Positions 1 to 64,000 of a DNA stretch of 64,000 nucleotides are shown piece by piece. The stretch's first letter is position 1. Every line of letters starts with the position of its first letter. The notes beneath the pieces were generated by a model that saw nothing but the letters and a program-made list of their open reading frames with translations, had not been told where the DNA came from and did not search any database. The DNA is from Eubacterium sp. (GTDB lineage Bacteria > Bacillota > Clostridia > Oscillospirales > Acutalibacteraceae), in contig JAFSRX010000007.1 of the NCBI GenBank assembly GCA_017445905.1, positions 51,551 to 115,550 on the forward strand. The letters are read 5' to 3'. The translations under genes were made by a program, and so were the position numbers.

Positions 1-2937
1 TATCTTGAAATTCAGGATCACGGAATACCCGAACAGAAAATAGTTTTAGACGGAATAAAGAGAATAAGCGACGAAACAAAAATTCCGCTTGTTGCAACAA
101 ACGATGTTCATTATATTGAGCAAAAGGATGCGCCTGTTCAGCAGGTTTTAATCTGTATTGCAACAAACCATGTTTTAGGCGAGGATACGGGTCTTGAATT
201 CCACAGCGATAATTTCTATCTTAAAAGCGAAGACGAAATGAGAGCGCTTTTTTCAGATGTTCCCGAGGCGATTGAAAACACGGTGATAATTGCCGATATG
301 TGTAATTTCGATTTCGAGTTCGGAAATACAAAGCTTCCCTATTTTGAAACCCCCGATAATATGAATCATTTTGAATATTTCAAAATGAAATGCTACCAGG
401 GAATGAAGGAGAGATACGGCGAAAATCCTCCGGAGGAGTATATCAAAAGACTTGAATACGAGCTTGAAACTGTTGATAAAATGGGCTACACCGATTATTA
501 TCTTATAGTTCAGGATTTTGTTGCGTTTGCAAGGGGAAATGGTATTCCCGTCGGTCCCGGAAGAGGCTCAGGCGCAGGTTCAATAGCGGCTTACTGTATC
601 GGAATAACTGATATCGACCCGATGAAGTATGACTTGATTTTTGAGCGTTTTCTCAATCCTGAGCGTGTTTCAATGCCCGATTTTGATATCGACTTCTGCT
701 ATGAAAGACGGCAGGAGGTTATTGACTATGTAACAAGAAAATACGGCGCAGACCACGTTGCTCAGATTGTTACCTTCGGAACCTTGCAGACAAGGGCGGC
801 AATACGTGATGTCGGACGAGCTATGGGAATGCCCTATGCTTCTGTTGATGCGGTTGCAAAGCTTATTCCCAACAGCTTTCATATAACAATCGACCAGGCT
901 GTTAATCAGAGCAAGGAACTAAGGCAGGTAATGGAAGAAAATGAAGAGGTTAACCGCCTTATTGAAACTGCGCGCCAGGTTGAGGGAATGCCGAGAAACA
1001 CTTCAACCCATGCAGCAGGCGTTGTTATAACTCATGACCCTGTTGCGAGCTATGTTCCTCTTGCAACCAATGACGGAGTTCCCGTAACTCAGTATATTAT
1101 GACAACTCTTGAAGAGCTCGGACTTCTGAAAATGGATTTTCTCGGACTCAGAACGCTGACTGTTATTGATTACGCTTCAAAAGCAGCGGGCATCAATATA
1201 AAAGATATAGATATAAACGATCAGAAGGTTTATAAGCTCTTTTCAAGAGGACAGACCGAGGGTGTATTTCAGTTTGAATCAAGCGGAATGAAGCAAATGC
1301 TTATGAATCTCAGACCAACGGCGCTTGAGGATTTAATCGCCGCAACCTCGCTTTACAGACCCGGTCCCGCAAGTCAGATTGACACTTTTGTTGAAAATTC
1401 AAAGAACAAGGACAAAATAAAATACGAAACGCCCCATCTTGAGCCCATACTCAAAAACACCTACGGCTGTATGGTATATCAGGAACAGGTTATGCAGATA
1501 TTCCGTTCTCTTGCAGGATATTCCTATGGCAGAGCGGATGTTGTTCGCCGTGCTATGAGCAAGAAAAAGCACGATGTTATGGAGCAGGAGAGGGAAACCT
1601 TTATCAACGGCTGCGAGAAGAATAATATTCCTCAGTCCGTTGCAAATTCCATATTCAATAAAATGACAGATTTTGCGTCCTATGCTTTCAATAAGTCGCA
1701 TGCCGCTTGTTATGCGCTGGTTGCATATCAGTGCGCATATCTTAAATGCTATTATCCCGCTGATTTTATGGCGGCGCTTCTGACTTCTGTTCTTGATTCT
1801 GCAAACAAGGTTGCAAGATATATTGCCGAGTGTAAAAGGCTTGGCTTACGCCTTGCGCCTCCTAACATCAATAACTCAATGAAGGGCTTTACCGCCAACG
1901 GAAATATTATTAATTACGGACTTTTAGGAATTAAAAATCTCGGAAATGATTTCATTGAAGAAATTATTGAGGAGAGAAAAAACGGCGAGTTTAAAGATTT
2001 ATTTGATTTCTGTTCAAGAATGCAGGGCTCTCATTTCAACCGAAGAGCAGTTGAATCGCTTATTCGCTGCGGCGCAATGGATTGCTTTAATGCAAACAGA
2101 CGCCAGATGCTCCAGGGACTTCCTGTTCTTGTAACAAATCTTGAGGAACAGCATAGAAAGACAATGTACGGTCAGGTGGGACTCTTTGATATCAGTGAAG
2201 ATTTCGGAATGGAATTTGAGCTTCCCGATGTTAAGGAGTTTTCAAAAGCCGAGCTGCTCCAGATGGAAAAGGAAATGACAGGGCTTTATCTTTCGGGGCA
2301 TCCGATGGATAAATATGAAGAATATATCGAAAAAGCAGGCTGTGCAAAAACCTATGAGCTTATCGAAACGGGCAGTTCGCCGTCTGCTTATAAAGACGGA
2401 GGCAATGTAACGCTTTGCGGAATAATCAGCCATATAACAATTAAACAGACAAGAGCAAATAAAGCGAATATGGCGTTTGTTACTCTTGAGGACTTATATG
2501 GAACGATTGAGGTTATACTGTTTCCGAAGGTATTTTTGCAGTATGCTTCAATGATTGCCGAAGGAAATGTTATAGCTGTTTCCGGCTCGCTTTCACTTGA
2601 AGAGGAAAAGGACGCAAAAATACTTGTAAATGCAGTATATAAGCCTAATGCAATTCCTCAGAATGTAAATGCTCCTCAGAAAAACCAGCCTCAGAAGGCT
2701 CAGAAATCAAAGAGAAGGGGACTTTTTCTTAAATTTTCTTCAAAGAATGATGAAAAAATACAGAGGGCATCGGTTATAACTTCAATTTTTGAGGGCGATA
2801 TGCCTTTATACTTCTATTTTGAGGATGAGAAAAAATACCATCTTCAGTCTCAGAGCAAATTTGTTGATGTCAATGAAACAATGCTCGGCGAACTTAAACG
2901 AATTCTCGGTGAGGGAAATGTTGCGATTATTTATTGA
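1..2937 (+). CDS. dnaE: DNA polymerase III subunit alpha, DnaE type (5' end outside window)
   Basis: Catalytic alpha subunit of the replicative or error-prone DNA polymerase III. The reading frame is open from base 1, so the gene starts upstream; about 978 residues are visible of the roughly 1150 usual for the family. The first codons read as the end of the PHP domain. The polymerase core has the glycine-rich GPGRGSGAGS segment and the PDFDIDF aspartates at about 1.2 kb before mid-gene, followed by a helix-hairpin-helix region and an OB-fold (CGIISHITIKQTRA to LFPKVF). It ends with a short basic tail. The pfkA gene follows after about 100 bp, an order common in Clostridia. The TGA stop overlaps a TTGACA hexamer that may be the -35 of pfkA. 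Confidence 0.95.
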   Translation, partial: YLEIQDHGIPEQKIVLDGIKRISDETKIPLVATNDVHYIEQKDAPVQQVLICIATNHVLGEDTGLEFHSDNFYLKSEDEMRALFSDVPEAIENTVIIADMCNFDFEFGNTKLPYFETPDNMNHFEYFKMKCYQGMKERYGENPPEEYIKRLEYELETVDKMGYTDYYLIVQDFVAFARGNGIPVGPGRGSGAGSIAAYCIGITDIDPMKYDLIFERFLNPERVSMPDFDIDFCYERRQEVIDYVTRKYGADHVAQIVTFGTLQTRAAIRDVGRAMGMPYASVDAVAKLIPNSFHITIDQAVNQSKELRQVMEENEEVNRLIETARQVEGMPRNTSTHAAGVVITHDPVASYVPLATNDGVPVTQYIMTTLEELGLLKMDFLGLRTLTVIDYASKAAGINIKDIDINDQKVYKLFSRGQTEGVFQFESSGMKQMLMNLRPTALEDLIAATSLYRPGPASQIDTFVENSKNKDKIKYETPHLEPILKNTYGCMVYQEQVMQIFRSLAGYSYGRADVVRRAMSKKKHDVMEQERETFINGCEKNNIPQSVANSIFNKMTDFASYAFNKSHAACYALVAYQCAYLKCYYPADFMAALLTSVLDSANKVARYIAECKRLGLRLAPPNINNSMKGFTANGNIINYGLLGIKNLGNDFIEEIIEERKNGEFKDLFDFCSRMQGSHFNRRAVESLIRCGAMDCFNANRRQMLQGLPVLVTNLEEQHRKTMYGQVGLFDISEDFGMEFELPDVKEFSKAELLQMEKEMTGLYLSGHPMDKYEEYIEKAGCAKTYELIETGSSPSAYKDGGNVTLCGIISHITIKQTRANKANMAFVTLEDLYGTIEVILFPKVFLQYASMIAEGNVIAVSGSLSLEEEKDAKILVNAVYKPNAIPQNVNAPQKNQPQKAQKSKRRGLFLKFSSKNDEKIQRASVITSIFEGDMPLYFYFEDEKKYHLQSQSKFVDVNETMLGELKRILGEGNVAIIY

Positions 2938-2972
2938 CAAATCTTGACTTTTTTATCATAATCTATTATTAT
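2934..2972 (+). promoter_or_regulatory. Candidate overlapping sigma-A promoters for pfkA
   Basis: Two overlapping matches are visible: TTGACA (2934-2939) with 17 nt to CATAAT (2957-2962), and TTGACT (2944-2949) with 17 nt to TATTAT (2967-2972). The first -35 includes the dnaE stop codon. Which one is used cannot be told from sequence. Confidence 0.45.
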
Positions 2973-3038
2973 ATTGTTCGCAATTTAAAAATATAAACTG
3001 ATTTTTATGCTTTAACACTCTTTTTGGAGGAAAAATAT

Positions 3039-4007
3039 ATGAAAAAAATAGCAGTATTAACAAGCGGCGGAGACGCTCCCGGTATGAATGCCGTAATTCG
3101 TGCGGTTGTAAGAACAGGATGTGAAAACGGTCTTGAGGTATATGGCGTTGAAAGAGGCTACAGCGGTCTTATCAACGGCGACTTCATTCCTATGAATTTA
3201 AGATCTGTTTCCGATATCATCAACAGAGGCGGAACAATTCTTTATTCAGCGCGCTGTCCTGAATTCAGAACAGAAGAGGGAATGCAGAAGGCTATTCAGA
3301 CCTGTAAAGAATTCGGAATTGAGGGCGTTGTTGTTATCGGCGGTGACGGCTCATTCAGAGGCGCAAGAGACCTTAGCGAAAGAGGAATTCCCTGTGTTGG
3401 TATTCCCGGAACTATTGATAACGATATCGCTTGCTGCGATTATACAATAGGATATGACACCTGTCTTAATACAATTATGGAACTTGTAGATAGAATTCGT
3501 GATACCACTGAGTCCCACGACAGATGTTCCGTTATTGAGGTTATGGGAAGACATGCAGGCTATCTTGCACTCAATTCAGGTATTGCCTGCGGAGCAACTG
3601 CTATTCTTATTCCCGAAGTTCCTGTTGATATCCAAAAGCATGTTATCGAGAGAATGCAAAGAACAATGAAGGCTGATAAAAAGCATTTCATCATTCTTGC
3701 TGCAGAGGGTGCATGCGTTGACGTTCAGCAGCTTGCAAAAGAAATTGAAGCAAAAACAGGCGTTGAATCAAGAGCAACAATCCTCGGCCACACTCAGCGC
3801 GGAGGATATCCGACTGCAAAGGACAGAATCAAGGCAACTCAGATGGGTTACTATGCAGTTAAAAAACTTCTTATGAACGATATCGGTAATCGTGTTGTTG
3901 CATGTCAGAAGGAGAAAATCCTTGATTATGATATCTTTGAAGCTCTCCAGATGACTAAGTCAATAGATAAAGAGCTTTATGAAATTGCACACGAGGTATC
4001 CATTTAA
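3039..4007 (+). CDS. pfkA: ATP-dependent 6-phosphofructokinase
   Basis: Phosphorylates fructose 6-phosphate to fructose 1,6-bisphosphate, the committed step of glycolysis, in the cytoplasm. The protein has 322 residues, the normal length for the bacterial family. It carries the N-terminal LTSGGDAPGMN loop, the GGDGSFRGA nucleotide site (glycine in the position favouring ATP over pyrophosphate), the GIPGTIDNDI catalytic loop and the MGRHAGYLA motif. The start is the ATG at 3039, with GGAGG at 3026-3030 in front. An in-frame TTG at 3024 overlaps that ribosome-binding site and is rejected. It is transcribed alone and ends at a hairpin at 4081-4106. Confidence 0.95.
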   Translation: MKKIAVLTSGGDAPGMNAVIRAVVRTGCENGLEVYGVERGYSGLINGDFIPMNLRSVSDIINRGGTILYSARCPEFRTEEGMQKAIQTCKEFGIEGVVVIGGDGSFRGARDLSERGIPCVGIPGTIDNDIACCDYTIGYDTCLNTIMELVDRIRDTTESHDRCSVIEVMGRHAGYLALNSGIACGATAILIPEVPVDIQKHVIERMQRTMKADKKHFIILAAEGACVDVQQLAKEIEAKTGVESRATILGHTQRGGYPTAKDRIKATQMGYYAVKKLLMNDIGNRVVACQKEKILDYDIFEALQMTKSIDKELYEIAHEVSI

Positions 4008-4070
4008 GTTGAGAATTAAGAGTTGAGAATTTCGGTTACTCGCTTCGCTTAGATAATTAATTATAAAATT
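4008..4070. repeat. Degenerate intergenic repeat debris
   Basis: The stretch after pfkA contains short word-like repeats (GAGAATTAAGAGTTGAGAATT and ACTCGCTTCGCT) that resemble those at 6069-6200, 7303-7360, 31140-31200 and 31755-31793. No open frame is present. A promoter for spoIVB would have to lie here or upstream. Confidence 0.35.
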
Positions 4071-4080
4071 ATGAAAAATG

Positions 4081-4106
4081 CCCACAATAATTGTGGGTGT
4101 TTTTTT
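4081..4106 (+). terminator. Intrinsic terminator after pfkA, overlapping the spoIVB leader
   Basis: CCCACAA (4081-4087) and TTGTGGG (4091-4097) form a 7-bp stem with a TAA loop, followed by seven T residues (4100-4106). The spoIVB start codon is the next base, and the 3' arm supplies the only ribosome-binding-like sequence (GGGTG). Confidence 0.8.
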
Positions 4107-5156
4107 ATGAGAAAAGCTATAAGATTTTTTGATATTGTTTTATCTTTTATTTGTATTATATTTTTTATATTTCTTATTATTTCAAATTCCGCAAAAAGCG
4201 TCAGCGCAGCCTCCCAGATTGCGCGCCAGGTTTATGTCAGCGGTGAAGCGTTCGGAATTAAGCTATATACAAATGGCGTTATCGTTGTAGGAACTCAGGC
4301 GGTTGAAACAGAGAATAAAAAAATCAATCCCGCTAAAACAGCCGGAATTGAAGTTGGGGATATAATAGTATCTATTAATAATATTAATGTTTATTCCTCA
4401 GACGAAGTCAGCGAACTGCTCAATGATAATAACGGCTTGCCTTTTAAAATACGGCTGAAAAGAGACGGAAGATATAAAAATTTTGTTTTAAAACCTGTTT
4501 ATAGTCAGCGTGAAGGCTGCTATAAAGCGGGAATGTGGGTAAGAGATTCGACTGCTGGAATAGGAACAATAACCTACTATGATAAAAAGTCGGAAGTTTT
4601 TGCTTCTCTCGGTCATCAGGTCAATGATGTTGATACCAATGAAATAATGCCGCTGCTCAAAGGTGAAGCAGTCGGAGCGCGAGTCAGTGAAGTTCAGAAA
4701 GCCTCGTCAGGAACAACGGGAGCGCTGAGCTGTGAATTTAAGGAGGAAACACTCGGAAAATTGCTTGCTAATTCTGAATACGGTCTTTACGGCAAATATT
4801 CCCATATTGGCGAAAACGCTTTTCCGATAACGGTTGCTTCAAAGCGAGAAATAAAGAAGGGAAAAGCTAAGATACTCTCAACAATAGATGAAGGAAAACC
4901 AAAGTTCTATGATGTTGAAATAACTCGAATTAGCTATAGAAACAGCAGGAACGCTAAGAATATTGTTTTTAAAATAACCGATAAAGAGCTGATTGAAAAA
5001 ACTGGCGGTATTGTTCAGGGAATGAGCGGAAGTCCGTTAATACAAAATAACAGACTTATCGGAGCGGTAACGCACGTTATTGTTAATAATCCTGAAAAAG
5101 GTTATGCGGTTTTTGCCGAAACAATGCTGGAAAAATCCGATAGTTTTGTCGAATAA
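4107..5156 (+). CDS. spoIVB: SpoIVB peptidase (S55 family)
   Basis: Secreted serine protease made in the forespore; in Bacillus it signals across the inner spore membrane and triggers processing of pro-sigma-K. The protein has 349 residues: an N-terminal membrane anchor (about 6-30), a PDZ domain (about 70-140, with the AGIEVGDIIVSINN core) and an S55 catalytic domain. His170 in the SLGHQVND motif and Ser307 in GMSGSP fit the catalytic pair, and the GAVTHVIVNNPEKGYAVF block is typical. The ATG at 4107 is chosen because the upstream ATG at 4071 lies 5' of a terminator hairpin and would add unrelated residues. spo0A follows directly, as in many Clostridia. Confidence 0.92.
   Translation: MRKAIRFFDIVLSFICIIFFIFLIISNSAKSVSAASQIARQVYVSGEAFGIKLYTNGVIVVGTQAVETENKKINPAKTAGIEVGDIIVSINNINVYSSDEVSELLNDNNGLPFKIRLKRDGRYKNFVLKPVYSQREGCYKAGMWVRDSTAGIGTITYYDKKSEVFASLGHQVNDVDTNEIMPLLKGEAVGARVSEVQKASSGTTGALSCEFKEETLGKLLANSEYGLYGKYSHIGENAFPITVASKREIKKGKAKILSTIDEGKPKFYDVEITRISYRNSRNAKNIVFKITDKELIEKTGGIVQGMSGSPLIQNNRLIGAVTHVIVNNPEKGYAVFAETMLEKSDSFVE
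5147..5153 (+). promoter_or_regulatory. Candidate Spo0A box upstream of spo0A
   Basis: TGTCGAA matches the core Spo0A-binding consensus known from Bacillus. It lies in the last codons of spoIVB, about 90 bp before the candidate spo0A -10. A 7-mer can occur by chance, so autoregulation is only suggested. Confidence 0.3.
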
Positions 5157-5183
5157 ACGGGGGAAATATCGAAAAAACTTAAC

Positions 5184-5198
5184 GTGTAAAATTTACAC
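5184..5198. promoter_or_regulatory. 15-bp palindrome upstream of spo0A promoter
   Basis: GTGTAAA, one central A, then TTTACAC form a perfect inverted repeat that ends 20 bp before the candidate spo0A -35. It could be an operator for an unknown regulator. There is no T-run, so it is not a terminator. Confidence 0.4.
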
Positions 5199-5218
5199 AA
5201 TAATATATGTAAAAACTC

Positions 5219-5247
5219 TTGCATTTTAAATTATTATATGGTAATAT
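5219..5247 (+). promoter_or_regulatory. Candidate spo0A promoter
   Basis: TTGCAT (5219-5224), a 17-nt spacer and TAATAT (5242-5247) preceded by TG (extended -10). An almost identical core (TATGGTAATATG) with TTGCAA in front is found before the secreted-protein gene at 6590. Confidence 0.5.
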
Positions 5248-5300
5248 GTGGAAGAAATGAAAAACATGTTAATCATTAATAATAATTTGGGAGGCATATT

Positions 5301-6068
5301 ATGAGCAATATCAGAGTTCTTATTGCTGATGAAACAGAGGAGATAGGAAAGGCTTGCGAAAAGGAATTCAAGGCACTTGGATACGATGTTTCGCTTTGTA
5401 AGAAAGATGGAGACGAGGTTATTTCGAGAATTTCGCTCTCTCATTATGACGCAGTTATAATGGATGTCTTTATGTCATCCTCCGACGGTATGGAGGTAAT
5501 GGATTTTATAAATGATTCATTGGCGGAAAAACCGCTTGTTATTATGATTTCCGCAGTCGTAAGTGCTGAATTTGAAGAGCAGATAATCGGCAGCGGAGCG
5601 GACTATTATTTTATTAAACCTATTAAACCTGCCGCTGTTGCAAAAAGACTTGAAAGAATACTTGCCTGGAAGAGCGGCAAATCAAAGAGAATGAGAGAAA
5701 CGATGAGCGAGGATGAAATCGAAGTTGTTATTTCCGATATAATGCGCCAGATTGGTGTTCCCGCTCATATTAAAGGATATCAGTATTTAAGGAAGTCAAT
5801 AGTCCTTTGTGTAAACGACGGCGAAATGCTCGGCTCGGTTACAAAAATCCTTTATCCAACAGTTGCAAAGGAGTTCGGAACAACTGCAAGCAGAGTTGAA
5901 AGAGCAATCCGTCATGCAATCGAGGTTGCATGGGACAGGGGAGACGTTGATGTTTTATCCTCCTTCTTTGGCTATACCATTCAGGCTCAGCGAGGAAAGC
6001 CGACAAATTCCGAATTCATAGCAATGATAGCAGATAAAATCAAATTATCTATGAAGAATTCAGCTTAA
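5301..6068 (+). CDS. spo0A: Sporulation master regulator Spo0A
   Basis: Response regulator that starts sporulation when phosphorylated. The protein has 255 residues: a receiver domain (about 1-120) with acidic pocket residues near Asp10, phospho-acceptor Asp55 in AVIMDVFM and the conserved Lys of the FIKPIKP block; a linker; and a Spo0A_C DNA-binding domain (about 140-255) with the GYQYLR start and the recognition helix [15 protein letters not shown]. Upstream are a candidate promoter, a palindrome and a possible Spo0A box. No phosphorelay gene is seen nearby. The gene is followed by repeat debris, and I see no clear own terminator. Confidence 0.96.
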
Positions 6069-6245
6069 CAGAGTTTCGCGTTTCGTGTTTCGCGTTGCGC
6101 GTTTTCGGCTACTCGCTATGCTCGGACAATTATATTTAATTATTGACGGTGAATAATCGTAACGCGGGCGCTATGCACTCCGCTACGAGGGAACGTTATT
6201 GAAAAAGTGTTAACCTCGATAAAAAGTAAAATATTCATAAAAAGT
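6069..6245. repeat. Intergenic repeat debris after spo0A
   Basis: This non-coding stretch has tandem variants of TTTCGCGTTTCG-like words (6073-6104), ACTCGCTATGCTCGG, and a further block with CGTAACGCGGGCGCTATG. Similar words occur after pfkA, before the S10 leader and on both sides of the flavin reductase gene. It may be decayed small mobile elements. No gene is supported. Confidence 0.4.
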
Positions 6246-6284
6246 GGAGTTGTCCTGCGGAAACGGATTTCAAAGGACAACTCC
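6246..6284 (-). terminator. Terminator of the small RHH gene
   Basis: GGAGTTGTCCT (6246-6256) and AGGACAACTCC (6274-6284) form an 11-bp stem with a 17-nt loop. Read on the minus strand it is followed by CACTTTTTATG, so it terminates the minus-strand gene and may also stop read-through from spo0A. Confidence 0.6.
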
Positions 6285-6290
6285 AACTCT

Positions 6291-6452
6291 TTAGTCTTTA
6301 TCTAAATGCTCAAGTGCATATTGACAGCATTGAATAACAAGCTGATTAAGTGATATCTCTTGTTCCTGTGCGAGCTTTTCTAATTCTGAAACAAGCTCTT
6401 TAGGCATTCTGAAAGTCTTATTTACGTATTCAGGCTTGGAAATCTTAAACAT
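6291..6452 (-). CDS. Small ribbon-helix-helix (Arc/CopG-like) DNA-binding protein
   Basis: Fifty-three residues with a beta strand (VNKTFRMP) followed by two helices (KELVSELEKLAQEQEIS and LNQLVIQCCQYALEHL), the pattern of ribbon-helix-helix repressors. The ATG at 6452 has GAGGTG seven bases upstream; the open frame extends further, but no start there has a ribosome-binding site. No toxin partner is adjacent. It is divergent from the secreted-protein gene at 6590, and the shared 137-bp region contains direct and inverted repeats suited to its own operators. Regulation of the neighbour is inference. Confidence 0.75.
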   Translation of the reverse strand: MFKISKPEYVNKTFRMPKELVSELEKLAQEQEISLNQLVIQCCQYALEHLDKD

Positions 6453-6487
6453 CGTTATCACCTCAGTAGTATTGTACCTAAAAACTT

Positions 6488-6529
6488 CAAGATAATATAC
6501 ACTGAAAATATACACTTAAAATTATCTTG
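6488..6529. promoter_or_regulatory. Candidate operators between the RHH gene and the secreted-protein gene
   Basis: The inverted pair CAAGATAAT (6488-6496) and ATTATCTTG (6521-6529) encloses two direct copies of TATACACT (6496-6503 and 6509-6516), 13 bp apart. The right arm overlaps the -35 of the promoter at 6527. Tandem short repeats of this kind are typical ribbon-helix-helix targets. Confidence 0.45.
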
Positions 6530-6555
6530 CAAATATAATTGTAATATGGTAATAT
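6527..6555 (+). promoter_or_regulatory. Candidate promoter of the secreted protein gene
   Basis: TTGCAA (6527-6532), 17 nt, TAATAT (6550-6555) with an extended TG. The -35 overlaps an inverted-repeat arm of the candidate operator. The core resembles the spo0A promoter at 5219. Confidence 0.5.
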
Positions 6556-6589
6556 GCAAGTGTAATAATTATTTTGGAGGTTAAATAAA

Positions 6590-7300
6590 ATGAAAAAAAC
6601 TAAACGACTATTCAGCTTAATGTTGGCGGTTATTATGCTGTTCAGCGCTTGCGCAGGTATGTCGTTCACTGCAAATGCAGCTATGGCTGATGAAGCGGAA
6701 AACTATGAAATGGGAACATGGTATGAGGGTTATACAGGTGGTACTACCCACAGATACTTTAGGTTCAATATTTCTGAAAAATCCTATGTTACTCTTGACG
6801 GTAGAAAGAATGATAATTACAGTGAGTTTAATATTTACGATTTGAATGGCAACAGCGTTATGAAAAATGGTGACCTGTGCTGGAAAATGAATCAGGCAAC
6901 AGGATGGTACTCTGGGCATTGTGGAAGGTATTTAAGTAAAGGTATTTATTATTTAGATGCTCGTGTTTACAAAAACTTCAAATTCTTTATCCAAGCCGAA
7001 AAGCAGATTAAAATGCCAAAAGGCAAAATAACTTCACTTAAAAGCTCTAAAGCGGGTCAATTTACTGTTAAGTGCGATAAAGTAACGAATGCTATAGGCT
7101 ACCGTATAACATACTCAACTGATGAAAGATTTAAAAAGAACAAGAAAACTGTTAGATCTGCAAGCGTAACAAAGACTGTAAGCAAATTAAAGAAGGGCAA
7201 GAGATACTATGTTAAGGTTTGTCCTTATACCGTATATGACGATGGCACATATGTTTACGGTCAGAATTCTCTGCCTAAATCAGTATATGTAAAGAAATAA
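6590..7300 (+). CDS. Secreted protein with C-terminal fibronectin type III-like domain
   Basis: The protein has 236 residues. Residues 1-31 form a signal peptide (KKTKR, a hydrophobic stretch, then a TANAA-A cleavage site). Residues about 40-140 form an unrecognised domain with a GTWYEGY start. Residues about 148-236 form a fibronectin type III-like domain ending in PKSVYVKK, clearly related to the C-terminal domain of the large secreted protein at 28778-31069 (both share the DxKFxKNKKT and V-SKL-K-YYVK pattern). There is a GGAGG ribosome-binding site. The function is unknown; it is probably cell-surface or released, and perhaps controlled by the divergent ribbon-helix-helix protein. Confidence 0.75.
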   Translation: MKKTKRLFSLMLAVIMLFSACAGMSFTANAAMADEAENYEMGTWYEGYTGGTTHRYFRFNISEKSYVTLDGRKNDNYSEFNIYDLNGNSVMKNGDLCWKMNQATGWYSGHCGRYLSKGIYYLDARVYKNFKFFIQAEKQIKMPKGKITSLKSSKAGQFTVKCDKVTNAIGYRITYSTDERFKKNKKTVRSASVTKTVSKLKKGKRYYVKVCPYTVYDDGTYVYGQNSLPKSVYVKK

Positions 7301-7372
7301 TTCTCAAATGCTGTGCGCAGCACCCGACAACTCGGAACTCGAAACGCGCAACTCAAAACTATATATAGTGGT

Positions 7373-7411
7373 ATAAGCGGGTATTTGCAACAAAATATCC
7401 GCTTATTTTTT
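7373..7411 (+). terminator. Terminator after the small secreted protein gene
   Basis: A 14-bp stem (7373-7386 with 7393-7406, one G-T pair) around ATAAGCGG/CCGCTTAT, followed by TTTTTATTT. It separates this gene from the S10 operon promoter. The bases 7301-7370 before it are degenerate repeat words (TGCGCAGCACC and CGAAACGCGCAAC). Confidence 0.8.
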
Positions 7412-7495
7412 ATTTGTGCATTTTTAACGAAATTTCAAAAATATTTTTGTAAAATAGCACAAAAAAAATAATTTACATTTTTTCCAAAAAAATGC

Positions 7496-7524
7496 TTGAC
7501 AAGCAGGGTGCTATATAATATAAT
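7496..7524 (+). promoter_or_regulatory. Consensus sigma-A promoter of the S10 ribosomal operon
   Basis: TTGACA (7496-7501), exactly 17 nt, then TATAAT (7519-7524): a perfect match to the vegetative consensus, as expected for a very highly expressed ribosomal operon. Transcription would start near 7531. Confidence 0.85.
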
Positions 7525-7530
7525 AACCGA

Positions 7531-7812
7531 GCGTGAAATTTCTGTTTATATATAATATATATAGAAAAGTTCACAACCAGATATGCGATGATGCCGGAGG
7601 TTGCGCGTAACCCAGCGGGAATTTCGGCGGAGTATGTCCGATTTAAAACCGGGCGAAACAAATTCGAGAAAGCATAAGGGGATGACTTGCGAACGTTCCT
7701 TAATTGTGCAGATTCCGTCCGAATGAAAATTCATTCGGCTTAATTAATGGAAAGCTATGAAACACTCGGCTTCGTGGTAAAAAATCTCGGATAACTCGCA
7801 CCACAAAATTTC
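7531..7812 (+). ncRNA. Possible structured 5' leader of the S10 operon
   Basis: About 290 nt separate the promoter from the rpsJ ribosome-binding site, and no credible reading frame fills them. Visible pairings include an AT hairpin (about 7539-7567), GGTT/AACC around GCGCGT (7599-7612), a strong CCGAATGA/TCATTCGG hairpin with a 4-nt loop (7719-7738) and GTGGT/ACCAC (7774-7778 with 7800-7804) just before the start. There is no terminator and no T-box motif. By analogy with other ribosomal operons it may bind a ribosomal protein encoded downstream, but the ligand and the fold are inference. Confidence 0.5.
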
Positions 7813-7827
7813 ATGGAGGAAATTAGA

Positions 7828-8142
7828 ATGGCAGCAAGTAAAGTAAAAATCAGAATCCGCCTCAAGGGCTATGATCACTCACTCGTTGATCAAGCGGCGG
7901 AAAAAATTGTTGAAACTGCAAAGAGAACAGGCGCACAGGTTAGCGGTCCTATCCCGCTTCCGACTGAAATCGAGAAGGTAACAATCCTTCGTGCTGTTCA
8001 CAAGTATAAGGACAGCCGTGAGCAGTTTGAACAGAGAACACACAAAAGACTCATCGACATTCTCAGACCGTCAAACAAAACAGTTGAGGCTCTGACAAGT
8101 CTTGAGCTCCCGGCAGGCGTAGATATCGAAATCAAACTTTAA
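7828..8142 (+). CDS. rpsJ: 30S ribosomal protein S10
   Basis: First gene of the ribosomal cluster; a component of the 30S head that also acts as NusE in transcription antitermination. The 104 residues include the [16 protein letters not shown] start and the [18 protein letters not shown] loop typical of S10. The ATG at 7828 is chosen: GGAGG at 7816-7820 precedes it, while the in-frame ATG at 7813 overlaps that site and would add five untypical residues. It is preceded by the long leader and followed by a hairpin before rplC. Confidence 0.96.
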
Positions 8143-8168
8143 TCGTTATCGGCAAATGCTGAGGTCAT

Positions 8169-8187
8169 GTTGGGTGAAAATCCCAAC
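8169..8187 (+). other. Hairpin between rpsJ and rplC
   Basis: GTTGGG (8169-8174) and CCCAAC (8182-8187) pair around a 7-nt loop, upstream of the rplC ribosome-binding site. There is no T-run. It may be a processing or translational-control element. Confidence 0.35.
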
Positions 8188-8210
8188 CAATAACCAAAGG
8201 AGGAAATAAA

Positions 8211-8843
8211 ATGAAGAAAGGTCTTATCGCAAAGAAGATTGGTATGACCCAGATCTTCGATGAAGCAGGTAACGCAGTTCCCGTAACAGTTGTTGAAGCA
8301 GGTCCTTGCGTAATCACTCAGAAGAAGACAATGGAGAACGATGGCTATGAAGCAGTTCAGGTAGGTTTCGGCGATGTTAAAGTCAGCAGAGTCAACAAGC
8401 CTATGAAGGGACACTTCGATAAGAACAACGTAGCTCCGAAGAAAACACTTAAGGAATTCCGTCTTGAAGACATTTCCGCACTCAACGTTGGCGACATTCT
8501 TAAGGCAGATACATTCGCTGCAGGCGATATTGTTGATGTTAAGGGAACAAGCAAGGGTCACGGAACTGCAGGCGCAATCAAACGCTGGAACTTCTCAAGA
8601 CTCCGTATGAGCCATGGTACAGGTCCTAACCACCGTCATGCAGGTTCACTCGGTGCATGTTCAAGCCCTTCAAGAGTTTTCAAGGGAAAGAAAATGGCTG
8701 GTCACTATGGTCACGAATCAGTAACAGTTCAGAACCTCAAGATTGTAAAGGTTGATGTTGAAAACAACCTCATCGCAATCAAGGGCGCAATCCCGGGTCC
8801 TAAGGGCGGAATTGTTGTTATCGCAGACGCGGTTAAAGCATAA
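8211..8843 (+). CDS. rplC: 50S ribosomal protein L3
   Basis: Early-assembly 50S protein near the peptidyl-transferase centre. The 210 residues begin [16 protein letters not shown] and include the internal [17 protein letters not shown] loop that reaches the catalytic centre. It is preceded by AAAGGAGG at 8196-8203. It follows rpsJ after a 68-nt spacer with a hairpin and precedes rplD by 18 nt, in the standard order. Confidence 0.96.
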
Positions 8844-8861
8844 CGAAAGGAGAGATGAAAA

Positions 8862-9485
8862 ATGGCACAGGTTCAGGTTTATAACCAAGAAGGAAGAAAG
8901 ACTTCCAAATTAGACCTTGCAGATTCAGTATTCGGTATTGAGCCAAATGCTAATGCAATGCATCTTGCTGTTGTTAGCTATCTTGCTAATCAGCGCCAGG
9001 GCACACAGTCAACTCTCACTCGTTCTGAAGTAAGCGGTGGCGGTGCTAAGCCTTGGAGACAGAAGGGAACAGGTCGTGCTCGTCAGGGTTCAACAAGAAG
9101 CCCACAGTGGACACACGGCGGAATCGCTCTCGGTCCTAAGCCGAGAAAGTATAAAGTTGACCTTAATAAAAAGGTTAAGAGACTCGCTATGAAGTCAGCT
9201 CTTTCAACAAAGGTTGCAAGCGAGGAAATGATGGTAATCAACAAAGTTGAGCTTGAAGAAATCAAAACAAAGGCTGTTGTTGAGATGCTCTCAAAGCTCA
9301 AGGCTGCAAAGAAGGCTCTTATCGTAACAGCAGAGCCGGATGAGAAGATTTATAAGAGCGCAAGAAATATTGAAGGCGTTAAGGTTGTAACAGTTAACAC
9401 ACTTTGCGTTTATGATATTCTCAACTGCGACTCATTCATCGTTCTCAAGGACGCAGCAAAGAAGATTGAGGAGGTATATGCATAA
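8862..9485 (+). CDS. rplD: 50S ribosomal protein L4
   Basis: 50S protein lining the exit tunnel; in gammaproteobacteria it also represses its own operon. The 207 residues contain the tunnel-loop segment GGGAKPWRQKGTGRARQGS and the SPQWTHGGIALGPKPRKY block. It has a ribosome-binding site at AAAGGAGAGATG. The stop TAA shares its last A with the rplW ATG, so the two are translationally coupled. Whether L4 acts on the long leader here is not known. Confidence 0.96.
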   Translation: MAQVQVYNQEGRKTSKLDLADSVFGIEPNANAMHLAVVSYLANQRQGTQSTLTRSEVSGGGAKPWRQKGTGRARQGSTRSPQWTHGGIALGPKPRKYKVDLNKKVKRLAMKSALSTKVASEEMMVINKVELEEIKTKAVVEMLSKLKAAKKALIVTAEPDEKIYKSARNIEGVKVVTVNTLCVYDILNCDSFIVLKDAAKKIEEVYA

Positions 9486-9781
9486 TGAAAACTGCTCATG
9501 ACATTATTCTTAAGCCTGTTATCACAGAGGAATCTATGGCAGGACTTATGATTAAGAAATATACCTTCAAGGTTGCTAAGGACGCAAACAAGATTGAAAT
9601 TGCAAAGGCAATTGAAGAAGTTTTCCCTGGCACAAAGGTTGCTAAGGTAAACACAATGCACGTTCGCGGTCAGAAGCGCCGTCAGGGTTACAACGTTGGC
9701 TACACTCCTTCATGGAAGAAGGCTATCGTAACACTTACAGAAGATTCAAAAGAAATTGAATTCTTCAATGATATGATGTAA
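9485..9781 (+). CDS. rplW: 50S ribosomal protein L23
   Basis: 50S protein at the tunnel exit, docking site for trigger factor and SRP. The 98 residues start MKTAHDIILKPVITEES and contain the KVNTMHVRGQKRRQGY segment. It overlaps rplD by one base. An unusually long 114-nt gap with nested hairpins follows before rplB. Confidence 0.95.
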   Translation: MKTAHDIILKPVITEESMAGLMIKKYTFKVAKDANKIEIAKAIEEVFPGTKVAKVNTMHVRGQKRRQGYNVGYTPSWKKAIVTLTEDSKEIEFFNDMM

Positions 9782-9825
9782 TAGATTATATAATATAAAT
9801 ACCTATTATATATAGCGACTTAAAT

Positions 9826-9879
9826 AACTTGCGGATGATGAGGTATGAAAGGTGCCATCCTTTCGCAAAGTTATCCGCA
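9826..9879 (+). promoter_or_regulatory. Nested hairpins in the rplW-rplB gap
   Basis: An outer stem TGCGGAT/ATCCGCA (9830-9836 with 9873-9879) encloses GAAAGG/CCTTTC with a 6-nt loop (9847-9864). AACTTGC (9826-9832) could instead pair with GCAAAGTT (9865-9872), giving mutually exclusive folds. It ends just before the rplB ribosome-binding site (AAGGAG, 9883-9888). Confidence 0.45.
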
Positions 9880-9895
9880 TATAAGGAGATTAATA

Positions 9896-10729
9896 ATGGC
9901 AGTAAGAAATTATAAGCCGACAACGCCGTCAAGACGTAATATGTCGGTAATCGATTATTCTTCTTTATCTAAGGTTGCTCCCGAGAAATCACTTCTTGAA
10001 CCTCTTAATAAGAAGTCGGGCCGCAATTCATACGGAAGAATTACAGTTCGTCACCGCGGAGGCGGAAACAGAAGAAAGTATCGTATTATTGATTTTAAGA
10101 GAAATAAGTTCGATATCCCTGCAACAGTTAAAACTATTGAGTACGATCCAAACAGATCTGCTCACATCGCTCTTGTTGAGTATGAAGACGGAGTTAAGAG
10201 CTATATTACAGCTCCTGAAGGACTCAAAGTTGGCGACACAGTTATCGCAGGAACAAATGTTGATATCGTAACAGGTAACGCTCTTCCTCTTGAGAATATG
10301 CCTGTCGGTACTATCGTACACAATGTTGAGCTTTATCCCGGTAACGGCGCTCAGCTTGCAAGATCAGCTGGTAACAGCGCACAGCTTATGGCTCTTGAAG
10401 GACCTTATGCACTTTTAAGACTTCCTTCAGGCGAGCTCAGAAATGTTCCTAAGCAGTGCATAGCAACTGTTGGCGTTGTTGGTAACGCAGAACATGCAAA
10501 CGTTAAAATCGGTAAAGCAGGTAGAAAACGTAATATGGGTTGGAGACCTACAGTCCGCGGTTCTGTTATGAACCCGAATGACCACCCCCACGGTGGTGGT
10601 GAAGGTAAGTCACCCATCGGACGTCCGGGACCATGTACTCCTTGGGGTAAACCTGCTCTCGGTTATAAGACAAGAAGCAAGAAGAAGGCTTCTAATAAGA
10701 TGATTGTTCGTCGCAGAAACGGTAAATAA
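9896..10729 (+). CDS. rplB: 50S ribosomal protein L2
   Basis: Primary rRNA-binding protein needed for subunit association and peptidyl transfer. The 277 residues have the [14 protein letters not shown] start, the [16 protein letters not shown] core and the catalytic-area loop [18 protein letters not shown], ending with the basic [11 protein letters not shown] region. The ATG at 9896 with AAGGAG upstream is the conserved L2 start; the ATG at 9845 lies inside the upstream hairpin and would add 17 foreign residues. A 98-codon open frame in another phase (9975-10271) is a shadow. Confidence 0.96.
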
Positions 10730-10748
10730 ACGGAAAGGAGAAGATTAA

Positions 10749-11021
10749 ATGAGTAGAAGTGCTAAAAAAGGCTACTTTGTTGAGGAAAGCCTCATGAAGA
10801 AGGTAGAAGCTCTTAACGCAAAGGGCGACAAGCAAGTTATTAAGACTTGGTCAAGAAGTTCAACAATCTTCCCTGAGTTCGTTGGTCACACATTTGCTGT
10901 TCACGACGGAAGAAAACATGTTCCTGTTTATGTAACAGAGGATATGGTTGGACACAAACTCGGTGAGTTTGCACCGACAAGAACATTCAGAGGCCATGCC
11001 GGCTCTAAAACAGGTAAGTAA
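10749..11021 (+). CDS. rpsS: 30S ribosomal protein S19
   Basis: 30S head protein that binds with S13 near the decoding region. The 90 residues start [19 protein letters not shown] and contain the [19 protein letters not shown] and [12 protein letters not shown] motifs. GGAAAGGAG precedes it. It lies 19 nt after rplB and 15 nt before rplV. Confidence 0.96.
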
Positions 11022-11036
11022 TAGAAAGGAGAATAT

Positions 11037-11378
11037 ATGATGGAATCAAAAGCAAGTGCAAAATATGTTCGTATTTCTCCGAGAAAGGTTCAGATTGTTC
11101 TGGATTTAATCAGAAATCAGCCTGCAGATAAGGCAATGGCAATTCTCAAGTTTACTCCAAAAGCAGCTTGCGAGCCTGTTTCAAAGGTTCTCAAATCTGC
11201 AATGGCAAACGCAGAGAACAACTACAATATGGACATATCCAAATTATATGTAGCATACGCTCATGTTGCTCCCGGTCCGATTCTCAAGAGAATCCAGCCA
11301 AGAGCTCAGGGCAGAGCATACAGAATCAACAAAAGAACATCACACATTACCCTTGTACTCAAGGAAATGGAAGACTAA
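11037..11378 (+). CDS. rplV: 50S ribosomal protein L22
   Basis: Tunnel-lining 50S protein whose beta hairpin contacts macrolide-binding regions. It has 113 residues with the [18 protein letters not shown] core and the hairpin [19 protein letters not shown]. Two consecutive ATG codons (11037 and 11040) fit the AAAGGAG site; the second is equally possible and would give 112 residues. Confidence 0.95.
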
Positions 11379-11396
11379 GCGAGGAGGAAAAGTTAA

Positions 11397-12092
11397 ATGG
11401 GACAGAAATGTAATCCAACCGGTTTAAGAATCGGAATCATCAAGAACTGGGACTCTCGCTGGTATGCAAAGAAGGGCGAGTTCGGAGATATCCTTTATGA
11501 AGATTATAAGCTTCGTCAGTATCTTCTCAAGACCCTTTACAGTGCAGGTGTTCCGAAAGTTGAAATTGAAAGAGATGCAAAGAGAGTAAGAATCAACATC
11601 CACTGCGCAAAGCCGGGTATGGTTATCGGTAAGCAGGGAGCAGAGATTGAAAAGCTTAAGGCAATCTGTGCTAAGAAGCTCGGCAAAGATGTAAATGAAG
11701 TATTCATCAACATCGTTGAGATTAAGCAGCCCGACCTTAATGCAACTCTCGTAGCACAGTCAATCGCTCAGCAGCTTGAAAGACGTGTTGCTTTCAGAAG
11801 AGCTGTTAAGGGTGCTATCAGAAACACAATGCGCCTCGGCGCTCGCGGAATTAAAATCCAGGTTTCAGGACGTATCGGCGGTGCAGAAATCGCTCGTTCA
11901 GAAACTTATAAGGAGGGAACAATTCCGCTTCAGACAATCCGTGCTGATATCGACTACGGTACTGCAGAAGCAGCAACAACATACGGAAGAATCGGTATTA
12001 AAGTTTGGATTTATCAGGGCGAGGTTCTCAGAGAATCACGCAATAATAATCGCAGAAGAAGACCAAATCGCAAGGAAGGGGGAAATAAATAA
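11397..12092 (+). CDS. rpsC: 30S ribosomal protein S3
   Basis: 30S protein at the mRNA entry channel. The 231 residues begin [20 protein letters not shown] and include a KH domain ([15 protein letters not shown]) and the C-terminal [22 protein letters not shown] block. GAGGAGG is the ribosome-binding site. Its stop overlaps the rplP ATG by one base (TAATG), indicating translational coupling. Confidence 0.96.
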
Positions 12093-12514
12093 TGCTCTTA
12101 CCTAAGCGTGTTAAGCACAGAAAGCAGCACAGAGGCCGTATGACCGGTACTGCTTCAAGAGGCAACAAGGTAACTTACGGTGAGTATGGACTTGCAGCAG
12201 CAGAGCCGGCGTGGATAACAGCAGCTCAGATTGAGGCAGCCCGTGTCGCTATGACCCGTTACACAAAGCGTGGCGGTCAGGTATGGATTAAGATTTTCCC
12301 TGACAAGCCGATTACAGCAAGACCTGCTGATACCCGTATGGGTAAAGGTAAAGGTAACGTTGACTACTGGGTAGCAGTAGTTAAGCCGGGAAGAGTTATG
12401 TTTGAACTCGGCGGAGTAAGCGAGGATATCGCTCGCGAGGCTATGCGTCTGGCAGCAAACAAACTTCCCATTAAATGTAAGTTTGTTAAAAAAGAAGAGG
12501 GAGGCGAGCAGTAA
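12092..12514 (+). CDS. rplP: 50S ribosomal protein L16
   Basis: 50S protein organising the A-site tRNA region. The 140 residues start [19 protein letters not shown] and include [19 protein letters not shown] and the [15 protein letters not shown] stretch. It overlaps both rpsC and rpmC by a single base, so the three form a tightly coupled translation block. Confidence 0.96.
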
Positions 12515-12717
12515 TGAAAGCATCAGAAATCAGAGAGCTTTCTGCAGAGCAGAGAGCAAAGAAGCTTGCAGAGCTTAAAGAAGAGCTCTTCAACCTGCAT
12601 TTCCAGTCAGCTATTAATCAGCTCGACAACCCTATGAGAATTAAAGCAGTCAAGAAAGATATTGCTCGCATCAAGACAGTTGAGAGAGCTATCGAGCTTG
12701 AAGAAACTAATTCCTAA
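12514..12717 (+). CDS. rpmC: 50S ribosomal protein L29
   Basis: Small helical 50S protein close to L23 at the tunnel exit. The 67 residues contain the [15 protein letters not shown] motif and the paired-helix pattern ending in [11 protein letters not shown]. It overlaps the rplP stop by one base. Confidence 0.94.
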
Positions 12718-12731
12718 GGAGGTAACTGATT

Positions 12732-12986
12732 ATGGAGAGAAACCTCAGAAAAACAAAGATCGGAATTGTTAGTTCCGACAAGATGGATAAAACCGTAGTT
12801 GTTACTATCCAGGACAGGGTTAAACACCCTCTTTACAACAAAATCGTTAATGAAACTGTTAAGTATAAAGCACACGATGAAAACAACGAGTGCGGCGTTG
12901 GCGACAAGGTTCAGATCATGGAAACAAGAAAGCTTTCAAAGGATAAGAACTGGAGAGTTGTAAAGATTATTGAAAAAGCTAAATAG
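12732..12986 (+). CDS. rpsQ: 30S ribosomal protein S17
   Basis: Primary 16S rRNA-binding protein. The 84 residues contain the [20 protein letters not shown] start of the OB fold and the [19 protein letters not shown] region. AAGGAGG is 11 nt upstream. A 111-nt gap with a hairpin follows before rplN. Confidence 0.95.
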
Positions 12987-13049
12987 TCATTACGGCTACG
13001 GCTTTATAAACAAGGTACTAATTATAATTTAGTCATATTGAAAATAATA

Positions 13050-13079
13050 ACTGCAAAAAGCAAAGTGTTATTTTGCAGT
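13050..13079 (+). promoter_or_regulatory. Hairpin upstream of rplN
   Basis: ACTGCAAAA (13050-13058) and TTTTGCAGT (13071-13079) form a perfect 9-bp stem with a 12-nt loop, four bases before the GAAGGAGG site of rplN. In other bacteria the spc operon is controlled by S8 at a nearby position; whether this hairpin has that role is unproven. Confidence 0.4.
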
Positions 13080-13097
13080 ACGAAGGAGGAAAATGCT

Positions 13098-13466
13098 GTG
13101 ATACAACAGGAAAGTCGTCTTAAAGTTGCAGACAACACAGGCGCAAAAGAGATTCTTTGCATCCGTGTTCTCGGCGGCTCAGGAAGAAAATATGCCAACA
13201 TAGGCGACGTTATCGTTGCAACCGTTAAAAAGGCAGCTCCGGGTGGCGTTGTTAAAAAAGGCGAAGTTGTTAAAGCAGTCATCGTTCGTACAACTAAAGG
13301 TGTACGTCGTGATGATGGACAGTATATTCGTTTCGACGAAAATGCTGCCGTAATTATTAAAGAAGACAAAACTCCCAGAGGCACCCGTATTTTTGGCCCC
13401 GTGGCAAGAGAGCTTCGTGAGAAGGATTATATGAAAATCTTATCTCTCGCTCCGGAAGTACTTTAA
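13098..13466 (+). CDS. rplN: 50S ribosomal protein L14
   Basis: First gene of the spc section; a 50S interface protein. It has 122 residues, the exact family length, when read from the GTG at 13098 ([20 protein letters not shown]). The GAAGGAGG site lies eight bases upstream. An upstream in-frame ATG at 13038 would add 20 residues and cross the hairpin, so it is rejected. The stop overlaps an ATG at 13466 that I do not take as the rplX start. Confidence 0.95.
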
Positions 13467-13480
13467 TGGAGGTGCACAAG

Positions 13481-13786
13481 ATGAGTAAAATGTTTGTTAA
13501 AACCGGTGATACCGTTCAGGTTCTTTCCGGTAAGTCAAAAGGCGTAAGAGGCGAAGTAATCGCTGTAAGTCCTAAAGAGAACAAGGTTATCGTTAAAAAG
13601 GTACAGGTTGTTACAAAGCATGTTAAGCCCAGCAGAATGGGTGAGCAGGGCGGACTTGTTGAGGTTGAATCAGCTCTTTACGCTTCAAAAGTTCAGTTAG
13701 TATGCCCCAAGTGCGGCGAAGCAGTTCGCGTTGGTCACAAGAAGGGCGGAATCCGCGTTTGTAAGAAGTGCGGACACGAGTTTTAA
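13481..13786 (+). CDS. rplX: 50S ribosomal protein L24
   Basis: Assembly-initiator 50S protein with a KOW domain (VKTGDTVQVLSGKSKGVRGEV). The C-terminal part has two CxxC pairs (CPKC and CKKC), a zinc-ribbon-like ending seen in many Firmicutes L24 proteins. It has 101 residues from the ATG at 13481, preceded by GGAGGTG at 13468-13474; the ATG at 13466 overlaps that site. Confidence 0.94.
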   Translation: MSKMFVKTGDTVQVLSGKSKGVRGEVIAVSPKENKVIVKKVQVVTKHVKPSRMGEQGGLVEVESALYASKVQLVCPKCGEAVRVGHKKGGIRVCKKCGHEF

Positions 13787-13805
13787 GAAAGGGAGGACAT
13801 AACAA

Positions 13806-14348
13806 ATGGCAGCAAGGTTAAAAGAAACCTATAAGAGCGAAGTTGCTCCTGCATTGATGAAGAAATTCGAATACAAGTCTGTTATGCAAATCCCGAAGCT
13901 TGACAAGATTGTTATCAATGTTGGTGCGGGCGAAGCTCGTGAAAATTCAAAAGTTATTGATGCTATTGTTTCAGATGTAACTCAGATTGCAGGTCAGAAG
14001 CCTGTTGTTTGTAAGGCAAAGAAATCAGTAGCTAACTTCAAACTCCGTGAGGGTATGCCGATCGGTGTTAAAGTAACTCTTCGCGGTGAGAGAATGTATG
14101 AATTCCTCGACAGATTTTTCAATCTCGCACTTCCAAGAGTACGTGACTTCAGAGGAATTAATCCTAACTCCTTCGATGGCAGAGGAAACTATGCTATGGG
14201 TGTTAAGGAACAGCTTATATTCCCTGAAATTGATTACGATAAGATTGATAAAATCCGCGGTATGGATATCATCATCGTAACAACAGCAAACACAGACGAA
14301 GAAGCAAGAGAGCTCCTTTCACTTATGGGCGCTCCATTTGCAGAGTAA
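13806..14348 (+). CDS. rplE: 50S ribosomal protein L5
   Basis: Central-protuberance protein that binds 5S rRNA. The 180 residues include [18 protein letters not shown], the [16 protein letters not shown] block and the [17 protein letters not shown] segment. It has a GGGAGG ribosome-binding site and lies 19 nt after rplX. Confidence 0.96.
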
Positions 14349-14360
14349 GGAGGGATTATC

Positions 14361-14546
14361 GTGGCTAAAACATCTATGAAAGTTAAGCAGCAAAAGCCTG
14401 CTAAGTATTCAACAAGAGCATATAACAGATGCAAAATCTGCGGTAGACCTCATGCTTATCTTCGTAAGTATGGCGTATGCAGAATCTGCTTCAGAGAGCT
14501 TGCTCACAAGGGCGAGATCCCCGGAGTAAAGAAATCATCTTGGTAA
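14361..14546 (+). CDS. rpsZ: 30S ribosomal protein S14, zinc-binding type
   Basis: Short (61-residue) S14 form with two CxxC pairs (CKIC at about 24-27 and CRIC at about 40-43) for one zinc ion, the standard form in Firmicutes. The start is GTG, preceded by AAGGAGG. It lies between rplE and rpsH as usual. Confidence 0.95.
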
Positions 14547-14582
14547 ACTGAGATTGCCGAAAAAGTATAAGGAGGAAATATC

Positions 14583-14981
14583 ATGCATATTACAGACCCA
14601 ATTGCTGATATGCTTACAAGAATTCGTAATGCAAATTCAGCAAAACACGAAACAGTAGATATTCCTGCATCAAATATGAAGAAGGCAATTGCTCAGATTC
14701 TTCTTGATGAAGGCTATATCGCATCATACAAAGTTATTGAAGATGAAAAACAGGGCGTTATCCGCGTAACTCTTAAGTACGGCGAAAACAAGAGCCAGGT
14801 TATAACAGGACTCAGAAGAGTTTCAAAGCCGGGTCTTCGTATTTACTCAAATGTTGAGGATATGCCGAAGGTTATGAAGGGACTCGGAATTGCTATAGTT
14901 TCAACTTCAAAAGGAATAATGACAGACAGAGAAGCTCGCAAGCTTAACGTAGGCGGCGAAGTATTAGCATTTGTTTGGTAA
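14583..14981 (+). CDS. rpsH: 30S ribosomal protein S8
   Basis: Primary 16S rRNA-binding protein and, in E. coli, translational repressor of the spc operon. The 132 residues start [18 protein letters not shown] and end with [20 protein letters not shown], the RNA-binding signature. AAGGAGG precedes the ATG by seven bases. Confidence 0.96.
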
Positions 14982-14996
14982 GGAGGTACAGTTAGG

Positions 14997-15539
14997 ATGT
15001 CACGTATAGGTTTAAAGCCAATCGTAGTTCCTGCCGGCGTAGAAGTCAAAATTGACGACGCTAATACTGTAACCGTTAAGGGACCAAACGGAACTCTTAC
15101 TCAGGATGTTCATAAGGACATCACAGTTACTGTTAACGGCAGCGAGATTACATTACAAAGACCTTCAGATGATAAGGAACACAGAAGTCTTCACGGACTT
15201 TACAGAGCTCTTATCGCAAATATGGTTACAGGTGTTACCGAAGGCTTCAAGAAAACTCTTGAGGTAAACGGTGTTGGTTACAGAGTTCAGGCATCGGGCA
15301 GCAAGCTCACTATGAACCTCGGTTTCTCACATCAGGTTATTATGGACGCACCTGAAGGAATTAAGGTTGAATGCCCAAGCGCAAACGCAATTGTTATCAG
15401 CGGTGCGGATAAGCAGAAGGTTGGTCAGTTCGCAGCTCAGGTTCGCGAAAAGAGACCCCCTGAGCCGTATAAGGGCAAGGGAATCAAATATTCCGACGAG
15501 CATATTCGCCGTAAGGAAGGCAAAGCAGGTAAGAAATAA
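14997..15539 (+). CDS. rplF: 50S ribosomal protein L6
   Basis: 50S protein near the sarcin-ricin loop. The 180 residues start MSRIGLKPIVVPAGVEV and end with the RPPEPYKGKGIKYSDEHIRR signature. AAGGAGG lies ten bases upstream. It is spaced 15 nt from rpsH and 18 nt from rplR. Confidence 0.96.
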   Translation: MSRIGLKPIVVPAGVEVKIDDANTVTVKGPNGTLTQDVHKDITVTVNGSEITLQRPSDDKEHRSLHGLYRALIANMVTGVTEGFKKTLEVNGVGYRVQASGSKLTMNLGFSHQVIMDAPEGIKVECPSANAIVISGADKQKVGQFAAQVREKRPPEPYKGKGIKYSDEHIRRKEGKAGKK

Positions 15540-15557
15540 AGGAAGGAGTGAATTACA

Positions 15558-15917
15558 ATGGTTTCAAGACAGGATTCTAACAAAGCAAGACAGAAGCGCC
15601 ACACCCGTGTTCGCGCAAAGATCAGCGGAACAGCTGATTGTCCAAGACTCAATGTATATCGCTCCCTCAGCAATATCTATGTTCAGCTCATTGATGATGT
15701 TAAGGGCGAAACACTTGCTCAGGCATCAACAGTAGAGAAGGACTTCACTGAGTACGGCGGAAATATTGAGGCAGCTAAGGCTGTTGGTAAAAAATTAGCA
15801 GAGAGAGCCACTGCAAAGGGCATTGAAGAATGTGTATTTGACCGTGGCGGATACGTATATCACGGACGTGTTGCAGCAGTTGCTGAAGGCGCTCGTGAAG
15901 GCGGATTAAAGTTCTAA
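15558..15917 (+). CDS. rplR: 50S ribosomal protein L18
   Basis: 5S rRNA-binding protein of the central protuberance. The 119 residues contain [20 protein letters not shown] and the C-terminal [20 protein letters not shown] motif. GGAAGGAG is upstream. Confidence 0.96.
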
Positions 15918-15934
15918 AGAAGGGAGTAAATATT

Positions 15935-16438
15935 ATGAATAATAAGATTGACGTATCTTCAATGGAGCTTGAAGAAAGAGTTGTTGCTATCAACCGTGTT
16001 TCAAAGACCGTTAAGGGTGGTAGAATTTTCAAATTCTCAGCACTCGTAGTTGTTGGCGACGGAAACGGCCTCGTTGGCTTTGGTATCGGTAAGTCCGGTG
16101 AAGTTCCGGATGCAATCCGCAAGGGCATTGAGGACGCTAAGAAAAATATTATTAAGGTTTCACTCAGAGGAACAACAATTCCTCACGAAATCAAAGGTAA
16201 GTTCGGTGCAGGTGAGGTTCTCCTCATGCCGGCTCCGAAAGGTACCGGAGTTATTGCCGGCGGACCTGTTCGTGCCGTTGTTGAAACAGTAGGAATCAAG
16301 GATATCCGTACAAAGGCAATTCGTTCAAACAATCCTTGTAACGTTGTAAGAGCAACAATCAATGGTTTAAGCCAGCTTCGCACTGCTGAAGAGGTTGCTG
16401 CTGTAAGAGGCAAGGGTGTTAAGGAAATATTAGGTTAA
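15935..16438 (+). CDS. rpsE: 30S ribosomal protein S5
   Basis: 30S protein important for decoding fidelity. The 167 residues include [19 protein letters not shown], the double-stranded RNA-binding fold and the [19 protein letters not shown] segment. GGGAG precedes the start. Confidence 0.96.
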
Positions 16439-16451
16439 GGAGGGGTTTAGT

Positions 16452-16631
16452 ATGGCAGATGTAAAAATCAAGCTTTCAAAGAGCTTAATTGGCTGTAAGA
16501 AGGACCAGATTGCCACAGCCCACTCACTTGGTCTTCGTAAAATAGGCAATGTTACAGTTCAGCCTGACAACGCTCAGACTCAGGGTAAAATCAAGAAGAT
16601 TTCACACCTTGTAACAATTGTAGAAGAATAA
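16452..16631 (+). CDS. rpmD: 50S ribosomal protein L30
   Basis: Small 50S protein of 59 residues with the [19 protein letters not shown] start and the [14 protein letters not shown] motif. The ATG at 16452 follows AAGGAGGGG. It fills the gap between rpsE and rplO in the canonical order. Confidence 0.95.
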
Positions 16632-16644
16632 GGGAGGTATTCTG

Positions 16645-17088
16645 ATGAAATTACATGAACTTTCTCCCGCTGAGGGCTCAAAAAAGGCTGTTAAGAGAAT
16701 TGGCCGTGGCGCAGGCTCAGGTCAGGGAAAAACAGCCGGTAAGGGTCAAAAGGGTCAAAAATCACGTTCTGGCTACAGCAGACGTCCGGGTTTTGAAGGC
16801 GGTCAGATGCCGCTTCAGAGAAGACTTCCTAAGAGAGGATTCAACAACATTTTTGCAACAGAGTATGCAACAGTTAACGTTTCCGCTCTTAACGAAAGAT
16901 TTGAAGACGGCGCAACCGTTGATGCACAGAGCCTTATCGAGTGCGGACTTATCAAGAAAACTCTTGACGGTGTAAAGGTACTCGGAAAAGGCGATATCAC
17001 TAAGGCATTAACAGTTAAGGTTAATGCAATCAGTGAATCAGCAAAAAATAAGATTGAAGCAGCCGGCGGTAAGGTGGAGGTGCTTTAA
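16645..17088 (+). CDS. rplO: 50S ribosomal protein L15
   Basis: Late-assembly 50S protein. The 147 residues have the glycine/lysine-rich N-terminal extension ([20 protein letters not shown]), the [17 protein letters not shown] motif and a globular C-terminal half. The stop is followed immediately by the secY ATG, implying translational coupling. Confidence 0.96.
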
Positions 17089-18432
17089 ATGATTAAAACT
17101 ATCATTAATGCATTTAAAATCCCCGAAATTCGTAAAAAACTGCTCTTCACCGCATTCATTATTCTCATTTTCAGAATTGGTTCAGTTATTCCTGTTCCGT
17201 TCCTCAACATAGTTGATGAGATTGAAGTCGGTAAAGGAAATTCAATTTTAACTTATCTCAGCTTAATGACAGGTAGCGCATTCACATACGGAACAATTTT
17301 CGCTATGTCAATCACTCCTTACATTAACGCATCAATTATTATGCAGCTTCTCGCAGTTGCTATCCCCGCTCTGGAAAAACTCCAGAAAGAGGGAGAAGAG
17401 GGTAAGAAGAAAATAACAACTATAACAAGATTTGTTACAGTAGGACTCGGTATTCTCCAGTCACTTGCTTATTTCTTCTTCCTTCGTGCAAACAATTATC
17501 TTTTGTTTGACGATTCACAGTTATCAACACCTCAGATGATTTTCGAGGCAGTTGTTATCATAACTGTTTTAACTGCAGGTACAGCTGTTATCATGTGGCT
17601 TGGCGAGCAGATCACAATCGACGGTATCGGAAACGGTATTTCAATAATCCTTTTCGCAGGTATCGTATCTCGTTTCCCCACACTTATCAAACAGTTATTC
17701 CAGTATTTAAACACAGGCAGACTTGTATATAAAATACTCGTTCCTGTTGTAATCGTAATCTTCTTGCTTATGATTGCATATATCGTACTTCTGGATAACG
17801 CAGAAAGAAGACTTCCGATTCAGTACTCAAAGAGAGTTGTCGGAAGAAAGATGTACGGCGGACAGAATACTCATATGCCTATTAAGGTAAATATGAGCGG
17901 CGTTCTTCCAATTATCTTTGCGTCATCAATTCTTTCACTTCCGGGAACTGTTCAGATGTTCTTAAAGAATCAGCCTGCTGAGGATACCTTCTGGGGCAAG
18001 TTCTTTAACGCATTCCAGGGAGATTCTTGGGTTTACGCAGTACTCTACTTCTTACTGATAATATTCTTTGCTTATTTCTACAGTACAATTCAGTACAATC
18101 CTATTGAAATGGCAAACAATCTTCGTAAAAACAACGGCGCAATTCCGGGTATCAGACCGGGCAGACCTACATCGGACTATATCTTTAAGATTTTATCAAG
18201 ACTTACCCTCATCGGTGCACTTATGATTTCCGTTGTTGCTCTCTTCCCGATTGTTTACTCACTCATCTGCGATGCAGCTATCAAGCCTCTTGCAGACGGA
18301 AGCGACGGAGGCGGAATGTCAATCAGCCTCGGCGGTACATCACTTATCATTTTGGTTGGTGTTGCACTTGAAACTGTTCGTCAGCTTGAGTCTCAGATGA
18401 TGATGCGTCACTACAAAGGCTTCCTTGACTAA
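17089..18432 (+). CDS. secY: Protein translocase subunit SecY
   Basis: Channel-forming subunit of the Sec translocon in the cytoplasmic membrane. The 447 residues have ten hydrophobic membrane segments, the SIMTGSAFTYGTIFAM-type plug and helix-2 region, the cytoplasmic loop RRLPIQYSKRVVGRKMYGGQ and the NPIEMANNLRKNNGAIPGIRPG region. It has no spacer after rplO; the overlap with the end of rplO (GGTGGAGGTG) supplies the ribosome-binding site. Confidence 0.97.
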   Translation: MIKTIINAFKIPEIRKKLLFTAFIILIFRIGSVIPVPFLNIVDEIEVGKGNSILTYLSLMTGSAFTYGTIFAMSITPYINASIIMQLLAVAIPALEKLQKEGEEGKKKITTITRFVTVGLGILQSLAYFFFLRANNYLLFDDSQLSTPQMIFEAVVIITVLTAGTAVIMWLGEQITIDGIGNGISIILFAGIVSRFPTLIKQLFQYLNTGRLVYKILVPVVIVIFLLMIAYIVLLDNAERRLPIQYSKRVVGRKMYGGQNTHMPIKVNMSGVLPIIFASSILSLPGTVQMFLKNQPAEDTFWGKFFNAFQGDSWVYAVLYFLLIIFFAYFYSTIQYNPIEMANNLRKNNGAIPGIRPGRPTSDYIFKILSRLTLIGALMISVVALFPIVYSLICDAAIKPLADGSDGGGMSISLGGTSLIILVGVALETVRQLESQMMMRHYKGFLD

Positions 18433-18446
18433 GAAAGGATATTAAT

Positions 18447-19079
18447 ATGAAACTTATTCTTTTAGGTGCTCCGGGCGCAGGTAAGGGCACACAGGCAGAA
18501 AAAATTTGCGATAAGTTTAATATTCCTGCAATTTCAACAGGAAATATTATTCGTGCCGCACTTGCAAACGGAACTGAAATGGGCTTAAAGGCTAAATCCT
18601 ATATGGATGCAGGTCAGCTCGTTCCCGATGAAGTTGTTATCGGTATCATTCAGGAAAGACTTAAGGAAGACGATTGTAAAAACGGATTTATTCTTGACGG
18701 TTTTCCGAGAACTATCCCACAGGCTCAGGCTCTTGAGGATATGGGTATTGAAATTGACAAGGTTGTTGATATTGAAGTTCCCGATGAAACAATAACCGCA
18801 AGATTATCAGGCCGCAGGGTTTGCGAAAAATGCGCAAATTCATATCATATGATTTACAAATTCCCGAAGGTTGAAGGAATTTGTGATGCATGCGGCGGAA
18901 AACTTATTCAGCGCAAGGACGATGCTCCCGAAACCGTTCAGGCTCGTTTGGTTGAATATCACCAGATGACTGAACCTCTTAAGGATTTCTATGAGAAACT
19001 CGGCAAGCTTACTATTGTTGAGGGTCAGGAAAAGGTTGAGGACACAACAAAGCTCGTCTTTGAAGCATTGGAGGATTAA
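18447..19079 (+). CDS. adk: Adenylate kinase
   Basis: Interconverts ATP + AMP and 2 ADP. The 210 residues contain the P-loop GAPGAGKGTQ, the AMP-binding DGFPRTIPQA motif and a long-form LID carrying two CxxC pairs (CEKC and CDAC), the zinc-binding version found in Gram-positives. The ribosome-binding site is AAAGGA, and map follows with one base between stop and start. Confidence 0.97.
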   Translation: MKLILLGAPGAGKGTQAEKICDKFNIPAISTGNIIRAALANGTEMGLKAKSYMDAGQLVPDEVVIGIIQERLKEDDCKNGFILDGFPRTIPQAQALEDMGIEIDKVVDIEVPDETITARLSGRRVCEKCANSYHMIYKFPKVEGICDACGGKLIQRKDDAPETVQARLVEYHQMTEPLKDFYEKLGKLTIVEGQEKVEDTTKLVFEALED

Positions 19080-19080
19080 C

Positions 19081-19830
19081 ATGATAGTGCTAAAAAGCAG
19101 TCGTGAGCTTGAACTTATGAAGGAAGCTTGCAAAATTTCTGCTCAGGCGCTTCAGGTGGCAGGAGAAGCAGTAAAACCCGGTATTTCAACGTATGAGATT
19201 GATAAAATTGCTCACGATTTTATAATCAAAAGCGGTGCGAAACCTAACTTTCTGGGATACGGCGGATTTCCTGCTACCGCATGTATATCTATAAATGATG
19301 AAGTTATTCACGGCATACCGAGCAAAAAGCGAATCATCCAGGATGGTGATATCGTAAGCATAGATCTCGGAGCTGTCAAAAACGGCTATAACGGCGACAA
19401 TGCTGCAACATTTATCTGCGGGACTTGCTCTCCCGAGGTAGAGCGGCTGGTGCAAACGACTAAAGAGTCTCTTTATGAGGGAATCGAAAAGGCGGTTGTC
19501 GGCGGCAGACTCGGCGATATAGGCTTTGCAGTTCAGAGCTACTGTGAGGAGCGCGGCTTCTCCGTAGTAAGGGATTTTGTAGGGCACGGAGTCGGAACAA
19601 AGCTTCATGAAGAACCGAGCGTACCAAACTTCGGACACGCAGGGCGCGGTATCCGACTATTACCCGGAATGACATTGGCAATTGAACCGATGATTAATCT
19701 GGGAACCCATAAGGTTAAAACACTTTCGGACGGATGGACCGTTAAAACGCTCGACGGAAAGGCATCGGCTCATTTTGAGCACACGATTGCCATAACACCA
19801 AACGGACCGGTTATCCTAACGAAAATTTAA
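19081..19830 (+). CDS. map: Methionine aminopeptidase type I
   Basis: Removes the initiator methionine from nascent proteins. It has 249 residues when read from the ATG at 19081, one base after the adk stop and following GGAGG in the end of adk. Metal ligands are visible in VSIDLGAVKNGYNGDNA (two Asp), FVGHGVGTKLHEEP (His), LAIEPMINLG (Glu) and FEHTIAIT (Glu). The open frame extends into adk, but that part is not homologous. Confidence 0.96.
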   Translation: MIVLKSSRELELMKEACKISAQALQVAGEAVKPGISTYEIDKIAHDFIIKSGAKPNFLGYGGFPATACISINDEVIHGIPSKKRIIQDGDIVSIDLGAVKNGYNGDNAATFICGTCSPEVERLVQTTKESLYEGIEKAVVGGRLGDIGFAVQSYCEERGFSVVRDFVGHGVGTKLHEEPSVPNFGHAGRGIRLLPGMTLAIEPMINLGTHKVKTLSDGWTVKTLDGKASAHFEHTIAITPNGPVILTKI

Positions 19831-19928
19831 TTGCAATTGCAGAATAATTAATGTGATTCCAGTTAATAGAGTGATAATTCACTATTAAACATCAACAATT
19901 ATTATCTTTATAAAATAAGAGGTATAAG

Positions 19929-20147
19929 ATGTCTAAGTCAGATATGATAGAAGTTGAAGGTACTGTAGTTGAGGCGCTTCCCAACACAACATTTAAGGTT
20001 TCGCTTCAAAACGGTCACATTATTACAGCACACATCAGCGGAAAACTGAGAATGAACAACATTCGAATTCTTCCGGGTGATAAAGTAACAATGGAAATGT
20101 CACCTTATGATCTTTCAAAAGGTCGTATCATATGGCGTTCCAAGTAA
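19929..20147 (+). CDS. infA: Translation initiation factor IF-1
   Basis: Binds the 30S A site during initiation. The 72 residues form an OB fold with [19 protein letters not shown] and the [19 protein letters not shown] block. A weak ribosome-binding site (AAGAGG) precedes it. The 98-nt gap upstream holds a small imperfect hairpin (ATAGAGTGA/TTCACTAT) and no gene; the KOW-domain protein found here in some Firmicutes is absent. Confidence 0.96.
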
Positions 20148-20168
20148 ATTATTAGGAGGATTTTTCAA

Positions 20169-20282
20169 ATGAAAGTCAGACCTTCTGTAAAGAAAATTTG
20201 CGAAAAGTGCAAAGTTATTAAAAGAAATGGAAAAGTAATGGTTATCTGTGAAAATCCAAAGCACAAACAGCGTCAGGGCTAA
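20169..20282 (+). CDS. rpmJ: 50S ribosomal protein L36, zinc-binding type
   Basis: Thirty-seven residues starting [17 protein letters not shown], with the CxxC pair, a later Cys and a His completing the C4/C3H zinc site, and ending KHKQRQG. AGGAGG precedes the ATG at 20169. It has the standard position between infA and rpsM. Confidence 0.95.
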
Positions 20283-20313
20283 CCTGAACAATTAATCGGA
20301 GGTAAATTTTAAT

Positions 20314-20682
20314 ATGGCACGTATTTCTGGTGTTGACTTACCTAATGACAAAAGAGTTGAAATCGGTCTTACCTATATTTTCGGTATCGGACGTACAACT
20401 GCTACAAAAATAATTGAGGAAACAGGCGTTGATCCGGACACCCGCTGCAGAGATTTATCCGAAGAAGATGTTAAGAAGCTCAGCGACTATATCACCAATA
20501 ACTTAAATGTTGAAGGTGACCTTCGCAGAGATATTCTTATGGACATCAAGAGACTTCAGGAAATCAATTGCTACAGAGGCATTCGTCACAGAAAGGGTCT
20601 CCCTGTTAGAGGCCAGACCTCAAAGAACAACGCAAGAACACGCAAAGGTCCTAAAAAGACTATTGCTAATAAGAAAAAGTAA
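20314..20682 (+). CDS. rpsM: 30S ribosomal protein S13
   Basis: 30S head protein contacting P-site tRNA and L5. The 122 residues contain [20 protein letters not shown], a helix-turn-helix-like fold and the [20 protein letters not shown] tail. CGGAGG is upstream. Confidence 0.96.
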
Positions 20683-20700
20683 GATAGGAGGAAACAGTAT

Positions 20701-21096
20701 ATGGCTACAAAGAAGCAAGCTTCTACACGTAAAAGACGTGAGAAGAAGAATATTGAGCGCGGAGTTGCTCATATTCAGTCAACCTTCAACAACACAATTG
20801 TAACTATTTCGGATACACAGGGTAATGCTGTTTCTTGGGCATCAGCCGGCGAAATGGGATTTCGCGGTTCTAAGAAGTCCACTCCTTATGCAGCTCAGAC
20901 TGCAGCTGAAACAGCTGCTAAGATTGCAACTGACCACGGTATGAAAACTGTTGAAGTTTATGTTAAGGGTCCGGGCGCAGGAAGAGAAGCTGCAATAAGA
21001 GCACTTCAGACAGCAGGGCTTGATGTAACAATGATTAAGGATGTTACTCCTATCCCACACAACGGCTGTCGTCCGCCAAAGAGACGCCGTGTATAA
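20701..21096 (+). CDS. rpsK: 30S ribosomal protein S11
   Basis: 30S platform protein near the Shine-Dalgarno helix. The 131 residues contain [20 protein letters not shown] and end with the [18 protein letters not shown] signature. TAGGAGG is ten bases before the ATG. Confidence 0.96.
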
Positions 21097-21120
21097 TTTA
21101 TTAGTTGGAGGATAATTAAG

Positions 21121-21720
21121 ATGGCAATTAACAGACAGCCTGTTGCAAGAAGATGTAAGAAATATGATATTTCTCCTTCTGTTTTAGGTTACTCAAACAA
21201 AACCACTTATAGAAACTCAAACACAAACCGCAGAAGAAAAGCAAGTGAATATTCCCTTCAGTTAAATGAAAAACAGAAGGTTAAGTTCATATACGGAATT
21301 CTCGAGAAGCAGTCTCGCCGCATTTATGAGGAAGCTGAAAGACTTCCCGGCGTAACAGGTGAAAACATGGTTATGCTTCTTGAAACCCGTCTTGATAACG
21401 TTGTATATCGTCTCGGTCTTGTTAAAACAAGAAAGCAGGCGCGTCAGCTCGTATCTCACGCTCATTTTCTTGTGAACGGCAAAAAGGTTAACATTCCTTC
21501 TTACAGAGTTAAGATTGGCGATGTTATCTCTGTTCGTGAAAAGAGCAAGGACATTGATATCTTTAAGGCAGTTAAAGAAGAAGGTCCTTCACAGTTAGTT
21601 CCTAAGTGGTTAGAAATGAATCAGGAAGCTCTCTCAGGAAAGGTTCTTGCCCTTCCAACAAGTGAAGATCTTGATTACGAATTACAGTACAATCTTATCG
21701 TTGAGTTCTATTCTAAGTAA
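21121..21720 (+). CDS. rpsD: 30S ribosomal protein S4
   Basis: Primary 16S rRNA-binding protein; in Bacillus and E. coli it represses its own synthesis. The 199 residues have an S4 RNA-binding domain ([33 protein letters not shown]). It lacks the N-terminal zinc cysteines of some homologues. Encoded within the alpha operon between rpsK and rpoA. Confidence 0.95.
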
Positions 21721-21774
21721 GACATTTTAGTTTTATTTAGCGTTATAACAAAACATTTTTTAGGAGGCTATTAA

Positions 21775-22731
21775 ATGATCGAAATTGATAAGCCGAATAT
21801 CGAAATAGTAGATTTATCTACTCAGGGAAGCAGAAGCGTTGGAAGATTTGTTGTTGAACCTCTTGAAAGAGGCTTTGGAACAACTCTCGGAAATTCAATG
21901 AGAAGAGTTCTTCTCTCATCACTTCCGGGCTACGCAATCACTTCCGTAAAGATTGATGGTGTTTTACACGAGTTTTCGACAATTCCTCATGTTAAAGAGG
22001 ACGTAACCGAAATCGTTCTTAACCTTAAAAACGTTATTCTTAAGATTCATGACGAGAATCCTAAGACTCTCTATATTGATGCAAGCGGTGAAGGCGAAAT
22101 CACAGCCGGTGATATCAAACACGATGCTGATGTTGAAATCCTTAACCCTGAGCTTCATATTGCATACCTTGATGAAGGCGCAAATGTTATTATGGAGCTT
22201 ACAGCAGATAACGGCAGAGGATATGTTCCCTGCGACAGAAATAAGCAGTTGATGGATCTTCCTATCGGAACAATAGCAATTGACTCAATATACACTCCTG
22301 TTCTTAAGGTTAATTATACTGTTGAAAACACGCGTGTTGGCCAGCAGACCGATCTTGATAAACTGATTCTTGATGTTGAAACAGACGGAACTATTCCTGC
22401 TGATGAAGCAGCATCACTTGCTGCAAAGATACTCAACGAACATCTGAATCTCTTTGTTGACCTTTCAGAAGAAATGGGCAACGCCGAGATTATGGTTGAG
22501 AAGGATGATGACGGAAAAGAAAAGGTTCTTGAAATGACTATTGAAGAACTTGATCTTTCAGTTCGTTCATTCAACTGCTTGAAGAGAGCAGGCATCAACA
22601 CAGTTGAAGATTTGATCGGAAAATCCGAAGAAGATATGATGAAAGTCAGAAATCTCGGACGTAAGTCGCTCGACGAAGTTGTCGGCAAGCTTGCATCTCT
22701 TGGTTTCAGACTTAGCAAGGAAGAGGACTAA
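21775..22731 (+). CDS. rpoA: DNA-directed RNA polymerase subunit alpha
   Basis: Dimerisation scaffold of RNA polymerase. The 318 residues comprise an N-terminal assembly domain ([20 protein letters not shown], about 20-230) and a C-terminal promoter-contact domain with helix-hairpin-helix motifs ([31 protein letters not shown]). TAGGAGG lies upstream in a 54-nt gap after rpsD. Confidence 0.97.
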
Positions 22732-22745
22732 GGAGGGAATTTTCT

Positions 22746-23087
22746 ATGCCAGGTAGCAGAAAACTGGGCAGACCTACTGATCAGAGAAAGGCAATGCTCA
22801 GAGGATTAGTTACTTATCTTTTAGAAAACGGCAAAATAGAAACAACCGTTACGAGAGCAAAAGAGGTTCGCGCTTTAACCGAGAGAATGATTACCCTCGG
22901 CAAAAACGATACCCTTCATTCAAGAAGACAGGTTCTTGCTTATGTAACTAAGGAAGACGTTGTTAAGAAACTTTTTGATGAAATTGCTCCGAATTATGAA
23001 GATAGAAACGGCGGATATACTCGTATAATCAAAACAGGCCCTCGCCGCGGCGATGCAGCTGAAATGTGCATTATCGAATTAGTATAA
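22746..23087 (+). CDS. rplQ: 50S ribosomal protein L17
   Basis: Last gene of the cluster. The 113 residues include [20 protein letters not shown], the [11 protein letters not shown]-type helix and a C-terminal [19 protein letters not shown] motif. AAGGAGG precedes the ATG. Two terminators in tandem follow. Confidence 0.96.
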
Positions 23088-23098
23088 TCCAAATATTA

Positions 23099-23128
23099 AA
23101 AGGCACTCATTTGAGTGCCTTTATTTTT
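23099..23128 (+). terminator. First terminator of the ribosomal cluster
   Basis: An 11-bp stem (23099-23109 with 23112-23122) around GGCACTCA/TGAGTGCC with a minimal loop, followed by ATTTTT. It is placed 11 nt after the rplQ stop. Confidence 0.88.
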
Positions 23129-23165
23129 GACTAAAAAGGGGGCTGACCACTTTTTAGTCATTTTT
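23129..23165 (+). terminator. Second, adjacent terminator
   Basis: GACTAAAAAG (23129-23138) and CTTTTTAGTC (23150-23159) form a perfect 10-bp stem with an 11-nt loop, followed by ATTTTTG. It starts directly after the first terminator and insulates the next gene. Confidence 0.75.
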
Positions 23166-23264
23166 GTTATAATCCATAAATTTATAGTTAAATCATAGGT
23201 TGAAGTGAGTAGTTTTCTGTGATATACTGATAATGAGTTAGTTCAACAAATCGGAGATGATAAA

Positions 23265-25160
23265 GTGAAAAAAATTATTGCTATAATAATTTCTGTTATA
23301 ATTGTTTTTTCTTCATTTTCATTTTGTTTAACCGCATTTGCATTAAAAACAACCGATGTTGAAAAAACGAGAATAGGAAATTCAAAGACTTATTATGAAT
23401 ATAGTGCTCAGACAAAAACCCTTACTCTCAGCGGCAGCGGTTCAATACCAAGCTTCTTAAACAATGACGAGGCTCAGCCGTGGTCATCATGGCGAAGCGA
23501 TGGCTCGATTGAAAGAGTTGTTGTTGAAGAGGGAATAACGGGTATCGGAAACTATGTTTTATACCAGGTTTGCGCTGAAGAAGTTCAGCTGCCATCTACC
23601 TTGAAAACAATAGGCAACTATGCGCTTGCGTATAATTCAAAGATAACAAGTTACGAGATACCTTTCGGAGTTAAATCGATTGGCGCAAGTTCATTTGAAA
23701 ATTGCATATCAATGACAAATGTCAGCCTTCCCGACACTCTGACTACTATCAGCAAAAATGCTTTTAAGCAGTGCTATAAGCTTGAGAATGTTAAAATACC
23801 TTATAGTGTAACATCAATCGGAAGCTACGCTTTTCATCGCTGTTCTGTTTTGAGTAGTGCAGAGTTCGAGACGCTTAGCTCACCTGTGAAAATTGGCAGT
23901 TATGCTTTTATGAATTGCCCACTGCTTTCTGAACTTTCAGTTCCGCTGGGTGCAACTGTTGGAACATATGCTTTTGGATATAACGACAGTAAAAAGAAAT
24001 ATGACGGAGTTTCAATGAAACTGTTTTCAGGTTCCGATGCAATGGCGTATGCTAAAACAAGAAGTATTCCGTATGAGCTTATCGAGGTTATTCCGCTTGA
24101 GCTCGGTGTTGTTAATAAAAACGAATATATAGAAGATACATTCAATAAAGACTATTACTATTCGTTCATACCTGAAACAACACAGATTTATAATATTTAT
24201 TCAACCGGAGATGTTGATTTAAGAGCGGTTATTTCGGATTCTGAGGGTGAGATTGAACAGAGTGACGATATTTCAAATGATAATCTCAATTTCTGTTTAA
24301 GTTGTAATCTTGAAGCCGGAAAAGAATACAGTATAACAGTAAGCTCTGTTAAATCGGAAGGCGAATACGCTGTTGTTGTTTATCCCGATGAAATTCAGTC
24401 CTTTGATATAAAAGGCGAACTTTCCTTTACTGCCGATGAAGGAAAGCTCAATGAAGATTCAGTCAGATTATTTGAAATATCGGATGATATGCTCGATGGA
24501 TTTGTTCTTGATATTAAATTCGGCGGAGATTATTCAGACAAGATTTATTATTCAAACGGATATTTTGATAATAAAACAATTATGCTTTCTGATAAACAGA
24601 GCGAAACTCCGTTTACCTGCGGAAATAATAATTCATATATTTCAATAGGTGAAAAAGAGAGCGTATTTAGTGTTTATATTGAGCATAGCTATGAAGAAGA
24701 GGTAATTCCTTATACGGTTGACGATGACGGATATTCAGTATTTACCTGTATTCTTTGTTCAGATAGCTATAAGGACAATTTTGTTCCGACTCCTGCTGTA
24801 ACAGTAAGCGGAAAAGCTGTTCTGATGGAGCACCCCGATGGCTCACATTCCCACGAAGTTCCATATTCCTATGCAACATTTTTTGCCAATAACAGAACAT
24901 ATTATATCGACGAAGAAGGTAACTGGAGCGTTAATACCTTTGATGATTTAGATCTCGTTTTTGAAAATAAAAACGGAAAAGATGTTAGTGTTCATATTGA
25001 TGTTGACGGTGAAGATGTTGATTTTGGAGCAGTTGCATTTGAAGGATATGATTTCACGGGGGACTCAAGAGTTAACGCCAAAGACTTTGTTGTTTTCTTA
25101 AAAGAAAAAAAGGAAAAACTGGGCGAAGACTATTGGAAATACGCATATAATTTCTTATAA
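23265..25160 (+). CDS. Secreted BspA-type leucine-rich-repeat protein with dockerin-like C-terminus
   Basis: The 631 residues begin at GTG (23265) with CGGAG upstream. Residues 1-27 form a signal peptide ending near LTAFA. Residues about 60-250 hold BspA/LRR_5-type repeats (LPSTLKTIGNYAL, IPFGVKSIGASSF, LPDTLTTISKNAF, IPYSVTSIGSYAF), a family found on surface-binding proteins. The middle (about 270-480) looks like beta-rich domains of unknown type. The last 35 residues have a single calcium-loop repeat, DFTGDSRVNAKD, resembling half of a type I dockerin. It is probably a surface-attached or complex-associated adhesin. The role is inferred from domain types. Confidence 0.8.
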   Translation: MKKIIAIIISVIIVFSSFSFCLTAFALKTTDVEKTRIGNSKTYYEYSAQTKTLTLSGSGSIPSFLNNDEAQPWSSWRSDGSIERVVVEEGITGIGNYVLYQVCAEEVQLPSTLKTIGNYALAYNSKITSYEIPFGVKSIGASSFENCISMTNVSLPDTLTTISKNAFKQCYKLENVKIPYSVTSIGSYAFHRCSVLSSAEFETLSSPVKIGSYAFMNCPLLSELSVPLGATVGTYAFGYNDSKKKYDGVSMKLFSGSDAMAYAKTRSIPYELIEVIPLELGVVNKNEYIEDTFNKDYYYSFIPETTQIYNIYSTGDVDLRAVISDSEGEIEQSDDISNDNLNFCLSCNLEAGKEYSITVSSVKSEGEYAVVVYPDEIQSFDIKGELSFTADEGKLNEDSVRLFEISDDMLDGFVLDIKFGGDYSDKIYYSNGYFDNKTIMLSDKQSETPFTCGNNNSYISIGEKESVFSVYIEHSYEEEVIPYTVDDDGYSVFTCILCSDSYKDNFVPTPAVTVSGKAVLMEHPDGSHSHEVPYSYATFFANNRTYYIDEEGNWSVNTFDDLDLVFENKNGKDVSVHIDVDGEDVDFGAVAFEGYDFTGDSRVNAKDFVVFLKEKKEKLGEDYWKYAYNFL

Positions 25161-25166
25161 TATATT

Positions 25167-25206
25167 ACGCAGAGTTAATTTTGCATTGACTCTGCGTATT
25201 TTTTTA
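25167..25206 (+). terminator. Terminator after the LRR/dockerin-like gene
   Basis: ACGCAGAGT (25167-25175) and ACTCTGCGT (25189-25197) with a 13-nt loop, followed by ATTTTTTTT. Confidence 0.88.
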
Positions 25207-25215
25207 AAAAGTTTA

Positions 25216-25244
25216 TTGACATTGAGTGAGTTTAGAATTATACT
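25216..25244 (+). promoter_or_regulatory. Promoter of the adaptor-permease operon
   Basis: TTGACA (25216-25221), 17 nt, TATACT (25239-25244). It sits directly after the preceding terminator and about 50 bp upstream of the adaptor start. Confidence 0.7.
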
Positions 25245-25293
25245 TAGTGTGTCTAATTATAATTATATAATATATAAGTACGAGGTTATAAAT

Positions 25294-26988
25294 ATGGCAA
25301 CCGTTAAGAAAAACAATAAAATGAAAATCATCATTCCGATTTGCATTGTTCTTGTTATTGCGATTATCGCAGGTTCGATATTTGCGGTAAGTCAGAAGAA
25401 CAAAACTCCTGTTGTTTCTTTAACAACAATCGGAACAAATAATATTGTTGAATCTGTCAGTGCAACAGGAACAATTTCTTCCAGTACAAGCCGTGAATAC
25501 AGCGCTTCAACAGTCGCAAATTGCAAAGAAGTTTTTGTTAAGGTTGGCGATAAGGTTAAAAAAGGTGACAAACTTGCAACCTTCAGCACTGAAGAACTCG
25601 ATTCTCAGATTAAATCTCTTCAGTCAACCTATAATGATTCTCTTGTTGCGTATAATAGCGCAGTTAAATCACAGAGCGATGCAAAGAATAAGCTGAATTC
25701 GACTAATAAGAGAATAAAAGCTCTTGAAAAGCAAAAGAAGAAGCTAGAAAAGAAAACTGTAAAAAATTCAACTACTAAAAAGACTTCAACAACTAAGAAG
25801 AGCGTTTCTAAAACAAATAAAACATTAAAAGCTGACCCGATTATTCCGGGTATATCAACCCCTTCATATTCAGAAGATATCGAAGAAGCGGTTAAAGCAC
25901 TTGAAGAGCTTGTTACAACAATAAACGGTCTTGCCGAGGATGTTGAAACAACCAACGCAATAACAAGACAGGTTATGCAGACTATTGCCGATGAACTTGC
26001 AACAGGAAACTATAAACCCGAAGCGCTTGCAGATGCAGTTGGCGATGCAGTTGCCAAGGCAATTCAGCAGGGGCTTATTGATGAAACAAAACTGATTGTA
26101 GATAGTGGTGTTGTTGTTGATTCAATTGAAGCAGCGGTTAAAAATGTTAATTGGAAAGCTATCGGAAGTTCGATAGCCGAAGAGGATAATATTCAGCTTA
26201 CAAGCGTTGAACTCCAGCTTGCTGCATTATATTCTCAGAAAGAGCTATTTTCAGTCGGAGCAGACCAGTCAGTTGTTAATGCTCAGAAACAGATTATGAA
26301 ATCATCAAAAAGCGCCCTTGATTCGCTTAAAAAAGCTCAGAGCGAACTTCAGGCAGGATGGGTTTCATCGATAAACGGTATTGTAACTGAATGCTCACTT
26401 GAAGAAGGACAGCAGACTTCTGCACTTCAGACCGGAATTAAGGTTGAAAACCTCGGCGAACTCTCAGTTACTATTTCTCTTGGTGAATATGATGTTCATA
26501 AAGTTGAAATCGGAATGCCTGCATCAATCAAAACCGCATACGGAAGCTATAAAGGTGAAATTGTCAGCATTGCACCAACAGCAACTGGCAAATCATCAAA
26601 CTCAATCCTTGATTCTGTTGGCTCTATGGCAGGAATCAGCGGTCTTTCCTCCCTCACTGATTCAGGCGCAGGCGTTGAATGCGTTGTTAAGGTTTTTGAA
26701 CCGGATGATAATATTATTGCAGGTTTTGAAGCAAGTGTTGATATCCGAACAGGAAGCTTCAACGATGTTCCAACAGTTCCGATTGAATCAATAGTTCTCG
26801 AAAAAGAGGGAACATATGTTTATAAATATAATGAAGAGGATGAAACAGTAATCAAAACAAAGATTGAAACAGGCGCAACTTCCGACACAGCATATGAAGT
26901 TGTCAGCGGACTTAAAATCGGAGATAAAATTGTTTCAACTCCCGCTTCGGATTATGAAGAGGAATCTTTCAAGGTAAGAGTAAACTAA
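25294..26988 (+). CDS. HlyD/MacA-like efflux adaptor subunit
   Basis: The 564 residues start at the ATG at 25294 (GAGG upstream; the frame opens earlier but lacks a ribosome-binding site). There is one membrane anchor (about 12-34), a barrel/lipoyl half (SVSATGTISSSTSREYSAST, then KVGDKVKKGDKLATFSTEEL), and a very long hairpin region (about 110-350) with a Lys/Thr-rich stretch followed by acidic helices. Then come the returning lipoyl half (GIVTECSLEEGQQTSALQTG) and C-terminal beta-barrel domains. In Gram-positives such proteins connect an ABC permease to the extracellular side. It is followed by a MacB-type permease 29 nt downstream; no ATPase gene is next to it. Confidence 0.85.
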   Translation: MATVKKNNKMKIIIPICIVLVIAIIAGSIFAVSQKNKTPVVSLTTIGTNNIVESVSATGTISSSTSREYSASTVANCKEVFVKVGDKVKKGDKLATFSTEELDSQIKSLQSTYNDSLVAYNSAVKSQSDAKNKLNSTNKRIKALEKQKKKLEKKTVKNSTTKKTSTTKKSVSKTNKTLKADPIIPGISTPSYSEDIEEAVKALEELVTTINGLAEDVETTNAITRQVMQTIADELATGNYKPEALADAVGDAVAKAIQQGLIDETKLIVDSGVVVDSIEAAVKNVNWKAIGSSIAEEDNIQLTSVELQLAALYSQKELFSVGADQSVVNAQKQIMKSSKSALDSLKKAQSELQAGWVSSINGIVTECSLEEGQQTSALQTGIKVENLGELSVTISLGEYDVHKVEIGMPASIKTAYGSYKGEIVSIAPTATGKSSNSILDSVGSMAGISGLSSLTDSGAGVECVVKVFEPDDNIIAGFEASVDIRTGSFNDVPTVPIESIVLEKEGTYVYKYNEEDETVIKTKIETGATSDTAYEVVSGLKIGDKIVSTPASDYEEESFKVRVN

Positions 26989-27017
26989 GCAGAGCAAGAC
27001 GAATAAGAGGTAATTAA

Positions 27018-28268
27018 GTGAATATTTCAGAAAGCTTAAAAATTGCCATCAAGTGTATAAAGGCAAACTGGATGCGCTCCCTGCTTACAATGCTTGGTAT
27101 TATAATCGGTATCACTTCGGTTATAATGATTGTTGGTGCAGGAACAGGCGTTAGGGATTATATTGTCGGTCTTATCCAGGATATGGGCTCAAATGCCGTT
27201 CTTGTCAGCGTTGACGAAACTCAGGCTACCGAGAATGACTTTATAACACTTGAAGATGTTGCAAATATAAAAAACAAGGTTAACGGCGTTGAACGCTGCT
27301 CGCCAATGCTGATGGGCTTCGGAAGAGCAATAGTGAATAAAACTGCAACCGAGGCAACCGTTATGATGGTTGGAGTTAACAGCGACGTTCAGTTCGCTTT
27401 AACAAACACCTGCGACCACGGACGTTTCTTCACCGATGAAGAATATGATGCGAATGCGCCCGTTGCAGTTATGGGAATTGAATCGGCAAAAACTGTTTTC
27501 GGATATGAGGATGCAACGAACGAAACGATAACAGTATCCTCAAGCGGAAAATCAATGAATATAAAAGTCTGCGGAGTTGCTAATGTTGATTCAATGGCAA
27601 GTACACTCGGCGGCGGTGGCGGAATGAGTGAGATGTTTAAATCTCAGTCAGATAAGCCGATGATTGCTTTGTTTATGCCCTGTACAACGCTAACTCAAAT
27701 AACAGGAAGCGGAGCAAATCTTTCTAATGTTTTCGTTATTGCAAAAGAGGGAATGGATTACGATGCAGTCGGAAATGCAACCGTAAACTATCTTAAAGCA
27801 GCCCACGGCAATTACGAAAAGGGAATGTACACTTCTCAAAATATGGCAACATATATTGAGATTGTTGATATTGTTATGCAGGTCTTAACAATATTCATCG
27901 CAGGCGTCGGCGCAATTTCACTTATTGTTGGCGGTATCGGCGTTATGAATATTATGCTTGTTTCGGTAACCGAAAGAACGAGGGAAATCGGTATCAGAAA
28001 ATCACTCGGCGCAAAAACCGGAGTTATAACAATGCAGTTCTTAACCGAATCGATTATTCTCTGTTTAATCGGAGGACTTATCGGAGTAATACTTGGCGTT
28101 GCGGGTGCTTTTGGAGCTTGCGCTATAATTGATATAACGCCTAAGATAAGCATTTGGCTTATTCTTCTTGCGCTGATGTTCTCAAGCGGAACAGGACTCT
28201 TCTTCGGAATTTATCCCGCAAGAAAAGCAGCAAAATTAAGTCCTATTGAAGCATTAAGATCAGAATAA
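27018..28268 (+). CDS. MacB/FtsX-family ABC transporter permease
   Basis: The 416 residues start at GTG with AGAGG upstream. One N-terminal membrane helix (about 18-40, MLGIIIGITSVIMIVGAG) is followed by a large extracellular MacB-type periplasmic domain (about 45-270) and three C-terminal helices (about 285-405) with the TERTREIGIRKSLGAK coupling motif and the IYPARKAAKLSPIEALR ending. It is predicted to work with the adaptor encoded before it and an ABC ATPase for export or mechanotransmission. The expected ATPase gene is missing from the operon. Confidence 0.9.
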   Translation: MNISESLKIAIKCIKANWMRSLLTMLGIIIGITSVIMIVGAGTGVRDYIVGLIQDMGSNAVLVSVDETQATENDFITLEDVANIKNKVNGVERCSPMLMGFGRAIVNKTATEATVMMVGVNSDVQFALTNTCDHGRFFTDEEYDANAPVAVMGIESAKTVFGYEDATNETITVSSSGKSMNIKVCGVANVDSMASTLGGGGGMSEMFKSQSDKPMIALFMPCTTLTQITGSGANLSNVFVIAKEGMDYDAVGNATVNYLKAAHGNYEKGMYTSQNMATYIEIVDIVMQVLTIFIAGVGAISLIVGGIGVMNIMLVSVTERTREIGIRKSLGAKTGVITMQFLTESIILCLIGGLIGVILGVAGAFGACAIIDITPKISIWLILLALMFSSGTGLFFGIYPARKAAKLSPIEALRSE

Positions 28269-28275
28269 AAATATT

Positions 28276-28304
28276 AAGAGCCACAGGATTTTCCTGTGGC
28301 TCTT
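28276..28304. terminator. Hairpin terminator after the permease
   Basis: A 13-bp perfect stem (AAGAGCCACAGGA, 28276-28288, with 28292-28304) and a 3-nt loop. No T-run follows on the plus strand, while AATATTTTTATT follows on the minus strand, so the direction of action is uncertain. Confidence 0.55.
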
Positions 28305-28305
28305 A

Positions 28306-28388
28306 GTGATATGACTGCCGTCGTGATATATTGCTTTGCAATGTGATATGCTTTCAGCGTGATATGCACTCGTAAACGAGTGCGTTTT
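28306..28388. repeat. Four short GTGATAT repeats with intervening mini-hairpins
   Basis: GTGATAT occurs at 28306, 28323, 28343 and 28359, spaced 16-20 bp. The spacers contain small inverted repeats such as TTGC-TTT-GCAA and CACTCG-TAAA-CGAGTG. There is no open frame. It may be a small repeat element; it is not a CRISPR, since the repeats are far too short. Confidence 0.5.
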
Positions 28389-28466
28389 AGTTTACTCGCT
28401 TTGCACAAACAATGGTATTAATTATGAATGCTGCTTCACAGAAAGAAAATGAGTCAAGATTTCACC

Positions 28467-28682
28467 TTAACTCCTTTTCATATTATCGCTTAACTCAAGA
28501 ATATAATCAACTGAAACATTATAATAATCAGCAAGTTTGATTAACAAATGCAAAGGTATTTCTCTTTTGCCAAGCTCATAATTGCTGTACACTCTTTGGT
28601 CAATATTAAGCTCAGCAGCTATTTCCTTCTGCCTTAAATCGTGGTCTTCTCTTAAATCTCGTATTCGCCTGTAATAATACAT
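28467..28682 (-). CDS. XRE-family HTH transcriptional regulator
   Basis: The 71 residues are almost entirely one helix-turn-helix domain: LRQKEIAAELNIDQRVYSNYELGKREIPLHLLIKLADYYNVSVDYIL. The start at 28682 has AGGTGA eight bases upstream. It is divergent from the secreted protein at 28778; the 95-bp intergenic region carries two copies of an ACTATCA...TGATAGT palindrome, one inside the neighbour's promoter. It is therefore probably a repressor of itself and of that gene (inference). Confidence 0.88.
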   Translation of the reverse strand: MYYYRRIRDLREDHDLRQKEIAAELNIDQRVYSNYELGKREIPLHLLIKLADYYNVSVDYILELSDNMKRS

Positions 28683-28712
28683 TATTAAATCACCTGAAAG
28701 TCATTCTACAAT

Positions 28713-28728
28713 ACTATCAATTAATAGT
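28713..28728. promoter_or_regulatory. Operator copy 1 (near-palindrome)
   Basis: ACTATCAATTAATAGT differs from a perfect inverted repeat by one pair. It lies just downstream of the XRE-gene start region on the minus strand and matches copy 2 at 28738. Confidence 0.6.
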
Positions 28729-28729
28729 A

Positions 28730-28758
28730 TTGACATTACTATCAAATGATAGTAAAAT
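28730..28758 (+). promoter_or_regulatory. Promoter of the large LRR protein with embedded operator
   Basis: TTGACA (28730-28735), 17 nt, TAAAAT (28753-28758). The perfect palindrome ACTATCA-AA-TGATAGT (28738-28753) fills the spacer, so a bound XRE dimer would exclude RNA polymerase. Confidence 0.75.
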
Positions 28759-28777
28759 AATGATGAGGTGATTATTT

Positions 28778-31069
28778 ATGAAAAAAACTTTATCAATCTT
28801 ATTATCATTATTAATGATAATATCAACGATTTCGGTATTGCCGTTCACCGCAAACGCTCTTGACGAAAGCGGCAAGTGCGGTGAAAATGTTACGTACACA
28901 TTTGATTCTTCAACAGGAAAACTGACGATAAGCGGAAGCGGAGACATGAATGATTATTGGTGGGACGAGGAAGAAGCCTCACCTTTTAATGGTAATAACA
29001 GTATCAACGATGTTGTCATTGAAAGTGGTGTAACAAGTATTGGCATATATATGTTTTATGAATGCAAAGAAATTAAAAACATTACAATACCAAATACTGT
29101 TACAAAAATCTGTCAAAGCGCTTTTGAAAGTTGTGATAAAATTGAAAGTGTTGTTATTCCCGATAGTGTAAAAAGCATTGATAAATATGCATTTGGATAT
29201 TGCTCGAACATTAAATATTTATCTCTTGGAGATGGTTTGAATACAATAGGCGAGGACGCATTTATAAGATGTAACAAATTAGCAAGTTTAACGATTCCAG
29301 CTAATGTAACTAAAATTGAAGATAATCCGTTTGAGGCATGCGAGGGTTTAGAGAGCATTCAGGTGGATAGCATGAATTCCGTGTTCAACAGTGCCAATAA
29401 TTGCAACGCAATTATTAACAAATACACAAATAAGCTTGTTACAGGTTGCAAAAATACAATAATTCCAAACAATGTTACAATCATAGGAAAAAATGCATTC
29501 TCATATTGTACTGATTTGATGAAAATTGAATTTCCCGATGGTCTAAAAAGTATTTATGAGTATGCATTTTATGGATGCAGTAACTTAAAGGATGTTAACT
29601 TTCCAGATGGACTTACAACAATACGTAACAACGCGTTTAGTTTTTGTGATGGAATTGAGAACATCTTTATTCCTGCAAGCGTTATATATTTTGGTGAAAT
29701 ATATGAAGAAAACGGAATCTATATTACTGTAACCAGTCCTTGTGGAAACAGTGTGTTCAACTACTGTCATAACATAAAAAGTATTGAGGTTGATAAAAAC
29801 AACACCGTTTTTGACAGCAGAGATGATTGTAATGCAATGATAAGGACAGCAAAAAATGAACTGATAATGGGTTGCATTAATACTGTTATTCCAGACACTA
29901 TAGTTACTATTCAGGATTATGCATTTAATTGCTGCCGTATGAATAATATAGTTATTCCGGTAAGTGTAAAAACTATTAACCTTTCTGCATTTCAAAACTG
30001 TAATTGGTTGACTGATGTTTACTATATGGGATCTAAAGATCAGTGGAACAGTATTTATATTAAATCAGGAAATTATTATGTAACGGATGCTAATATTCAT
30101 TATAATTATATTCCGTCCTGCGATGTTCACACTCCTGGTGAAGTAACTATTGAAAACTTAGATAAAGCAACCTGCTTCAATGAAGGCTCATATGATGAAG
30201 TTGTTTACTGTTTAGTATGCGGTAAAGAGCTTTCAAGAGAAACAGAAACTGTTGATGCGCTTGGTCATGATTTCAGTGAATGGCAAATTACCGAAAGTGA
30301 AATTCCTGCAACCTGTAAGGAAAAAGGAAAAACAGCTGTTGAAACAAGAATTTGCAGCAGAGATGCTTCTCATATTGAAACAAGGGGTGGCGAAGAAATC
30401 GCTATGCTCGAACACACCCCTGCAGAGGCAGTTAAAGAAAATATTGTAGCTGCAACATATGATAAAGCAGGTTCGTATGACAGCGTTGTATATTGCTCAG
30501 TATGCGGTGAAGAACTTAGCAGAACAAAGGTAACTGTTGCAAAGCTCAAAAAAACTTCACTTGCAAAAGCAACTGTTTCGGGTATTGCAGATAAGACCTA
30601 CACAGGCAAAGCTTTGACCCAGAGCATAACCGTTAAACTGAACGGTAAAACACTCAAAAACGGAACCGATTACAAAGTTACATACAAAGATAACAAGAAT
30701 GTCGGCAAAGCAACTGTTACAATAACGGGCATTAATGCTTATTCGGGCACAATCACAAAGAGTTTCAAGATTAACCCGAAGGGAACAAGTATATCAAAGC
30801 TTACTGCTAAGTCCAAGGGCTTTACTGCTAAATGGGCTAAGCAGGCAACGCAGACAACGGGTTATGAAATCCAGTATGCAACGGATTCAAAATTCACAAA
30901 GAATAAGAAAACCATTACCGTTTCCAAAAACAGCACAACAAGCAAAACAGTAAGCAAGCTCAGTGCTAAGAAAAAATACTATGTTAAAATCAGAACATAT
31001 AAAACAGTTAACGGAACTAAGTATTATTCAGCCTGGAGCTCGGCTAAATCAGTTACAACAAAGAAATAA
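28778..31069 (+). CDS. Large secreted BspA-type LRR protein with C-terminal surface modules
   Basis: The 763 residues start at ATG with GAGGTG upstream. A signal peptide (1-27, ending TANA) is followed by 8-10 LRR_5 repeats (about 60-420; IPNTVTKICQSAF, IPDSVKSIDKYAF, FPDGLKSIYEYAF and others). Next are two Cys-containing repeats (about 450-590; VVYCLVCGKELSRETETV and VVYCSVCGEELSRTKVTV). After these comes a beta-sandwich repeat of the type YTGKALTQSITVKLNGKTL. The C-terminal fibronectin type III-like domain (about 670-763) is related to that of the small protein at 6590. It is a probable surface adhesin, controlled by the divergent XRE protein. Confidence 0.82.
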   Translation: MKKTLSILLSLLMIISTISVLPFTANALDESGKCGENVTYTFDSSTGKLTISGSGDMNDYWWDEEEASPFNGNNSINDVVIESGVTSIGIYMFYECKEIKNITIPNTVTKICQSAFESCDKIESVVIPDSVKSIDKYAFGYCSNIKYLSLGDGLNTIGEDAFIRCNKLASLTIPANVTKIEDNPFEACEGLESIQVDSMNSVFNSANNCNAIINKYTNKLVTGCKNTIIPNNVTIIGKNAFSYCTDLMKIEFPDGLKSIYEYAFYGCSNLKDVNFPDGLTTIRNNAFSFCDGIENIFIPASVIYFGEIYEENGIYITVTSPCGNSVFNYCHNIKSIEVDKNNTVFDSRDDCNAMIRTAKNELIMGCINTVIPDTIVTIQDYAFNCCRMNNIVIPVSVKTINLSAFQNCNWLTDVYYMGSKDQWNSIYIKSGNYYVTDANIHYNYIPSCDVHTPGEVTIENLDKATCFNEGSYDEVVYCLVCGKELSRETETVDALGHDFSEWQITESEIPATCKEKGKTAVETRICSRDASHIETRGGEEIAMLEHTPAEAVKENIVAATYDKAGSYDSVVYCSVCGEELSRTKVTVAKLKKTSLAKATVSGIADKTYTGKALTQSITVKLNGKTLKNGTDYKVTYKDNKNVGKATVTITGINAYSGTITKSFKINPKGTSISKLTAKSKGFTAKWAKQATQTTGYEIQYATDSKFTKNKKTITVSKNSTTSKTVSKLSAKKKYYVKIRTYKTVNGTKYYSAWSSAKSVTTKK

Positions 31070-31100
31070 TAATGGAACGTCGAGGGCGCCGTCCCCTACA

Positions 31101-31139
31101 AAAAAGAGCAAGAGAAAATAGTTTTCTCTTGCTCTTTTT
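31101..31139. terminator. Bidirectional terminator
   Basis: A perfect 18-bp stem (31101-31118 with 31122-31139) built on AAGAGCAAGAGAAAA with a 3-nt loop and a T-rich 3' arm on both strands. It separates the LRR gene from the convergent flavin reductase gene. Confidence 0.85.
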
Positions 31140-31200
31140 AAATTGCCGTGCGCAGCACCTGAAATTCGTAATTCGTAACGCGTAATTCGTAATTATTGAG
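31140..31200. repeat. Word-repeat debris before the flavin reductase gene end
   Basis: TGCGCAGCACC followed by tandem AATTCGTAATTCGTAACGCG words. The same TGCGCAGCACC occurs at about 7312, and similar CGCGCAACGCG words occur at 31768-31793. No gene is supported. Confidence 0.4.
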
Positions 31201-31207
31201 GAGAAAT

Positions 31208-31714
31208 TTATTTTTCTTCAATATATGTTGGTGCGGTTTTCGGTGATTTGCCTTTGATAACGTTATGATAATATGCGTATGTCATCGGGTTATCATCGTT
31301 ATTGAGAATATCGCAATCGGTTACTTCTCCGAGGAAAACGGTATGCGTTTCGCTTTCCATTGAATTAATAACCTTGCAGGTGACATATGCAACAGCATCA
31401 TCAATAATCGGCATAAAGTCTTTAAGCATCGGCTTTTCACTGAATTTATCAAAATCTCTTCCGCTTCTGAAACCGAAGGTGCCGATAGTTAAAGGCTTGC
31501 TGTTTTCACCGAGAATGTTAATTGCAAATCTGCCCGTGTTTTTAATACATTCGTTGGTGAAATTATCGTGGTTAATGCTCACTGCGATAGTTGCAGGGAT
31601 TGCTGTTACCTGCATTGCTGAGTTAGCTGTACAGCCCGTAGGCTTTCCTCCGTCTGCCCACGTGGTAACAACATAAACGCCATAGGATAATTTAGTTAAT
31701 GCCCATTCGTTCAT
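31208..31714 (-). CDS. Flavin reductase-like FMN-binding protein
   Basis: The 168 residues form the split-barrel flavin-binding domain of the flavin reductase/high-molecular-weight rubredoxin family: YGVYVVTTWADGGKPTGCTA, then FAINILGENSKPLTIGTFGF. The start at 31714 has GGAG upstream; the frame runs 23 codons further into repeat sequence, which I exclude. It lies just downstream of the flavodiiron protein on the same strand, and a role in passing electrons to it is plausible. There is no rubredoxin domain fused here; a separate rubredoxin gene is at 38587. Confidence 0.85.
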   Translation of the reverse strand: MNEWALTKLSYGVYVVTTWADGGKPTGCTANSAMQVTAIPATIAVSINHDNFTNECIKNTGRFAINILGENSKPLTIGTFGFRSGRDFDKFSEKPMLKDFMPIIDDAVAYVTCKVINSMESETHTVFLGEVTDCDILNNDDNPMTYAYYHNVIKGKSPKTAPTYIEEK

Positions 31715-31792
31715 AACTCTCACTCCATTTTTACTATTATTGTTTGAGGCAAAGCCGAGTAACTGATAACGCGCAACGCGCAACGCGAAACT

Positions 31793-32956
31793 TTAAACAT
31801 TCTTTATTATCTCATCAGCAAGCTCTTCAAGCTCTTTAATGTTCTGCTCGGTTACTCTTGTTTTGATTGAAACAGTTTTATCAAGAATATTGATGCCCGT
31901 CATCTTTTCAAATTCAGCTTTCATCGTTCTGAGTGCGCTGGGAGCCCATGAGGTGTTTTCAACAAGCGCTACAGTTCTGTTCTGGAAGGTTTTAACCTGA
32001 AGGTGATGAAGATAGTCTGCCATCGGTGCAAAAACGCCTGCATCGTAGCTTGAAGCCATACAGAGAAGAACGCTGTGGCGGAAGCCGTCTTCAACACATT
32101 CTGCAATATCCTCTCTGCAAAGGTCTGCCATTGCAACTCTCGGACAACCCTTTGCTTCAAGTATTTCTTTCATTTTCTCTGCTGCTTCAAGAGTGTTTCC
32201 GTGAATTGAAGCGCAAGCAATGAATACGCCTTTGTTTTCAGGCTCGTATTTTGACCAGGTGTCATAGAGTTTAATAACTTCGGGAATTGTTTCAGTTAAA
32301 ACAGGACCGTGAAGCGGACAGATTGTCTGAATATCAAGCTTTGAAGCTTTTGCGAGAAGCGCCTGAACCTGCTTTCCGTATTTGCCGACAATATTGAAAT
32401 AATATCTTCTTGCCTCACAGCTCCAGCCTTCATCAGCGTCAACTGTTCCGAACTTACCGAATGCGTCTGCCGAGAAGAGAACCTTGTCCTTACTTTCATA
32501 TGAAACCATAACCTCGGGCCAGTGTACCATCGGAGCCATGTAGAAGGTTAATTTATGCTCGCCAAGAGAGAGCTCTTCGCCCTCCTTAACTGCAACAACT
32601 CTTTCGGGGTCAATGGTGCAGAACTGAGGGAACATTCTGAGTGCGCCTGTTGATAAAACAATTTTAACATTTTCATATTTTTCGGCGAGCGCCTCAATTC
32701 CTGCTGAGTGGTCGGGCTCAAGATGGTGAACAATGAGATAGTCAGGAACTTTGTCGCCGAGAACTTCATCAATATTATTCATCCATCTGTCTATAGCGAT
32801 TTTATCAACTGAATCCATAATTGCTATTTTCTCATCAAAAATAACATATGAGTTATATGCCATTCCGTTTTCAAGAATATACTGTGATTCGAAAAGGTCA
32901 ATATCGTAATCGTTAACTCCTATATACTTAATGCTGTCTAAAATTTTAATATCCAT
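31793..32956 (-). CDS. Flavodiiron protein (oxygen/NO reductase, FprA-type)
   Basis: The 387 residues combine a metallo-beta-lactamase-like diiron domain (about 1-245) and a flavodoxin domain (about 250-387, GVFIACASIHGNTLEAA). Diiron ligands are visible in HHLEPDHS (His78, Glu80, Asp82, His83), MVHWPEVM, FSADAFGKF and CPLHGPVL. The family reduces O2 to water in strict anaerobes. AAGGAG precedes the start. It shares an upstream region with divergent nahK and has its own promoter at 32984-33012. The flavin reductase gene lies about 80 bp downstream. Confidence 0.95.
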   Translation of the reverse strand: MDIKILDSIKYIGVNDYDIDLFESQYILENGMAYNSYVIFDEKIAIMDSVDKIAIDRWMNNIDEVLGDKVPDYLIVHHLEPDHSAGIEALAEKYENVKIVLSTGALRMFPQFCTIDPERVVAVKEGEELSLGEHKLTFYMAPMVHWPEVMVSYESKDKVLFSADAFGKFGTVDADEGWSCEARRYYFNIVGKYGKQVQALLAKASKLDIQTICPLHGPVLTETIPEVIKLYDTWSKYEPENKGVFIACASIHGNTLEAAEKMKEILEAKGCPRVAMADLCREDIAECVEDGFRHSVLLCMASSYDAGVFAPMADYLHHLQVKTFQNRTVALVENTSWAPSALRTMKAEFEKMTGINILDKTVSIKTRVTEQNIKELEELADEIIKNV

Positions 32957-32983
32957 TGTTTTCTCCTTAATTTGTTTTTCTAT

Positions 32984-33012
32984 ATTCTACACTAAATTAT
33001 CTTCGTTTTCAA
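32984..33012 (-). promoter_or_regulatory. Promoter of the flavodiiron operon
   Basis: On the minus strand: TTGAAA (33012-33007), 17 nt, TAGAAT (32989-32984). Confidence 0.55.
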
Positions 33013-33021
33013 CTTATATAT

Positions 33022-33050
33022 TTGATTATTTATATAAAATATGCTATTAT
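33022..33050 (+). promoter_or_regulatory. Promoter of the nahK-lacZ operon
   Basis: TTGATT (33022-33027), 17 nt, TATTAT (33045-33050), about 30 bp before the nahK start. Confidence 0.5.
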
Positions 33051-33080
33051 GGTACTAATAAGATTTGAAAGAGAAGAATT

Positions 33081-34175
33081 ATGGAAGAATTAAGAGAAGC
33101 GCTGAGCAATTTCGCCTTCGGAGGTGAATTCGTATCCGTTAAGGAATTCGGCTCGGGTCACATTAATAAAACCTATATCGCAAAATATAAAATCGGCAGT
33201 GAAGAGCAGAAATATGTTGTTCAGAAGGTTAACAACGGCGTTTTTAAAAATGTTGATGAGCTTATGGATAATGTTTTTGCCGTAACCTCTTATCTCAGAA
33301 GTATAATCAGGGAAAACGGCGGGGATGAAAACAGAGAAACTCTTCATTTTATCAAGACCGTTGATGGCGAAAAGTTTTATCGTTGTGCAGACGGCTCGTT
33401 TTATCGGGCATATGTTTTTGTTAAAGACAGCGTCAGCTTTGATTTTGCTGAAAATTCCGAAATGTTTAAATCAAGCGGAATTGCTTTCGGGCGTTTTCAG
33501 AAAATGCTTGAAAATTTTGATGCGGACAGTCTTTATGAAACTATTGAGAATTTTCATAATACATACTGGAGATATGAAAACGAATTTGTTCCTGCTCTTG
33601 AAATGGATGTTAAAGACAGAGCAAAAAACTGCAAAGATGTTATTGATTTTATAAAATCGAGAAAAGATAAAATGAGCATCCTCGTTGATTTGATTGAACA
33701 GGGAAAACTTCCGCTGAGGGTTACTCATAACGATACAAAGCTAAATAACGTTATGTTTGATGAAAAAACGCTCCAGTGCGTTTGCGTTATCGACCTTGAT
33801 ACCGTTATGCCGGGACTTGCGCTCTATGATTTCGGTGATGCAATCCGTTTCGGCGCAAATACTGCCCTTGATGATGAAAAGGATTTATCAAAGGTTTCAA
33901 TTAATCTCGACTATTTCAAAGCGTTTGCCGAGGGATTTCTGAGTGAATGCGGCGATACGCTTAATCAGTGTGAAAAAGATTATCTCGCTTTTTCCGCATG
34001 GCTTCTGACGGTTGAGCTTGTTATGAGGTTTTTAACAGACTATCTCAACGGTGATGTTTATTTCAAAACAAATTATTCCGACCATAATCTCGTTCGCGCA
34101 AGAAACCAGATGAAACTGGCGCTGAGTATGGAAGAGCATATGGAGGAAATGGAAGAAATAATTAAATCAATTTAA
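33081..34175 (+). CDS. nahK: N-acetylhexosamine 1-kinase (NahK/LnpB-like)
   Basis: An aminoglycoside-phosphotransferase-fold kinase of 364 residues, closely resembling bifidobacterial NahK throughout: GSGHINKTYIA nucleotide loop, PLRVTHNDTKLNNVMFD catalytic loop (Asp218), VIDLDTVMPGLALYDFGD metal-binding loop and FGANTALDDEKDLSKV. Known NahK enzymes phosphorylate GlcNAc or GalNAc at C1. Here it begins an operon with a GH2 beta-galactosidase and a transporter, fitting breakdown of Gal-beta-linked N-acetylhexosamine disaccharides. The lacto-N-biose phosphorylase usually paired with NahK is absent. Confidence 0.85.
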   Translation: MEELREALSNFAFGGEFVSVKEFGSGHINKTYIAKYKIGSEEQKYVVQKVNNGVFKNVDELMDNVFAVTSYLRSIIRENGGDENRETLHFIKTVDGEKFYRCADGSFYRAYVFVKDSVSFDFAENSEMFKSSGIAFGRFQKMLENFDADSLYETIENFHNTYWRYENEFVPALEMDVKDRAKNCKDVIDFIKSRKDKMSILVDLIEQGKLPLRVTHNDTKLNNVMFDEKTLQCVCVIDLDTVMPGLALYDFGDAIRFGANTALDDEKDLSKVSINLDYFKAFAEGFLSECGDTLNQCEKDYLAFSAWLLTVELVMRFLTDYLNGDVYFKTNYSDHNLVRARNQMKLALSMEEHMEEMEEIIKSI

Positions 34176-34180
34176 CACTT

Positions 34181-34202
34181 GCCCAACTCATTGCAGTTGG
34201 GC
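34181..34202 (+). other. Hairpin between nahK and lacZ
   Basis: GCCCAACT (34181-34188) and AGTTGGGC (34195-34202) pair around a 6-nt loop, extendable by CACT/AGTG with a mismatch. There is no T-run; it may be an mRNA-processing or stability element within the operon. Confidence 0.45.
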
Positions 34203-34224
34203 AGTGTGATTTAAAGGTGATAGT

Positions 34225-37209
34225 ATGAAATATCATTTAAAAAACGGAAATTATTATAATTTTGATGTATTTAAAGATAATGTTCTGCCGCCTCGCGCTT
34301 ACTTTATTCCCTTTGCCGATGAAAAGGAGCTTTCTCAAGGCAATATCAGAAATGAGAGATATTCCTCGTCAAGAGTTGAGGTTCTCAGCGGGGAATGGGA
34401 TTTTAAGTATTATAAAAACAGCGAGGATATACCTGAAGAATGGTTCAGCGATAAAGAGGAATTTGATAAAATAAAGATTCCTTCAATGTGGCAATTCACG
34501 GGTTATGAAAAGCCATATTATCTTAATACAAGGTATCAGTTTACTCCTGCGCCCCCTGAAATTCCGATTGACTGCTCAGTAGGAATATACAGAAAGTATA
34601 TTTATATCGACGATTTATCTTTAAATTATACTTTAAGTTTTTTAGGCGTTGCAGGCGCGCTTGATGTTTTTGTTAACACGAATTATGTTGGCTACAGTGA
34701 AGGCAGCCATAATACGAGCGAATTTGATATAACCCAGTATCTTGAAGAGGGCAAAAACGAAATAATTGCCGTTGTTCATAAATTCTCAAACGGAACATAT
34801 CTTGAAGCGCAGGATATGTTCAGAAATAACGGAATTTTTCGCGATGTTCTCTTATATAAAACAAAGGATAATTCCGTTTATGATTTTGAAGCGAAAACCA
34901 GATTCAACAATGATTTCACATATGATTTAAACTTGGATTTAACGCTTAATCTTTCTGATGAATGTGAGCTTAAAGCAAGTATTATTAAAGATGATAATGA
35001 GTTTTCATCAAAGGTTATTACCACAGATGAAAATGAAGCGAGTTTGAATTTTGAAGCGCTTGAGGTTGAGGAGTGGAGTGCAGAAACGCCCAATCTTTAT
35101 AAACTTGTTTTAATTCTTTCAAAGGACGGCGAGGTTATTGAAAGCATATCAAGACCTATAGGCTTTAAGCGTATAAAAATTATAGGAAATATCTTCACCT
35201 TTAACGGAAAGAATATTAAGCTTCTCGGCGTTAATCACCATGACACTGACCCCAAAAAGGGCTATGTTATGAGTGCTTCTGATATGGAGCGGGATATAAA
35301 ACTTTTCAAGCAGTTCAATGTTAACTGTGTTCGTACCTCCCATTATCCTCCCGATCCGATATTCCTTGATTTATGCGATGAATACGGAATATATGTTGTT
35401 GATGAGGCTGATATTGAAACTCACGGTTGTTCCTCGGAACTTAAAAAGCCGAAAGCCTGTTCCCATAATCCTGAGTGGCAGGGAAGATATTGGGATAGAG
35501 TGCTCAGAATGTTTGAGAGGGATAAAAACCACGCTTCTATAACAATGTGGTCGCTTGGTAACGAATCGTGGGGATGGCTTAATCAGGATTACTGCTATGC
35601 CGAGCTTAAAAAGCTCAGCAATATTCCAATTCACTATGAGGGCGTTGTCAGAACAAAGCGCTTTGCCTATGATGTTATTTCAATGATGTATCCCTGGCAG
35701 AAAAAGGTTGAAAAGATTGCCGAGGGCTACGGACTTAAGAAGAAATACTTTGAAAAGCCGTTTTTTATGTGTGAATTTGCTCACGCAATGGGGCTTGGTG
35801 CGGGCGAGCTTGAAACCTATGTTAAGGAGATTTTCAAGGGCGATAATATGCTCGGCGGTTGTATCTGGGAATTTGCCGACCACGCTGTATATCACGAAAA
35901 CGGAAAATATAAATACACCTATGGCGGCGACCACGGCGAAGAAAAACACGACGGCAATTTCTGTGTTGACGGTCTTTTCTTTCCCGACAGAACGCCTCAT
36001 TCAGGCGCTTATCAGATGAAAAATTGCTATCGCCCTGTTCGTTGTGAGCACATCGGCGAAAAATTCACTTTTAAAAATCTTAATTATTTTAAAAATGCCA
36101 CTTTCAGAGTTAAGTTTTCAGCAATCGGAAAAGATGGAGAAATCAAAAACAGCGGTGAATTTGATATTGATATCGAGCCTCGCAAAACTTTTGAAACAGA
36201 AATAGAATGCTTTGAGTGCGACGCTGTTATTATAAGATATTTTGACGGCGATTTTGAAATAGCTTCTGAGCAGGTTGATGTTTATTCATATAGCGGAGCA
36301 TTCGCTGAATTTAAATTATATGACGAGGCACCGAAGATAAGAAAGAGTCAGGATAAGCTCTTTATTAAAATTGAAAACGGACAGCTGATTTTCAACAAAA
36401 AAACAGGTGAATTTGAAAGCTTTGAAAAAAACGGAAATGAGTTTATAAACTTTGCAGGTTTCGGTTCTTCAAAGGGCTTTGGAATCAGCGTTTTTCGCGC
36501 TCCACTTGATAACGACAGATATCCCCAAATGCTTTGGAAAAGATTTGCTCTTGAAAGCGAAAAGCTGGTTCTTTGCGGTAAAATAAAAACTCAGGAATTT
36601 GGCGACAGTTTTGTTATTGAGGGAATATACAAGCTTTCAACTATCAAAACAAAGAAGCTTTTAAAACTTAGAATAAGATATATAATTAAAATCGACGGAA
36701 GTATTAATATCGAGGTGAAATGCCTTTCATCAAAACGGATAATGTTTGCGCCCCGTTTTGGCTTAACCCTTGAAATGCCAAGGGAATTTGAGAATGTTAA
36801 ATATTTCGGGCTTGGCGATATGCCAAATCTTCCCGATTTCAAGGAACACGCAATGCTTGGCATTTATGAGTGCAAGGTTGATGAAATGCGCGAAAAATAC
36901 ATAAAGCCACAGGAAAGCTCTATGCGAAGCGATGTTCGCTGGGCTGAGGTAACGGATGAAAACGGAGACGGTTTGCGCTTTACATTTGGTTTTGGACAGC
37001 GAATTTTTTCTGCCGACCATTTCACCTCTCAGCAATGTGCTAAGGCGGCTCATCAGGAGGATTTAAAACTCTGCGATACAACCTTCCTTCATCTTGATTA
37101 TTATCAGCTCGGCGCAGGCTCAGCCTCCTGCGGACCTCCGCCGACAAAGCAGTACAGATTACACACCCTTAAAAATATTGAGTTTTCAGTTTTAGTTGAG
37201 GTGATTTAA
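34225..37209 (+). CDS. lacZ: GH2-family beta-galactosidase
   Basis: The 994 residues have the GH2 layout: sugar-binding jelly roll (about 50-210, PYYLNTRYQFTP), immunoglobulin-like domain, TIM barrel (about 320-610) and C-terminal Bgal_small_N-type domain. The acid/base Glu447 is in WSLGNESWGW and the nucleophile Glu517 in FMCEFAHAMG; the VNHHDTDPKKGY and VRTSHYPPDP motifs are the beta-galactosidase type. No signal peptide, so it is cytoplasmic. AGGTGA is upstream. It is probably co-transcribed with nahK and the following MFS gene, releasing galactose and N-acetylhexosamine from imported disaccharides (inference). Confidence 0.93.
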   Translation: MKYHLKNGNYYNFDVFKDNVLPPRAYFIPFADEKELSQGNIRNERYSSSRVEVLSGEWDFKYYKNSEDIPEEWFSDKEEFDKIKIPSMWQFTGYEKPYYLNTRYQFTPAPPEIPIDCSVGIYRKYIYIDDLSLNYTLSFLGVAGALDVFVNTNYVGYSEGSHNTSEFDITQYLEEGKNEIIAVVHKFSNGTYLEAQDMFRNNGIFRDVLLYKTKDNSVYDFEAKTRFNNDFTYDLNLDLTLNLSDECELKASIIKDDNEFSSKVITTDENEASLNFEALEVEEWSAETPNLYKLVLILSKDGEVIESISRPIGFKRIKIIGNIFTFNGKNIKLLGVNHHDTDPKKGYVMSASDMERDIKLFKQFNVNCVRTSHYPPDPIFLDLCDEYGIYVVDEADIETHGCSSELKKPKACSHNPEWQGRYWDRVLRMFERDKNHASITMWSLGNESWGWLNQDYCYAELKKLSNIPIHYEGVVRTKRFAYDVISMMYPWQKKVEKIAEGYGLKKKYFEKPFFMCEFAHAMGLGAGELETYVKEIFKGDNMLGGCIWEFADHAVYHENGKYKYTYGGDHGEEKHDGNFCVDGLFFPDRTPHSGAYQMKNCYRPVRCEHIGEKFTFKNLNYFKNATFRVKFSAIGKDGEIKNSGEFDIDIEPRKTFETEIECFECDAVIIRYFDGDFEIASEQVDVYSYSGAFAEFKLYDEAPKIRKSQDKLFIKIENGQLIFNKKTGEFESFEKNGNEFINFAGFGSSKGFGISVFRAPLDNDRYPQMLWKRFALESEKLVLCGKIKTQEFGDSFVIEGIYKLSTIKTKKLLKLRIRYIIKIDGSINIEVKCLSSKRIMFAPRFGLTLEMPREFENVKYFGLGDMPNLPDFKEHAMLGIYECKVDEMREKYIKPQESSMRSDVRWAEVTDENGDGLRFTFGFGQRIFSADHFTSQQCAKAAHQEDLKLCDTTFLHLDYYQLGAGSASCGPPPTKQYRLHTLKNIEFSVLVEVI

Positions 37210-38550
37210 TTGAATAAAGACAAAAAAGGCGCTTTGGGACTGAGGCTATGGAGTTCAATAATCCTTTTCGGATTAATCGGTCAGATTGCATGGGTTGTTG
37301 AAAATATGTATTTTTCACGCTTTATGCAAAACGAGATAACAAGAGCGCCGTGGGCAACAACGCTGATGGTTGCTTTTTCGGCAATCTTCGCAACGCTTTC
37401 AACTCTTATCGGCGGTGCGCTTTGTGACGGAACTGGAAAAAGAAAGCTGTTCATTTCTGTTGGTTATATCATTTGGGGCTTCACTATTATGATGTTTGCC
37501 CTTGTTCCGATGGAGCCGAGCAGGGAAAAAATCGTCGCCATGGCGATATTGGTTGTTGTTATGGACTGCGTTATGTCGATAATCGGCTCAATAAGTAATG
37601 ACGCCGCTTTCAACACATGGATAACCGATATTACAAATACAGCTAACAGAGCGAGAGTTGATACAGTTCTGGCAGTTATGCCCCTCTTTGCTCTTGCCGT
37701 TGTTTTTGGCGGCTTCGATAGCTTAACAAATGCCTCTGCAACTCATTCCGACTGGAAAAAGTTTTTCATTATGCTCGGAATGATAACAACAATCGGCGGC
37801 GTTATCGGACTTCTTCTTATGCAGGATAAAAAGGGGATAAAGGGCAATAAGAATAATTCATTTTTATCTGATTTTACATATTCTCTTCAGCCGAAGGTTA
37901 TAAGGCAAAACAAAATGCTCTATTGGTGTTTAGCGGGAAATATGGTTTCATCAGTTGCATACCAGATATATGTTAACTATCTTTTTAACATAGTTGAAGG
38001 AACAATGAAGATAAAGAATTATATCATTCCAATCGGAATTATTATGCTCGTTTCGGCAGTTCTTTCGGTTATTATTTCTGCGCTGATGGATAAAAAGGGC
38101 AAAAAGCATTTCTATTATCCAACAATAATCATCGGCATAATCGGATGCATTATAATCTGGATTTCAAAATTCTTTATCGGCGAAAATGAAAGACTTGTGA
38201 CAATTATTCTTATATTCGGCGGAATAATGGTTATCGGAGTAAGCCTTGTTATGGCAGGACTTTTCACTGCTTCCTACAGGGATTATATCCCCGAAGGTAA
38301 AGAAGGGCTCTTCCAGGGTTGCAGAATGGTTATGTATGTTCTTGTTCCTATGATAATCGGACCTCTTGTTGCTCAGTTTATAATAAATACTGCAAACAGA
38401 GGAGTTACGGATGAAAGCAAAATTGTCTATCCGATGGAGCTTTTCATCGGCGCAGCAGTTGTTATGCTGTTTTGTTTCATTCCTGCGTATGTTGTAAGGA
38501 AGAATCAGCCAAAGCACCATGAAGAACTACTTGAAAAGATTAATAATTGA
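37210..38550 (+). CDS. MFS sugar transporter (GPH/SLC45-like)
   Basis: The 446 residues have about 12 membrane helices and the cytoplasmic GGALCDGTGKRKLF loop of the major facilitator superfamily. It starts with TTG immediately after the lacZ stop, with GAGGTGAT overlapping the end of lacZ, so translation is coupled. The operon position suggests import of the galactoside that LacZ cleaves. The exact substrate cannot be read from sequence. Confidence 0.85.
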   Translation: MNKDKKGALGLRLWSSIILFGLIGQIAWVVENMYFSRFMQNEITRAPWATTLMVAFSAIFATLSTLIGGALCDGTGKRKLFISVGYIIWGFTIMMFALVPMEPSREKIVAMAILVVVMDCVMSIIGSISNDAAFNTWITDITNTANRARVDTVLAVMPLFALAVVFGGFDSLTNASATHSDWKKFFIMLGMITTIGGVIGLLLMQDKKGIKGNKNNSFLSDFTYSLQPKVIRQNKMLYWCLAGNMVSSVAYQIYVNYLFNIVEGTMKIKNYIIPIGIIMLVSAVLSVIISALMDKKGKKHFYYPTIIIGIIGCIIIWISKFFIGENERLVTIILIFGGIMVIGVSLVMAGLFTASYRDYIPEGKEGLFQGCRMVMYVLVPMIIGPLVAQFIINTANRGVTDESKIVYPMELFIGAAVVMLFCFIPAYVVRKNQPKHHEELLEKINN

Positions 38551-38586
38551 TGTTAATATAAAAATATATGATTAGGAGGTGAAAAA

Positions 38587-38745
38587 ATGGCTAAATATGT
38601 TTGCAATATCTGTGGATATGAATATGATCCTACAGTGGGCGATCCGGATAACGGAATAGCTCCCGGAACTGCATTCGAGGATTTACCTGATGATTGGGCT
38701 TGCCCTCTTTGCGGAGTTGGTAAAGATAACTTCTCAGAAGCGTAA
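38587..38745 (+). CDS. Rubredoxin
   Basis: The 52 residues have two CxxCG iron-binding knuckles ([10 protein letters not shown] and [11 protein letters not shown]), the [10 protein letters not shown] loop and the DLPDDWACP signature. GGAGGTG lies six bases upstream. It carries electrons, plausibly to the flavodiiron protein encoded on the other strand at 31793. It is separated from the MFS gene by 36 bp and ends in its own terminator. Confidence 0.95.
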
Positions 38746-38764
38746 AAACCATTTAGAATAAAAG

Positions 38765-38797
38765 CAGGGTTACTTTGTGAAAAGTAACCCTGTTTTT
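38765..38797 (+). terminator. Terminator after rubredoxin
   Basis: CAGGGTTACTTT (38765-38776) pairs with AAAGTAACCCTG (38781-38792) around GTGA, followed by TTTTTG. Confidence 0.92.
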
Positions 38798-38816
38798 GTG
38801 TTTTTTCATAATACTA

Positions 38817-38845
38817 TTGGTATTATATACATAATATGATATATT
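38817..38845 (+). promoter_or_regulatory. Promoter of the GH30 operon
   Basis: TTGGTA (38817-38822), 17 nt, TATATT (38840-38845). The sequence AATATGATATATTAATA around the -10 recurs exactly at the kinase promoter near 44018. Confidence 0.5.
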
Positions 38846-38884
38846 AATATTATATATGTCACAATAGGGGAGAGTTTTTTTATT

Positions 38885-40213
38885 ATGGATACAAGAATCA
38901 ATCCGAATATTGAATACCAGACCTTTGAGGGCATCGGCGCAAGTGGCGCCTGGTGGGCGCAGGAAGTCGGAGGCTGGGAGAGCAGGGACGAAATATCATC
39001 CCTCCTTTTCAGCAAAGAAAACGGTATCGGACTAAGAACCTATCGCTATAATCTCGGCGGTGGCTCAAAGGAGTCGGGTAGGGGCGATATTGATAATCCT
39101 CTTCGACGCGGTGAATGCTTTGAAAATGAAAAGGGCGAATATGATTTTTCGAAGGATGAAAACGCTGTTTATATGATGAAACAGGCGGTTAAGGATGGCG
39201 CCGACGAGGTTATATTTTTCGTCAATTCTCCGATAGAGCGTTTAACAAAAAATCATAAGGCGCATTGCGATAAAGGTTTTCCGTTTAAAGAAAACCTCGA
39301 CAAAGAGAATTACAGGGCTTTTGCAAAATATGTTCTCGATGTAACTGAGCATTTCTTAGGTGAAGGAATCCCGATAAAATACATATCCCCGATTAATGAG
39401 CCGTTTTGGAAATGGACCGGAGGACAGGAGGGCTGCCACTACAGACCAAAGAGCGCAGGCGAGGTTATGAAGGTATTTTCCGATGAAATGAATAAAAGAG
39501 ATGCGTTTGAAAATGTTATGCTCTCAGGCGTTGAAAACGGCGATATAAGATGGTTTAACAAATCATATACAAGAAATCTTTTTAAATATGAAAGCGTTAA
39601 AAAGAGAATCGACAGCGTTGATTTGCATTCATATTTTCTTATGCCCTTCAAAATGCCGTTTATAGGAAACAGGGTTGGTTATCTTAAAAGATACAGAAAA
39701 TGGCTTGATAAAAAATATCCGAATACCTCTGTAAAAATGAGCGAATGGACCCATATGCAGGGCGGACGTGATAAAACAATGAATTCAGCTCTCGTTATGG
39801 CAAAGGTTATGTATGAGGATATGTCAATTCTGAATGTAACCTCGTGGCAGCACTGGATTGCTGTATCCGAGGTCGATTACTGCGACGGACTTATATATAT
39901 CAACCTTGATGATAAGTCGTATGAAATGACAAAGAGATATTATGCAACGGGTAATTTTTCAAAATTCATCCCCTTTGGCGCTAAGAGAATTGAGGTTTCC
40001 TGTGATGATAGTGAGCTTATGCTCCTCGCCTTTAGAAAGGATGAAAAAACCGTTTTAATTGTTATCAATGAAACTCCCGGTGAAAAGGAATTAAATCTTA
40101 ATTGTGACGCTAAGATGTATGTTACAAACGAAACCGACAACTTAAAAGAATACAGCGTTTCAGATGTTGCAAAAATTACTCCGAAATCAGTTAATACAAT
40201 AGTTATGGGATAA
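38885..40213 (+). CDS. GH30-family glycosidase, cytoplasmic
   Basis: The 442 residues form a TIM barrel plus C-terminal beta domain of clan GH-A. The start is IEYQTFEGIGASGAWW; the acid/base is Glu172 in ISPINEPFWKW and the nucleophile Glu287 in VKMSEWTHM. The family includes beta-1,6-galactanases, fucosidases and glucosylceramidases; the GGxxGAWWA-type start and WTGGQEGCHY loop look most like the galactanase subgroup, but this is uncertain. There is no signal peptide, so it would act on imported oligosaccharides. GGGGAG is upstream. The transporter gene follows after 4 bp. Confidence 0.82.
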   Translation: MDTRINPNIEYQTFEGIGASGAWWAQEVGGWESRDEISSLLFSKENGIGLRTYRYNLGGGSKESGRGDIDNPLRRGECFENEKGEYDFSKDENAVYMMKQAVKDGADEVIFFVNSPIERLTKNHKAHCDKGFPFKENLDKENYRAFAKYVLDVTEHFLGEGIPIKYISPINEPFWKWTGGQEGCHYRPKSAGEVMKVFSDEMNKRDAFENVMLSGVENGDIRWFNKSYTRNLFKYESVKKRIDSVDLHSYFLMPFKMPFIGNRVGYLKRYRKWLDKKYPNTSVKMSEWTHMQGGRDKTMNSALVMAKVMYEDMSILNVTSWQHWIAVSEVDYCDGLIYINLDDKSYEMTKRYYATGNFSKFIPFGAKRIEVSCDDSELMLLAFRKDEKTVLIVINETPGEKELNLNCDAKMYVTNETDNLKEYSVSDVAKITPKSVNTIVMG

Positions 40214-40217
40214 TAGT

Positions 40218-42461
40218 ATGGATAAAATAAAAAAACTTCTTAGTGATTTAAAAAACTACTGGAAAGTTCCTCCTAAAGGAAGATATATGAGCTTCAAGGA
40301 GATTATGTCGCTTTCCGTTGGCGGAATAGGTCAGAAATTCATTGTTTATTGCGTTAATCAGATGATTATCAGCATAGGCAATGTTTTAATCGGAAATACC
40401 ATTGGTATCGACCCGAAGGCAATGTATGTTATATATATTATCAGCGTTCTTTCGGGCTTCCCGCTGACTGCTCTCAGAGCAAAGATGATTGATAACACCC
40501 GTTCAATGAAGGGTAAATACCGTCCTTATATAATCAGTATGGGAATTCCGACGGCAGTCATTGGCGTTCTTTTCATTCTGACTCCGTATGAGAGGATGAA
40601 TCTGCTGTGGAAATGTATTCTTGTTCTTGCATATAATATCGGTTTCCAGTTCTTCTCAAACTTTTATAACGATGCCTACGACAGCCTTATCAATGTTCTT
40701 TCGCCAAACAGCATTGAAAGAAGCGACGTTCTTTCAATAAAATCAATAGTTGAGAATTTTTCTCCCTCTCTCGCAAATATCTTTCTTCCGATTATTGCGA
40801 AGCTGATAACGGGCGAAAATACCTTATATGACCTTAAAGTTTATAGGGTTCTTTTTCCGCCGATGATTATTGTCGGCTTCTTCATCTCGATGCTTGCGTA
40901 TGTTAACACAACTGAAAAAATCGTTCAGGCAAAAACCCACGTTATTCAGATGAAATTTTCAGACGCTTTCAGAGCAATCGCAAAGAATAAATATTTCTGG
41001 ATTATCTCTCTTGCAGGCTGGCTTGGATTTCTTGAAAGCTCGTTTAATAATATCATCGGCTGGATGTATAACTATCAGCACGCCTGCTCACCCGCTCAGT
41101 ATTCAATAGTTACTGCAATAGCGGGCAACGCAGCCTTCTGGCCGAATGTTGTTGCGCCGTTTTTTATCAGAAAATTCGGAAAGAAAAAAATACTTGTTTT
41201 CACAAATGTTCTCAATATATTCTTTATTATGTTTATGCTTCCCGTTGTTCGTATGACGGGGCATCCGGGAATAATATGGTTCTTCCTTGTCTGCATTTTT
41301 GTTAACACCTTTATTACTTCACTCGGACATCTGCTTAATCCCAGTATTCAGGCGGATATAAGGGATTATCAGCAGTATGTAACGGGCGAGAGAATAGACG
41401 GAATGTTTGCAGCAGTAGGGCTTATCGGAAACGTTATAACTCTTGCAACAAGCTCTGTTTTACCTGCAATATATGAGAGAGCAGGACTTAATAAAACAGT
41501 TGCAATCTCGCTTGGATACGACGGAAGCAACGTTTATGATGTTCTTTATAATACCGACTATTTTGTTCAGATAAGCTCAGTTCTTATCTTTGCTTCTGTT
41601 GCCGGCGCAATAATGAATGTTATTCCGTTTTTCTTCTATGATTTAACTGAAACAGACCAGAAGGGAATGGTTTCTGTTTTAAAAATCCGCGCTCTTTTCG
41701 AGGACTGGGGCAACGGAGTTCTTGAGGACGGGGCATTGATTGAAACATATGAGCTCATAAAAGAAGCAAAGGAATATGGCGAAAAAGATCTTGTTGCAAC
41801 CGAAAAGGGCAGCAGCAAGGCAGAGAAGAAAAAAATACGCGAAGAGAACGAAAAAATTCAAATTGCCCATCGTATTATGGATGAGCTTACCAAATATGAA
41901 ACCGAACAGGGTAAGGCGGATGTTGAGTTTGCCGTGAAAATCGTTGCAGCAGGCTTAAACGGCTTTTCTTCCCTCGAAGTTCCCGATAAGAAAACTGCAA
42001 AAGTTATGCCGAAAAATACGGAACGTGAAAAAGAAATCAGAAGAAATACCCTTATGCAGATTGAAAACTTTAAAACATCAAAAAAAGCTGTTAAAAAGTA
42101 TTTCCCTGACGGAATCAAAGAATTTGATTCAAAGATTTTTGATGAGCTTTTCAAGGCTGAATATGAAAATGATGTTGCAGTAAACGAAGCATTAAAAGCG
42201 CTTAAAGCAGCGAAAGACGCAAAGCTTAAAAATGAAATTCCCGAACTGAAACAGGCTGTTAAAGCTTATCAGAACGAAAGAAAAAGAATTGCAGATGAAA
42301 TCAAAAAGGCAACGGATGAGAATTCAATTTTCTATCGCGCAGCTAAGCCTTATCTCGACGCAAAAAAGCTGCTGAATCAGGCAGAAAATTATACTCATCT
42401 TGGCGAGGTTGAAAAACTCTATTATTCAGCAGTTGAAAAGGCAGAAAATGTTCAGTGTTAA
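40218..42461 (+). CDS. GPH-type sugar:cation symporter with long charged C-terminal extension
   Basis: The 747 residues divide into a membrane part (about 1-475) with about 12 helices in the glycoside-pentoside-hexuronide style (ALRAKMIDNTRSMKGKYRPY loop; DIRDYQQYVTGERIDGMF motif) and a soluble, Lys/Glu/Ala-rich tail (about 476-747) that looks helical and unrelated to IIA domains. Typical family members have about 450-480 residues. It lies in an operon with the GH30 gene, with which its substrate is probably shared. Its last 14 bases overlap the radical SAM gene. Confidence 0.82.
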   Translation: MDKIKKLLSDLKNYWKVPPKGRYMSFKEIMSLSVGGIGQKFIVYCVNQMIISIGNVLIGNTIGIDPKAMYVIYIISVLSGFPLTALRAKMIDNTRSMKGKYRPYIISMGIPTAVIGVLFILTPYERMNLLWKCILVLAYNIGFQFFSNFYNDAYDSLINVLSPNSIERSDVLSIKSIVENFSPSLANIFLPIIAKLITGENTLYDLKVYRVLFPPMIIVGFFISMLAYVNTTEKIVQAKTHVIQMKFSDAFRAIAKNKYFWIISLAGWLGFLESSFNNIIGWMYNYQHACSPAQYSIVTAIAGNAAFWPNVVAPFFIRKFGKKKILVFTNVLNIFFIMFMLPVVRMTGHPGIIWFFLVCIFVNTFITSLGHLLNPSIQADIRDYQQYVTGERIDGMFAAVGLIGNVITLATSSVLPAIYERAGLNKTVAISLGYDGSNVYDVLYNTDYFVQISSVLIFASVAGAIMNVIPFFFYDLTETDQKGMVSVLKIRALFEDWGNGVLEDGALIETYELIKEAKEYGEKDLVATEKGSSKAEKKKIREENEKIQIAHRIMDELTKYETEQGKADVEFAVKIVAAGLNGFSSLEVPDKKTAKVMPKNTEREKEIRRNTLMQIENFKTSKKAVKKYFPDGIKEFDSKIFDELFKAEYENDVAVNEALKALKAAKDAKLKNEIPELKQAVKAYQNERKRIADEIKKATDENSIFYRAAKPYLDAKKLLNQAENYTHLGEVEKLYYSAVEKAENVQC

Positions 42462-43512
42462 TTTGCTTATAAAGCCGTCATCGAGCTTATGTAATCTTAA
42501 ATGTGAATATTGCTTTTATAACGATATAAGCCAAAGGAGGAATAATTTCTCCTTTGGCTTTATGAGCGAGGAAACTATTGAAAATGTTATAAAAAAGGCA
42601 GTTGCTTTTTCAGACAGAGAACTTACTCTTTCATTTCAGGGCGGAGAGCCAACGTTAATAGGTCTTGATTTTTATAAAAAAGTTATTGAAATTGAGAAGA
42701 AGTATAATACAAAAAACATCATAATAAACAATGCTCTTCAGACTAACGGAGTTGGTATTGAAGAAAGTTGGGCTGATTTTTTCAATGAAAATAATTTTCT
42801 TATAGGAATTTCGCTCGACGGAATAAAAGAAACCCATAATAAAAACCGTTCTTCCTTCGATAAGGTTATGAAAACAGTTGGTCTTTTCAAAAGTAAAAAT
42901 GTTCAGTTCAATATTTTAACTGTTGTTAATAATGAAACAGCAAATAGGGCAGAAGAAATATATCGCTTTTATAGAGAAAATGGCTTTGACTATATTCAGT
43001 TCATTCCCTGTATTGAGCCTTATGAAAAAGAAAATCAATTCCTTGATGCTGAGAAATACGGCAAGTTTTTAACTGAAACATTCAACCTATGGTATGAAGA
43101 CATTAATAAGGGCAGGGAAGTTCATATCAGGCAGTTTGAAAACTATATTGAAATGCTTTTCGGCTATCCTCCTGAATCCTGCGGAATGAGCGGAATTTGT
43201 TCAATCCAGTATGTTGTTGAAGCCGACGGAGGCGTTTATCCATGCGATTTTTATGTTCTTGATGAATATAAACTCGGAAACCTTAATTCTGACTCCTTCA
43301 GTGATATCGATATGAAAAGAAGAAATATTCATTTTATTGAAAACTCATATTCGCTGAACATTAAATGTAGGGATTGCAGGTATTTTTCCCTTTGCCGAGG
43401 CGGTTGTATGAGATACAGAACTAAAACGGGAATGAATGTTCTTTGTGAGGGATATGAAATATTCTTTGATAATTGTTTTGAAAAAATAAAAGAAATAGCA
43501 GGAAAAATATAA
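42448..43512 (+). CDS. Radical SAM/SPASM protein, anSME-like
   Basis: The 354 residues have the radical SAM cluster CxxxCxxC (Cys15, Cys19, Cys22 in LCNLKCEYCFY), the GGEPTL SAM motif and a C-terminal SPASM region with several Cys (CSIQYVVEADGGVYPC, CRDCRYFSLCRGGC). The pattern is that of anaerobic sulfatase-maturating enzymes, which make formylglycine in sulfatases. No sulfatase gene is in the window, so the target could be elsewhere or different. The ATG at 42448 overlaps the transporter gene; AAAAGG is upstream. Confidence 0.85.
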   Translation: MFSVNLLIKPSSSLCNLKCEYCFYNDISQRRNNFSFGFMSEETIENVIKKAVAFSDRELTLSFQGGEPTLIGLDFYKKVIEIEKKYNTKNIIINNALQTNGVGIEESWADFFNENNFLIGISLDGIKETHNKNRSSFDKVMKTVGLFKSKNVQFNILTVVNNETANRAEEIYRFYRENGFDYIQFIPCIEPYEKENQFLDAEKYGKFLTETFNLWYEDINKGREVHIRQFENYIEMLFGYPPESCGMSGICSIQYVVEADGGVYPCDFYVLDEYKLGNLNSDSFSDIDMKRRNIHFIENSYSLNIKCRDCRYFSLCRGGCMRYRTKTGMNVLCEGYEIFFDNCFEKIKEIAGKI

Positions 43513-43541
43513 AGGGATTGCCTAAAATAAGCAATCCCTTT
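43511..43541. terminator. Bidirectional terminator between convergent genes
   Basis: AAAGGGATTGC (43511-43521) and GCAATCCCTTT (43531-43541) form an 11-bp stem with T-rich sequence on both sides. It overlaps the stop codons of both neighbouring genes. Confidence 0.88.
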
Positions 43542-43965
43542 ATTCTAATAATTCAAAATTGAAATCGCTGAGATATTCGTTGCAGGTTATAAGTGAAATG
43601 TTATTGTTAAGGCAGTACATAATCAGACTGTCCCTCGGCGACCTGACATATAAATCGCTTTGCGAGGCTATTTTAAGAAGTTTTCTTGTTTCGTTAAGCG
43701 AAAGCCCCATTCCGAAAGCAAGCATCAATATTTTGTTGCGGGAAGGGTTTGTTTTATTTCCGTTGAAAATCTGATATGCATAGTTTTTATCGAGATTTGA
43801 GCGTAGAATAATATCGCTCTTTTTTAAGCTTTTCTCATTTATAAGCATTTCAAGATACTCGGAAAGTGATGAAAAAACAAGCTCACCGATTTCCTGGTCT
43901 AAAAACTCCTGATATGTTTTTTTCGATTTTAAAATCTCAAGCAGTTCATTAGTCGATTTTTCCAT
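43540..43965 (-). CDS. XRE-like HTH regulator paired with a kinase gene
   Basis: The 141 residues have an N-terminal helical segment (about 1-45) and an XRE-like helix-turn-helix (about 48-100; KKSDIILRSNLDKNYAYQIFNGNKTNPSRNKILMLAFGMG), then a C-terminal helical tail (NNISLITCNEYLSDF). AGGAGT precedes the start. It is divergent from a Ser/Thr kinase gene 87 bp away. It may be regulated by or regulate that kinase, but the sequence shows only adjacency. Confidence 0.75.
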   Translation of the reverse strand: MEKSTNELLEILKSKKTYQEFLDQEIGELVFSSLSEYLEMLINEKSLKKSDIILRSNLDKNYAYQIFNGNKTNPSRNKILMLAFGMGLSLNETRKLLKIASQSDLYVRSPRDSLIMYCLNNNISLITCNEYLSDFNFELLE

Positions 43966-43999
43966 ATGTACTCCTTTTTGTACTGTGCTGTAAAAACTA

Positions 44000-44028
44000 T
44001 ATACATATACTAAATAATATGATATATT
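44000..44028 (+). promoter_or_regulatory. Candidate promoter of the kinase gene
   Basis: TATACA (44000-44005), 17 nt, TATATT (44023-44028), with the same AATATGATATATTAATA block as the GH30 promoter. Confidence 0.45.
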
Positions 44029-44052
44029 AATAATAAGTTAAAATCAAGAGGG

Positions 44053-45057
44053 ATGAATATGTATCAGATTATTAAAGAAATAGGCTCAGATACTCTTCTT
44101 GCTGAAAAAGATTCAATAAAATATGTTCTTAAAAGAATTGATTTTGGTGATATTGAAATAATTAAAGCGTTAATGAATCTTAACAATACGAATATTGTTG
44201 GATTTATTGAGCTAATAACTATCGGTGAAAAGTTCTACTGTGTTGAAGAATATATCGACGGGATAACGCTCGATGAATATATAAAACAAAACGGAGCTCT
44301 TAGCGATGAAAGAGCAATGAGCATAGTTTATGAAATCTGTCTCGGACTCAGTGATATACATAAACTCGGTATTGTTCATCGGGATATAAATCCTAGCAAT
44401 ATTATGCTTGATAAATTCGGAAGAGTTAAAATCATTGATTTTGGTATCAGCAGAACGAATAAGGCTGACAAATCAAAAGATACCCGCATTTTGGGAACTC
44501 AGGGATATGCCGCTCCAGAACAGTATGGATTTTCTCAGACAAATGCAAAATCAGATATATATTCACTTGGAATTTTAATAAATTATATAAAAACTGCCTC
44601 GCTGCCCGATGAAGTAATAGCAGACGGGCTGCTTGGAGAAATTGCCCAAAAATGCACAAGAATTGATGATAGTCAGCGATATGAAAGTGTTGATGAAATA
44701 ATTACAGCGCTGAAAACAGGAAGAGCAAACGGCAATAAAGGGAAATATGTACTTCCGGGATTTCGCAGCGGAAAGACGTTAAATATGATTATATCATCAA
44801 TTTATTACATCTTTACTGTTATTGTTTTTTTAGGCTATCTCATTGACCCGATAGATCATAGTACAGACATTTATTTCAGTATGTTTGTTTTGTTTTTATT
44901 AATTGTTCCGGTTTTTATTTTTTTTAATTATCTTGGCTGGGCTGATAATTTTCAGATAACAAAAAAACACTCAAAGCGCTTTACCTGTATCTTATACGGA
45001 ACATTATATGAAATTCTGACATTTTTTATATTTATTATAATATATCAGCCGAAATAA
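44053..45057 (+). CDS. Membrane-anchored Hanks-type Ser/Thr protein kinase
   Basis: The 334 residues consist of a kinase domain (about 5-225) and two or three hydrophobic C-terminal segments (about 245-330). Visible motifs: YVLKRIDF (candidate ATP Lys), HRDINPSNIM (catalytic loop), IIDFGIS (DFG), GTQGYAAPEQYG (activation segment and APE). The glycine-rich loop is reduced to EIGSDTLLAE, so the N-lobe is unusual. There are no PASTA repeats, unlike PrkC. A DUF5067-like membrane protein gene follows. Start ATG 44053; ATG 44059 is an alternative. Confidence 0.88.
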   Translation: MNMYQIIKEIGSDTLLAEKDSIKYVLKRIDFGDIEIIKALMNLNNTNIVGFIELITIGEKFYCVEEYIDGITLDEYIKQNGALSDERAMSIVYEICLGLSDIHKLGIVHRDINPSNIMLDKFGRVKIIDFGISRTNKADKSKDTRILGTQGYAAPEQYGFSQTNAKSDIYSLGILINYIKTASLPDEVIADGLLGEIAQKCTRIDDSQRYESVDEIITALKTGRANGNKGKYVLPGFRSGKTLNMIISSIYYIFTVIVFLGYLIDPIDHSTDIYFSMFVLFLLIVPVFIFFNYLGWADNFQITKKHSKRFTCILYGTLYEILTFFIFIIIYQPK

Positions 45058-45134
45058 TGTTGTGCTATCAGCACACCAATAAGTTAATTTTTTGTAATAT
45101 AATAGTCTCATCATAATAAAGAGGAGGCTGTTTT

Positions 45135-45713
45135 ATGGCAGACGAAATTAATAATACCCAAAATTCAGAAGTTCAGCAGGCAGTAACCCAGGCGCTTGAT
45201 GAACAGAAAAAGAAAAAGAAGAAAAAAAGATTAATAATTATCGGAATAATTCTTGCGGTAATTATTATCGGAGTTGCGCTTGGCTCATCGGGCGGAAATG
45301 ATGAAAAAGAAACAACTGCCGCTCAGATTACAGCGCAGGAAGATAAGCAGGCTGAAGGTCAAATCGGAAATTATCTTTGCACTGTTAAAGAAGCAAAACT
45401 CTGTAAGGACTGGGATGGCAAAGATGCTGTAAAAATAACTTATAGTTTCACCAATAATGCAAGTGAAGCAGAGAGTTTCGATGTTGCACTTGATGATAAT
45501 GTTTATCAAAACGGTGTCGGACTTGAAACAACATGGCTTGATGATGAAGAAGATGATAACGGAATAGACGTTAAAATAAAACCCGGAACAACAAAAGATG
45601 TTGTAAAGGTATATAAGCTAAGGGATACAAAAACCGAGCTTGAAGTTGAAATCGGAGAATGGTTATCATTTGATGATACAAAGGTTACAACAAAAGTTAA
45701 ACTTGAAAAATAA
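45135..45713 (+). CDS. Membrane-anchored DUF5067-like protein
   Basis: The 192 residues have a Gln/Lys-rich cytoplasmic N-terminus with a run of lysines (25-31), one membrane helix (about 32-50), a Thr/Gln linker and an extracellular immunoglobulin-like domain (about 75-192; GNYLCTVKEAKLCKDWDGKD, FTNNASEAESF). This matches DUF5067-type exported proteins of Clostridia with unknown function. GAGGAGG is upstream. Adjacency to the kinase suggests, but does not prove, a link. Confidence 0.75.
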   Translation: MADEINNTQNSEVQQAVTQALDEQKKKKKKKRLIIIGIILAVIIIGVALGSSGGNDEKETTAAQITAQEDKQAEGQIGNYLCTVKEAKLCKDWDGKDAVKITYSFTNNASEAESFDVALDDNVYQNGVGLETTWLDDEEDDNGIDVKIKPGTTKDVVKVYKLRDTKTELEVEIGEWLSFDDTKVTTKVKLEK

Positions 45714-45722
45714 ATAATATAA

Positions 45723-45753
45723 AAATGCGTTCCCAAGTGAGAACGCATTTTTT
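45723..45753. terminator. Bidirectional terminator
   Basis: AATGCGTTC (45724-45732) and GAACGCATT (45741-45749) with an 8-nt loop and T-runs on both strands, between convergent genes. Confidence 0.88.
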
Positions 45754-45760
45754 GTTTTTG

Positions 45761-48700
45761 TTAAAATGATTGATGGGAAACATCGGTGTAGATTGTTTTG
45801 ATTTCGCCCGATGGGGTCTGATAAATCAGGTAGCCTCTGTAAGCAACATTACCGCTTAGCGAACTTATTGCAATTGTAAACTGATTTGCTCCCGATTTCT
45901 TTGTTGACTTAGCTCTGATAACTGTGTATGCATCGTTTGAAACAATGTTGTCAATAGTCAGATTGTCTTCATCAAGAGTTGAACTCTTTTCTTTTCCTAT
46001 CAGAAGACCGTATTCAAGAACATTACTGTTTTCTTCAATAACAGTCTGGCCGTTGAATATAGCTTTCGTTTTGCCTGAGGACTGAGTGATAATTGCATCG
46101 CTCTGCTTAACGTTTATTGCAGGAAGTGAGAAATTGAAGCTATCCCATTCTTCCTTTGTAACAGCCTGCAGGGTTGTTGTTTCGGCTGCAAAAAGATTTA
46201 GTTCATTTCCGAGGAAATAAGGTCTGTAGTTAATATTCTTTCCGTCTTTTATCAGCTCAACAAAGCCGTAGGCATTTTCGTCGCTGACGCTGATTTTTGT
46301 GTTATAAATAACAGTGTCGGAATAAACTGTATCGCCGTTTGTATTCTTTATTGTAACGGCGCAGTCCTTTGTTTCATCGGGAATATATTTTGCTTTGATT
46401 GTTGTATCCTTTGTTATTTCAATTTCGCCCTCAACCTTTGTGTTGCCGATATAGTAGCCATCAAAGGTATAACAGGGAATTGCCTGCGGAGCAGGAAGAG
46501 TAAAGGAGGACTCAACGTAATCAACAAGCTGAACACCTTTTCGTGTTTGCTCAGAACCGTAGTCACGAAGAATAAGAACTTCGTGATTATTGTCTGTTTT
46601 AGAAACGGCATAAATTTTAACGTTTCCAAAAACCTGGGTTGAATATTTTTCTCCAAAGCCCTGATATTGCTTTGTTCTTGCAGTTGTGCTTGAAGTATAT
46701 TCCATATACCATGCTGTTAACTCGTTTTTGGAAGTGAAAACAGCATTGCTGTTATATGTTGCTTTAAAGATTTGTGAATTTGCAGTCGGAGTGTTTCTTC
46801 CTGTTCCGTTGAATCCGATTTCAGCCTCTCCCTGAGCAAGCTCAACTGTGTACATCCTTATATGCTCATTCAGCGAGCTAAGGAGATAATCCGAAACTGA
46901 ATCAACAGTTTCCTGTTCAAGTCCGTTCTCATCAATGGTTTTAACGGTTATTTTTTCACCGTTGCTGCCTGTGAAATAAACATTGTCGCCGACGAGTGCA
47001 AATGAAAGAGTTTCAAGAATTGTTTCAAGCTCGTTTTCTTCAAAATCATATGCGTCCAGGTCCATATTTTCAGCGGTTTCAACCAATGACTGATATGCAG
47101 TTAAATCAACATCTGTTTCAGGTGCACTCAATGCTGCATACGCTGTTTCAACCTCAAGAGCAAGAGAATTAATTTCAGATTGTGCATTGGCTGCATGATA
47201 ATTGCTCTTTTCTTCTGCGCTTAGCTCGGCAAGTCTTTTTGCGTGGCGCATTGCTGTTTGAAGATTGATAATTGAAGAATTTGTATATACGGGCATCTTG
47301 CCGTCGAGGGAAGAAAGAAGTCTCTGAGCTCCTGTGTATGCAAGGTCGAGTCTTGCAAAGTCCGAGGTCGGAACAAGTCTGCTAATAGCAAGATTTATTG
47401 CGTCTCTTTCAGCGTATATTTCGCTCTGGCGGTTATCGTAGTAATCACCGTGTGAAATGCCGTTTAAAGGCTCAAATTCAAGAGAATTTATAACGCTTTC
47501 AAGTGCGCCGAGAGAGTTGGTTGTGTATTCCTGAGAGCCTGTATTTATGTATTCAAGCGCTGCTGAATATGCCTCGTCATATGAATCAAAGTCCATAAGC
47601 TCATATCCAGGATCCGGAACTTTGAGAATTGCGTTTGCTGCAGTATATCCATCAAGAGAAAAACTGAGCTCGCTTGATGAATGAGTTTTGGTTGTTGTAA
47701 CGCCTTTAATATTTGTTGAAACAGTTTGCCAACCCTGAATATCCTTTGTTCCTGTATAATTAACCTTGATTGAAGAGAGCTTATCGAGTGAATTTGTGTT
47801 TGAGGTTATAACGCCGTCAACGGTTGATTCATATTCTCCGTAGCAGCTGTTTTCAGGCATATAGAGAATGCCCTTATGTTCTTTATATCCTTCAAGATAA
47901 GTTATATTTCCTGAACGAACAGTTGGTATATTGCTGTCAAAATTATTATAAAGCTCAGCAGTATTCTGAACGGAGGCGCTTTCAGTGTTTGCAATATCGC
48001 CGTCGCTTAAAACTCTCCTATAGAAAGAAGCGTTATCAAGATAGCTTTCAGCCGTTCCTGCCATATCGGGATAAATGCTGTATGAAGCGCCGTAGTAAAG
48101 ATTGATATTATTGCTTGAAAGGAATGAGAAAATTCCGTTATTTCCGCTTATGCCGTTTCTATATCCCGATGCGGCAATACTGTTTAAATCATATGTTTTT
48201 CTGAGTTCTCCGTTAACGAAGTATTTAAGAATATGTGAGGAAGATATCGTTATATCAATATCAACCCATTTTGTTCCTATTGTATTAACCTCAGAAGAGC
48301 TGTTTAAATCGAAATAGCAGTTATTATTGCCTGAATAAGCAGTTCCGTTAGCACCGTCGTTAAATAGAATAGTGCCGTCTGCCATAATTATGAAATATCT
48401 GTTTTGATTATTTATTCCGCTTGAGAAATTCAAAACAGCTCCGTTCCAGCCCTTGTTCTGGTTGCAGTACTGGCTGAAACTGATTGTAACTCCGTTTGAA
48501 AGGTCTTTTCCTGCAAACGGGTTTGAGCTTTCCTTTGCGGTATTTCCCGCCTTCGGATAAAGGGCATATTTGCCTATATATTCAATGTTGTTATTATCGG
48601 CATATGTATATGAATACCAATCCCAGTCACCGTACATTTTCAGCTTTGAATCGCCTTGAAATGCTCTTTCTCCGAAATATGATACCTCTCTTCTTGTGTA

Positions 48701-50173
48701 GAACTTTTCAAGAGATGTACACATTTTAAATGCTTCAACGCCGATATCGGTTAGGTTTTTGTTTCTCAGATCAATCTCTTTGAGAGAGGAGCAGTATTCA
48801 AATGCGTTATGACCGATGGAAGTTACACTGTTCGGAATTGAAACACTTTTAATGTTTCCGAAATTTCCGAATGCGTAGTCGCCGATGGTTGTTATTCCGT
48901 CACCGATAACAACGTTTTCAATAATATCTGTATTATATTGTCCGCTGTAAAGTGCGTTTGCAGGCTGGTCGCCCCAAGGAGCATTCTCGCCGAAATAGTT
49001 AGGACCGACAGAGCTTGAATAAGCGAAGTTTCCCATAGCACCGTTACCGGTTAGGGTCAGGGTTTTTGTTTTTCTGTTTATTGTGTAGTTAACATTGCCG
49101 TCTGTACCCTGAACAATATTTGAAACCGCTTCATTGTTCTTGAAAAACAGTCGGCACATTTCCTCGTTAACGGCATCCATTAGATAAATGCCTGCTGGTT
49201 TTCTGTAATTAAAGCTAAGATTTTTGAGCTTAGGATTAATCTCGCCCGCATGAGCAATAGGATTAGGTACTGTTTCGCCGAGTGTTGTTGATGAAAAGCT
49301 GATATACCATTTTCCTTTTTCGTGGGGAAGATTCAGCATTTCCTGAGTTGCGTCAACCTTGTTGTTAACCGACCATTCATAGTGGTCCTGAATATAGCCG
49401 TTGTTCCAGTAGTTTGATTTGTAGCAGGGGGATTCGTATGAGCCTTTTCCGCCCTGGTCAGGCCAGTCGATATATACTCCGCCGTCCTGTGCTCCGCCGT
49501 TATATCTGTTGAATAATACGCATTTTCCGCGTACTTCATCAAGGGTCGGGTTGCCGCTTCCAAGATACCAGTAATCCTGATAGTTATAACCTGAACCGTA
49601 GAATTTATATCCGTCTCTTGAACGGTTACCGTGGATGTAATCATAAACAGCACTTGTTATATCGGTGTTGCCCTTATCTCTTTTCATACATATCAAAACG
49701 GTTTCACTCGGATGAGAGTCAAGAAAGGAATAAACCTTTTTAAGCAAAACATCAAGATAGTATTTCTGGTCACTGTCGAAAACGCTTTTTCCCTCAGCTC
49801 TGATTGTTGCGTCACCGTGGGTTAAAAAGGCGTCTCCGTCGCTGCTTGCTTCAAGACGAACATCAAGAAAACGAACTCCGTCTTCAAGCTGTCTTGAAAT
49901 ACCGTTGTTCTGAGTTTTTGAAGCTATTGACGCTGCCTGATAATATGATTCAAACTGCATTGCGGCGCTGTCATGAGAGCCTGGAATGGTTATTTCCGTC
50001 AGCCTTGTTTCGCCCCTTATTGCGCTCATCCAGTCAGCAGAGGAAACATCGTTAAGAAGTGTTTGAGTTTCATACTGTGAAGCTGCCTTAACGGTTGTGG
50101 GAATATTAAACGGAACGCATAGCCCGAATATCATCACTGCGCTTAAAAATATCGAAATAATTCTCTTCTTCAT
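45761..50173 (-). CDS. Giant secreted protein: PI-PLC X domain, LRR, LamG-like and repeat modules
   Basis: The 1470 residues begin with a signal peptide (1-31, ending VKAA). A phosphatidylinositol-specific phospholipase C X domain (about 45-350) has both catalytic His (His67 in IPGSHDS, His119 in FLTHGD) and the FLDVR pair (Asp104, Arg106), so it should be active. LRR_5/BspA repeats follow (about 400-560; IPNSVTSIGHNAF), then a concanavalin/LamG-like region (about 570-740), helical FIVAR-like segments (about 900-1130) and a C-terminal Listeria-Bacteroides-type repeat (YIGNTKVEGEIEITKDTTI). No LPxTG sorting signal is seen. It is predicted to act outside the cell on PI or GPI-type lipids. AAGGAC precedes the start. 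Confidence 0.85.
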   Translation of the reverse strand: MKKRIISIFLSAVMIFGLCVPFNIPTTVKAASQYETQTLLNDVSSADWMSAIRGETRLTEITIPGSHDSAAMQFESYYQAASIASKTQNNGISRQLEDGVRFLDVRLEASSDGDAFLTHGDATIRAEGKSVFDSDQKYYLDVLLKKVYSFLDSHPSETVLICMKRDKGNTDITSAVYDYIHGNRSRDGYKFYGSGYNYQDYWYLGSGNPTLDEVRGKCVLFNRYNGGAQDGGVYIDWPDQGGKGSYESPCYKSNYWNNGYIQDHYEWSVNNKVDATQEMLNLPHEKGKWYISFSSTTLGETVPNPIAHAGEINPKLKNLSFNYRKPAGIYLMDAVNEEMCRLFFKNNEAVSNIVQGTDGNVNYTINRKTKTLTLTGNGAMGNFAYSSSVGPNYFGENAPWGDQPANALYSGQYNTDIIENVVIGDGITTIGDYAFGNFGNIKSVSIPNSVTSIGHNAFEYCSSLKEIDLRNKNLTDIGVEAFKMCTSLEKFYTRREVSYFGERAFQGDSKLKMYGDWDWYSYTYADNNNIEYIGKYALYPKAGNTAKESSNPFAGKDLSNGVTISFSQYCNQNKGWNGAVLNFSSGINNQNRYFIIMADGTILFNDGANGTAYSGNNNCYFDLNSSSEVNTIGTKWVDIDITISSSHILKYFVNGELRKTYDLNSIAASGYRNGISGNNGIFSFLSSNNINLYYGASYSIYPDMAGTAESYLDNASFYRRVLSDGDIANTESASVQNTAELYNNFDSNIPTVRSGNITYLEGYKEHKGILYMPENSCYGEYESTVDGVITSNTNSLDKLSSIKVNYTGTKDIQGWQTVSTNIKGVTTTKTHSSSELSFSLDGYTAANAILKVPDPGYELMDFDSYDEAYSAALEYINTGSQEYTTNSLGALESVINSLEFEPLNGISHGDYYDNRQSEIYAERDAINLAISRLVPTSDFARLDLAYTGAQRLLSSLDGKMPVYTNSSIINLQTAMRHAKRLAELSAEEKSNYHAANAQSEINSLALEVETAYAALSAPETDVDLTAYQSLVETAENMDLDAYDFEENELETILETLSFALVGDNVYFTGSNGEKITVKTIDENGLEQETVDSVSDYLLSSLNEHIRMYTVELAQGEAEIGFNGTGRNTPTANSQIFKATYNSNAVFTSKNELTAWYMEYTSSTTARTKQYQGFGEKYSTQVFGNVKIYAVSKTDNNHEVLILRDYGSEQTRKGVQLVDYVESSFTLPAPQAIPCYTFDGYYIGNTKVEGEIEITKDTTIKAKYIPDETKDCAVTIKNTNGDTVYSDTVIYNTKISVSDENAYGFVELIKDGKNINYRPYFLGNELNLFAAETTTLQAVTKEEWDSFNFSLPAINVKQSDAIITQSSGKTKAIFNGQTVIEENSNVLEYGLLIGKEKSSTLDEDNLTIDNIVSNDAYTVIRAKSTKKSGANQFTIAISSLSGNVAYRGYLIYQTPSGEIKTIYTDVSHQSF

Positions 50174-50361
50174 AGTATCGGTCCTTATATTAAAAATAGA
50201 TAAATTTCTCTAACTTATATATTAACACATATTTTTAAAATTTTCAATCTTTCAACCCCATATTTTAAGCATTTTAAGTGATAAAACAAAAAAACATATT
50301 TATATATTGAAAATTAGCATATAAAATGAATAATTTTATTTCAATTTAGAGTATTTAATGC

Positions 50362-50367
50362 TATAAT
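50362..50367 (+). promoter_or_regulatory. -10 element of the GH43 gene
   Basis: TATAAT at 50362-50367 with a poor -35 (TTTCAA, 50339-50344) 17 nt upstream. The rest of the 200-bp divergent region (50174-50376) is AT-rich with no further feature I can support. Confidence 0.45.
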
Positions 50368-50391
50368 AAAATTATTATGGAGGTGTTTATC

Positions 50392-53391
50392 TTGAAAAGA
50401 TTGTTCAGCGTTATACTGAGTGCAGTTTTGATTTTGCAGTTTGCAGCGTTTAATGCTTATGCTGAAGAAAGCAAAACGCCTGTTTTGAGTTATAGTTTTG
50501 AAAGCCGTGAAAATGCTCCGTCGCTTTTCGGAAACGCAAGTCTTGTTTTTGATGAGGATAAGCGGGGAAATGTTTTATCGCTTGATGGAAGCAATGGAAC
50601 ATATGCCGAAATTCCTCAGGGCTTTTTTGATGGCAGAGATGTTATGACAATTCAGTTTGATATACTTCCAAAACAGCAGTGGGGAAATTATTTCACTTTC
50701 ACCTTTGGAAAAAACAATGAGGCTTATTCATTTTTCAGAATAAGGGATAACGAAATAAGAAATGCCATAACAAAGTATTCCTGGCAGAATGAACACGAAG
50801 TCAGGAGCGAAGGCGTCAGCTATAACAACTGGATGAATATCGCCGTTGTTTTTGATAATACAATGATGAAGCTCTATGTCAACGGAGCTAAGGTGAGCGA
50901 AAACAGCAATACCGAAATCAAGGTTTCCGATTTGGGCGAAAATCTTTATTCCTATTTCGGAAAATCGCTCTATGACGGCGACGGCTGGTATAACGGATAT
51001 TTTGATAATTTTGAGGTTTATGATACAGTGCTCAGCGACAGTGAAATAAAAAATACATCTGATAAAAATCTTCCCGAAATGCCCGATTTGAGATACACCT
51101 TTGAGGATGGAACAACTCTTCCGAGTATGTTCGGCAATGCACAAACCGAGTGGGATGATGAGAAAAAGAGCACGGTGTTAACTCTTGACGGAAGCAGCGG
51201 AACGTATGCCGAAATTCCTCAGGGATATTTCGATAATAAGGATGAAATGACCGTTCTTTTTGATGTTAAATCACAGCAAAACGGAGGAAATTATTTCACC
51301 TTTGCTTTCGGACAGGACACGACTAATTATGACTTTTTCAGAATTCGCGGCTCGGAAATCAGAAATGCGATAACCGTTAATTCGTATTACAGCGAACACG
51401 AGGTTAAAACAACTGCCGATTTTACAGACAGCTGGATGAGTATTGCGCTTGTTTTTGATAACGGAAAATGCTCGCTGTATGTTAACGGAAGTCTTAAAGC
51501 AACTAACAATGATTTTCTGAATATATCTGATTTAGGCAATAATCTGCTTGCTTATTTCGGAAAATCTTTCTATGACGGCGATGCTTATTTCAAAGGCAAA
51601 TTTGATAATTTTGAGGTATATAACAAAGTGCTTAGCAATGATGAAATAAAGTATAAAGCGATGACCCACCTTCCGCTTCTTATCGGAGTTAATGTCGGAA
51701 ATGTTGTAAGCAATCTTGACGGCGTTTCAGGAACTGACAGCCACACAATAGTAAGCACTTCAATCAACAGGGAAAGCGGCGTTATAACCCCGATTATTCA
51801 AAGACGCCAGAATCCGAAAGCCTGCCCGATAAAATTCAGTTTTCTGAATAGCGAATGCAAGCTTTTAATTGACGGCAAAGAGTATCCCGAAAACTGCTAT
51901 ATTGATGCTTCGTATGACAGAAGTGTTAAAATAGTATGCAATGATACGACTGAGGAATACACCTTAAAAGCGGCAACGATTGCAAACAACCCTGTTCTTC
52001 CGGGTATGTATGCAGACCCAGATATTGATGTTTTAGACGGAAAATTCTGGATATACCCGACAACCGACGGTGTTCCGGGCTGGGGAGGAACTCAGTTCCA
52101 TGCTTTTTCATCAAAGGATATGCTGCACTGGACTGATGAGGGAGTTATTCTTGATAACCAGGATAAAAATCCGGGATTAAATGATAAGGGCGTTCAGATT
52201 GCGTCTTCAAAATGGTCAAACGGAAATGCCTGGGCGCCTTCAATCGAGGGCAAAAACGGAAAATACTATTTCTATTACTGCGGAAGAATACTCAGCGAAT
52301 ATGAAGCTCTTTACGGAGAGGGAATGGCAATCGGCGTTGCATATGCTTCTTCTCCCGCAGGTCCATATATCGCAAGTGACGAGCCGATACTCTATCCCAA
52401 AATGATGAGCGATGCAAATATCGGATTCTATGGTCAGGTTATCGACCCAGCAATCTATACTGAGGGAAGCACCTCGTATATTCTTTTCGGAAACGGTATG
52501 GCAGCAATGGCTGAGCTAAACTCCGATATGCTGAGCGTTAAAACCTCTACTTTAAGAATTATCAACAATCTTGAAGGCTTCAGAGAGAGCGTTGCCGTTT
52601 TTAAGAGAAAGAATGTTTATTACTGGCATTGGTCCTGTGATGATACGGGAAGTGAAAACTATCATATAAGATATGCCACCTCTTCAAGCCTTACAGGTGA
52701 AATAACAAACCAGGGCGTTCTTCTTGAAAAAGATGTTGACAGCGGAATCCTTGCAACGGGACATCAGAGTGTTATCTATCTTCCGGATAGTGATAAATGC
52801 TTTATTGCGTACCATAGATTTTATACCCCTCTTTCTATCGGAGGAAATACAGGTCACCACAGAGAAACCTGCATTGATGAGGTGAAATTCAACGATAGGC
52901 TTCTCAGCACTAATCTGCTTAAAAAGGTGACTCCGACTATGGAAGGCGTTGGAGCGAGGGATATAAACGGAAACAGCATAAATGAAAATACTGTTTATGC
53001 AAGCTGTACTGCTGATGGAAGTGTTTCGTCTTTTACTCCCGAAGAAGCGCCTGAAATAAAATCAATCGGTCATCAGTATGTTAAAACAACTGTTTTACCA
53101 AGTTGTACTGAGCAGGGATATGATGAATATTTCTGCACTGTATGCGGAGATACATTTAAAGAAAACTATACTCCCGCAACAGGTCATAATATTGAGTATT
53201 CCGAAAAAGAGAATTCTTCAAAATTAATGATCAGCTGCGAAAAGTGTGATTACAGGAAAGAATTTGATTTTTCAGATTATATCAATCTCAGAGAAGAAAA
53301 CATTAATTTCGATGAAAACATTGATGTAACGGGTGACGGAATAATCAACGCAAAGGATTATGGAAAAATACTTAAAACTATTGATAAATAA
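50392..53391 (+). CDS. Secreted LamG-LamG-GH43 glycosidase with dockerin-like tail
   Basis: About 999 residues from a TTG at 50392 with GGAGGTG seven bases upstream; the ATG at 50377 overlaps that site. A signal peptide ends near NAYA. Two tandem LamG/concanavalin-like repeats follow (about 30-220 and 230-425), each with the DGSxGTYAEIPQG and DLGxNLxxYFGKS motifs. A short linker precedes a GH43-type five-blade propeller (about 530-850; GMYADPDIDV base, GNAWAPSIEG, DPAIYTEGSTSYILFG, FRESVAVFKRKN acid). A Cys-containing repeat and a single dockerin-like loop DVTGDGIINAKD end the protein. It probably cleaves arabinose or xylose side chains of plant glycans; the exact substrate is unknown. Confidence 0.87.
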   Translation: MKRLFSVILSAVLILQFAAFNAYAEESKTPVLSYSFESRENAPSLFGNASLVFDEDKRGNVLSLDGSNGTYAEIPQGFFDGRDVMTIQFDILPKQQWGNYFTFTFGKNNEAYSFFRIRDNEIRNAITKYSWQNEHEVRSEGVSYNNWMNIAVVFDNTMMKLYVNGAKVSENSNTEIKVSDLGENLYSYFGKSLYDGDGWYNGYFDNFEVYDTVLSDSEIKNTSDKNLPEMPDLRYTFEDGTTLPSMFGNAQTEWDDEKKSTVLTLDGSSGTYAEIPQGYFDNKDEMTVLFDVKSQQNGGNYFTFAFGQDTTNYDFFRIRGSEIRNAITVNSYYSEHEVKTTADFTDSWMSIALVFDNGKCSLYVNGSLKATNNDFLNISDLGNNLLAYFGKSFYDGDAYFKGKFDNFEVYNKVLSNDEIKYKAMTHLPLLIGVNVGNVVSNLDGVSGTDSHTIVSTSINRESGVITPIIQRRQNPKACPIKFSFLNSECKLLIDGKEYPENCYIDASYDRSVKIVCNDTTEEYTLKAATIANNPVLPGMYADPDIDVLDGKFWIYPTTDGVPGWGGTQFHAFSSKDMLHWTDEGVILDNQDKNPGLNDKGVQIASSKWSNGNAWAPSIEGKNGKYYFYYCGRILSEYEALYGEGMAIGVAYASSPAGPYIASDEPILYPKMMSDANIGFYGQVIDPAIYTEGSTSYILFGNGMAAMAELNSDMLSVKTSTLRIINNLEGFRESVAVFKRKNVYYWHWSCDDTGSENYHIRYATSSSLTGEITNQGVLLEKDVDSGILATGHQSVIYLPDSDKCFIAYHRFYTPLSIGGNTGHHRETCIDEVKFNDRLLSTNLLKKVTPTMEGVGARDINGNSINENTVYASCTADGSVSSFTPEEAPEIKSIGHQYVKTTVLPSCTEQGYDEYFCTVCGDTFKENYTPATGHNIEYSEKENSSKLMISCEKCDYRKEFDFSDYINLREENINFDENIDVTGDGIINAKDYGKILKTIDK

Positions 53392-53443
53392 TCAGAAAAG
53401 CATTATAATATAACTTGAAAAAACTATGAAAGGAGTTAAAAAT

Positions 53444-53824
53444 ATGCAAGAATATAATGAAATTGTTTCTCAGGCAGCACAGGGAAATTCTCCTGCTGTA
53501 ACGGCTGGTGCACTAATCGGAGTTGTGTTATCAATTGTTGCTCTTTGGAAAATCTTCCAGAAAGCCGGAGAAGAGGGATGGAAGGCAATTATTCCTTTCT
53601 ATAATATGTTTACTTTTGTAAAGATTATAGATGGAAACGGAATTAAATTTTTGCTTCTCATAATTCCTGTTGTTAATATTGTTTATTCAATTATTCTTGA
53701 TATCAGACTTGCAAGAGCTTTTGGCAAGAGCGGTGGATTTGCTGTTGGTTTAATCTTTCTTGGACCTATTTTTGAGCTTATTCTCGCGTTTGATAACTCA
53801 GAATACCAAGGACCTCAGAAATAA
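53444..53824 (+). CDS. Small DUF5684-like membrane protein
   Basis: The 126 residues have three or four hydrophobic segments and the conserved FQKAGEEGWKAIIPFYN motif, then RLARAFGKSGGFAVGLIFLGPIFELILAF. This matches DUF5684 (sometimes annotated as signal-peptidase-like), of unknown function. The ATG at 53444 follows AAAGGAG; an earlier ATG at 53426 overlaps that site. Confidence 0.8.
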   Translation: MQEYNEIVSQAAQGNSPAVTAGALIGVVLSIVALWKIFQKAGEEGWKAIIPFYNMFTFVKIIDGNGIKFLLLIIPVVNIVYSIILDIRLARAFGKSGGFAVGLIFLGPIFELILAFDNSEYQGPQK

Positions 53825-53840
53825 AAATAATACAAAAAAC

Positions 53841-53874
53841 AAAAAGAGAAATGCCCTTTCGCATTTCTCTTTTT
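53841..53874. terminator. Bidirectional terminator
   Basis: AAAAAGAGAAATGC (53841-53854) and GCATTTCTCTTTTT (53861-53874) with a 6-nt loop, T-rich on both ends. It overlaps the stop of the minus-strand gene. Confidence 0.88.
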
Positions 53875-54041
53875 TATCTTCTGCAATCTTTATTTTTAGA
53901 ACATTCAGAGCATTTCTGCCCACAGGGTCCTATTCCCGATTTCTTGTCTTTAACTATTTTTCTTATTGCAAGAAAAATAAGAAATAAAACTAAAAGAATA
54001 ACAATAATTGTTGCTATATTTGATTTTATAAAAGAAAGCAT
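53874..54041 (-). CDS. FeoB-associated Cys-rich membrane protein
   Basis: The 55 residues have one membrane helix (about 9-27) followed by a basic stretch and a Cys-rich end (PCGQKCSECSKNKDCRR), the pattern of FeoB_associated proteins. AGGTGA lies before the ATG at 54041. These proteins normally accompany ferrous-iron transporter FeoB; no feoA or feoB is in the window, so this copy is an orphan. Confidence 0.82.
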   Translation of the reverse strand: MLSFIKSNIATIIVILLVLFLIFLAIRKIVKDKKSGIGPCGQKCSECSKNKDCRR

Positions 54042-54133
54042 TATTTCACCTGATTTTTGTGAGCGCTGTTATCGCACAAGATTTATTGTATTATAGCATA
54101 TGAATATTTTTAAGCAAGTTGATTTTTTAATTG

Positions 54134-54162
54134 TTTACATTTGATGAATAATGCGTTATAAT
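54134..54162 (+). promoter_or_regulatory. Promoter of the first STAS gene
   Basis: TTTACA (54134-54139), 17 nt, TATAAT (54157-54162), 32 bp before the start codon. Confidence 0.65.
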
Positions 54163-54194
54163 CAAAAAGAAATAATATCAAAGGGGATATACAT

Positions 54195-54491
54195 ATGGAA
54201 ATATCAAAGGTTAAAGAAAACGATAAACTTACTGTTGCAGTTTCAGGTAGAGTTGATACAGTAACATCACGTGAATTTGACAGCTTTATTGAAGAGAATA
54301 TTCAGGGGATAAATGAGCTTGTTCTCGATTTAAAGGATATGAGCTATACTTCTTCCGCAGGACTTCGTGTTATTCTTAAAACTCATAAAGCTATGAGCTC
54401 AAAGGGTGGGTTGAAGATTATAAATGTTCAGAGCGATGTTATGGAAATTTTTGATATAACTGGATTCTCGGATATTCTTGATATCGAATAA
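54195..54491 (+). CDS. STAS-domain protein (anti-sigma-factor-antagonist type), copy 1
   Basis: The 98 residues form one STAS domain like SpoIIAA/RsbV: VSGRVDTVTS, LVLDLKDMSYTSSAGLRVIL with the phosphorylatable Ser53/Ser54, and a C-terminal MEIFDITGFSDIL. Such proteins bind a GHKL kinase when unphosphorylated. About 75 of 98 residues are identical to copy 2 at 60673. It is followed by a VanX-type gene. The likely kinase is the C-terminal domain of the PP2C protein at 60982. Confidence 0.92.
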   Translation: MEISKVKENDKLTVAVSGRVDTVTSREFDSFIEENIQGINELVLDLKDMSYTSSAGLRVILKTHKAMSSKGGLKIINVQSDVMEIFDITGFSDILDIE

Positions 54492-54528
54492 ATCTTTCGT
54501 GTAAAACAGATTTATTCAGGAGGAAAAA

Positions 54529-55182
54529 ATGGATTTCGAAAAAGCAGCGATAAATGATGCGTCGGATTTTGTACTTCTTTCGGATTATGTTCCGTCAATA
54601 GTTCAGGAAATCCGATATTATTCAACATATAATTTTATCGGTGACAGAATTGACGGATATGAGCAGCCCTGTGCTATTATAACCAAGGAGGCTGCAAGAG
54701 CTTTAAAAGCGGTTGCAAATGAGATGAATGTCAAGGGCTATCGGCTCAAGGTTTTCGATGCCTACCGTCCTGCAACGGCGGTTAAGCATTTTGTTATGTG
54801 GGGAATAGAGGACCTTGACCAGAGAATGAAGCCGTTTTTCTATCCCGACCTTAATAAAACGGAACTTTTTGAACTCGGATATGTTGCAAGCAAGTCGAGT
54901 CATTCAAGAGGAAGTACTGTTGATTTAACGCTGCTTGATATGGAAACAGGAAAAGAAGTTGATATGGGAAGTCCGTTTGATTATTTCAGCGAAAAATCCC
55001 ATCCCGATTATAAGGGCGTAACCGAGGAACAGTTCGAAAACAGAATGATGCTTCAAAAGGTTATGGTAAAACACGGTTTCGATCCAATCGATTGCGAGTG
55101 GTGGCATTTCACCTTGAAAAATGAACCTTTCCCATCAACATATTTTGAATTCCCTGTAACTTCTGAAATTTTAAAAAGATAG
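54529..55182 (+). CDS. D-Ala-D-Ala dipeptidase (VanX/DdpX family, M15D)
   Basis: The 217 residues have the complete zinc and catalytic set: Arg80 in FDAYR, His125 and Asp132 in SSHSRGSTVDL, Glu190 and His193 in CEWWHFT. Spacing matches Enterococcus VanX exactly with a +9 offset. It hydrolyses D-alanyl-D-alanine. There are no vanH, vanA or vanRS genes nearby, so recycling of wall dipeptides is more likely than glycopeptide resistance. AGGAGG precedes the start. The gene may be co-transcribed with the STAS gene 37 bp upstream. Its terminator is split by an inserted element. Confidence 0.93.
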   Translation: MDFEKAAINDASDFVLLSDYVPSIVQEIRYYSTYNFIGDRIDGYEQPCAIITKEAARALKAVANEMNVKGYRLKVFDAYRPATAVKHFVMWGIEDLDQRMKPFFYPDLNKTELFELGYVASKSSHSRGSTVDLTLLDMETGKEVDMGSPFDYFSEKSHPDYKGVTEEQFENRMMLQKVMVKHGFDPIDCEWWHFTLKNEPFPSTYFEFPVTSEILKR

Positions 55183-55184
55183 AT

Positions 55185-55499
55185 AAAAAAGCTACTTCAA
55201 AAAAGGCGAGGTGCGATAACGAAGGTTAGTCCAAAAATCGCATCTTTTCCGCCATAACTACATTAAAATGTCCATTAGGGCGTCAGCCCAAACGGACATT
55301 TGTGCTTTGTTCTGACAAAAAATCTGATGATTTTAGGATGCAAAGCAGTTTTGACAAAGTAATTTTATTTCATAAATGTATTACAAAATTCCCTGCATAC
55401 GCGAGTATGCAGAGAATTTTTAATGCTTTTAGGGACAAAAGGACAAAGTCAAAACCTATCCTTCGTTACCGCACTTCGCCTAAATGAAGCAGCTTTTTT
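55185..55499. terminator. Terminator hairpin interrupted by an inserted element
   Basis: AAAAAAGCTACTTCA (55185-55199) and TGAAGCAGCTTTTTT (55485-55499) are complementary with one mismatch and T-rich on both strands. Together they look like a bidirectional terminator between vanX and the convergent carboxypeptidase gene. The arms are now 285 bp apart, with the element at 55204-55481 in the loop. Confidence 0.65.
55204..55481. mobile_element. 278-bp MITE-like element, complete copy
   Basis: The ends are 27-bp imperfect inverted repeats (left 55204-55230, right 55455-55481; 23 of 27 positions match, starting AGGCG). There is no transposase gene. Internal hairpins include AAATGTCC/GGACATTT with an inner GGGC-GTCA-GCCC (about 55265-55302) and CTGCATAC-GCGA-GTATGCAG (about 55393-55412). 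The first 141 bp (55202-55342) recur at 63860-64000 with one difference. A short A-rich target duplication is possible but not certain. Confidence 0.8.
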
Positions 55500-56857
55500 G
55501 CTTTTGATTATTTCTTTTTTTCTCAAAGCTATAATAATTATTAAGAATCCAATTATTATCAATATGGATATAACTATGTAAATACCATATGACATTTTTT
55601 CTATATTATCCCTTGAAATGATATTTGTTGAATAATTAAGTCCGTCAATTTTATATGTTGCAGTTCCAAGAACCTGATTCTGTTTTATCGGCGCTTTAAT
55701 GCTTTCTTCAATCGTTATTTCCGGTTTAATATTTTCAAATTCAGAGCTGTTCGGAGAAATGCTGTTGATATCTGTCTGGATATAGTAGTTAATTGATTTG
55801 ATATTATCGGTAGCGCCTTTAACTTCAATTTGACCGAGCGGTTCGGATTTATCTGCAATTTTTTTATATGAATATTTGTTATAAACATATTCGAAAAGCC
55901 TTTTGGAATCCGAAAATCTTTCGTTTATTCCGTTACTTTTAATCTGTCCATGTAAAACAACGCAGATAAGATTAAGACCGTCTTTTGAACTGCTTGAAAC
56001 AAGGCATTCTCCGGCAGGCGTTGTGTGGCCTGTTTTAATTCCTGTGCAGGAGGGGAAATAATAATTTGCAGAAGTCGGAATTATCAGTTCGTTTGTATTC
56101 TGATATGTTCTGTCGTTCTTTTTGTAAATCTTTGACGGCGGAACTGAAAAACTTGATGTTTTAACTATTTCATTGAAAGTTTCGTATTTCTGACATTCCC
56201 TTGCGATAAGGTATAAATCATATGCGCAACAATAGTGGTTATTATCGTGAACACCGTTGGGGTTAACAAAATGGAGCTTTTTGCATCCGAGTTCCTTTGC
56301 CCTTTTGTTGCAAAGCTTGGCGAATGCCTCGGCGCTGCCGCTTACGTGCTCAGCCAAAGCATATGCCGCTTCGTTTGCGCTCGGTATAAGAAGTGCCTGG
56401 AGCATTGTATAAACGCTCTGTTCTTCGCCAACCTGAAGATTGGCGTTTGAATATCCGGGAAGAATCTCATCAACAGCGCTTTTTGAAATTTTAACCATTT
56501 CATCCATCTTGCAGTTTTCAAGAACAACAAGAGCGGTGAGAATCTTTGTTGTACTTGCAGGATATCTTTTCTGAAGTGCATTTTTCTCGTAGAAAACCTT
56601 ACCGCTGACAGGGTCGGCTATATAAGCCGCTTCGCATCCGATTTCGGGAATATTTCCTTGCTTTTTCTACTCTTTTTTCTGTATTCAAATGTCACCTTCG
56701 CTTCATCTGCTGTTTCATTTAATTCGTAAAGTGAATCTGAATATTCGATTTTAGGAGAGTGAAATTTTTCATTCGGCTTTTCTCCCTGTGCAAATGAAGT
56801 GACAGGGGAGAGCATTAAACATATTGCTAAAACACTTATAAGAATCTTTCTTTTCAT
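55449..56857 (-). pseudogene. Frameshifted D-Ala-D-Ala carboxypeptidase (DacF-like, S11)
   Basis: Two minus-strand frames together make one penicillin-binding carboxypeptidase. The first (56857-56618) has the signal peptide (SPVTSFAQG) and then changes frame. The second resumes from an in-frame TAG at 56667-56669: IADPVSGKVFYEKNA, then the catalytic SxxK as YPASTTKIL, SxN as PSANEAA and KTG as GIKTGHTTP, ending in a C-terminal amphipathic/membrane anchor. The shift lies in A-rich sequence about 56650-56680, suggesting a one-base indel or sequencing error. The ATG at 56507 lies after the active-site serine, so an isolated product from there would be inactive. The last ten codons come from the inserted element. 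Confidence 0.85.
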
Positions 56858-56915
56858 ACATACCTCTAATTAACAATAAATAGTTTTTTAACTGCGGAAT
56901 TCAATCCCGAAACGG

Positions 56916-57680
56916 TTATTTATTGAATTCAAAGAAATTCATTTTACTGAAGCCTGTCGGAAGTGGTATTGTACACATATAAATAACAGCAAAAACTAAG
57001 ACGACCACTGATATTCCGAGGACGGCTAAGCGATTCGGCATATTCTTGAACGTTCCGACTATACCGAGAAGAAAGAGCGTTAGCGAAAACATAACGGTTA
57101 CAAGTTGATAGGAGTCGCCCTTGGTGTTATCCCTCTTTCCTTCTTCGAGCAGTTCACGGGATAAATCAACCTTTTTCTGCGCTGACCCAAAATACTTTTC
57201 GGTCATTTCAGGCATATTAAAAGGGTTGTCCTCATTATTTTCTTCCATCCATTCTAAGCCCTCGGCAAGCGTTTGGCTAACATTTTGCTTTTTGAATTTT
57301 TCAATTTTTTCATTGATAAGTTTTATTTTTGTCTGGTTTCCGTCAGCTTTTGCAGCTTCAAGCTCACCGTAATACTCGCTTATAACATTCCATGTCGTAT
57401 AATCGGAAAGATAGAGCTGCAAGCCCAGGTTGTATTCTGCGCTTCCCTCAGATGCCATATTGTTACTTTTTGTAAAGTTAATTGACTGGATACCGCTGTG
57501 AAGAGTGCCTATCCATGCTGCCCACGCCGACAAAAGCGTTGTAATTCCAAGCAGAATTGCAACAACTGTTTCAAGCTTTTTGGCTGATATTAAAGCGTTT
57601 CTGCTTTTGAGTGCGCCGTCAGGAGTATTGCTGCTTTTTGCGTTTTTACGTTTTAACGATTCATAATCTTTTTTAGACAT
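56916..57680 (-). CDS. Membrane protein of unknown function
   Basis: The 254 residues have a basic N-terminus, one membrane helix at about 35-55, a helical middle with alternating charge (about 110-180; EYYGELEAAKADGNQTKIKL), and two further hydrophobic segments near the C-terminus (about 193-240). I do not recognise a family with certainty; it is similar in layout to DUF4337-type proteins. The start at 57680 is preferred because the promoter at 57749-57777 puts the transcript start near 57742; a TTG at 57737 would be almost leaderless. Confidence 0.6.
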   Translation of the reverse strand: MSKKDYESLKRKNAKSSNTPDGALKSRNALISAKKLETVVAILLGITTLLSAWAAWIGTLHSGIQSINFTKSNNMASEGSAEYNLGLQLYLSDYTTWNVISEYYGELEAAKADGNQTKIKLINEKIEKFKKQNVSQTLAEGLEWMEENNEDNPFNMPEMTEKYFGSAQKKVDLSRELLEEGKRDNTKGDSYQLVTVMFSLTLFLLGIVGTFKNMPNRLAVLGISVVVLVFAVIYMCTIPLPTGFSKMNFFEFNK

Positions 57681-57748
57681 ATTTTTGATTCCGTCCTGTA
57701 ACACTCCTTGCGGAGTAATAATTCTATTTTTTACCAATATGCTGAATT

Positions 57749-57777
57749 ATTATATCATATTTTCTGAAACAGGTAAA
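57749..57777 (-). promoter_or_regulatory. Promoter of the unknown membrane protein gene
   Basis: On the minus strand: TTTACC, 17 nt, TATAAT (57754-57749). Confidence 0.55.
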
Positions 57778-57843
57778 GATTTTAATACATTGAATTAATT
57801 CTTGTTTTTTCAAAGGTATTATTCGTATGATTTGTTTCGTTCT

Positions 57844-57872
57844 TCTTGCAATAATAATTATTATTTGATATA
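57844..57872 (+). promoter_or_regulatory. Promoter of the STAS-kinase/transporter/PP2C operon
   Basis: TTGCAA (57844-57849), 17 nt, TATAAT (57867-57872), 54 bp before the first gene. The next five genes are tightly spaced (3-13 bp), with no terminator between them. Confidence 0.65.
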
Positions 57873-57926
57873 ATAATTCTAATTTGGTAAAGCAAATCAT
57901 TATTTAGAGAAAGGTAATGAAATAAT

Positions 57927-59066
57927 ATGACAATTAAATTAAGCGGAAGAATAGATTCTTCAAATGCACAACAAACTGAAACCTGGCTAAACGAGCAAGT
58001 GGGTGATTATAGAGGCGAAATCATTTTAGATGCTTCGGAACTTGAATATATTTCAAGTGCAGGGCTCAGAGTAGTTCTTCGTCTTAAAAAAGTTAACAAA
58101 GATACAAAGATTATCAACTGTAACAGCGAGGTTTATGAAATATTCGATATGACGGGATTTACCGAAATGATGGATATTTCCAAGGCTTACAGAAAGTTAT
58201 CAATCGACGGATGTGAGGTTATCGGCGAAGGTGCAAACGGTATTGTTTACCGAACTGACCCCGATACGATTGTTAAGGTCTATAAAAACCCTGATTCACT
58301 TGATGAAATCCATAACGAAAGAGAGCTTGCGAGAAAAGCATTTGTTATGGGAATTCCTACTGCAATTCCATACGATGTTGTTCAGGTTGGAGATTTATAT
58401 GGCTCTGTTTTTGAACTTCTTGATGCAAAATCATTTGCAAAACTTATTCGTGAAGGCGTAAGCGTTGAAGAGCTTGTTAAGCAGAGCGTTGATATTCTTA
58501 AAACAATGCATTCAACATTTCTCAAAGACGGTGAACTTCCTAGCAAAAAGGCGGAAGGCGTTAAATGGGCAAAATTTGATAAAGATTATCTTCCTGAAGA
58601 AATCGGCTCAAAGCTCGTTAAACTCTTCGAAGAAATTCCTGAAACAAATAATATTGTTCACGGCGATTATCATATTAAAAATATTATGCAGCAAAACGGA
58701 GAAAATCTGCTTATTGATATGGATACTCTTTCAATGGGACATCCTGTTTTTGAGCTTGCAGCAATATATGCCGCATATGTTGGATTTTCGTGTGTTGATA
58801 AAGAAAACGGCGCAAAATTCTTTGACATAAAGAGAGAACAGTGTAACGATATCTGGAAATATACTGTTAAGTATTATTTCGATGATAAAGATGATGAGTT
58901 TATTGAAAACGCATGTAAAATGATTGAAACAATCTGTTATGCAAGACTTCTCAGATGGAAGATTCGCCGCGGTGATGATTTAACAGAGGAACAAAAGCAG
59001 GAAAAAGCCTTCTGCGAAAACTATCTTATTGAAAATGTTCCGAAAATTGATAAACTCTATTTTTAA
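57927..59066 (+). CDS. STAS domain fused to an APH/protein-kinase-like phosphotransferase
   Basis: The 379 residues have two parts. Residues 1-95 are a STAS domain with IILDASELEYISSAGLRVVL (Ser43/Ser44) and the FDMTGFTEMMDI ending. Residues about 100-379 are a kinase-fold domain: glycine loop VIGEGANGIVYRT, Lys in IVKVYKNP, catalytic loop VHGDYHIKNIM, metal-binding IDMDTLSMGHP, as in aminoglycoside phosphotransferases and fructosamine-type kinases. The substrate may be a small molecule or a partner protein. The fusion suggests that the kinase domain is controlled by, or acts on, the partner-switching components encoded beside it. Confidence 0.85.
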   Translation: MTIKLSGRIDSSNAQQTETWLNEQVGDYRGEIILDASELEYISSAGLRVVLRLKKVNKDTKIINCNSEVYEIFDMTGFTEMMDISKAYRKLSIDGCEVIGEGANGIVYRTDPDTIVKVYKNPDSLDEIHNERELARKAFVMGIPTAIPYDVVQVGDLYGSVFELLDAKSFAKLIREGVSVEELVKQSVDILKTMHSTFLKDGELPSKKAEGVKWAKFDKDYLPEEIGSKLVKLFEEIPETNNIVHGDYHIKNIMQQNGENLLIDMDTLSMGHPVFELAAIYAAYVGFSCVDKENGAKFFDIKREQCNDIWKYTVKYYFDDKDDEFIENACKMIETICYARLLRWKIRRGDDLTEEQKQEKAFCENYLIENVPKIDKLYF

Positions 59067-59069
59067 ACA

Positions 59070-60668
59070 ATGAAGCTTAAATCAGAAAAAGAAACCTACA
59101 GACTTACTCCCGCATCAGTGGATACAGTAAGTGAAAAAACCGAAAAATTTCTTAAAGAACTTAAAGCTCAGAATAAGAACATAATCGAAACGAGGCTCAG
59201 CGTAGAAGAACTGCTCATCGGATTTATGAATGAGTTCGGCGAAGAAAAGGAATTTACATACGTTGAGAGTGATTTCCTCGGAAAACCTTATATTTCAATA
59301 AACGTTGAGGGAAAACCTTTTAATCCGCTCGAAAAAGAGGAAAGCGATGATTTCGGTAACTGGTCGAGCGCATTAATTCAAAATGCGGATTATACCCCTT
59401 CATATTATTTCGACAAGGGAATTAATACCGTAACAATAAGATTTTCAAAAAAACAGGCAAATCCTATTGTTAAACTTGCGCTTGCAATAGTTCTTGCATT
59501 TTTAGTATCTCTTTTAAAATTTGTTGTTCCCGCTCAGACTATTGAATTTATCAGAGAAAATATACTTGAATCATTTTATAATGCGTTTCTCGGACTTATG
59601 ACAACGATTGAAATACCACTTGTGTTTCTGTCGGTAGCCTGTGGAATAATCGGAATTGGCGACAGTGCTGTGTTCGGAAGAATAGGCAGAAAAATGATTA
59701 TGCGCTTTGTTACGGTTATTCTGTTTTTTACCTCTCTGGCGGGTGTAATATTCTCAATGCTGTTTACAACGTTTTCTAATGATAACAACTCGGGAATATC
59801 AGTCAAGGTCGGGCTCGATATGCTGCTTGATATCATTCCGAAAAACCTTGTTGACCCTGTTGCAAACGGAAATACAATGCAGATTGTTGTTATGGCGATA
59901 ATTATCAGTGTTTCTGTTGTTGTTCTTAAAGAAAAAGCAAGAACTATTTCAAAAGTAATCAATGAGGGTAACAGAATAATTGTTTATATAACTGAATTGA
60001 TTTCAAAACTCCTTCCGGTATTCATATTTATTATTTTGCTTAATATGATATGGAGCAAAAACATTCATCTCTTTGTTGATATGTGGAAGCCGATAGTTGC
60101 ATTTATCGGAGTTCTTGTATTGCTTTTTGCTTTAATGATTGCAACTGTTTCAGCCAAAGAAAAGGTAAAAGTAACAACTCTTATGAAGAAAATGCTTCAA
60201 ACCTTTTTAATCGGCTTTGGAACAGCCTCATCGGTTGCTGCAAACGGCGAATGCTCTGAGAGTCTTTATAGAACAATGGGCGTAAACAAACGCTTTGTTG
60301 AATTCGGACAGCCAACGGGCGGGGTAATCTTTATGCCGTCAACAGCAATAAACTTTATTGTATGCGCAATATATATGGCGTCGTATTATAAAATTAAAGT
60401 TTCGATTCTATGGTTTATTATTGCAATAATAGTCTGCTCCTTTGTTGCAATTGCAACTCCGCCTGTGCCTGGCGGTGCTATTGCAGCATATACGGTAATT
60501 TTCTCTCAGCTCGGTATTCCGAATGAGGCAGTTGCGATTGTTGTTGCACTTGATATACTTTTTGATTTCATTTCAACTGCGTTTGATGGCTCCTTCCTCC
60601 AGCTTGAGCTGATAAGACAGGCAGATGAAAACAAAATGCTAAACTATGATGTTTTAAGAAAGGAATAA
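59070..60668 (+). CDS. GHKL-like N-terminal domain fused to a dicarboxylate/amino acid:cation symporter
   Basis: The 532 residues have an N-terminal soluble part (1-125) with ETRLSVEELLIGFMNEFG, resembling the N-box of anti-sigma/histidine-kinase ATPases, followed by GKPYISINVEGKPFNPL and KGINTVTIRF where the G-boxes would be; key glycines appear degenerate. Residues about 130-532 form a DAACS (GltP/DctA) symporter with eight or more membrane segments, the GTASSVAANGECSES hairpin and the PTGGVIFMPSTAINF and DILFDFISTAFDG helices. The start lies 3 bp after the kinase stop, with no good ribosome-binding site, so translation is probably coupled. Confidence 0.82.
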   Translation: MKLKSEKETYRLTPASVDTVSEKTEKFLKELKAQNKNIIETRLSVEELLIGFMNEFGEEKEFTYVESDFLGKPYISINVEGKPFNPLEKEESDDFGNWSSALIQNADYTPSYYFDKGINTVTIRFSKKQANPIVKLALAIVLAFLVSLLKFVVPAQTIEFIRENILESFYNAFLGLMTTIEIPLVFLSVACGIIGIGDSAVFGRIGRKMIMRFVTVILFFTSLAGVIFSMLFTTFSNDNNSGISVKVGLDMLLDIIPKNLVDPVANGNTMQIVVMAIIISVSVVVLKEKARTISKVINEGNRIIVYITELISKLLPVFIFIILLNMIWSKNIHLFVDMWKPIVAFIGVLVLLFALMIATVSAKEKVKVTTLMKKMLQTFLIGFGTASSVAANGECSESLYRTMGVNKRFVEFGQPTGGVIFMPSTAINFIVCAIYMASYYKIKVSILWFIIAIIVCSFVAIATPPVPGGAIAAYTVIFSQLGIPNEAVAIVVALDILFDFISTAFDGSFLQLELIRQADENKMLNYDVLRKE

Positions 60669-60672
60669 AACT

Positions 60673-60969
60673 ATGGAACTTTCAAAGGTTAAAGAAAACG
60701 AAAAAATGACTGTTGCAATATCCGGAAGAGTTGATACTGTAACAGCTCCCGAGCTTGAAAACTATATTTTTGAAAATGTTGAGGGTATAAAGGAACTTGT
60801 TCTTGACTTAAAGGATATGAGTTATACATCTTCTGCAGGACTTCGTGTTATCCTTAAAGCTCATAAAACAATGAGTTCAAAAGGCTCAATGAAAATTATA
60901 AATGTTCAGAGCGATGTTATGGATATTTTTGAAATAACAGGGTTCTCAGATATTCTGAATTTCGTATAA
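60673..60969 (+). CDS. STAS-domain protein (anti-sigma-factor-antagonist type), copy 2
   Basis: The 98 residues match copy 1 at 54195 in about 75 positions, including the whole LVLDLKDMSYTSSAGLRVIL segment. It lies 4 bp after the transporter gene and 12 bp before the PP2C gene, so it should be the direct substrate of the phosphatase and GHKL domains there. Confidence 0.93.
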   Translation: MELSKVKENEKMTVAISGRVDTVTAPELENYIFENVEGIKELVLDLKDMSYTSSAGLRVILKAHKTMSSKGSMKIINVQSDVMDIFEITGFSDILNFV

Positions 60970-60981
60970 CGGTGAATAAGA

Positions 60982-63006
60982 ATGAAAAAATCTGTGCTTA
61001 AACGCTCGAATTTAGCGTTTAATATTATCGGCGGTGTTATATTGCTCTTGTTGATGTTCAGCATAATCGTCAGCTTTATCGGTGTTGCAAGTTTAACAAA
61101 GTCTTATAAAAATGCATATAAAAATTCAACCCGCAATATCGCTGAAACTGCAACCCTGCTTGTCAACGGAGATAATATTGATCTTTATCTTGAAAACAAC
61201 GGAAACTCCGAAGAATACCAACAGAGCAAAACACGTCTTGATAAATACTGCGAAAAGATTAAGGTTTCTCTTGTTTATGTTATCAAGGTTGATACAAGTG
61301 ATTACGGACGTTTTACCTCGGTATTTAATTCTGTTGGAAAAGATACTCCTTATACTCCGTGGGAAATAGGCTATCAGCAGGATACAACCAACGATGAATA
61401 CAAAAAACTGTACAAACAGATTTACGAAGAGAATCTGGAATACGGAACTGTTTTCAGAACAAAGGATTTAAGAGGCGCACCGCCCCATATAACAACTCTG
61501 GTGCCTGTTAAAAACTCAAGTGGCGATGTTGTTAGTATTATGTGTATCCAGAGACCTATGGGAGAGCTAAAAGAAGCAATGCGCCCTTATCTTACAAATA
61601 TCGCAATTTCAACGGCTTTTCTGATGACGATGGTATCTCTGACAACGGCGTATTTTATCAGAAGAAGATTTGTTACTCCGCTAAGACACATAACCGAAGA
61701 AACAACCCGTTTTGCAAAGGAAAACAAGAAGGGCGAGTCACTACAGGGCATCAGCAAAATAAATGAAATAAAAACTCTCGGAAATGCTATTGATATGATG
61801 GAATCCGAGATGCTCAGCTATATTGATAATCTTACGGCAGTTACTTCTGAAAAAGAAAGAATCGGCGCAGAGCTTTCAATCGCAAGTGCAATTCAGGAAA
61901 ATTCTGTTCCTCATATCTTTCCGCCGTATCCGCACAGGGATGATATTGATATCTTTGCAAGTATGACTCCCGCAAAGGAAGTCGGAGGGGATTTTTATAA
62001 TTTCTTCCTTATCGACGATGACCATATTGCGCTTGTTATGGCTGATGTTTCGGGAAAAGGTGTTCCTGCAGCACTGTTTATGATGGTAACAAATATTTTA
62101 ATCAGGGAAAGTGCGCGCGTTATAAAAACGCCGAGCGGAATTTTAACATATGTTAATAACCGAATTTGCGAGCGTAATGCAGCGGATATGTTTGTAACGG
62201 TTTGGATCGGAATTCTTGAAATATCAACAGGAAAAATGATTGCCTCCAACGCAGGCCACGATGACCCGGCTGTTTACCGTAAAAACGGCGAATTTGAGTT
62301 TGTTAAAAGTAGGCACGGTTTAGTTGTCGGCGCAATGAGCGAATCAAGGTACAGTGACTTTGAAATTCAACTCGGCAAGGGCGATAAGATTTTTCTTTAT
62401 ACAGACGGCGTACCCGAGGCAACTGATAAAGATAATAAAATGTTTAGCCTTGAAAGAATGCTTGAATCTCTTAACAGTCACAGGGATGAAAAGCCTGAGG
62501 GAATTCTTGACGGAATAAATGATGATGTAAATAAATTTGTTGGCGAAGCTCCTCAGTTTGATGATTTAACAATGCTTTGTCTTCAACTGAAAGAAGAAAA
62601 TGATATGAAAACTTTAACGGTAGATGCAACAACAGAAAATCTTCACGAGGTAATGGATTTTATTGATTCTTTTCTCGAAGAAAACGACTGTTCTATGAAA
62701 GCGCAGACGCAGATAGATTTATCTGTTGAAGAAATTTATGTTAATATTGCGAATTACGCATACGGAGACAGTGTAGGTAAAGCTGAAATCAGTATTTCAA
62801 AGGCTGATGATGAGGTTATGATTGTTTTCAAAGACGGCGGTGTTGAGTATAATCCGCTTGCGAAAAAAGATCCCGATGTAACGCTCTCAGCTGAGGAAAG
62901 AAATATCGGCGGTCTCGGAATTTATCTTGTTAAAAAGAATATGGACAGCGTTTCATATGTCTATGAAAACAATCAAAACATTTTAACTCTGAAAAAAGCA
63001 ATCTGA
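60982..63006 (+). CDS. Membrane sensor with PP2C (SpoIIE/RsbU) phosphatase and C-terminal GHKL kinase
   Basis: The 674 residues contain, in order: membrane helix (about 13-36), extracellular sensor domain (about 37-205, cache-like), second helix (about 207-228), HAMP (about 229-282), PP2C/SpoIIE phosphatase (about 310-535; AKEVGGDFYNF, MADVSGKGVPAALFM, FLYTDGVPEATD, FDDLTMLCL) and GHKL ATPase (about 545-674; LSVEEIYVNIANYAYG N-box, FKDGGVEYNPL, GGLGIYLVKK G-box). Thus phosphatase and kinase for a STAS substrate are in one chain, with an external input. No sigma factor is adjacent. Confidence 0.9.
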   Translation: MKKSVLKRSNLAFNIIGGVILLLLMFSIIVSFIGVASLTKSYKNAYKNSTRNIAETATLLVNGDNIDLYLENNGNSEEYQQSKTRLDKYCEKIKVSLVYVIKVDTSDYGRFTSVFNSVGKDTPYTPWEIGYQQDTTNDEYKKLYKQIYEENLEYGTVFRTKDLRGAPPHITTLVPVKNSSGDVVSIMCIQRPMGELKEAMRPYLTNIAISTAFLMTMVSLTTAYFIRRRFVTPLRHITEETTRFAKENKKGESLQGISKINEIKTLGNAIDMMESEMLSYIDNLTAVTSEKERIGAELSIASAIQENSVPHIFPPYPHRDDIDIFASMTPAKEVGGDFYNFFLIDDDHIALVMADVSGKGVPAALFMMVTNILIRESARVIKTPSGILTYVNNRICERNAADMFVTVWIGILEISTGKMIASNAGHDDPAVYRKNGEFEFVKSRHGLVVGAMSESRYSDFEIQLGKGDKIFLYTDGVPEATDKDNKMFSLERMLESLNSHRDEKPEGILDGINDDVNKFVGEAPQFDDLTMLCLQLKEENDMKTLTVDATTENLHEVMDFIDSFLEENDCSMKAQTQIDLSVEEIYVNIANYAYGDSVGKAEISISKADDEVMIVFKDGGVEYNPLAKKDPDVTLSAEERNIGGLGIYLVKKNMDSVSYVYENNQNILTLKKAI

Positions 63007-63012
63007 AGCAAA

Positions 63013-63822
63013 ATGAGTTTTACTGTTAATAAACTTGATTTGAAAGACTTTGAAATGCAGTATGTCAGGTTCGGAAGAGGTGAAAAAACTCTTGTTATTC
63101 TTCCGGGACTCAGTATTCAAAGTGTTGTTTTTGCAGCAGCTTTAATTGAAAAGCAGTATGAAATATTTAGCAGGGAATTTACAGTTTATCTTTTTGACAG
63201 AAGAGATAATCTTCCGGAAAGTTACTGCGTTTATGATATGGCTGAGGATACGGCGAAGGCTATGAAAGAGCTTGGACTGGATAAAACCTGTCTTTTTGGA
63301 ACATCGCAGGGCGCTATGATGGCGCTTGTTATTGCCGCAAATCATAGCGAGCTTGTAAGCAGGCTTGTTATTGGCTCAGCAATTTGTAAAGCTGATGACA
63401 GCATTGACATTATTGAAGAATGGATTGAGTTTGCTCAAAAAGGAAAAACAGAGGAACTATGTCTTTCCTTCGGAGAAAATGTTTATCCAAAAGACTTCTT
63501 TTCTCAAAACAGGCAAGCTTTTATATCAATGGCAAAAACTGTTACTCAAGATAATCTGAAACGCTTTTTAATCCTTGCAAAAGGCACCCGCCACTTTGAT
63601 GCAAGCGAGTGCTTAAATAAGATTCAGTGTCCTGTTTTATTTATTAGCGATACCGACGATAAGGTTTTTGGTAATAATGCAGGCAGTGATATATTTAAGA
63701 AATTAAAAAACAATGAAAGCGCTCAGCTTTATATGTATTCAGGTTACGGGCATGCAGTTTATGATATGGCGCCTGATTATACTTATAGACTTTATGATTT
63801 TTTTACCGAAAACATCAATTAG
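63013..63822 (+). CDS. Alpha/beta hydrolase
   Basis: The 269 residues have the alpha/beta-hydrolase fold: VILPGLS oxyanion loop, nucleophile elbow GTSQG (Ser in LFGTSQGAMMAL), acid in FISDTDDKVFG and His in YSGYGHAVYD. No signal peptide is present. It starts 6 bp after the PP2C gene and is the last gene of the operon. The substrate is unknown. Confidence 0.85.
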   Translation: MSFTVNKLDLKDFEMQYVRFGRGEKTLVILPGLSIQSVVFAAALIEKQYEIFSREFTVYLFDRRDNLPESYCVYDMAEDTAKAMKELGLDKTCLFGTSQGAMMALVIAANHSELVSRLVIGSAICKADDSIDIIEEWIEFAQKGKTEELCLSFGENVYPKDFFSQNRQAFISMAKTVTQDNLKRFLILAKGTRHFDASECLNKIQCPVLFISDTDDKVFGNNAGSDIFKKLKNNESAQLYMYSGYGHAVYDMAPDYTYRLYDFFTENIN

Positions 63823-63859
63823 TCAGCTATTATTAAGTTATTGAAATCGGTATTCACTG

Positions 63860-64000
63860 AAAGGCGAGGTGCGATAACGAAGGTTAGTCCAAAAATCGCA
63901 TCTTTTCCGCCATAACTACATTAAAATGTCCATTAGGGCGTCAGCCCAAACGGACATTTGTGCTTTGTTCTGACAAAAAATCTGCTGATTTTAGGATGCA
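63860..64000. repeat. Second copy of the 278-bp element (left part, cut by window end)
   Basis: The 141 bases match 55202-55342 except for C instead of A at 63985. The left inverted repeat (AGGCGAGGTGCGATAACGAAGG) is intact. Flanking bases differ from those at 55.2 kb, which fixes the element boundary near AGGCG. Confidence 0.92.

Follow-up and report, generated by a model that had tools for sequence, protein, structure and literature searches.

The operon and its neighborhood

The window, as we call the whole 64,000-nucleotide stretch of Eubacterium sp. DNA analyzed here, carries at positions 57927-63822 a tight operon of five genes on the plus strand. According to the open reading frames and Pfam matches, these genes encode, in this order, a STAS-APH kinase, a GHKL-like/SDF fusion, the STAS protein STAS2, a membrane PP2C-GHKL protein, and an alpha/beta hydrolase. 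Successive genes are separated by 3, 4, 12, and 6 bases, in agreement with the tight spacing described in the first-pass annotation of this DNA. The reading frames and domains that it listed were also recovered from the ORF list and Pfam, and its GHKL-like part by profile-profile comparison. That annotation had treated 54195..63822 as a single locus; the operon within it stands, but STAS1 and the VanX-like gene form a unit of their own, set apart by two intervening minus-strand genes. Because the window stops at the contig end (contig C57, position 115550), the operon may extend further. The features are as follows:

54195..54491, plus strand: STAS1, SpoIIAA/RsbV-like, 98 amino acids, with an SSAGL site (Pfam STAS above cut-off)
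54529..55182, plus strand: VanX/M15-type D-Ala-D-Ala dipeptidase-like protein (Pfam M15 above cut-off)
57927..59066, plus strand: STAS domain (about residues 1-88) joined to an APH-type kinase (Pfam); first gene of the operon
59070..59459, plus strand: N-terminal, degenerate GHKL domain of the SDF protein; putative STAS docking site
59460..60668, plus strand: SLC1/SDF membrane domain (Pfam SDF, residues 134-504 of the protein encoded by 59070-60668)
60673..60969, plus strand: STAS2, 98-amino-acid switch protein (Pfam STAS above cut-off)
60982..63006, plus strand: protein with PP2C (residues 345-536) and intact GHKL (549-672) domains (Pfam SpoIIE and HATPase_c_2)
63013..63822, plus strand: alpha/beta hydrolase (Pfam); final gene ahead of the contig end

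STAS1 and STAS2 are 77% identical, and the dipeptidase-like gene begins 37 bases past STAS1. All 10 aligned STAS sequences, the three of the window included, contain SSAGL or ASAGL, and the APH part of the STAS-APH protein has an intact HGDYHIKN...IDMD motif. The PP2C domain scored 163 bits against Pfam SpoIIE and contains GGDF, ADVSGKG, YTDG, and FDDLT, which we take to be the PP2C catalytic motifs. The N-terminal region of the same protein had no Pfam match; a hydrophobic segment spans residues 8-26, and a second was judged by eye near 205-225. Promoter-like sites precede 54195 and 57927, and their number in the region (38) is about equal to that in shuffled sequences (35.3). The GC content of the locus lies inside the window's own range.

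Partner switching is the classic control of sigma factors. At the window locus, neither a sigma factor nor a separate anti-sigma factor was found, and a sigma profile was positive at none of 64 STAS-module loci (the window locus included), compared with 19 of 20 SpoIIAA-like control loci, which upheld the earlier claim that no sigma factor is near. This profile was derived from one sigma F sequence of the same genome and applied to the loci only, so a distant sigma type, or a sigma gene located elsewhere, could be missed. The 64 loci comprise the best 60 distinct places by rank of a longer list, one of them (L099) with a broken STAS frame, plus the window and three loci known beforehand (L043, L062, and L064). 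The only sigma gene in the 91 loci first collected was SigK-like and lay on the opposite strand, 120 bases from the STAS-APH gene of L006, one of six close loci and the only one of them with this neighbor. Sigma-factor control at the locus was rejected because no sigma gene was detected there.

The GHKL-like domain and the SDF membrane part

The GHKL-like part of the SDF protein is not reported by Pfam. However, the N-terminus aligned over 110 columns with the profile of PP2C-attached GHKL domains (hhalign, 96.4%, E value of 1.2e-9), compared with 0.2% for a STAS profile used as a negative control, and constitutes a GHKL homologue. All six ATP-site residues are kept in 23 of 23 PP2C-attached GHKL domains, including that of the window, in 6 of 6 GHKL domains of STAS-APH-GHKL proteins, and in 16 of 19 standalone GHKL proteins, some of which are fragments. 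In contrast, the complete site was found in none of 33 transporter-borne domains (SDF, 0/16; MATE, 0/11; ABC, 0/6), even though the N-box Glu is retained in 14 of 16 SDF-attached, 11 of 11 MATE-attached, and 5 of 6 ABC-attached domains. A kinase role for the transporter-borne domain is unlikely because its ATP site is degenerate; the conclusion is less firm for the MATE-attached domains, 9 of 11 of which retain both the Asp and the Asn, making loss of ATP binding less certain. The comparison strengthens the suggestion, made in the first-pass annotation, that this domain may serve as a docking site and not as a kinase.

Domains similar to the SDF-borne one are attached to MATE proteins and to the C-terminus of ABC ATPases, often adjoining PP2C or STAS genes, and, judged from these domains, MATE proteins and amino-acid ABC transporters appear to follow the same design. 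Several of the domain profiles were built on one or a few sequences. When solved structures were searched, the SDF N-terminal profile returned no GHKL relative, and the MATE-GHKL profile returned weak matches to RsbW and SpoIIAB (E values of 0.018-0.32) mixed with unrelated ones. Literature searches for the fusion or for sigma-free outputs turned up no transporter-GHKL fusion in the titles and abstract openings of open-licence papers. Elsewhere in the same genome, on contig C24, a standalone GHKL gene lies among hydrogenase-type genes.

The membrane part matches positions 3-371 of the 387-position profile PF00375, which corresponds to the SLC1/SDF fold over its length, and it aligns by sequence with solved SLC1 homologues. 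Like GltPh, GltTk, and GltP, the window protein has a nearly full SDF domain (134-504); it differs from them in its extra N-terminal domain and in carrying FMP, Ser, and Leu where the NMD motif, Arg397, and Asp405 are expected, and it thus lacks the signature of Na+-coupled acidic symporters. The excerpts of PMC12668577 give a change at [T/S]92, M311L, and D405N as the H+-coupled SLC1 signature, and the window SDF, judged at 311 (Met kept) and 405 (Leu), matches neither this nor the Na+ signature given there. The Arg397 equivalent is missing in 22 of 23 fused SDFs versus 0 of 20 plain ones (p 2.2e-11), and the Asp312 and Asp405 equivalents are each missing in 20 of 23, while all 20 plain SDFs keep them. 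L179 is the fused SDF that retains both the Na+ and the Arg397 equivalents. In a tree, a branch with a support of 100/99 separates the fused SDFs from the plain ones. With the Na+ and acidic-substrate residues gone from most fused SDFs, the label of uptake symporter, which the first-pass annotation had implied, appears doubtful, and the SDF part could have stopped transporting.

Conservation and co-occurrence in Clostridia

Conservation of gene order, which had been proposed as a test, was observed: the order of the window recurs in relatives at 61-72% identity and, in part, in a distant genome at 30%. The STAS-APH gene lies directly upstream of the GHKL-SDF gene in the window, L006, L007, L009, and L008 (APH cut by the contig end), and on the same strand with other genes intervening in L005. 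The order STAS-APH, GHKL-SDF, STAS, PP2C-GHKL is preserved in L007 and L009. L005 has a PP2C gene cut by the contig end and, directly upstream of its GHKL-SDF, a VanX-like sequence in two reading frames; counterparts of the alpha/beta hydrolase are present in L005 and L008. In the distant genome G262 (L043), STAS, PP2C-GHKL, GHKL-SDF, and SBP-BPD-ABC genes follow each other on one strand with gaps of -8, 35, and 42, and the amino-acid ABC transporter ends in a C-terminal degenerate GHKL domain.

Among 391 genomes of the class Clostridia, counted without regard to kinship, module-type STAS occurred in 10 of 10 GHKL-SDF genomes versus 4 of 80 with plain SDFs only (background, 58/391). At the family level, it occurred in 7 of 7 GHKL-SDF genomes (background, 55/200), and 20 of 23 MATE-GHKL genomes had it as well. 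The first search scored no more than three candidate stretches in each genome, so some genomes classed as plain-only could still contain a fused SDF; a search with the domain profile, which scored up to ten stretches, revealed no further one.

Locus linkage of the distant GHKL-SDFs is patchy. A STAS, STAS-APH, or PP2C gene lies no more than about 8 kb away at only 9 of 23 GHKL-SDF loci, in two cases on the opposite strand; the other 14 had no STAS or PP2C neighbor in the stretch examined, some stretches ending at contig ends. Near plain SDFs, STAS was found at 0 of 20 loci, GHKL at 0 of 20, and PP2C at 1 of 20; with the six close loci taken as one lineage, linkage amounts to 4 of 18 for GHKL-SDF loci and 1 of 20 for plain ones (p 0.17). 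Viewed from the STAS side, transporter-GHKL fusions lie near 9 of the 60 ranked loci and 12 of all 64. The 29 MATE-GHKL places, chosen by score and frame length, consist of 11 of the profile's own rows and 18 new ones, of which a MATE profile confirmed 17 (all except L189) and 6 have STAS or PP2C near. Overall, 17 of the 29 are linked to the module, 8 of these having been located originally via STAS, and 12 are unlinked.

A candidate switch acting on a transporter

We consider it somewhat probable that the operon encodes a partner-switching module that lacks a sigma factor, in which the PP2C-GHKL protein sets the phosphorylation of STAS, and STAS gates the transporter by docking on its degenerate GHKL domain. 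This reading is based on sequence: the domains, the operon, the contrast of degenerate and intact ATP sites, the conservation and co-occurrence, and the absence of sigma genes at the examined loci. The membrane PP2C-GHKL protein would sense a signal, its GHKL domain would phosphorylate the STAS proteins at the SSAGL serine, and its PP2C domain would strip the phosphate. Unphosphorylated STAS would then dock on the degenerate GHKL domain of the SLC1-like protein, a site for which the STAS domain of the STAS-APH kinase may compete, and docked STAS may alter transporter activity, the gating and its sign being presumed. The interpretation offered in the first-pass annotation is partly supported as a whole.

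It is unlikely, though conceivable, that signaling runs the other way, with the SLC1-like protein acting as a sensor (transceptor) in which an SDF ligand determines whether the degenerate GHKL domain retains STAS or lets it go, the transporter thereby passing the signal on to the STAS-APH kinase and the hydrolase. The separate branch of the fused SDFs, their mostly missing Na+ and acidic-substrate residues, and the STAS-APH gene directly upstream in five of the six close loci are consistent with this, but similar domains occur on MATE proteins and at the C-terminus of ABC ATPases, which is the site of known gating domains, e.g., that of MetN, and the residues retained in L179 also argue against it. 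Somewhat less probable still is a pairing between the degenerate GHKL domain and its counterpart on the PP2C protein, through which the transporter would serve the phosphatase/kinase as a co-sensor, in the way that DctA serves DcuS. GHKL domains dimerise, the transporter-borne and PP2C-attached domains have similar profiles, and a PP2C-GHKL gene shares the operon with the fused SDF in the window, L007, L009, and L043 (the PP2C gene of L005 being cut). However, in L081, L182, L183, and L197, the PP2C near the fused transporter lacks a GHKL kinase domain, and the stretch examined showed no other intact GHKL. That the module acts solely on the APH kinase or on a sigma factor encoded elsewhere, with the transporter as a passenger and its N-terminal domain serving some other purpose, would fit the 14 GHKL-SDF loci without STAS or PP2C neighbors but is improbable given the co-occurrence with STAS, the related domains on unrelated transporters adjoining the module, and the negative sigma profile.

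Known systems resemble the favored reading, a STAS switch gating a transporter, in part. SpoIIAA/SpoIIAB/SpoIIE and RsbV/RsbW/RsbU, which act on sigma F and sigma B in Bacillus, share with the window locus the STAS serine site, a GHKL domain with an intact ATP site, and PP2C. In contrast to them, the locus has no sigma factor or free anti-sigma factor, combines kinase-type and phosphatase domains on one membrane protein, and carries another, degenerate GHKL domain as part of a transporter-like protein. According to the excerpts of PMC8457831 and PMC7647112, SiaC of the Pseudomonas aeruginosa SiaABCD system binds the diguanylate cyclase SiaD, so STAS-type partner-switch signaling has a non-sigma output there too; that output, however, is an enzyme, whereas here it would be a transporter-like protein with a GHKL-derived domain. 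SulP/SLC26 proteins, as described in part of PMC8256260, also join a STAS signaling fold with transport, but they carry STAS on the transporter, while in the window locus the transporter bears the GHKL-type fold and STAS is free. The window protein itself does not belong to SulP/SLC26, as its membrane domain is SDF and carries no STAS.

More broadly, we see about an even chance that in Clostridia the degenerate, anti-sigma-like GHKL domain is a portable tag that places unrelated transporters (SLC1-like proteins, MATE proteins, amino-acid ABC importers, and possibly an ABC exporter) under post-translational STAS control, bypassing transcription. If STAS docks on transporters through such domains, cells could change import or export immediately upon outside signals without new transcription. 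If true, this would also provide candidate targets for the STAS and PP2C genes of Clostridia that have no adjacent sigma factor, as at 64 of the 64 loci examined.

The operon and its relatives

The source genome (2.27 Mb, 75 contigs; class Clostridia, to judge from named relatives) carries five closely spaced genes at 57927-63822 of the window, separated in order by 3, 4, 12 and 6 bases, and the contig ends 178 bases past the last of them. The operon genes and domains described in the first-pass annotation were found there:

Genes of the operon
57927-59066, plus strand: gene 1, STAS-APH, a STAS domain fused to an APH-type kinase
59070-60668, plus strand: gene 2, GHKL-SDF, a GHKL-like/SDF fusion
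60673-60969, plus strand: gene 3, STAS2
60982-63006, plus strand: gene 4, PP2C-GHKL protein with a hydrophobic segment at its N-terminus
63013-63822, plus strand: gene 5, alpha/beta hydrolase

Upstream, STAS1 (54195) and a VanX-like gene form a unit of their own, and the genome has four PF01740 matches, three in the window and one adjoining SpoIIAB-like and sigma F-like genes. VanX-like dipeptidase sequences adjoin STAS or GHKL-SDF genes twice (window 54529-55182; L005:4326-5041, the latter divided between two reading frames), a hint that D-Ala or cell-wall peptides may serve as the signal or substrate. On the minus strand, 56919-57737 separates the STAS1 unit from the operon and encodes a 273-aa protein with three hydrophobic segments, whose weak, sub-cut-off match to the NCBIfam lpg1689 family (E 1.9e-4) was not taken as meaningful. 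Read by eye, 45761-50173 and 50377-53391 encode big proteins that are probably secreted; one begins like a phospholipase C and contains repeats, the other resembles glycoside hydrolases and has a dockerin-like tail.

Five loci (L005-L009) encode relatives at 61-72% identity. STAS-APH lies immediately 5′ of GHKL-SDF in L006, L007, L009 and L008 (cut by a contig end), and in L005 a 137-aa gene, a hydrolase and the VanX-like sequence separate the two. The order STAS-APH, GHKL-SDF, STAS, PP2C-GHKL is maintained in L007 and L009; within the sequence stretches examined, L006 had neither STAS nor PP2C after GHKL-SDF, and L008 had STAS and the hydrolase and lacked PP2C. At 30% identity, genome G262 presents STAS, PP2C-GHKL, GHKL-SDF and SBP-BPD-ABC-GHKL with gaps of -8, 35 and 42, the last gene encoding an ABC transporter of amino-acid type whose tail is a degenerate GHKL domain. 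Adjoining the L007 cluster, 6221-6712 encodes a PNPOx-fold protein with sub-cut-off likeness to Nim nitroimidazole reductases.

Degenerate GHKL domains on transporters

On the GHKL-SDF protein, Pfam reported SDF alone and no GHKL domain. A profile built from 11 SDF N-termini nevertheless matched, in profile-profile comparison, the PP2C-attached GHKL domain (96.4%, E 1.2e-9) and those on MATE (97.1%) and ABC (98.1%) transporters, while the STAS profile, the negative control, gave 0.2%. Six residues of the GHKL ATP site (E, N, D and three G) were mapped via the SpoIIAB of the source genome. The full site was present in 23/23 PP2C-GHKL, 6/6 STAS-APH-GHKL and 16/19 standalone domains (some of those lacking it are fragments), and in none of 33 transporter-borne domains, indicating that the kinase candidates are intact and the transporter-borne copies degenerate.

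ATP-site residues kept in transporter-borne GHKL domains
SDF-attached (n = 16): N-box Glu 14, Asn 2, G1 Asp 0, G1 Gly 14, first G2 Gly 0, second G2 Gly 3
ABC-attached (n = 6): Glu 5, Asn 1, Asp 0, G1 Gly 6, first G2 Gly 0, second G2 Gly 0
MATE-attached (n = 11): Glu 11, Asn 9, Asp 9, G1 Gly 2, first G2 Gly 0, second G2 Gly 11

The MATE-attached copies are only partly degenerate, given that Asn and Asp are each kept in 9/11 and the second G2 Gly in all. In SpoIIAB, the N-box Glu probably lies opposite the serine of STAS. Intact kinase candidates, together with degenerate transporter-borne domains that mostly keep this Glu, make up a pattern that fits a putative STAS docking site.

Fusions of the MATE-GHKL and ABC-ATPase-GHKL types and one GHKL-ABC exporter occur in L043, L063-L068 and L104, and MATE-GHKL at many further loci. 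A transporter-GHKL fusion lay near 9 of the 60 STAS loci taken as the first distinct places by rank (8 MATE, 1 ABC), and near 12 of 64 once four loci known beforehand were included. The L063 exporter (5137-7227) bears a degenerate GHKL domain at its N-terminus, and neither STAS nor PP2C was found in the 13-kb stretch around it. L064:1834-8701 holds, close together, a STAS-APH-GHKL fusion, a HAD hydrolase, MATE-GHKL and a 616-aa protein, part of which is PnrA-like, the group being flanked by STAS and PP2C; this is apparently a further transporter switch, and its binding-protein fusion is unusual.

Plain SDFs kept the equivalents of GltPh N310, M311, D312, D394, R397, T398, N401 and D405 in 20/20 cases. 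Among 23 fused SDFs, R397 was missing from 22 (kept in L179), D312 and D405 from 20 each, N310 from 17, N401 from 10, and D394 and T398 from 6 each; L048, L049 and L179 kept N310, D312 and D405. A single branch (support 100/99) parted fused from plain in a tree of 43 SDF domains, which is compatible with a single origin of the fusion. In the window SDF, NMD is replaced by FMP, R397 by Ser, N401 by Asp and D405 by Leu, and neither of the SLC1 signatures given in PMC12668577, for Na+ or for H+, is matched; the same paper links R397 to specificity for acidic substrates. The SDF part of the fusion is possibly a sensor.

Possible partners of the fusion

Profile searches at the 64 STAS loci found PP2C in 37, STAS-APH in 13 and a sigma gene in none, whereas control, lower-scoring STAS loci had a sigma gene in 19/20; 20 control loci of plain SDFs had no STAS, no GHKL and one PP2C. 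Over the initial set of 91 loci, a SigK-like gene in L006 was the single match to the sigma profile. All 17 STAS-APH proteins carry both SSAGL and the HGD...N motif of the kinase. STAS-APH adjoins SDF-, MATE- and ABC-type fusions alike, as would suit a signalling kinase better than a substrate-specific one. The source genome also encodes a standalone RsbW-like GHKL protein (G000:C24:14759-15097; L059:5688-6113), with a thioredoxin-like ferredoxin, a DRTGG-like gene (sub-cut-off) and an iron-hydrogenase gene as neighbours.

With kinship ignored in the p-values, module-type STAS was present in 10/10 GHKL-SDF genomes of class Clostridia (called at E at most 1e-19; background 58/391; p 2.5e-9), in 7/7 of the family (55/200; p 9e-5) and in 20/23 MATE-GHKL genomes (p 1.4e-15; one, G275, not confirmed as MATE). 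Leaving out the source genome gave 9/9 (p 1.7e-8) for the class and 6/6 (p 3e-4) for the family. Of the Clostridia genomes whose SDFs were all plain, 4/80 had module-type STAS.

The patchy linkage of GHKL-SDF counts against the transporter-switch reading. STAS, STAS-APH or PP2C lay within about 8 kb at 9/23 GHKL-SDF loci, seven on the same strand (six from one close lineage) and two on the opposite strand (L175, L179). The excess over plain SDF loci (1/20; p 0.011) was not significant once lineages were collapsed (4/18 vs 1/20; p 0.17). MATE-GHKL loci were linked to module genes in 17/29 cases, 11 of these 17 having built the profile (8 of them from the STAS census); the loci outside the profile were linked in 6/18 (vs 1/20 plain SDF loci; p 0.04).

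The first-pass annotation had proposed that a transporter, in lieu of a sigma factor, may stand at the end of a partner switch. Comparative sequence evidence from beyond the window strengthens this idea, in which STAS docking, gating of the transporter and its direction are still proposals. The two other listed genomes of the genus (G410, G533) had neither an SDF match nor module STAS, and the system is thus apparently accessory, having been acquired or lost inside the genus.
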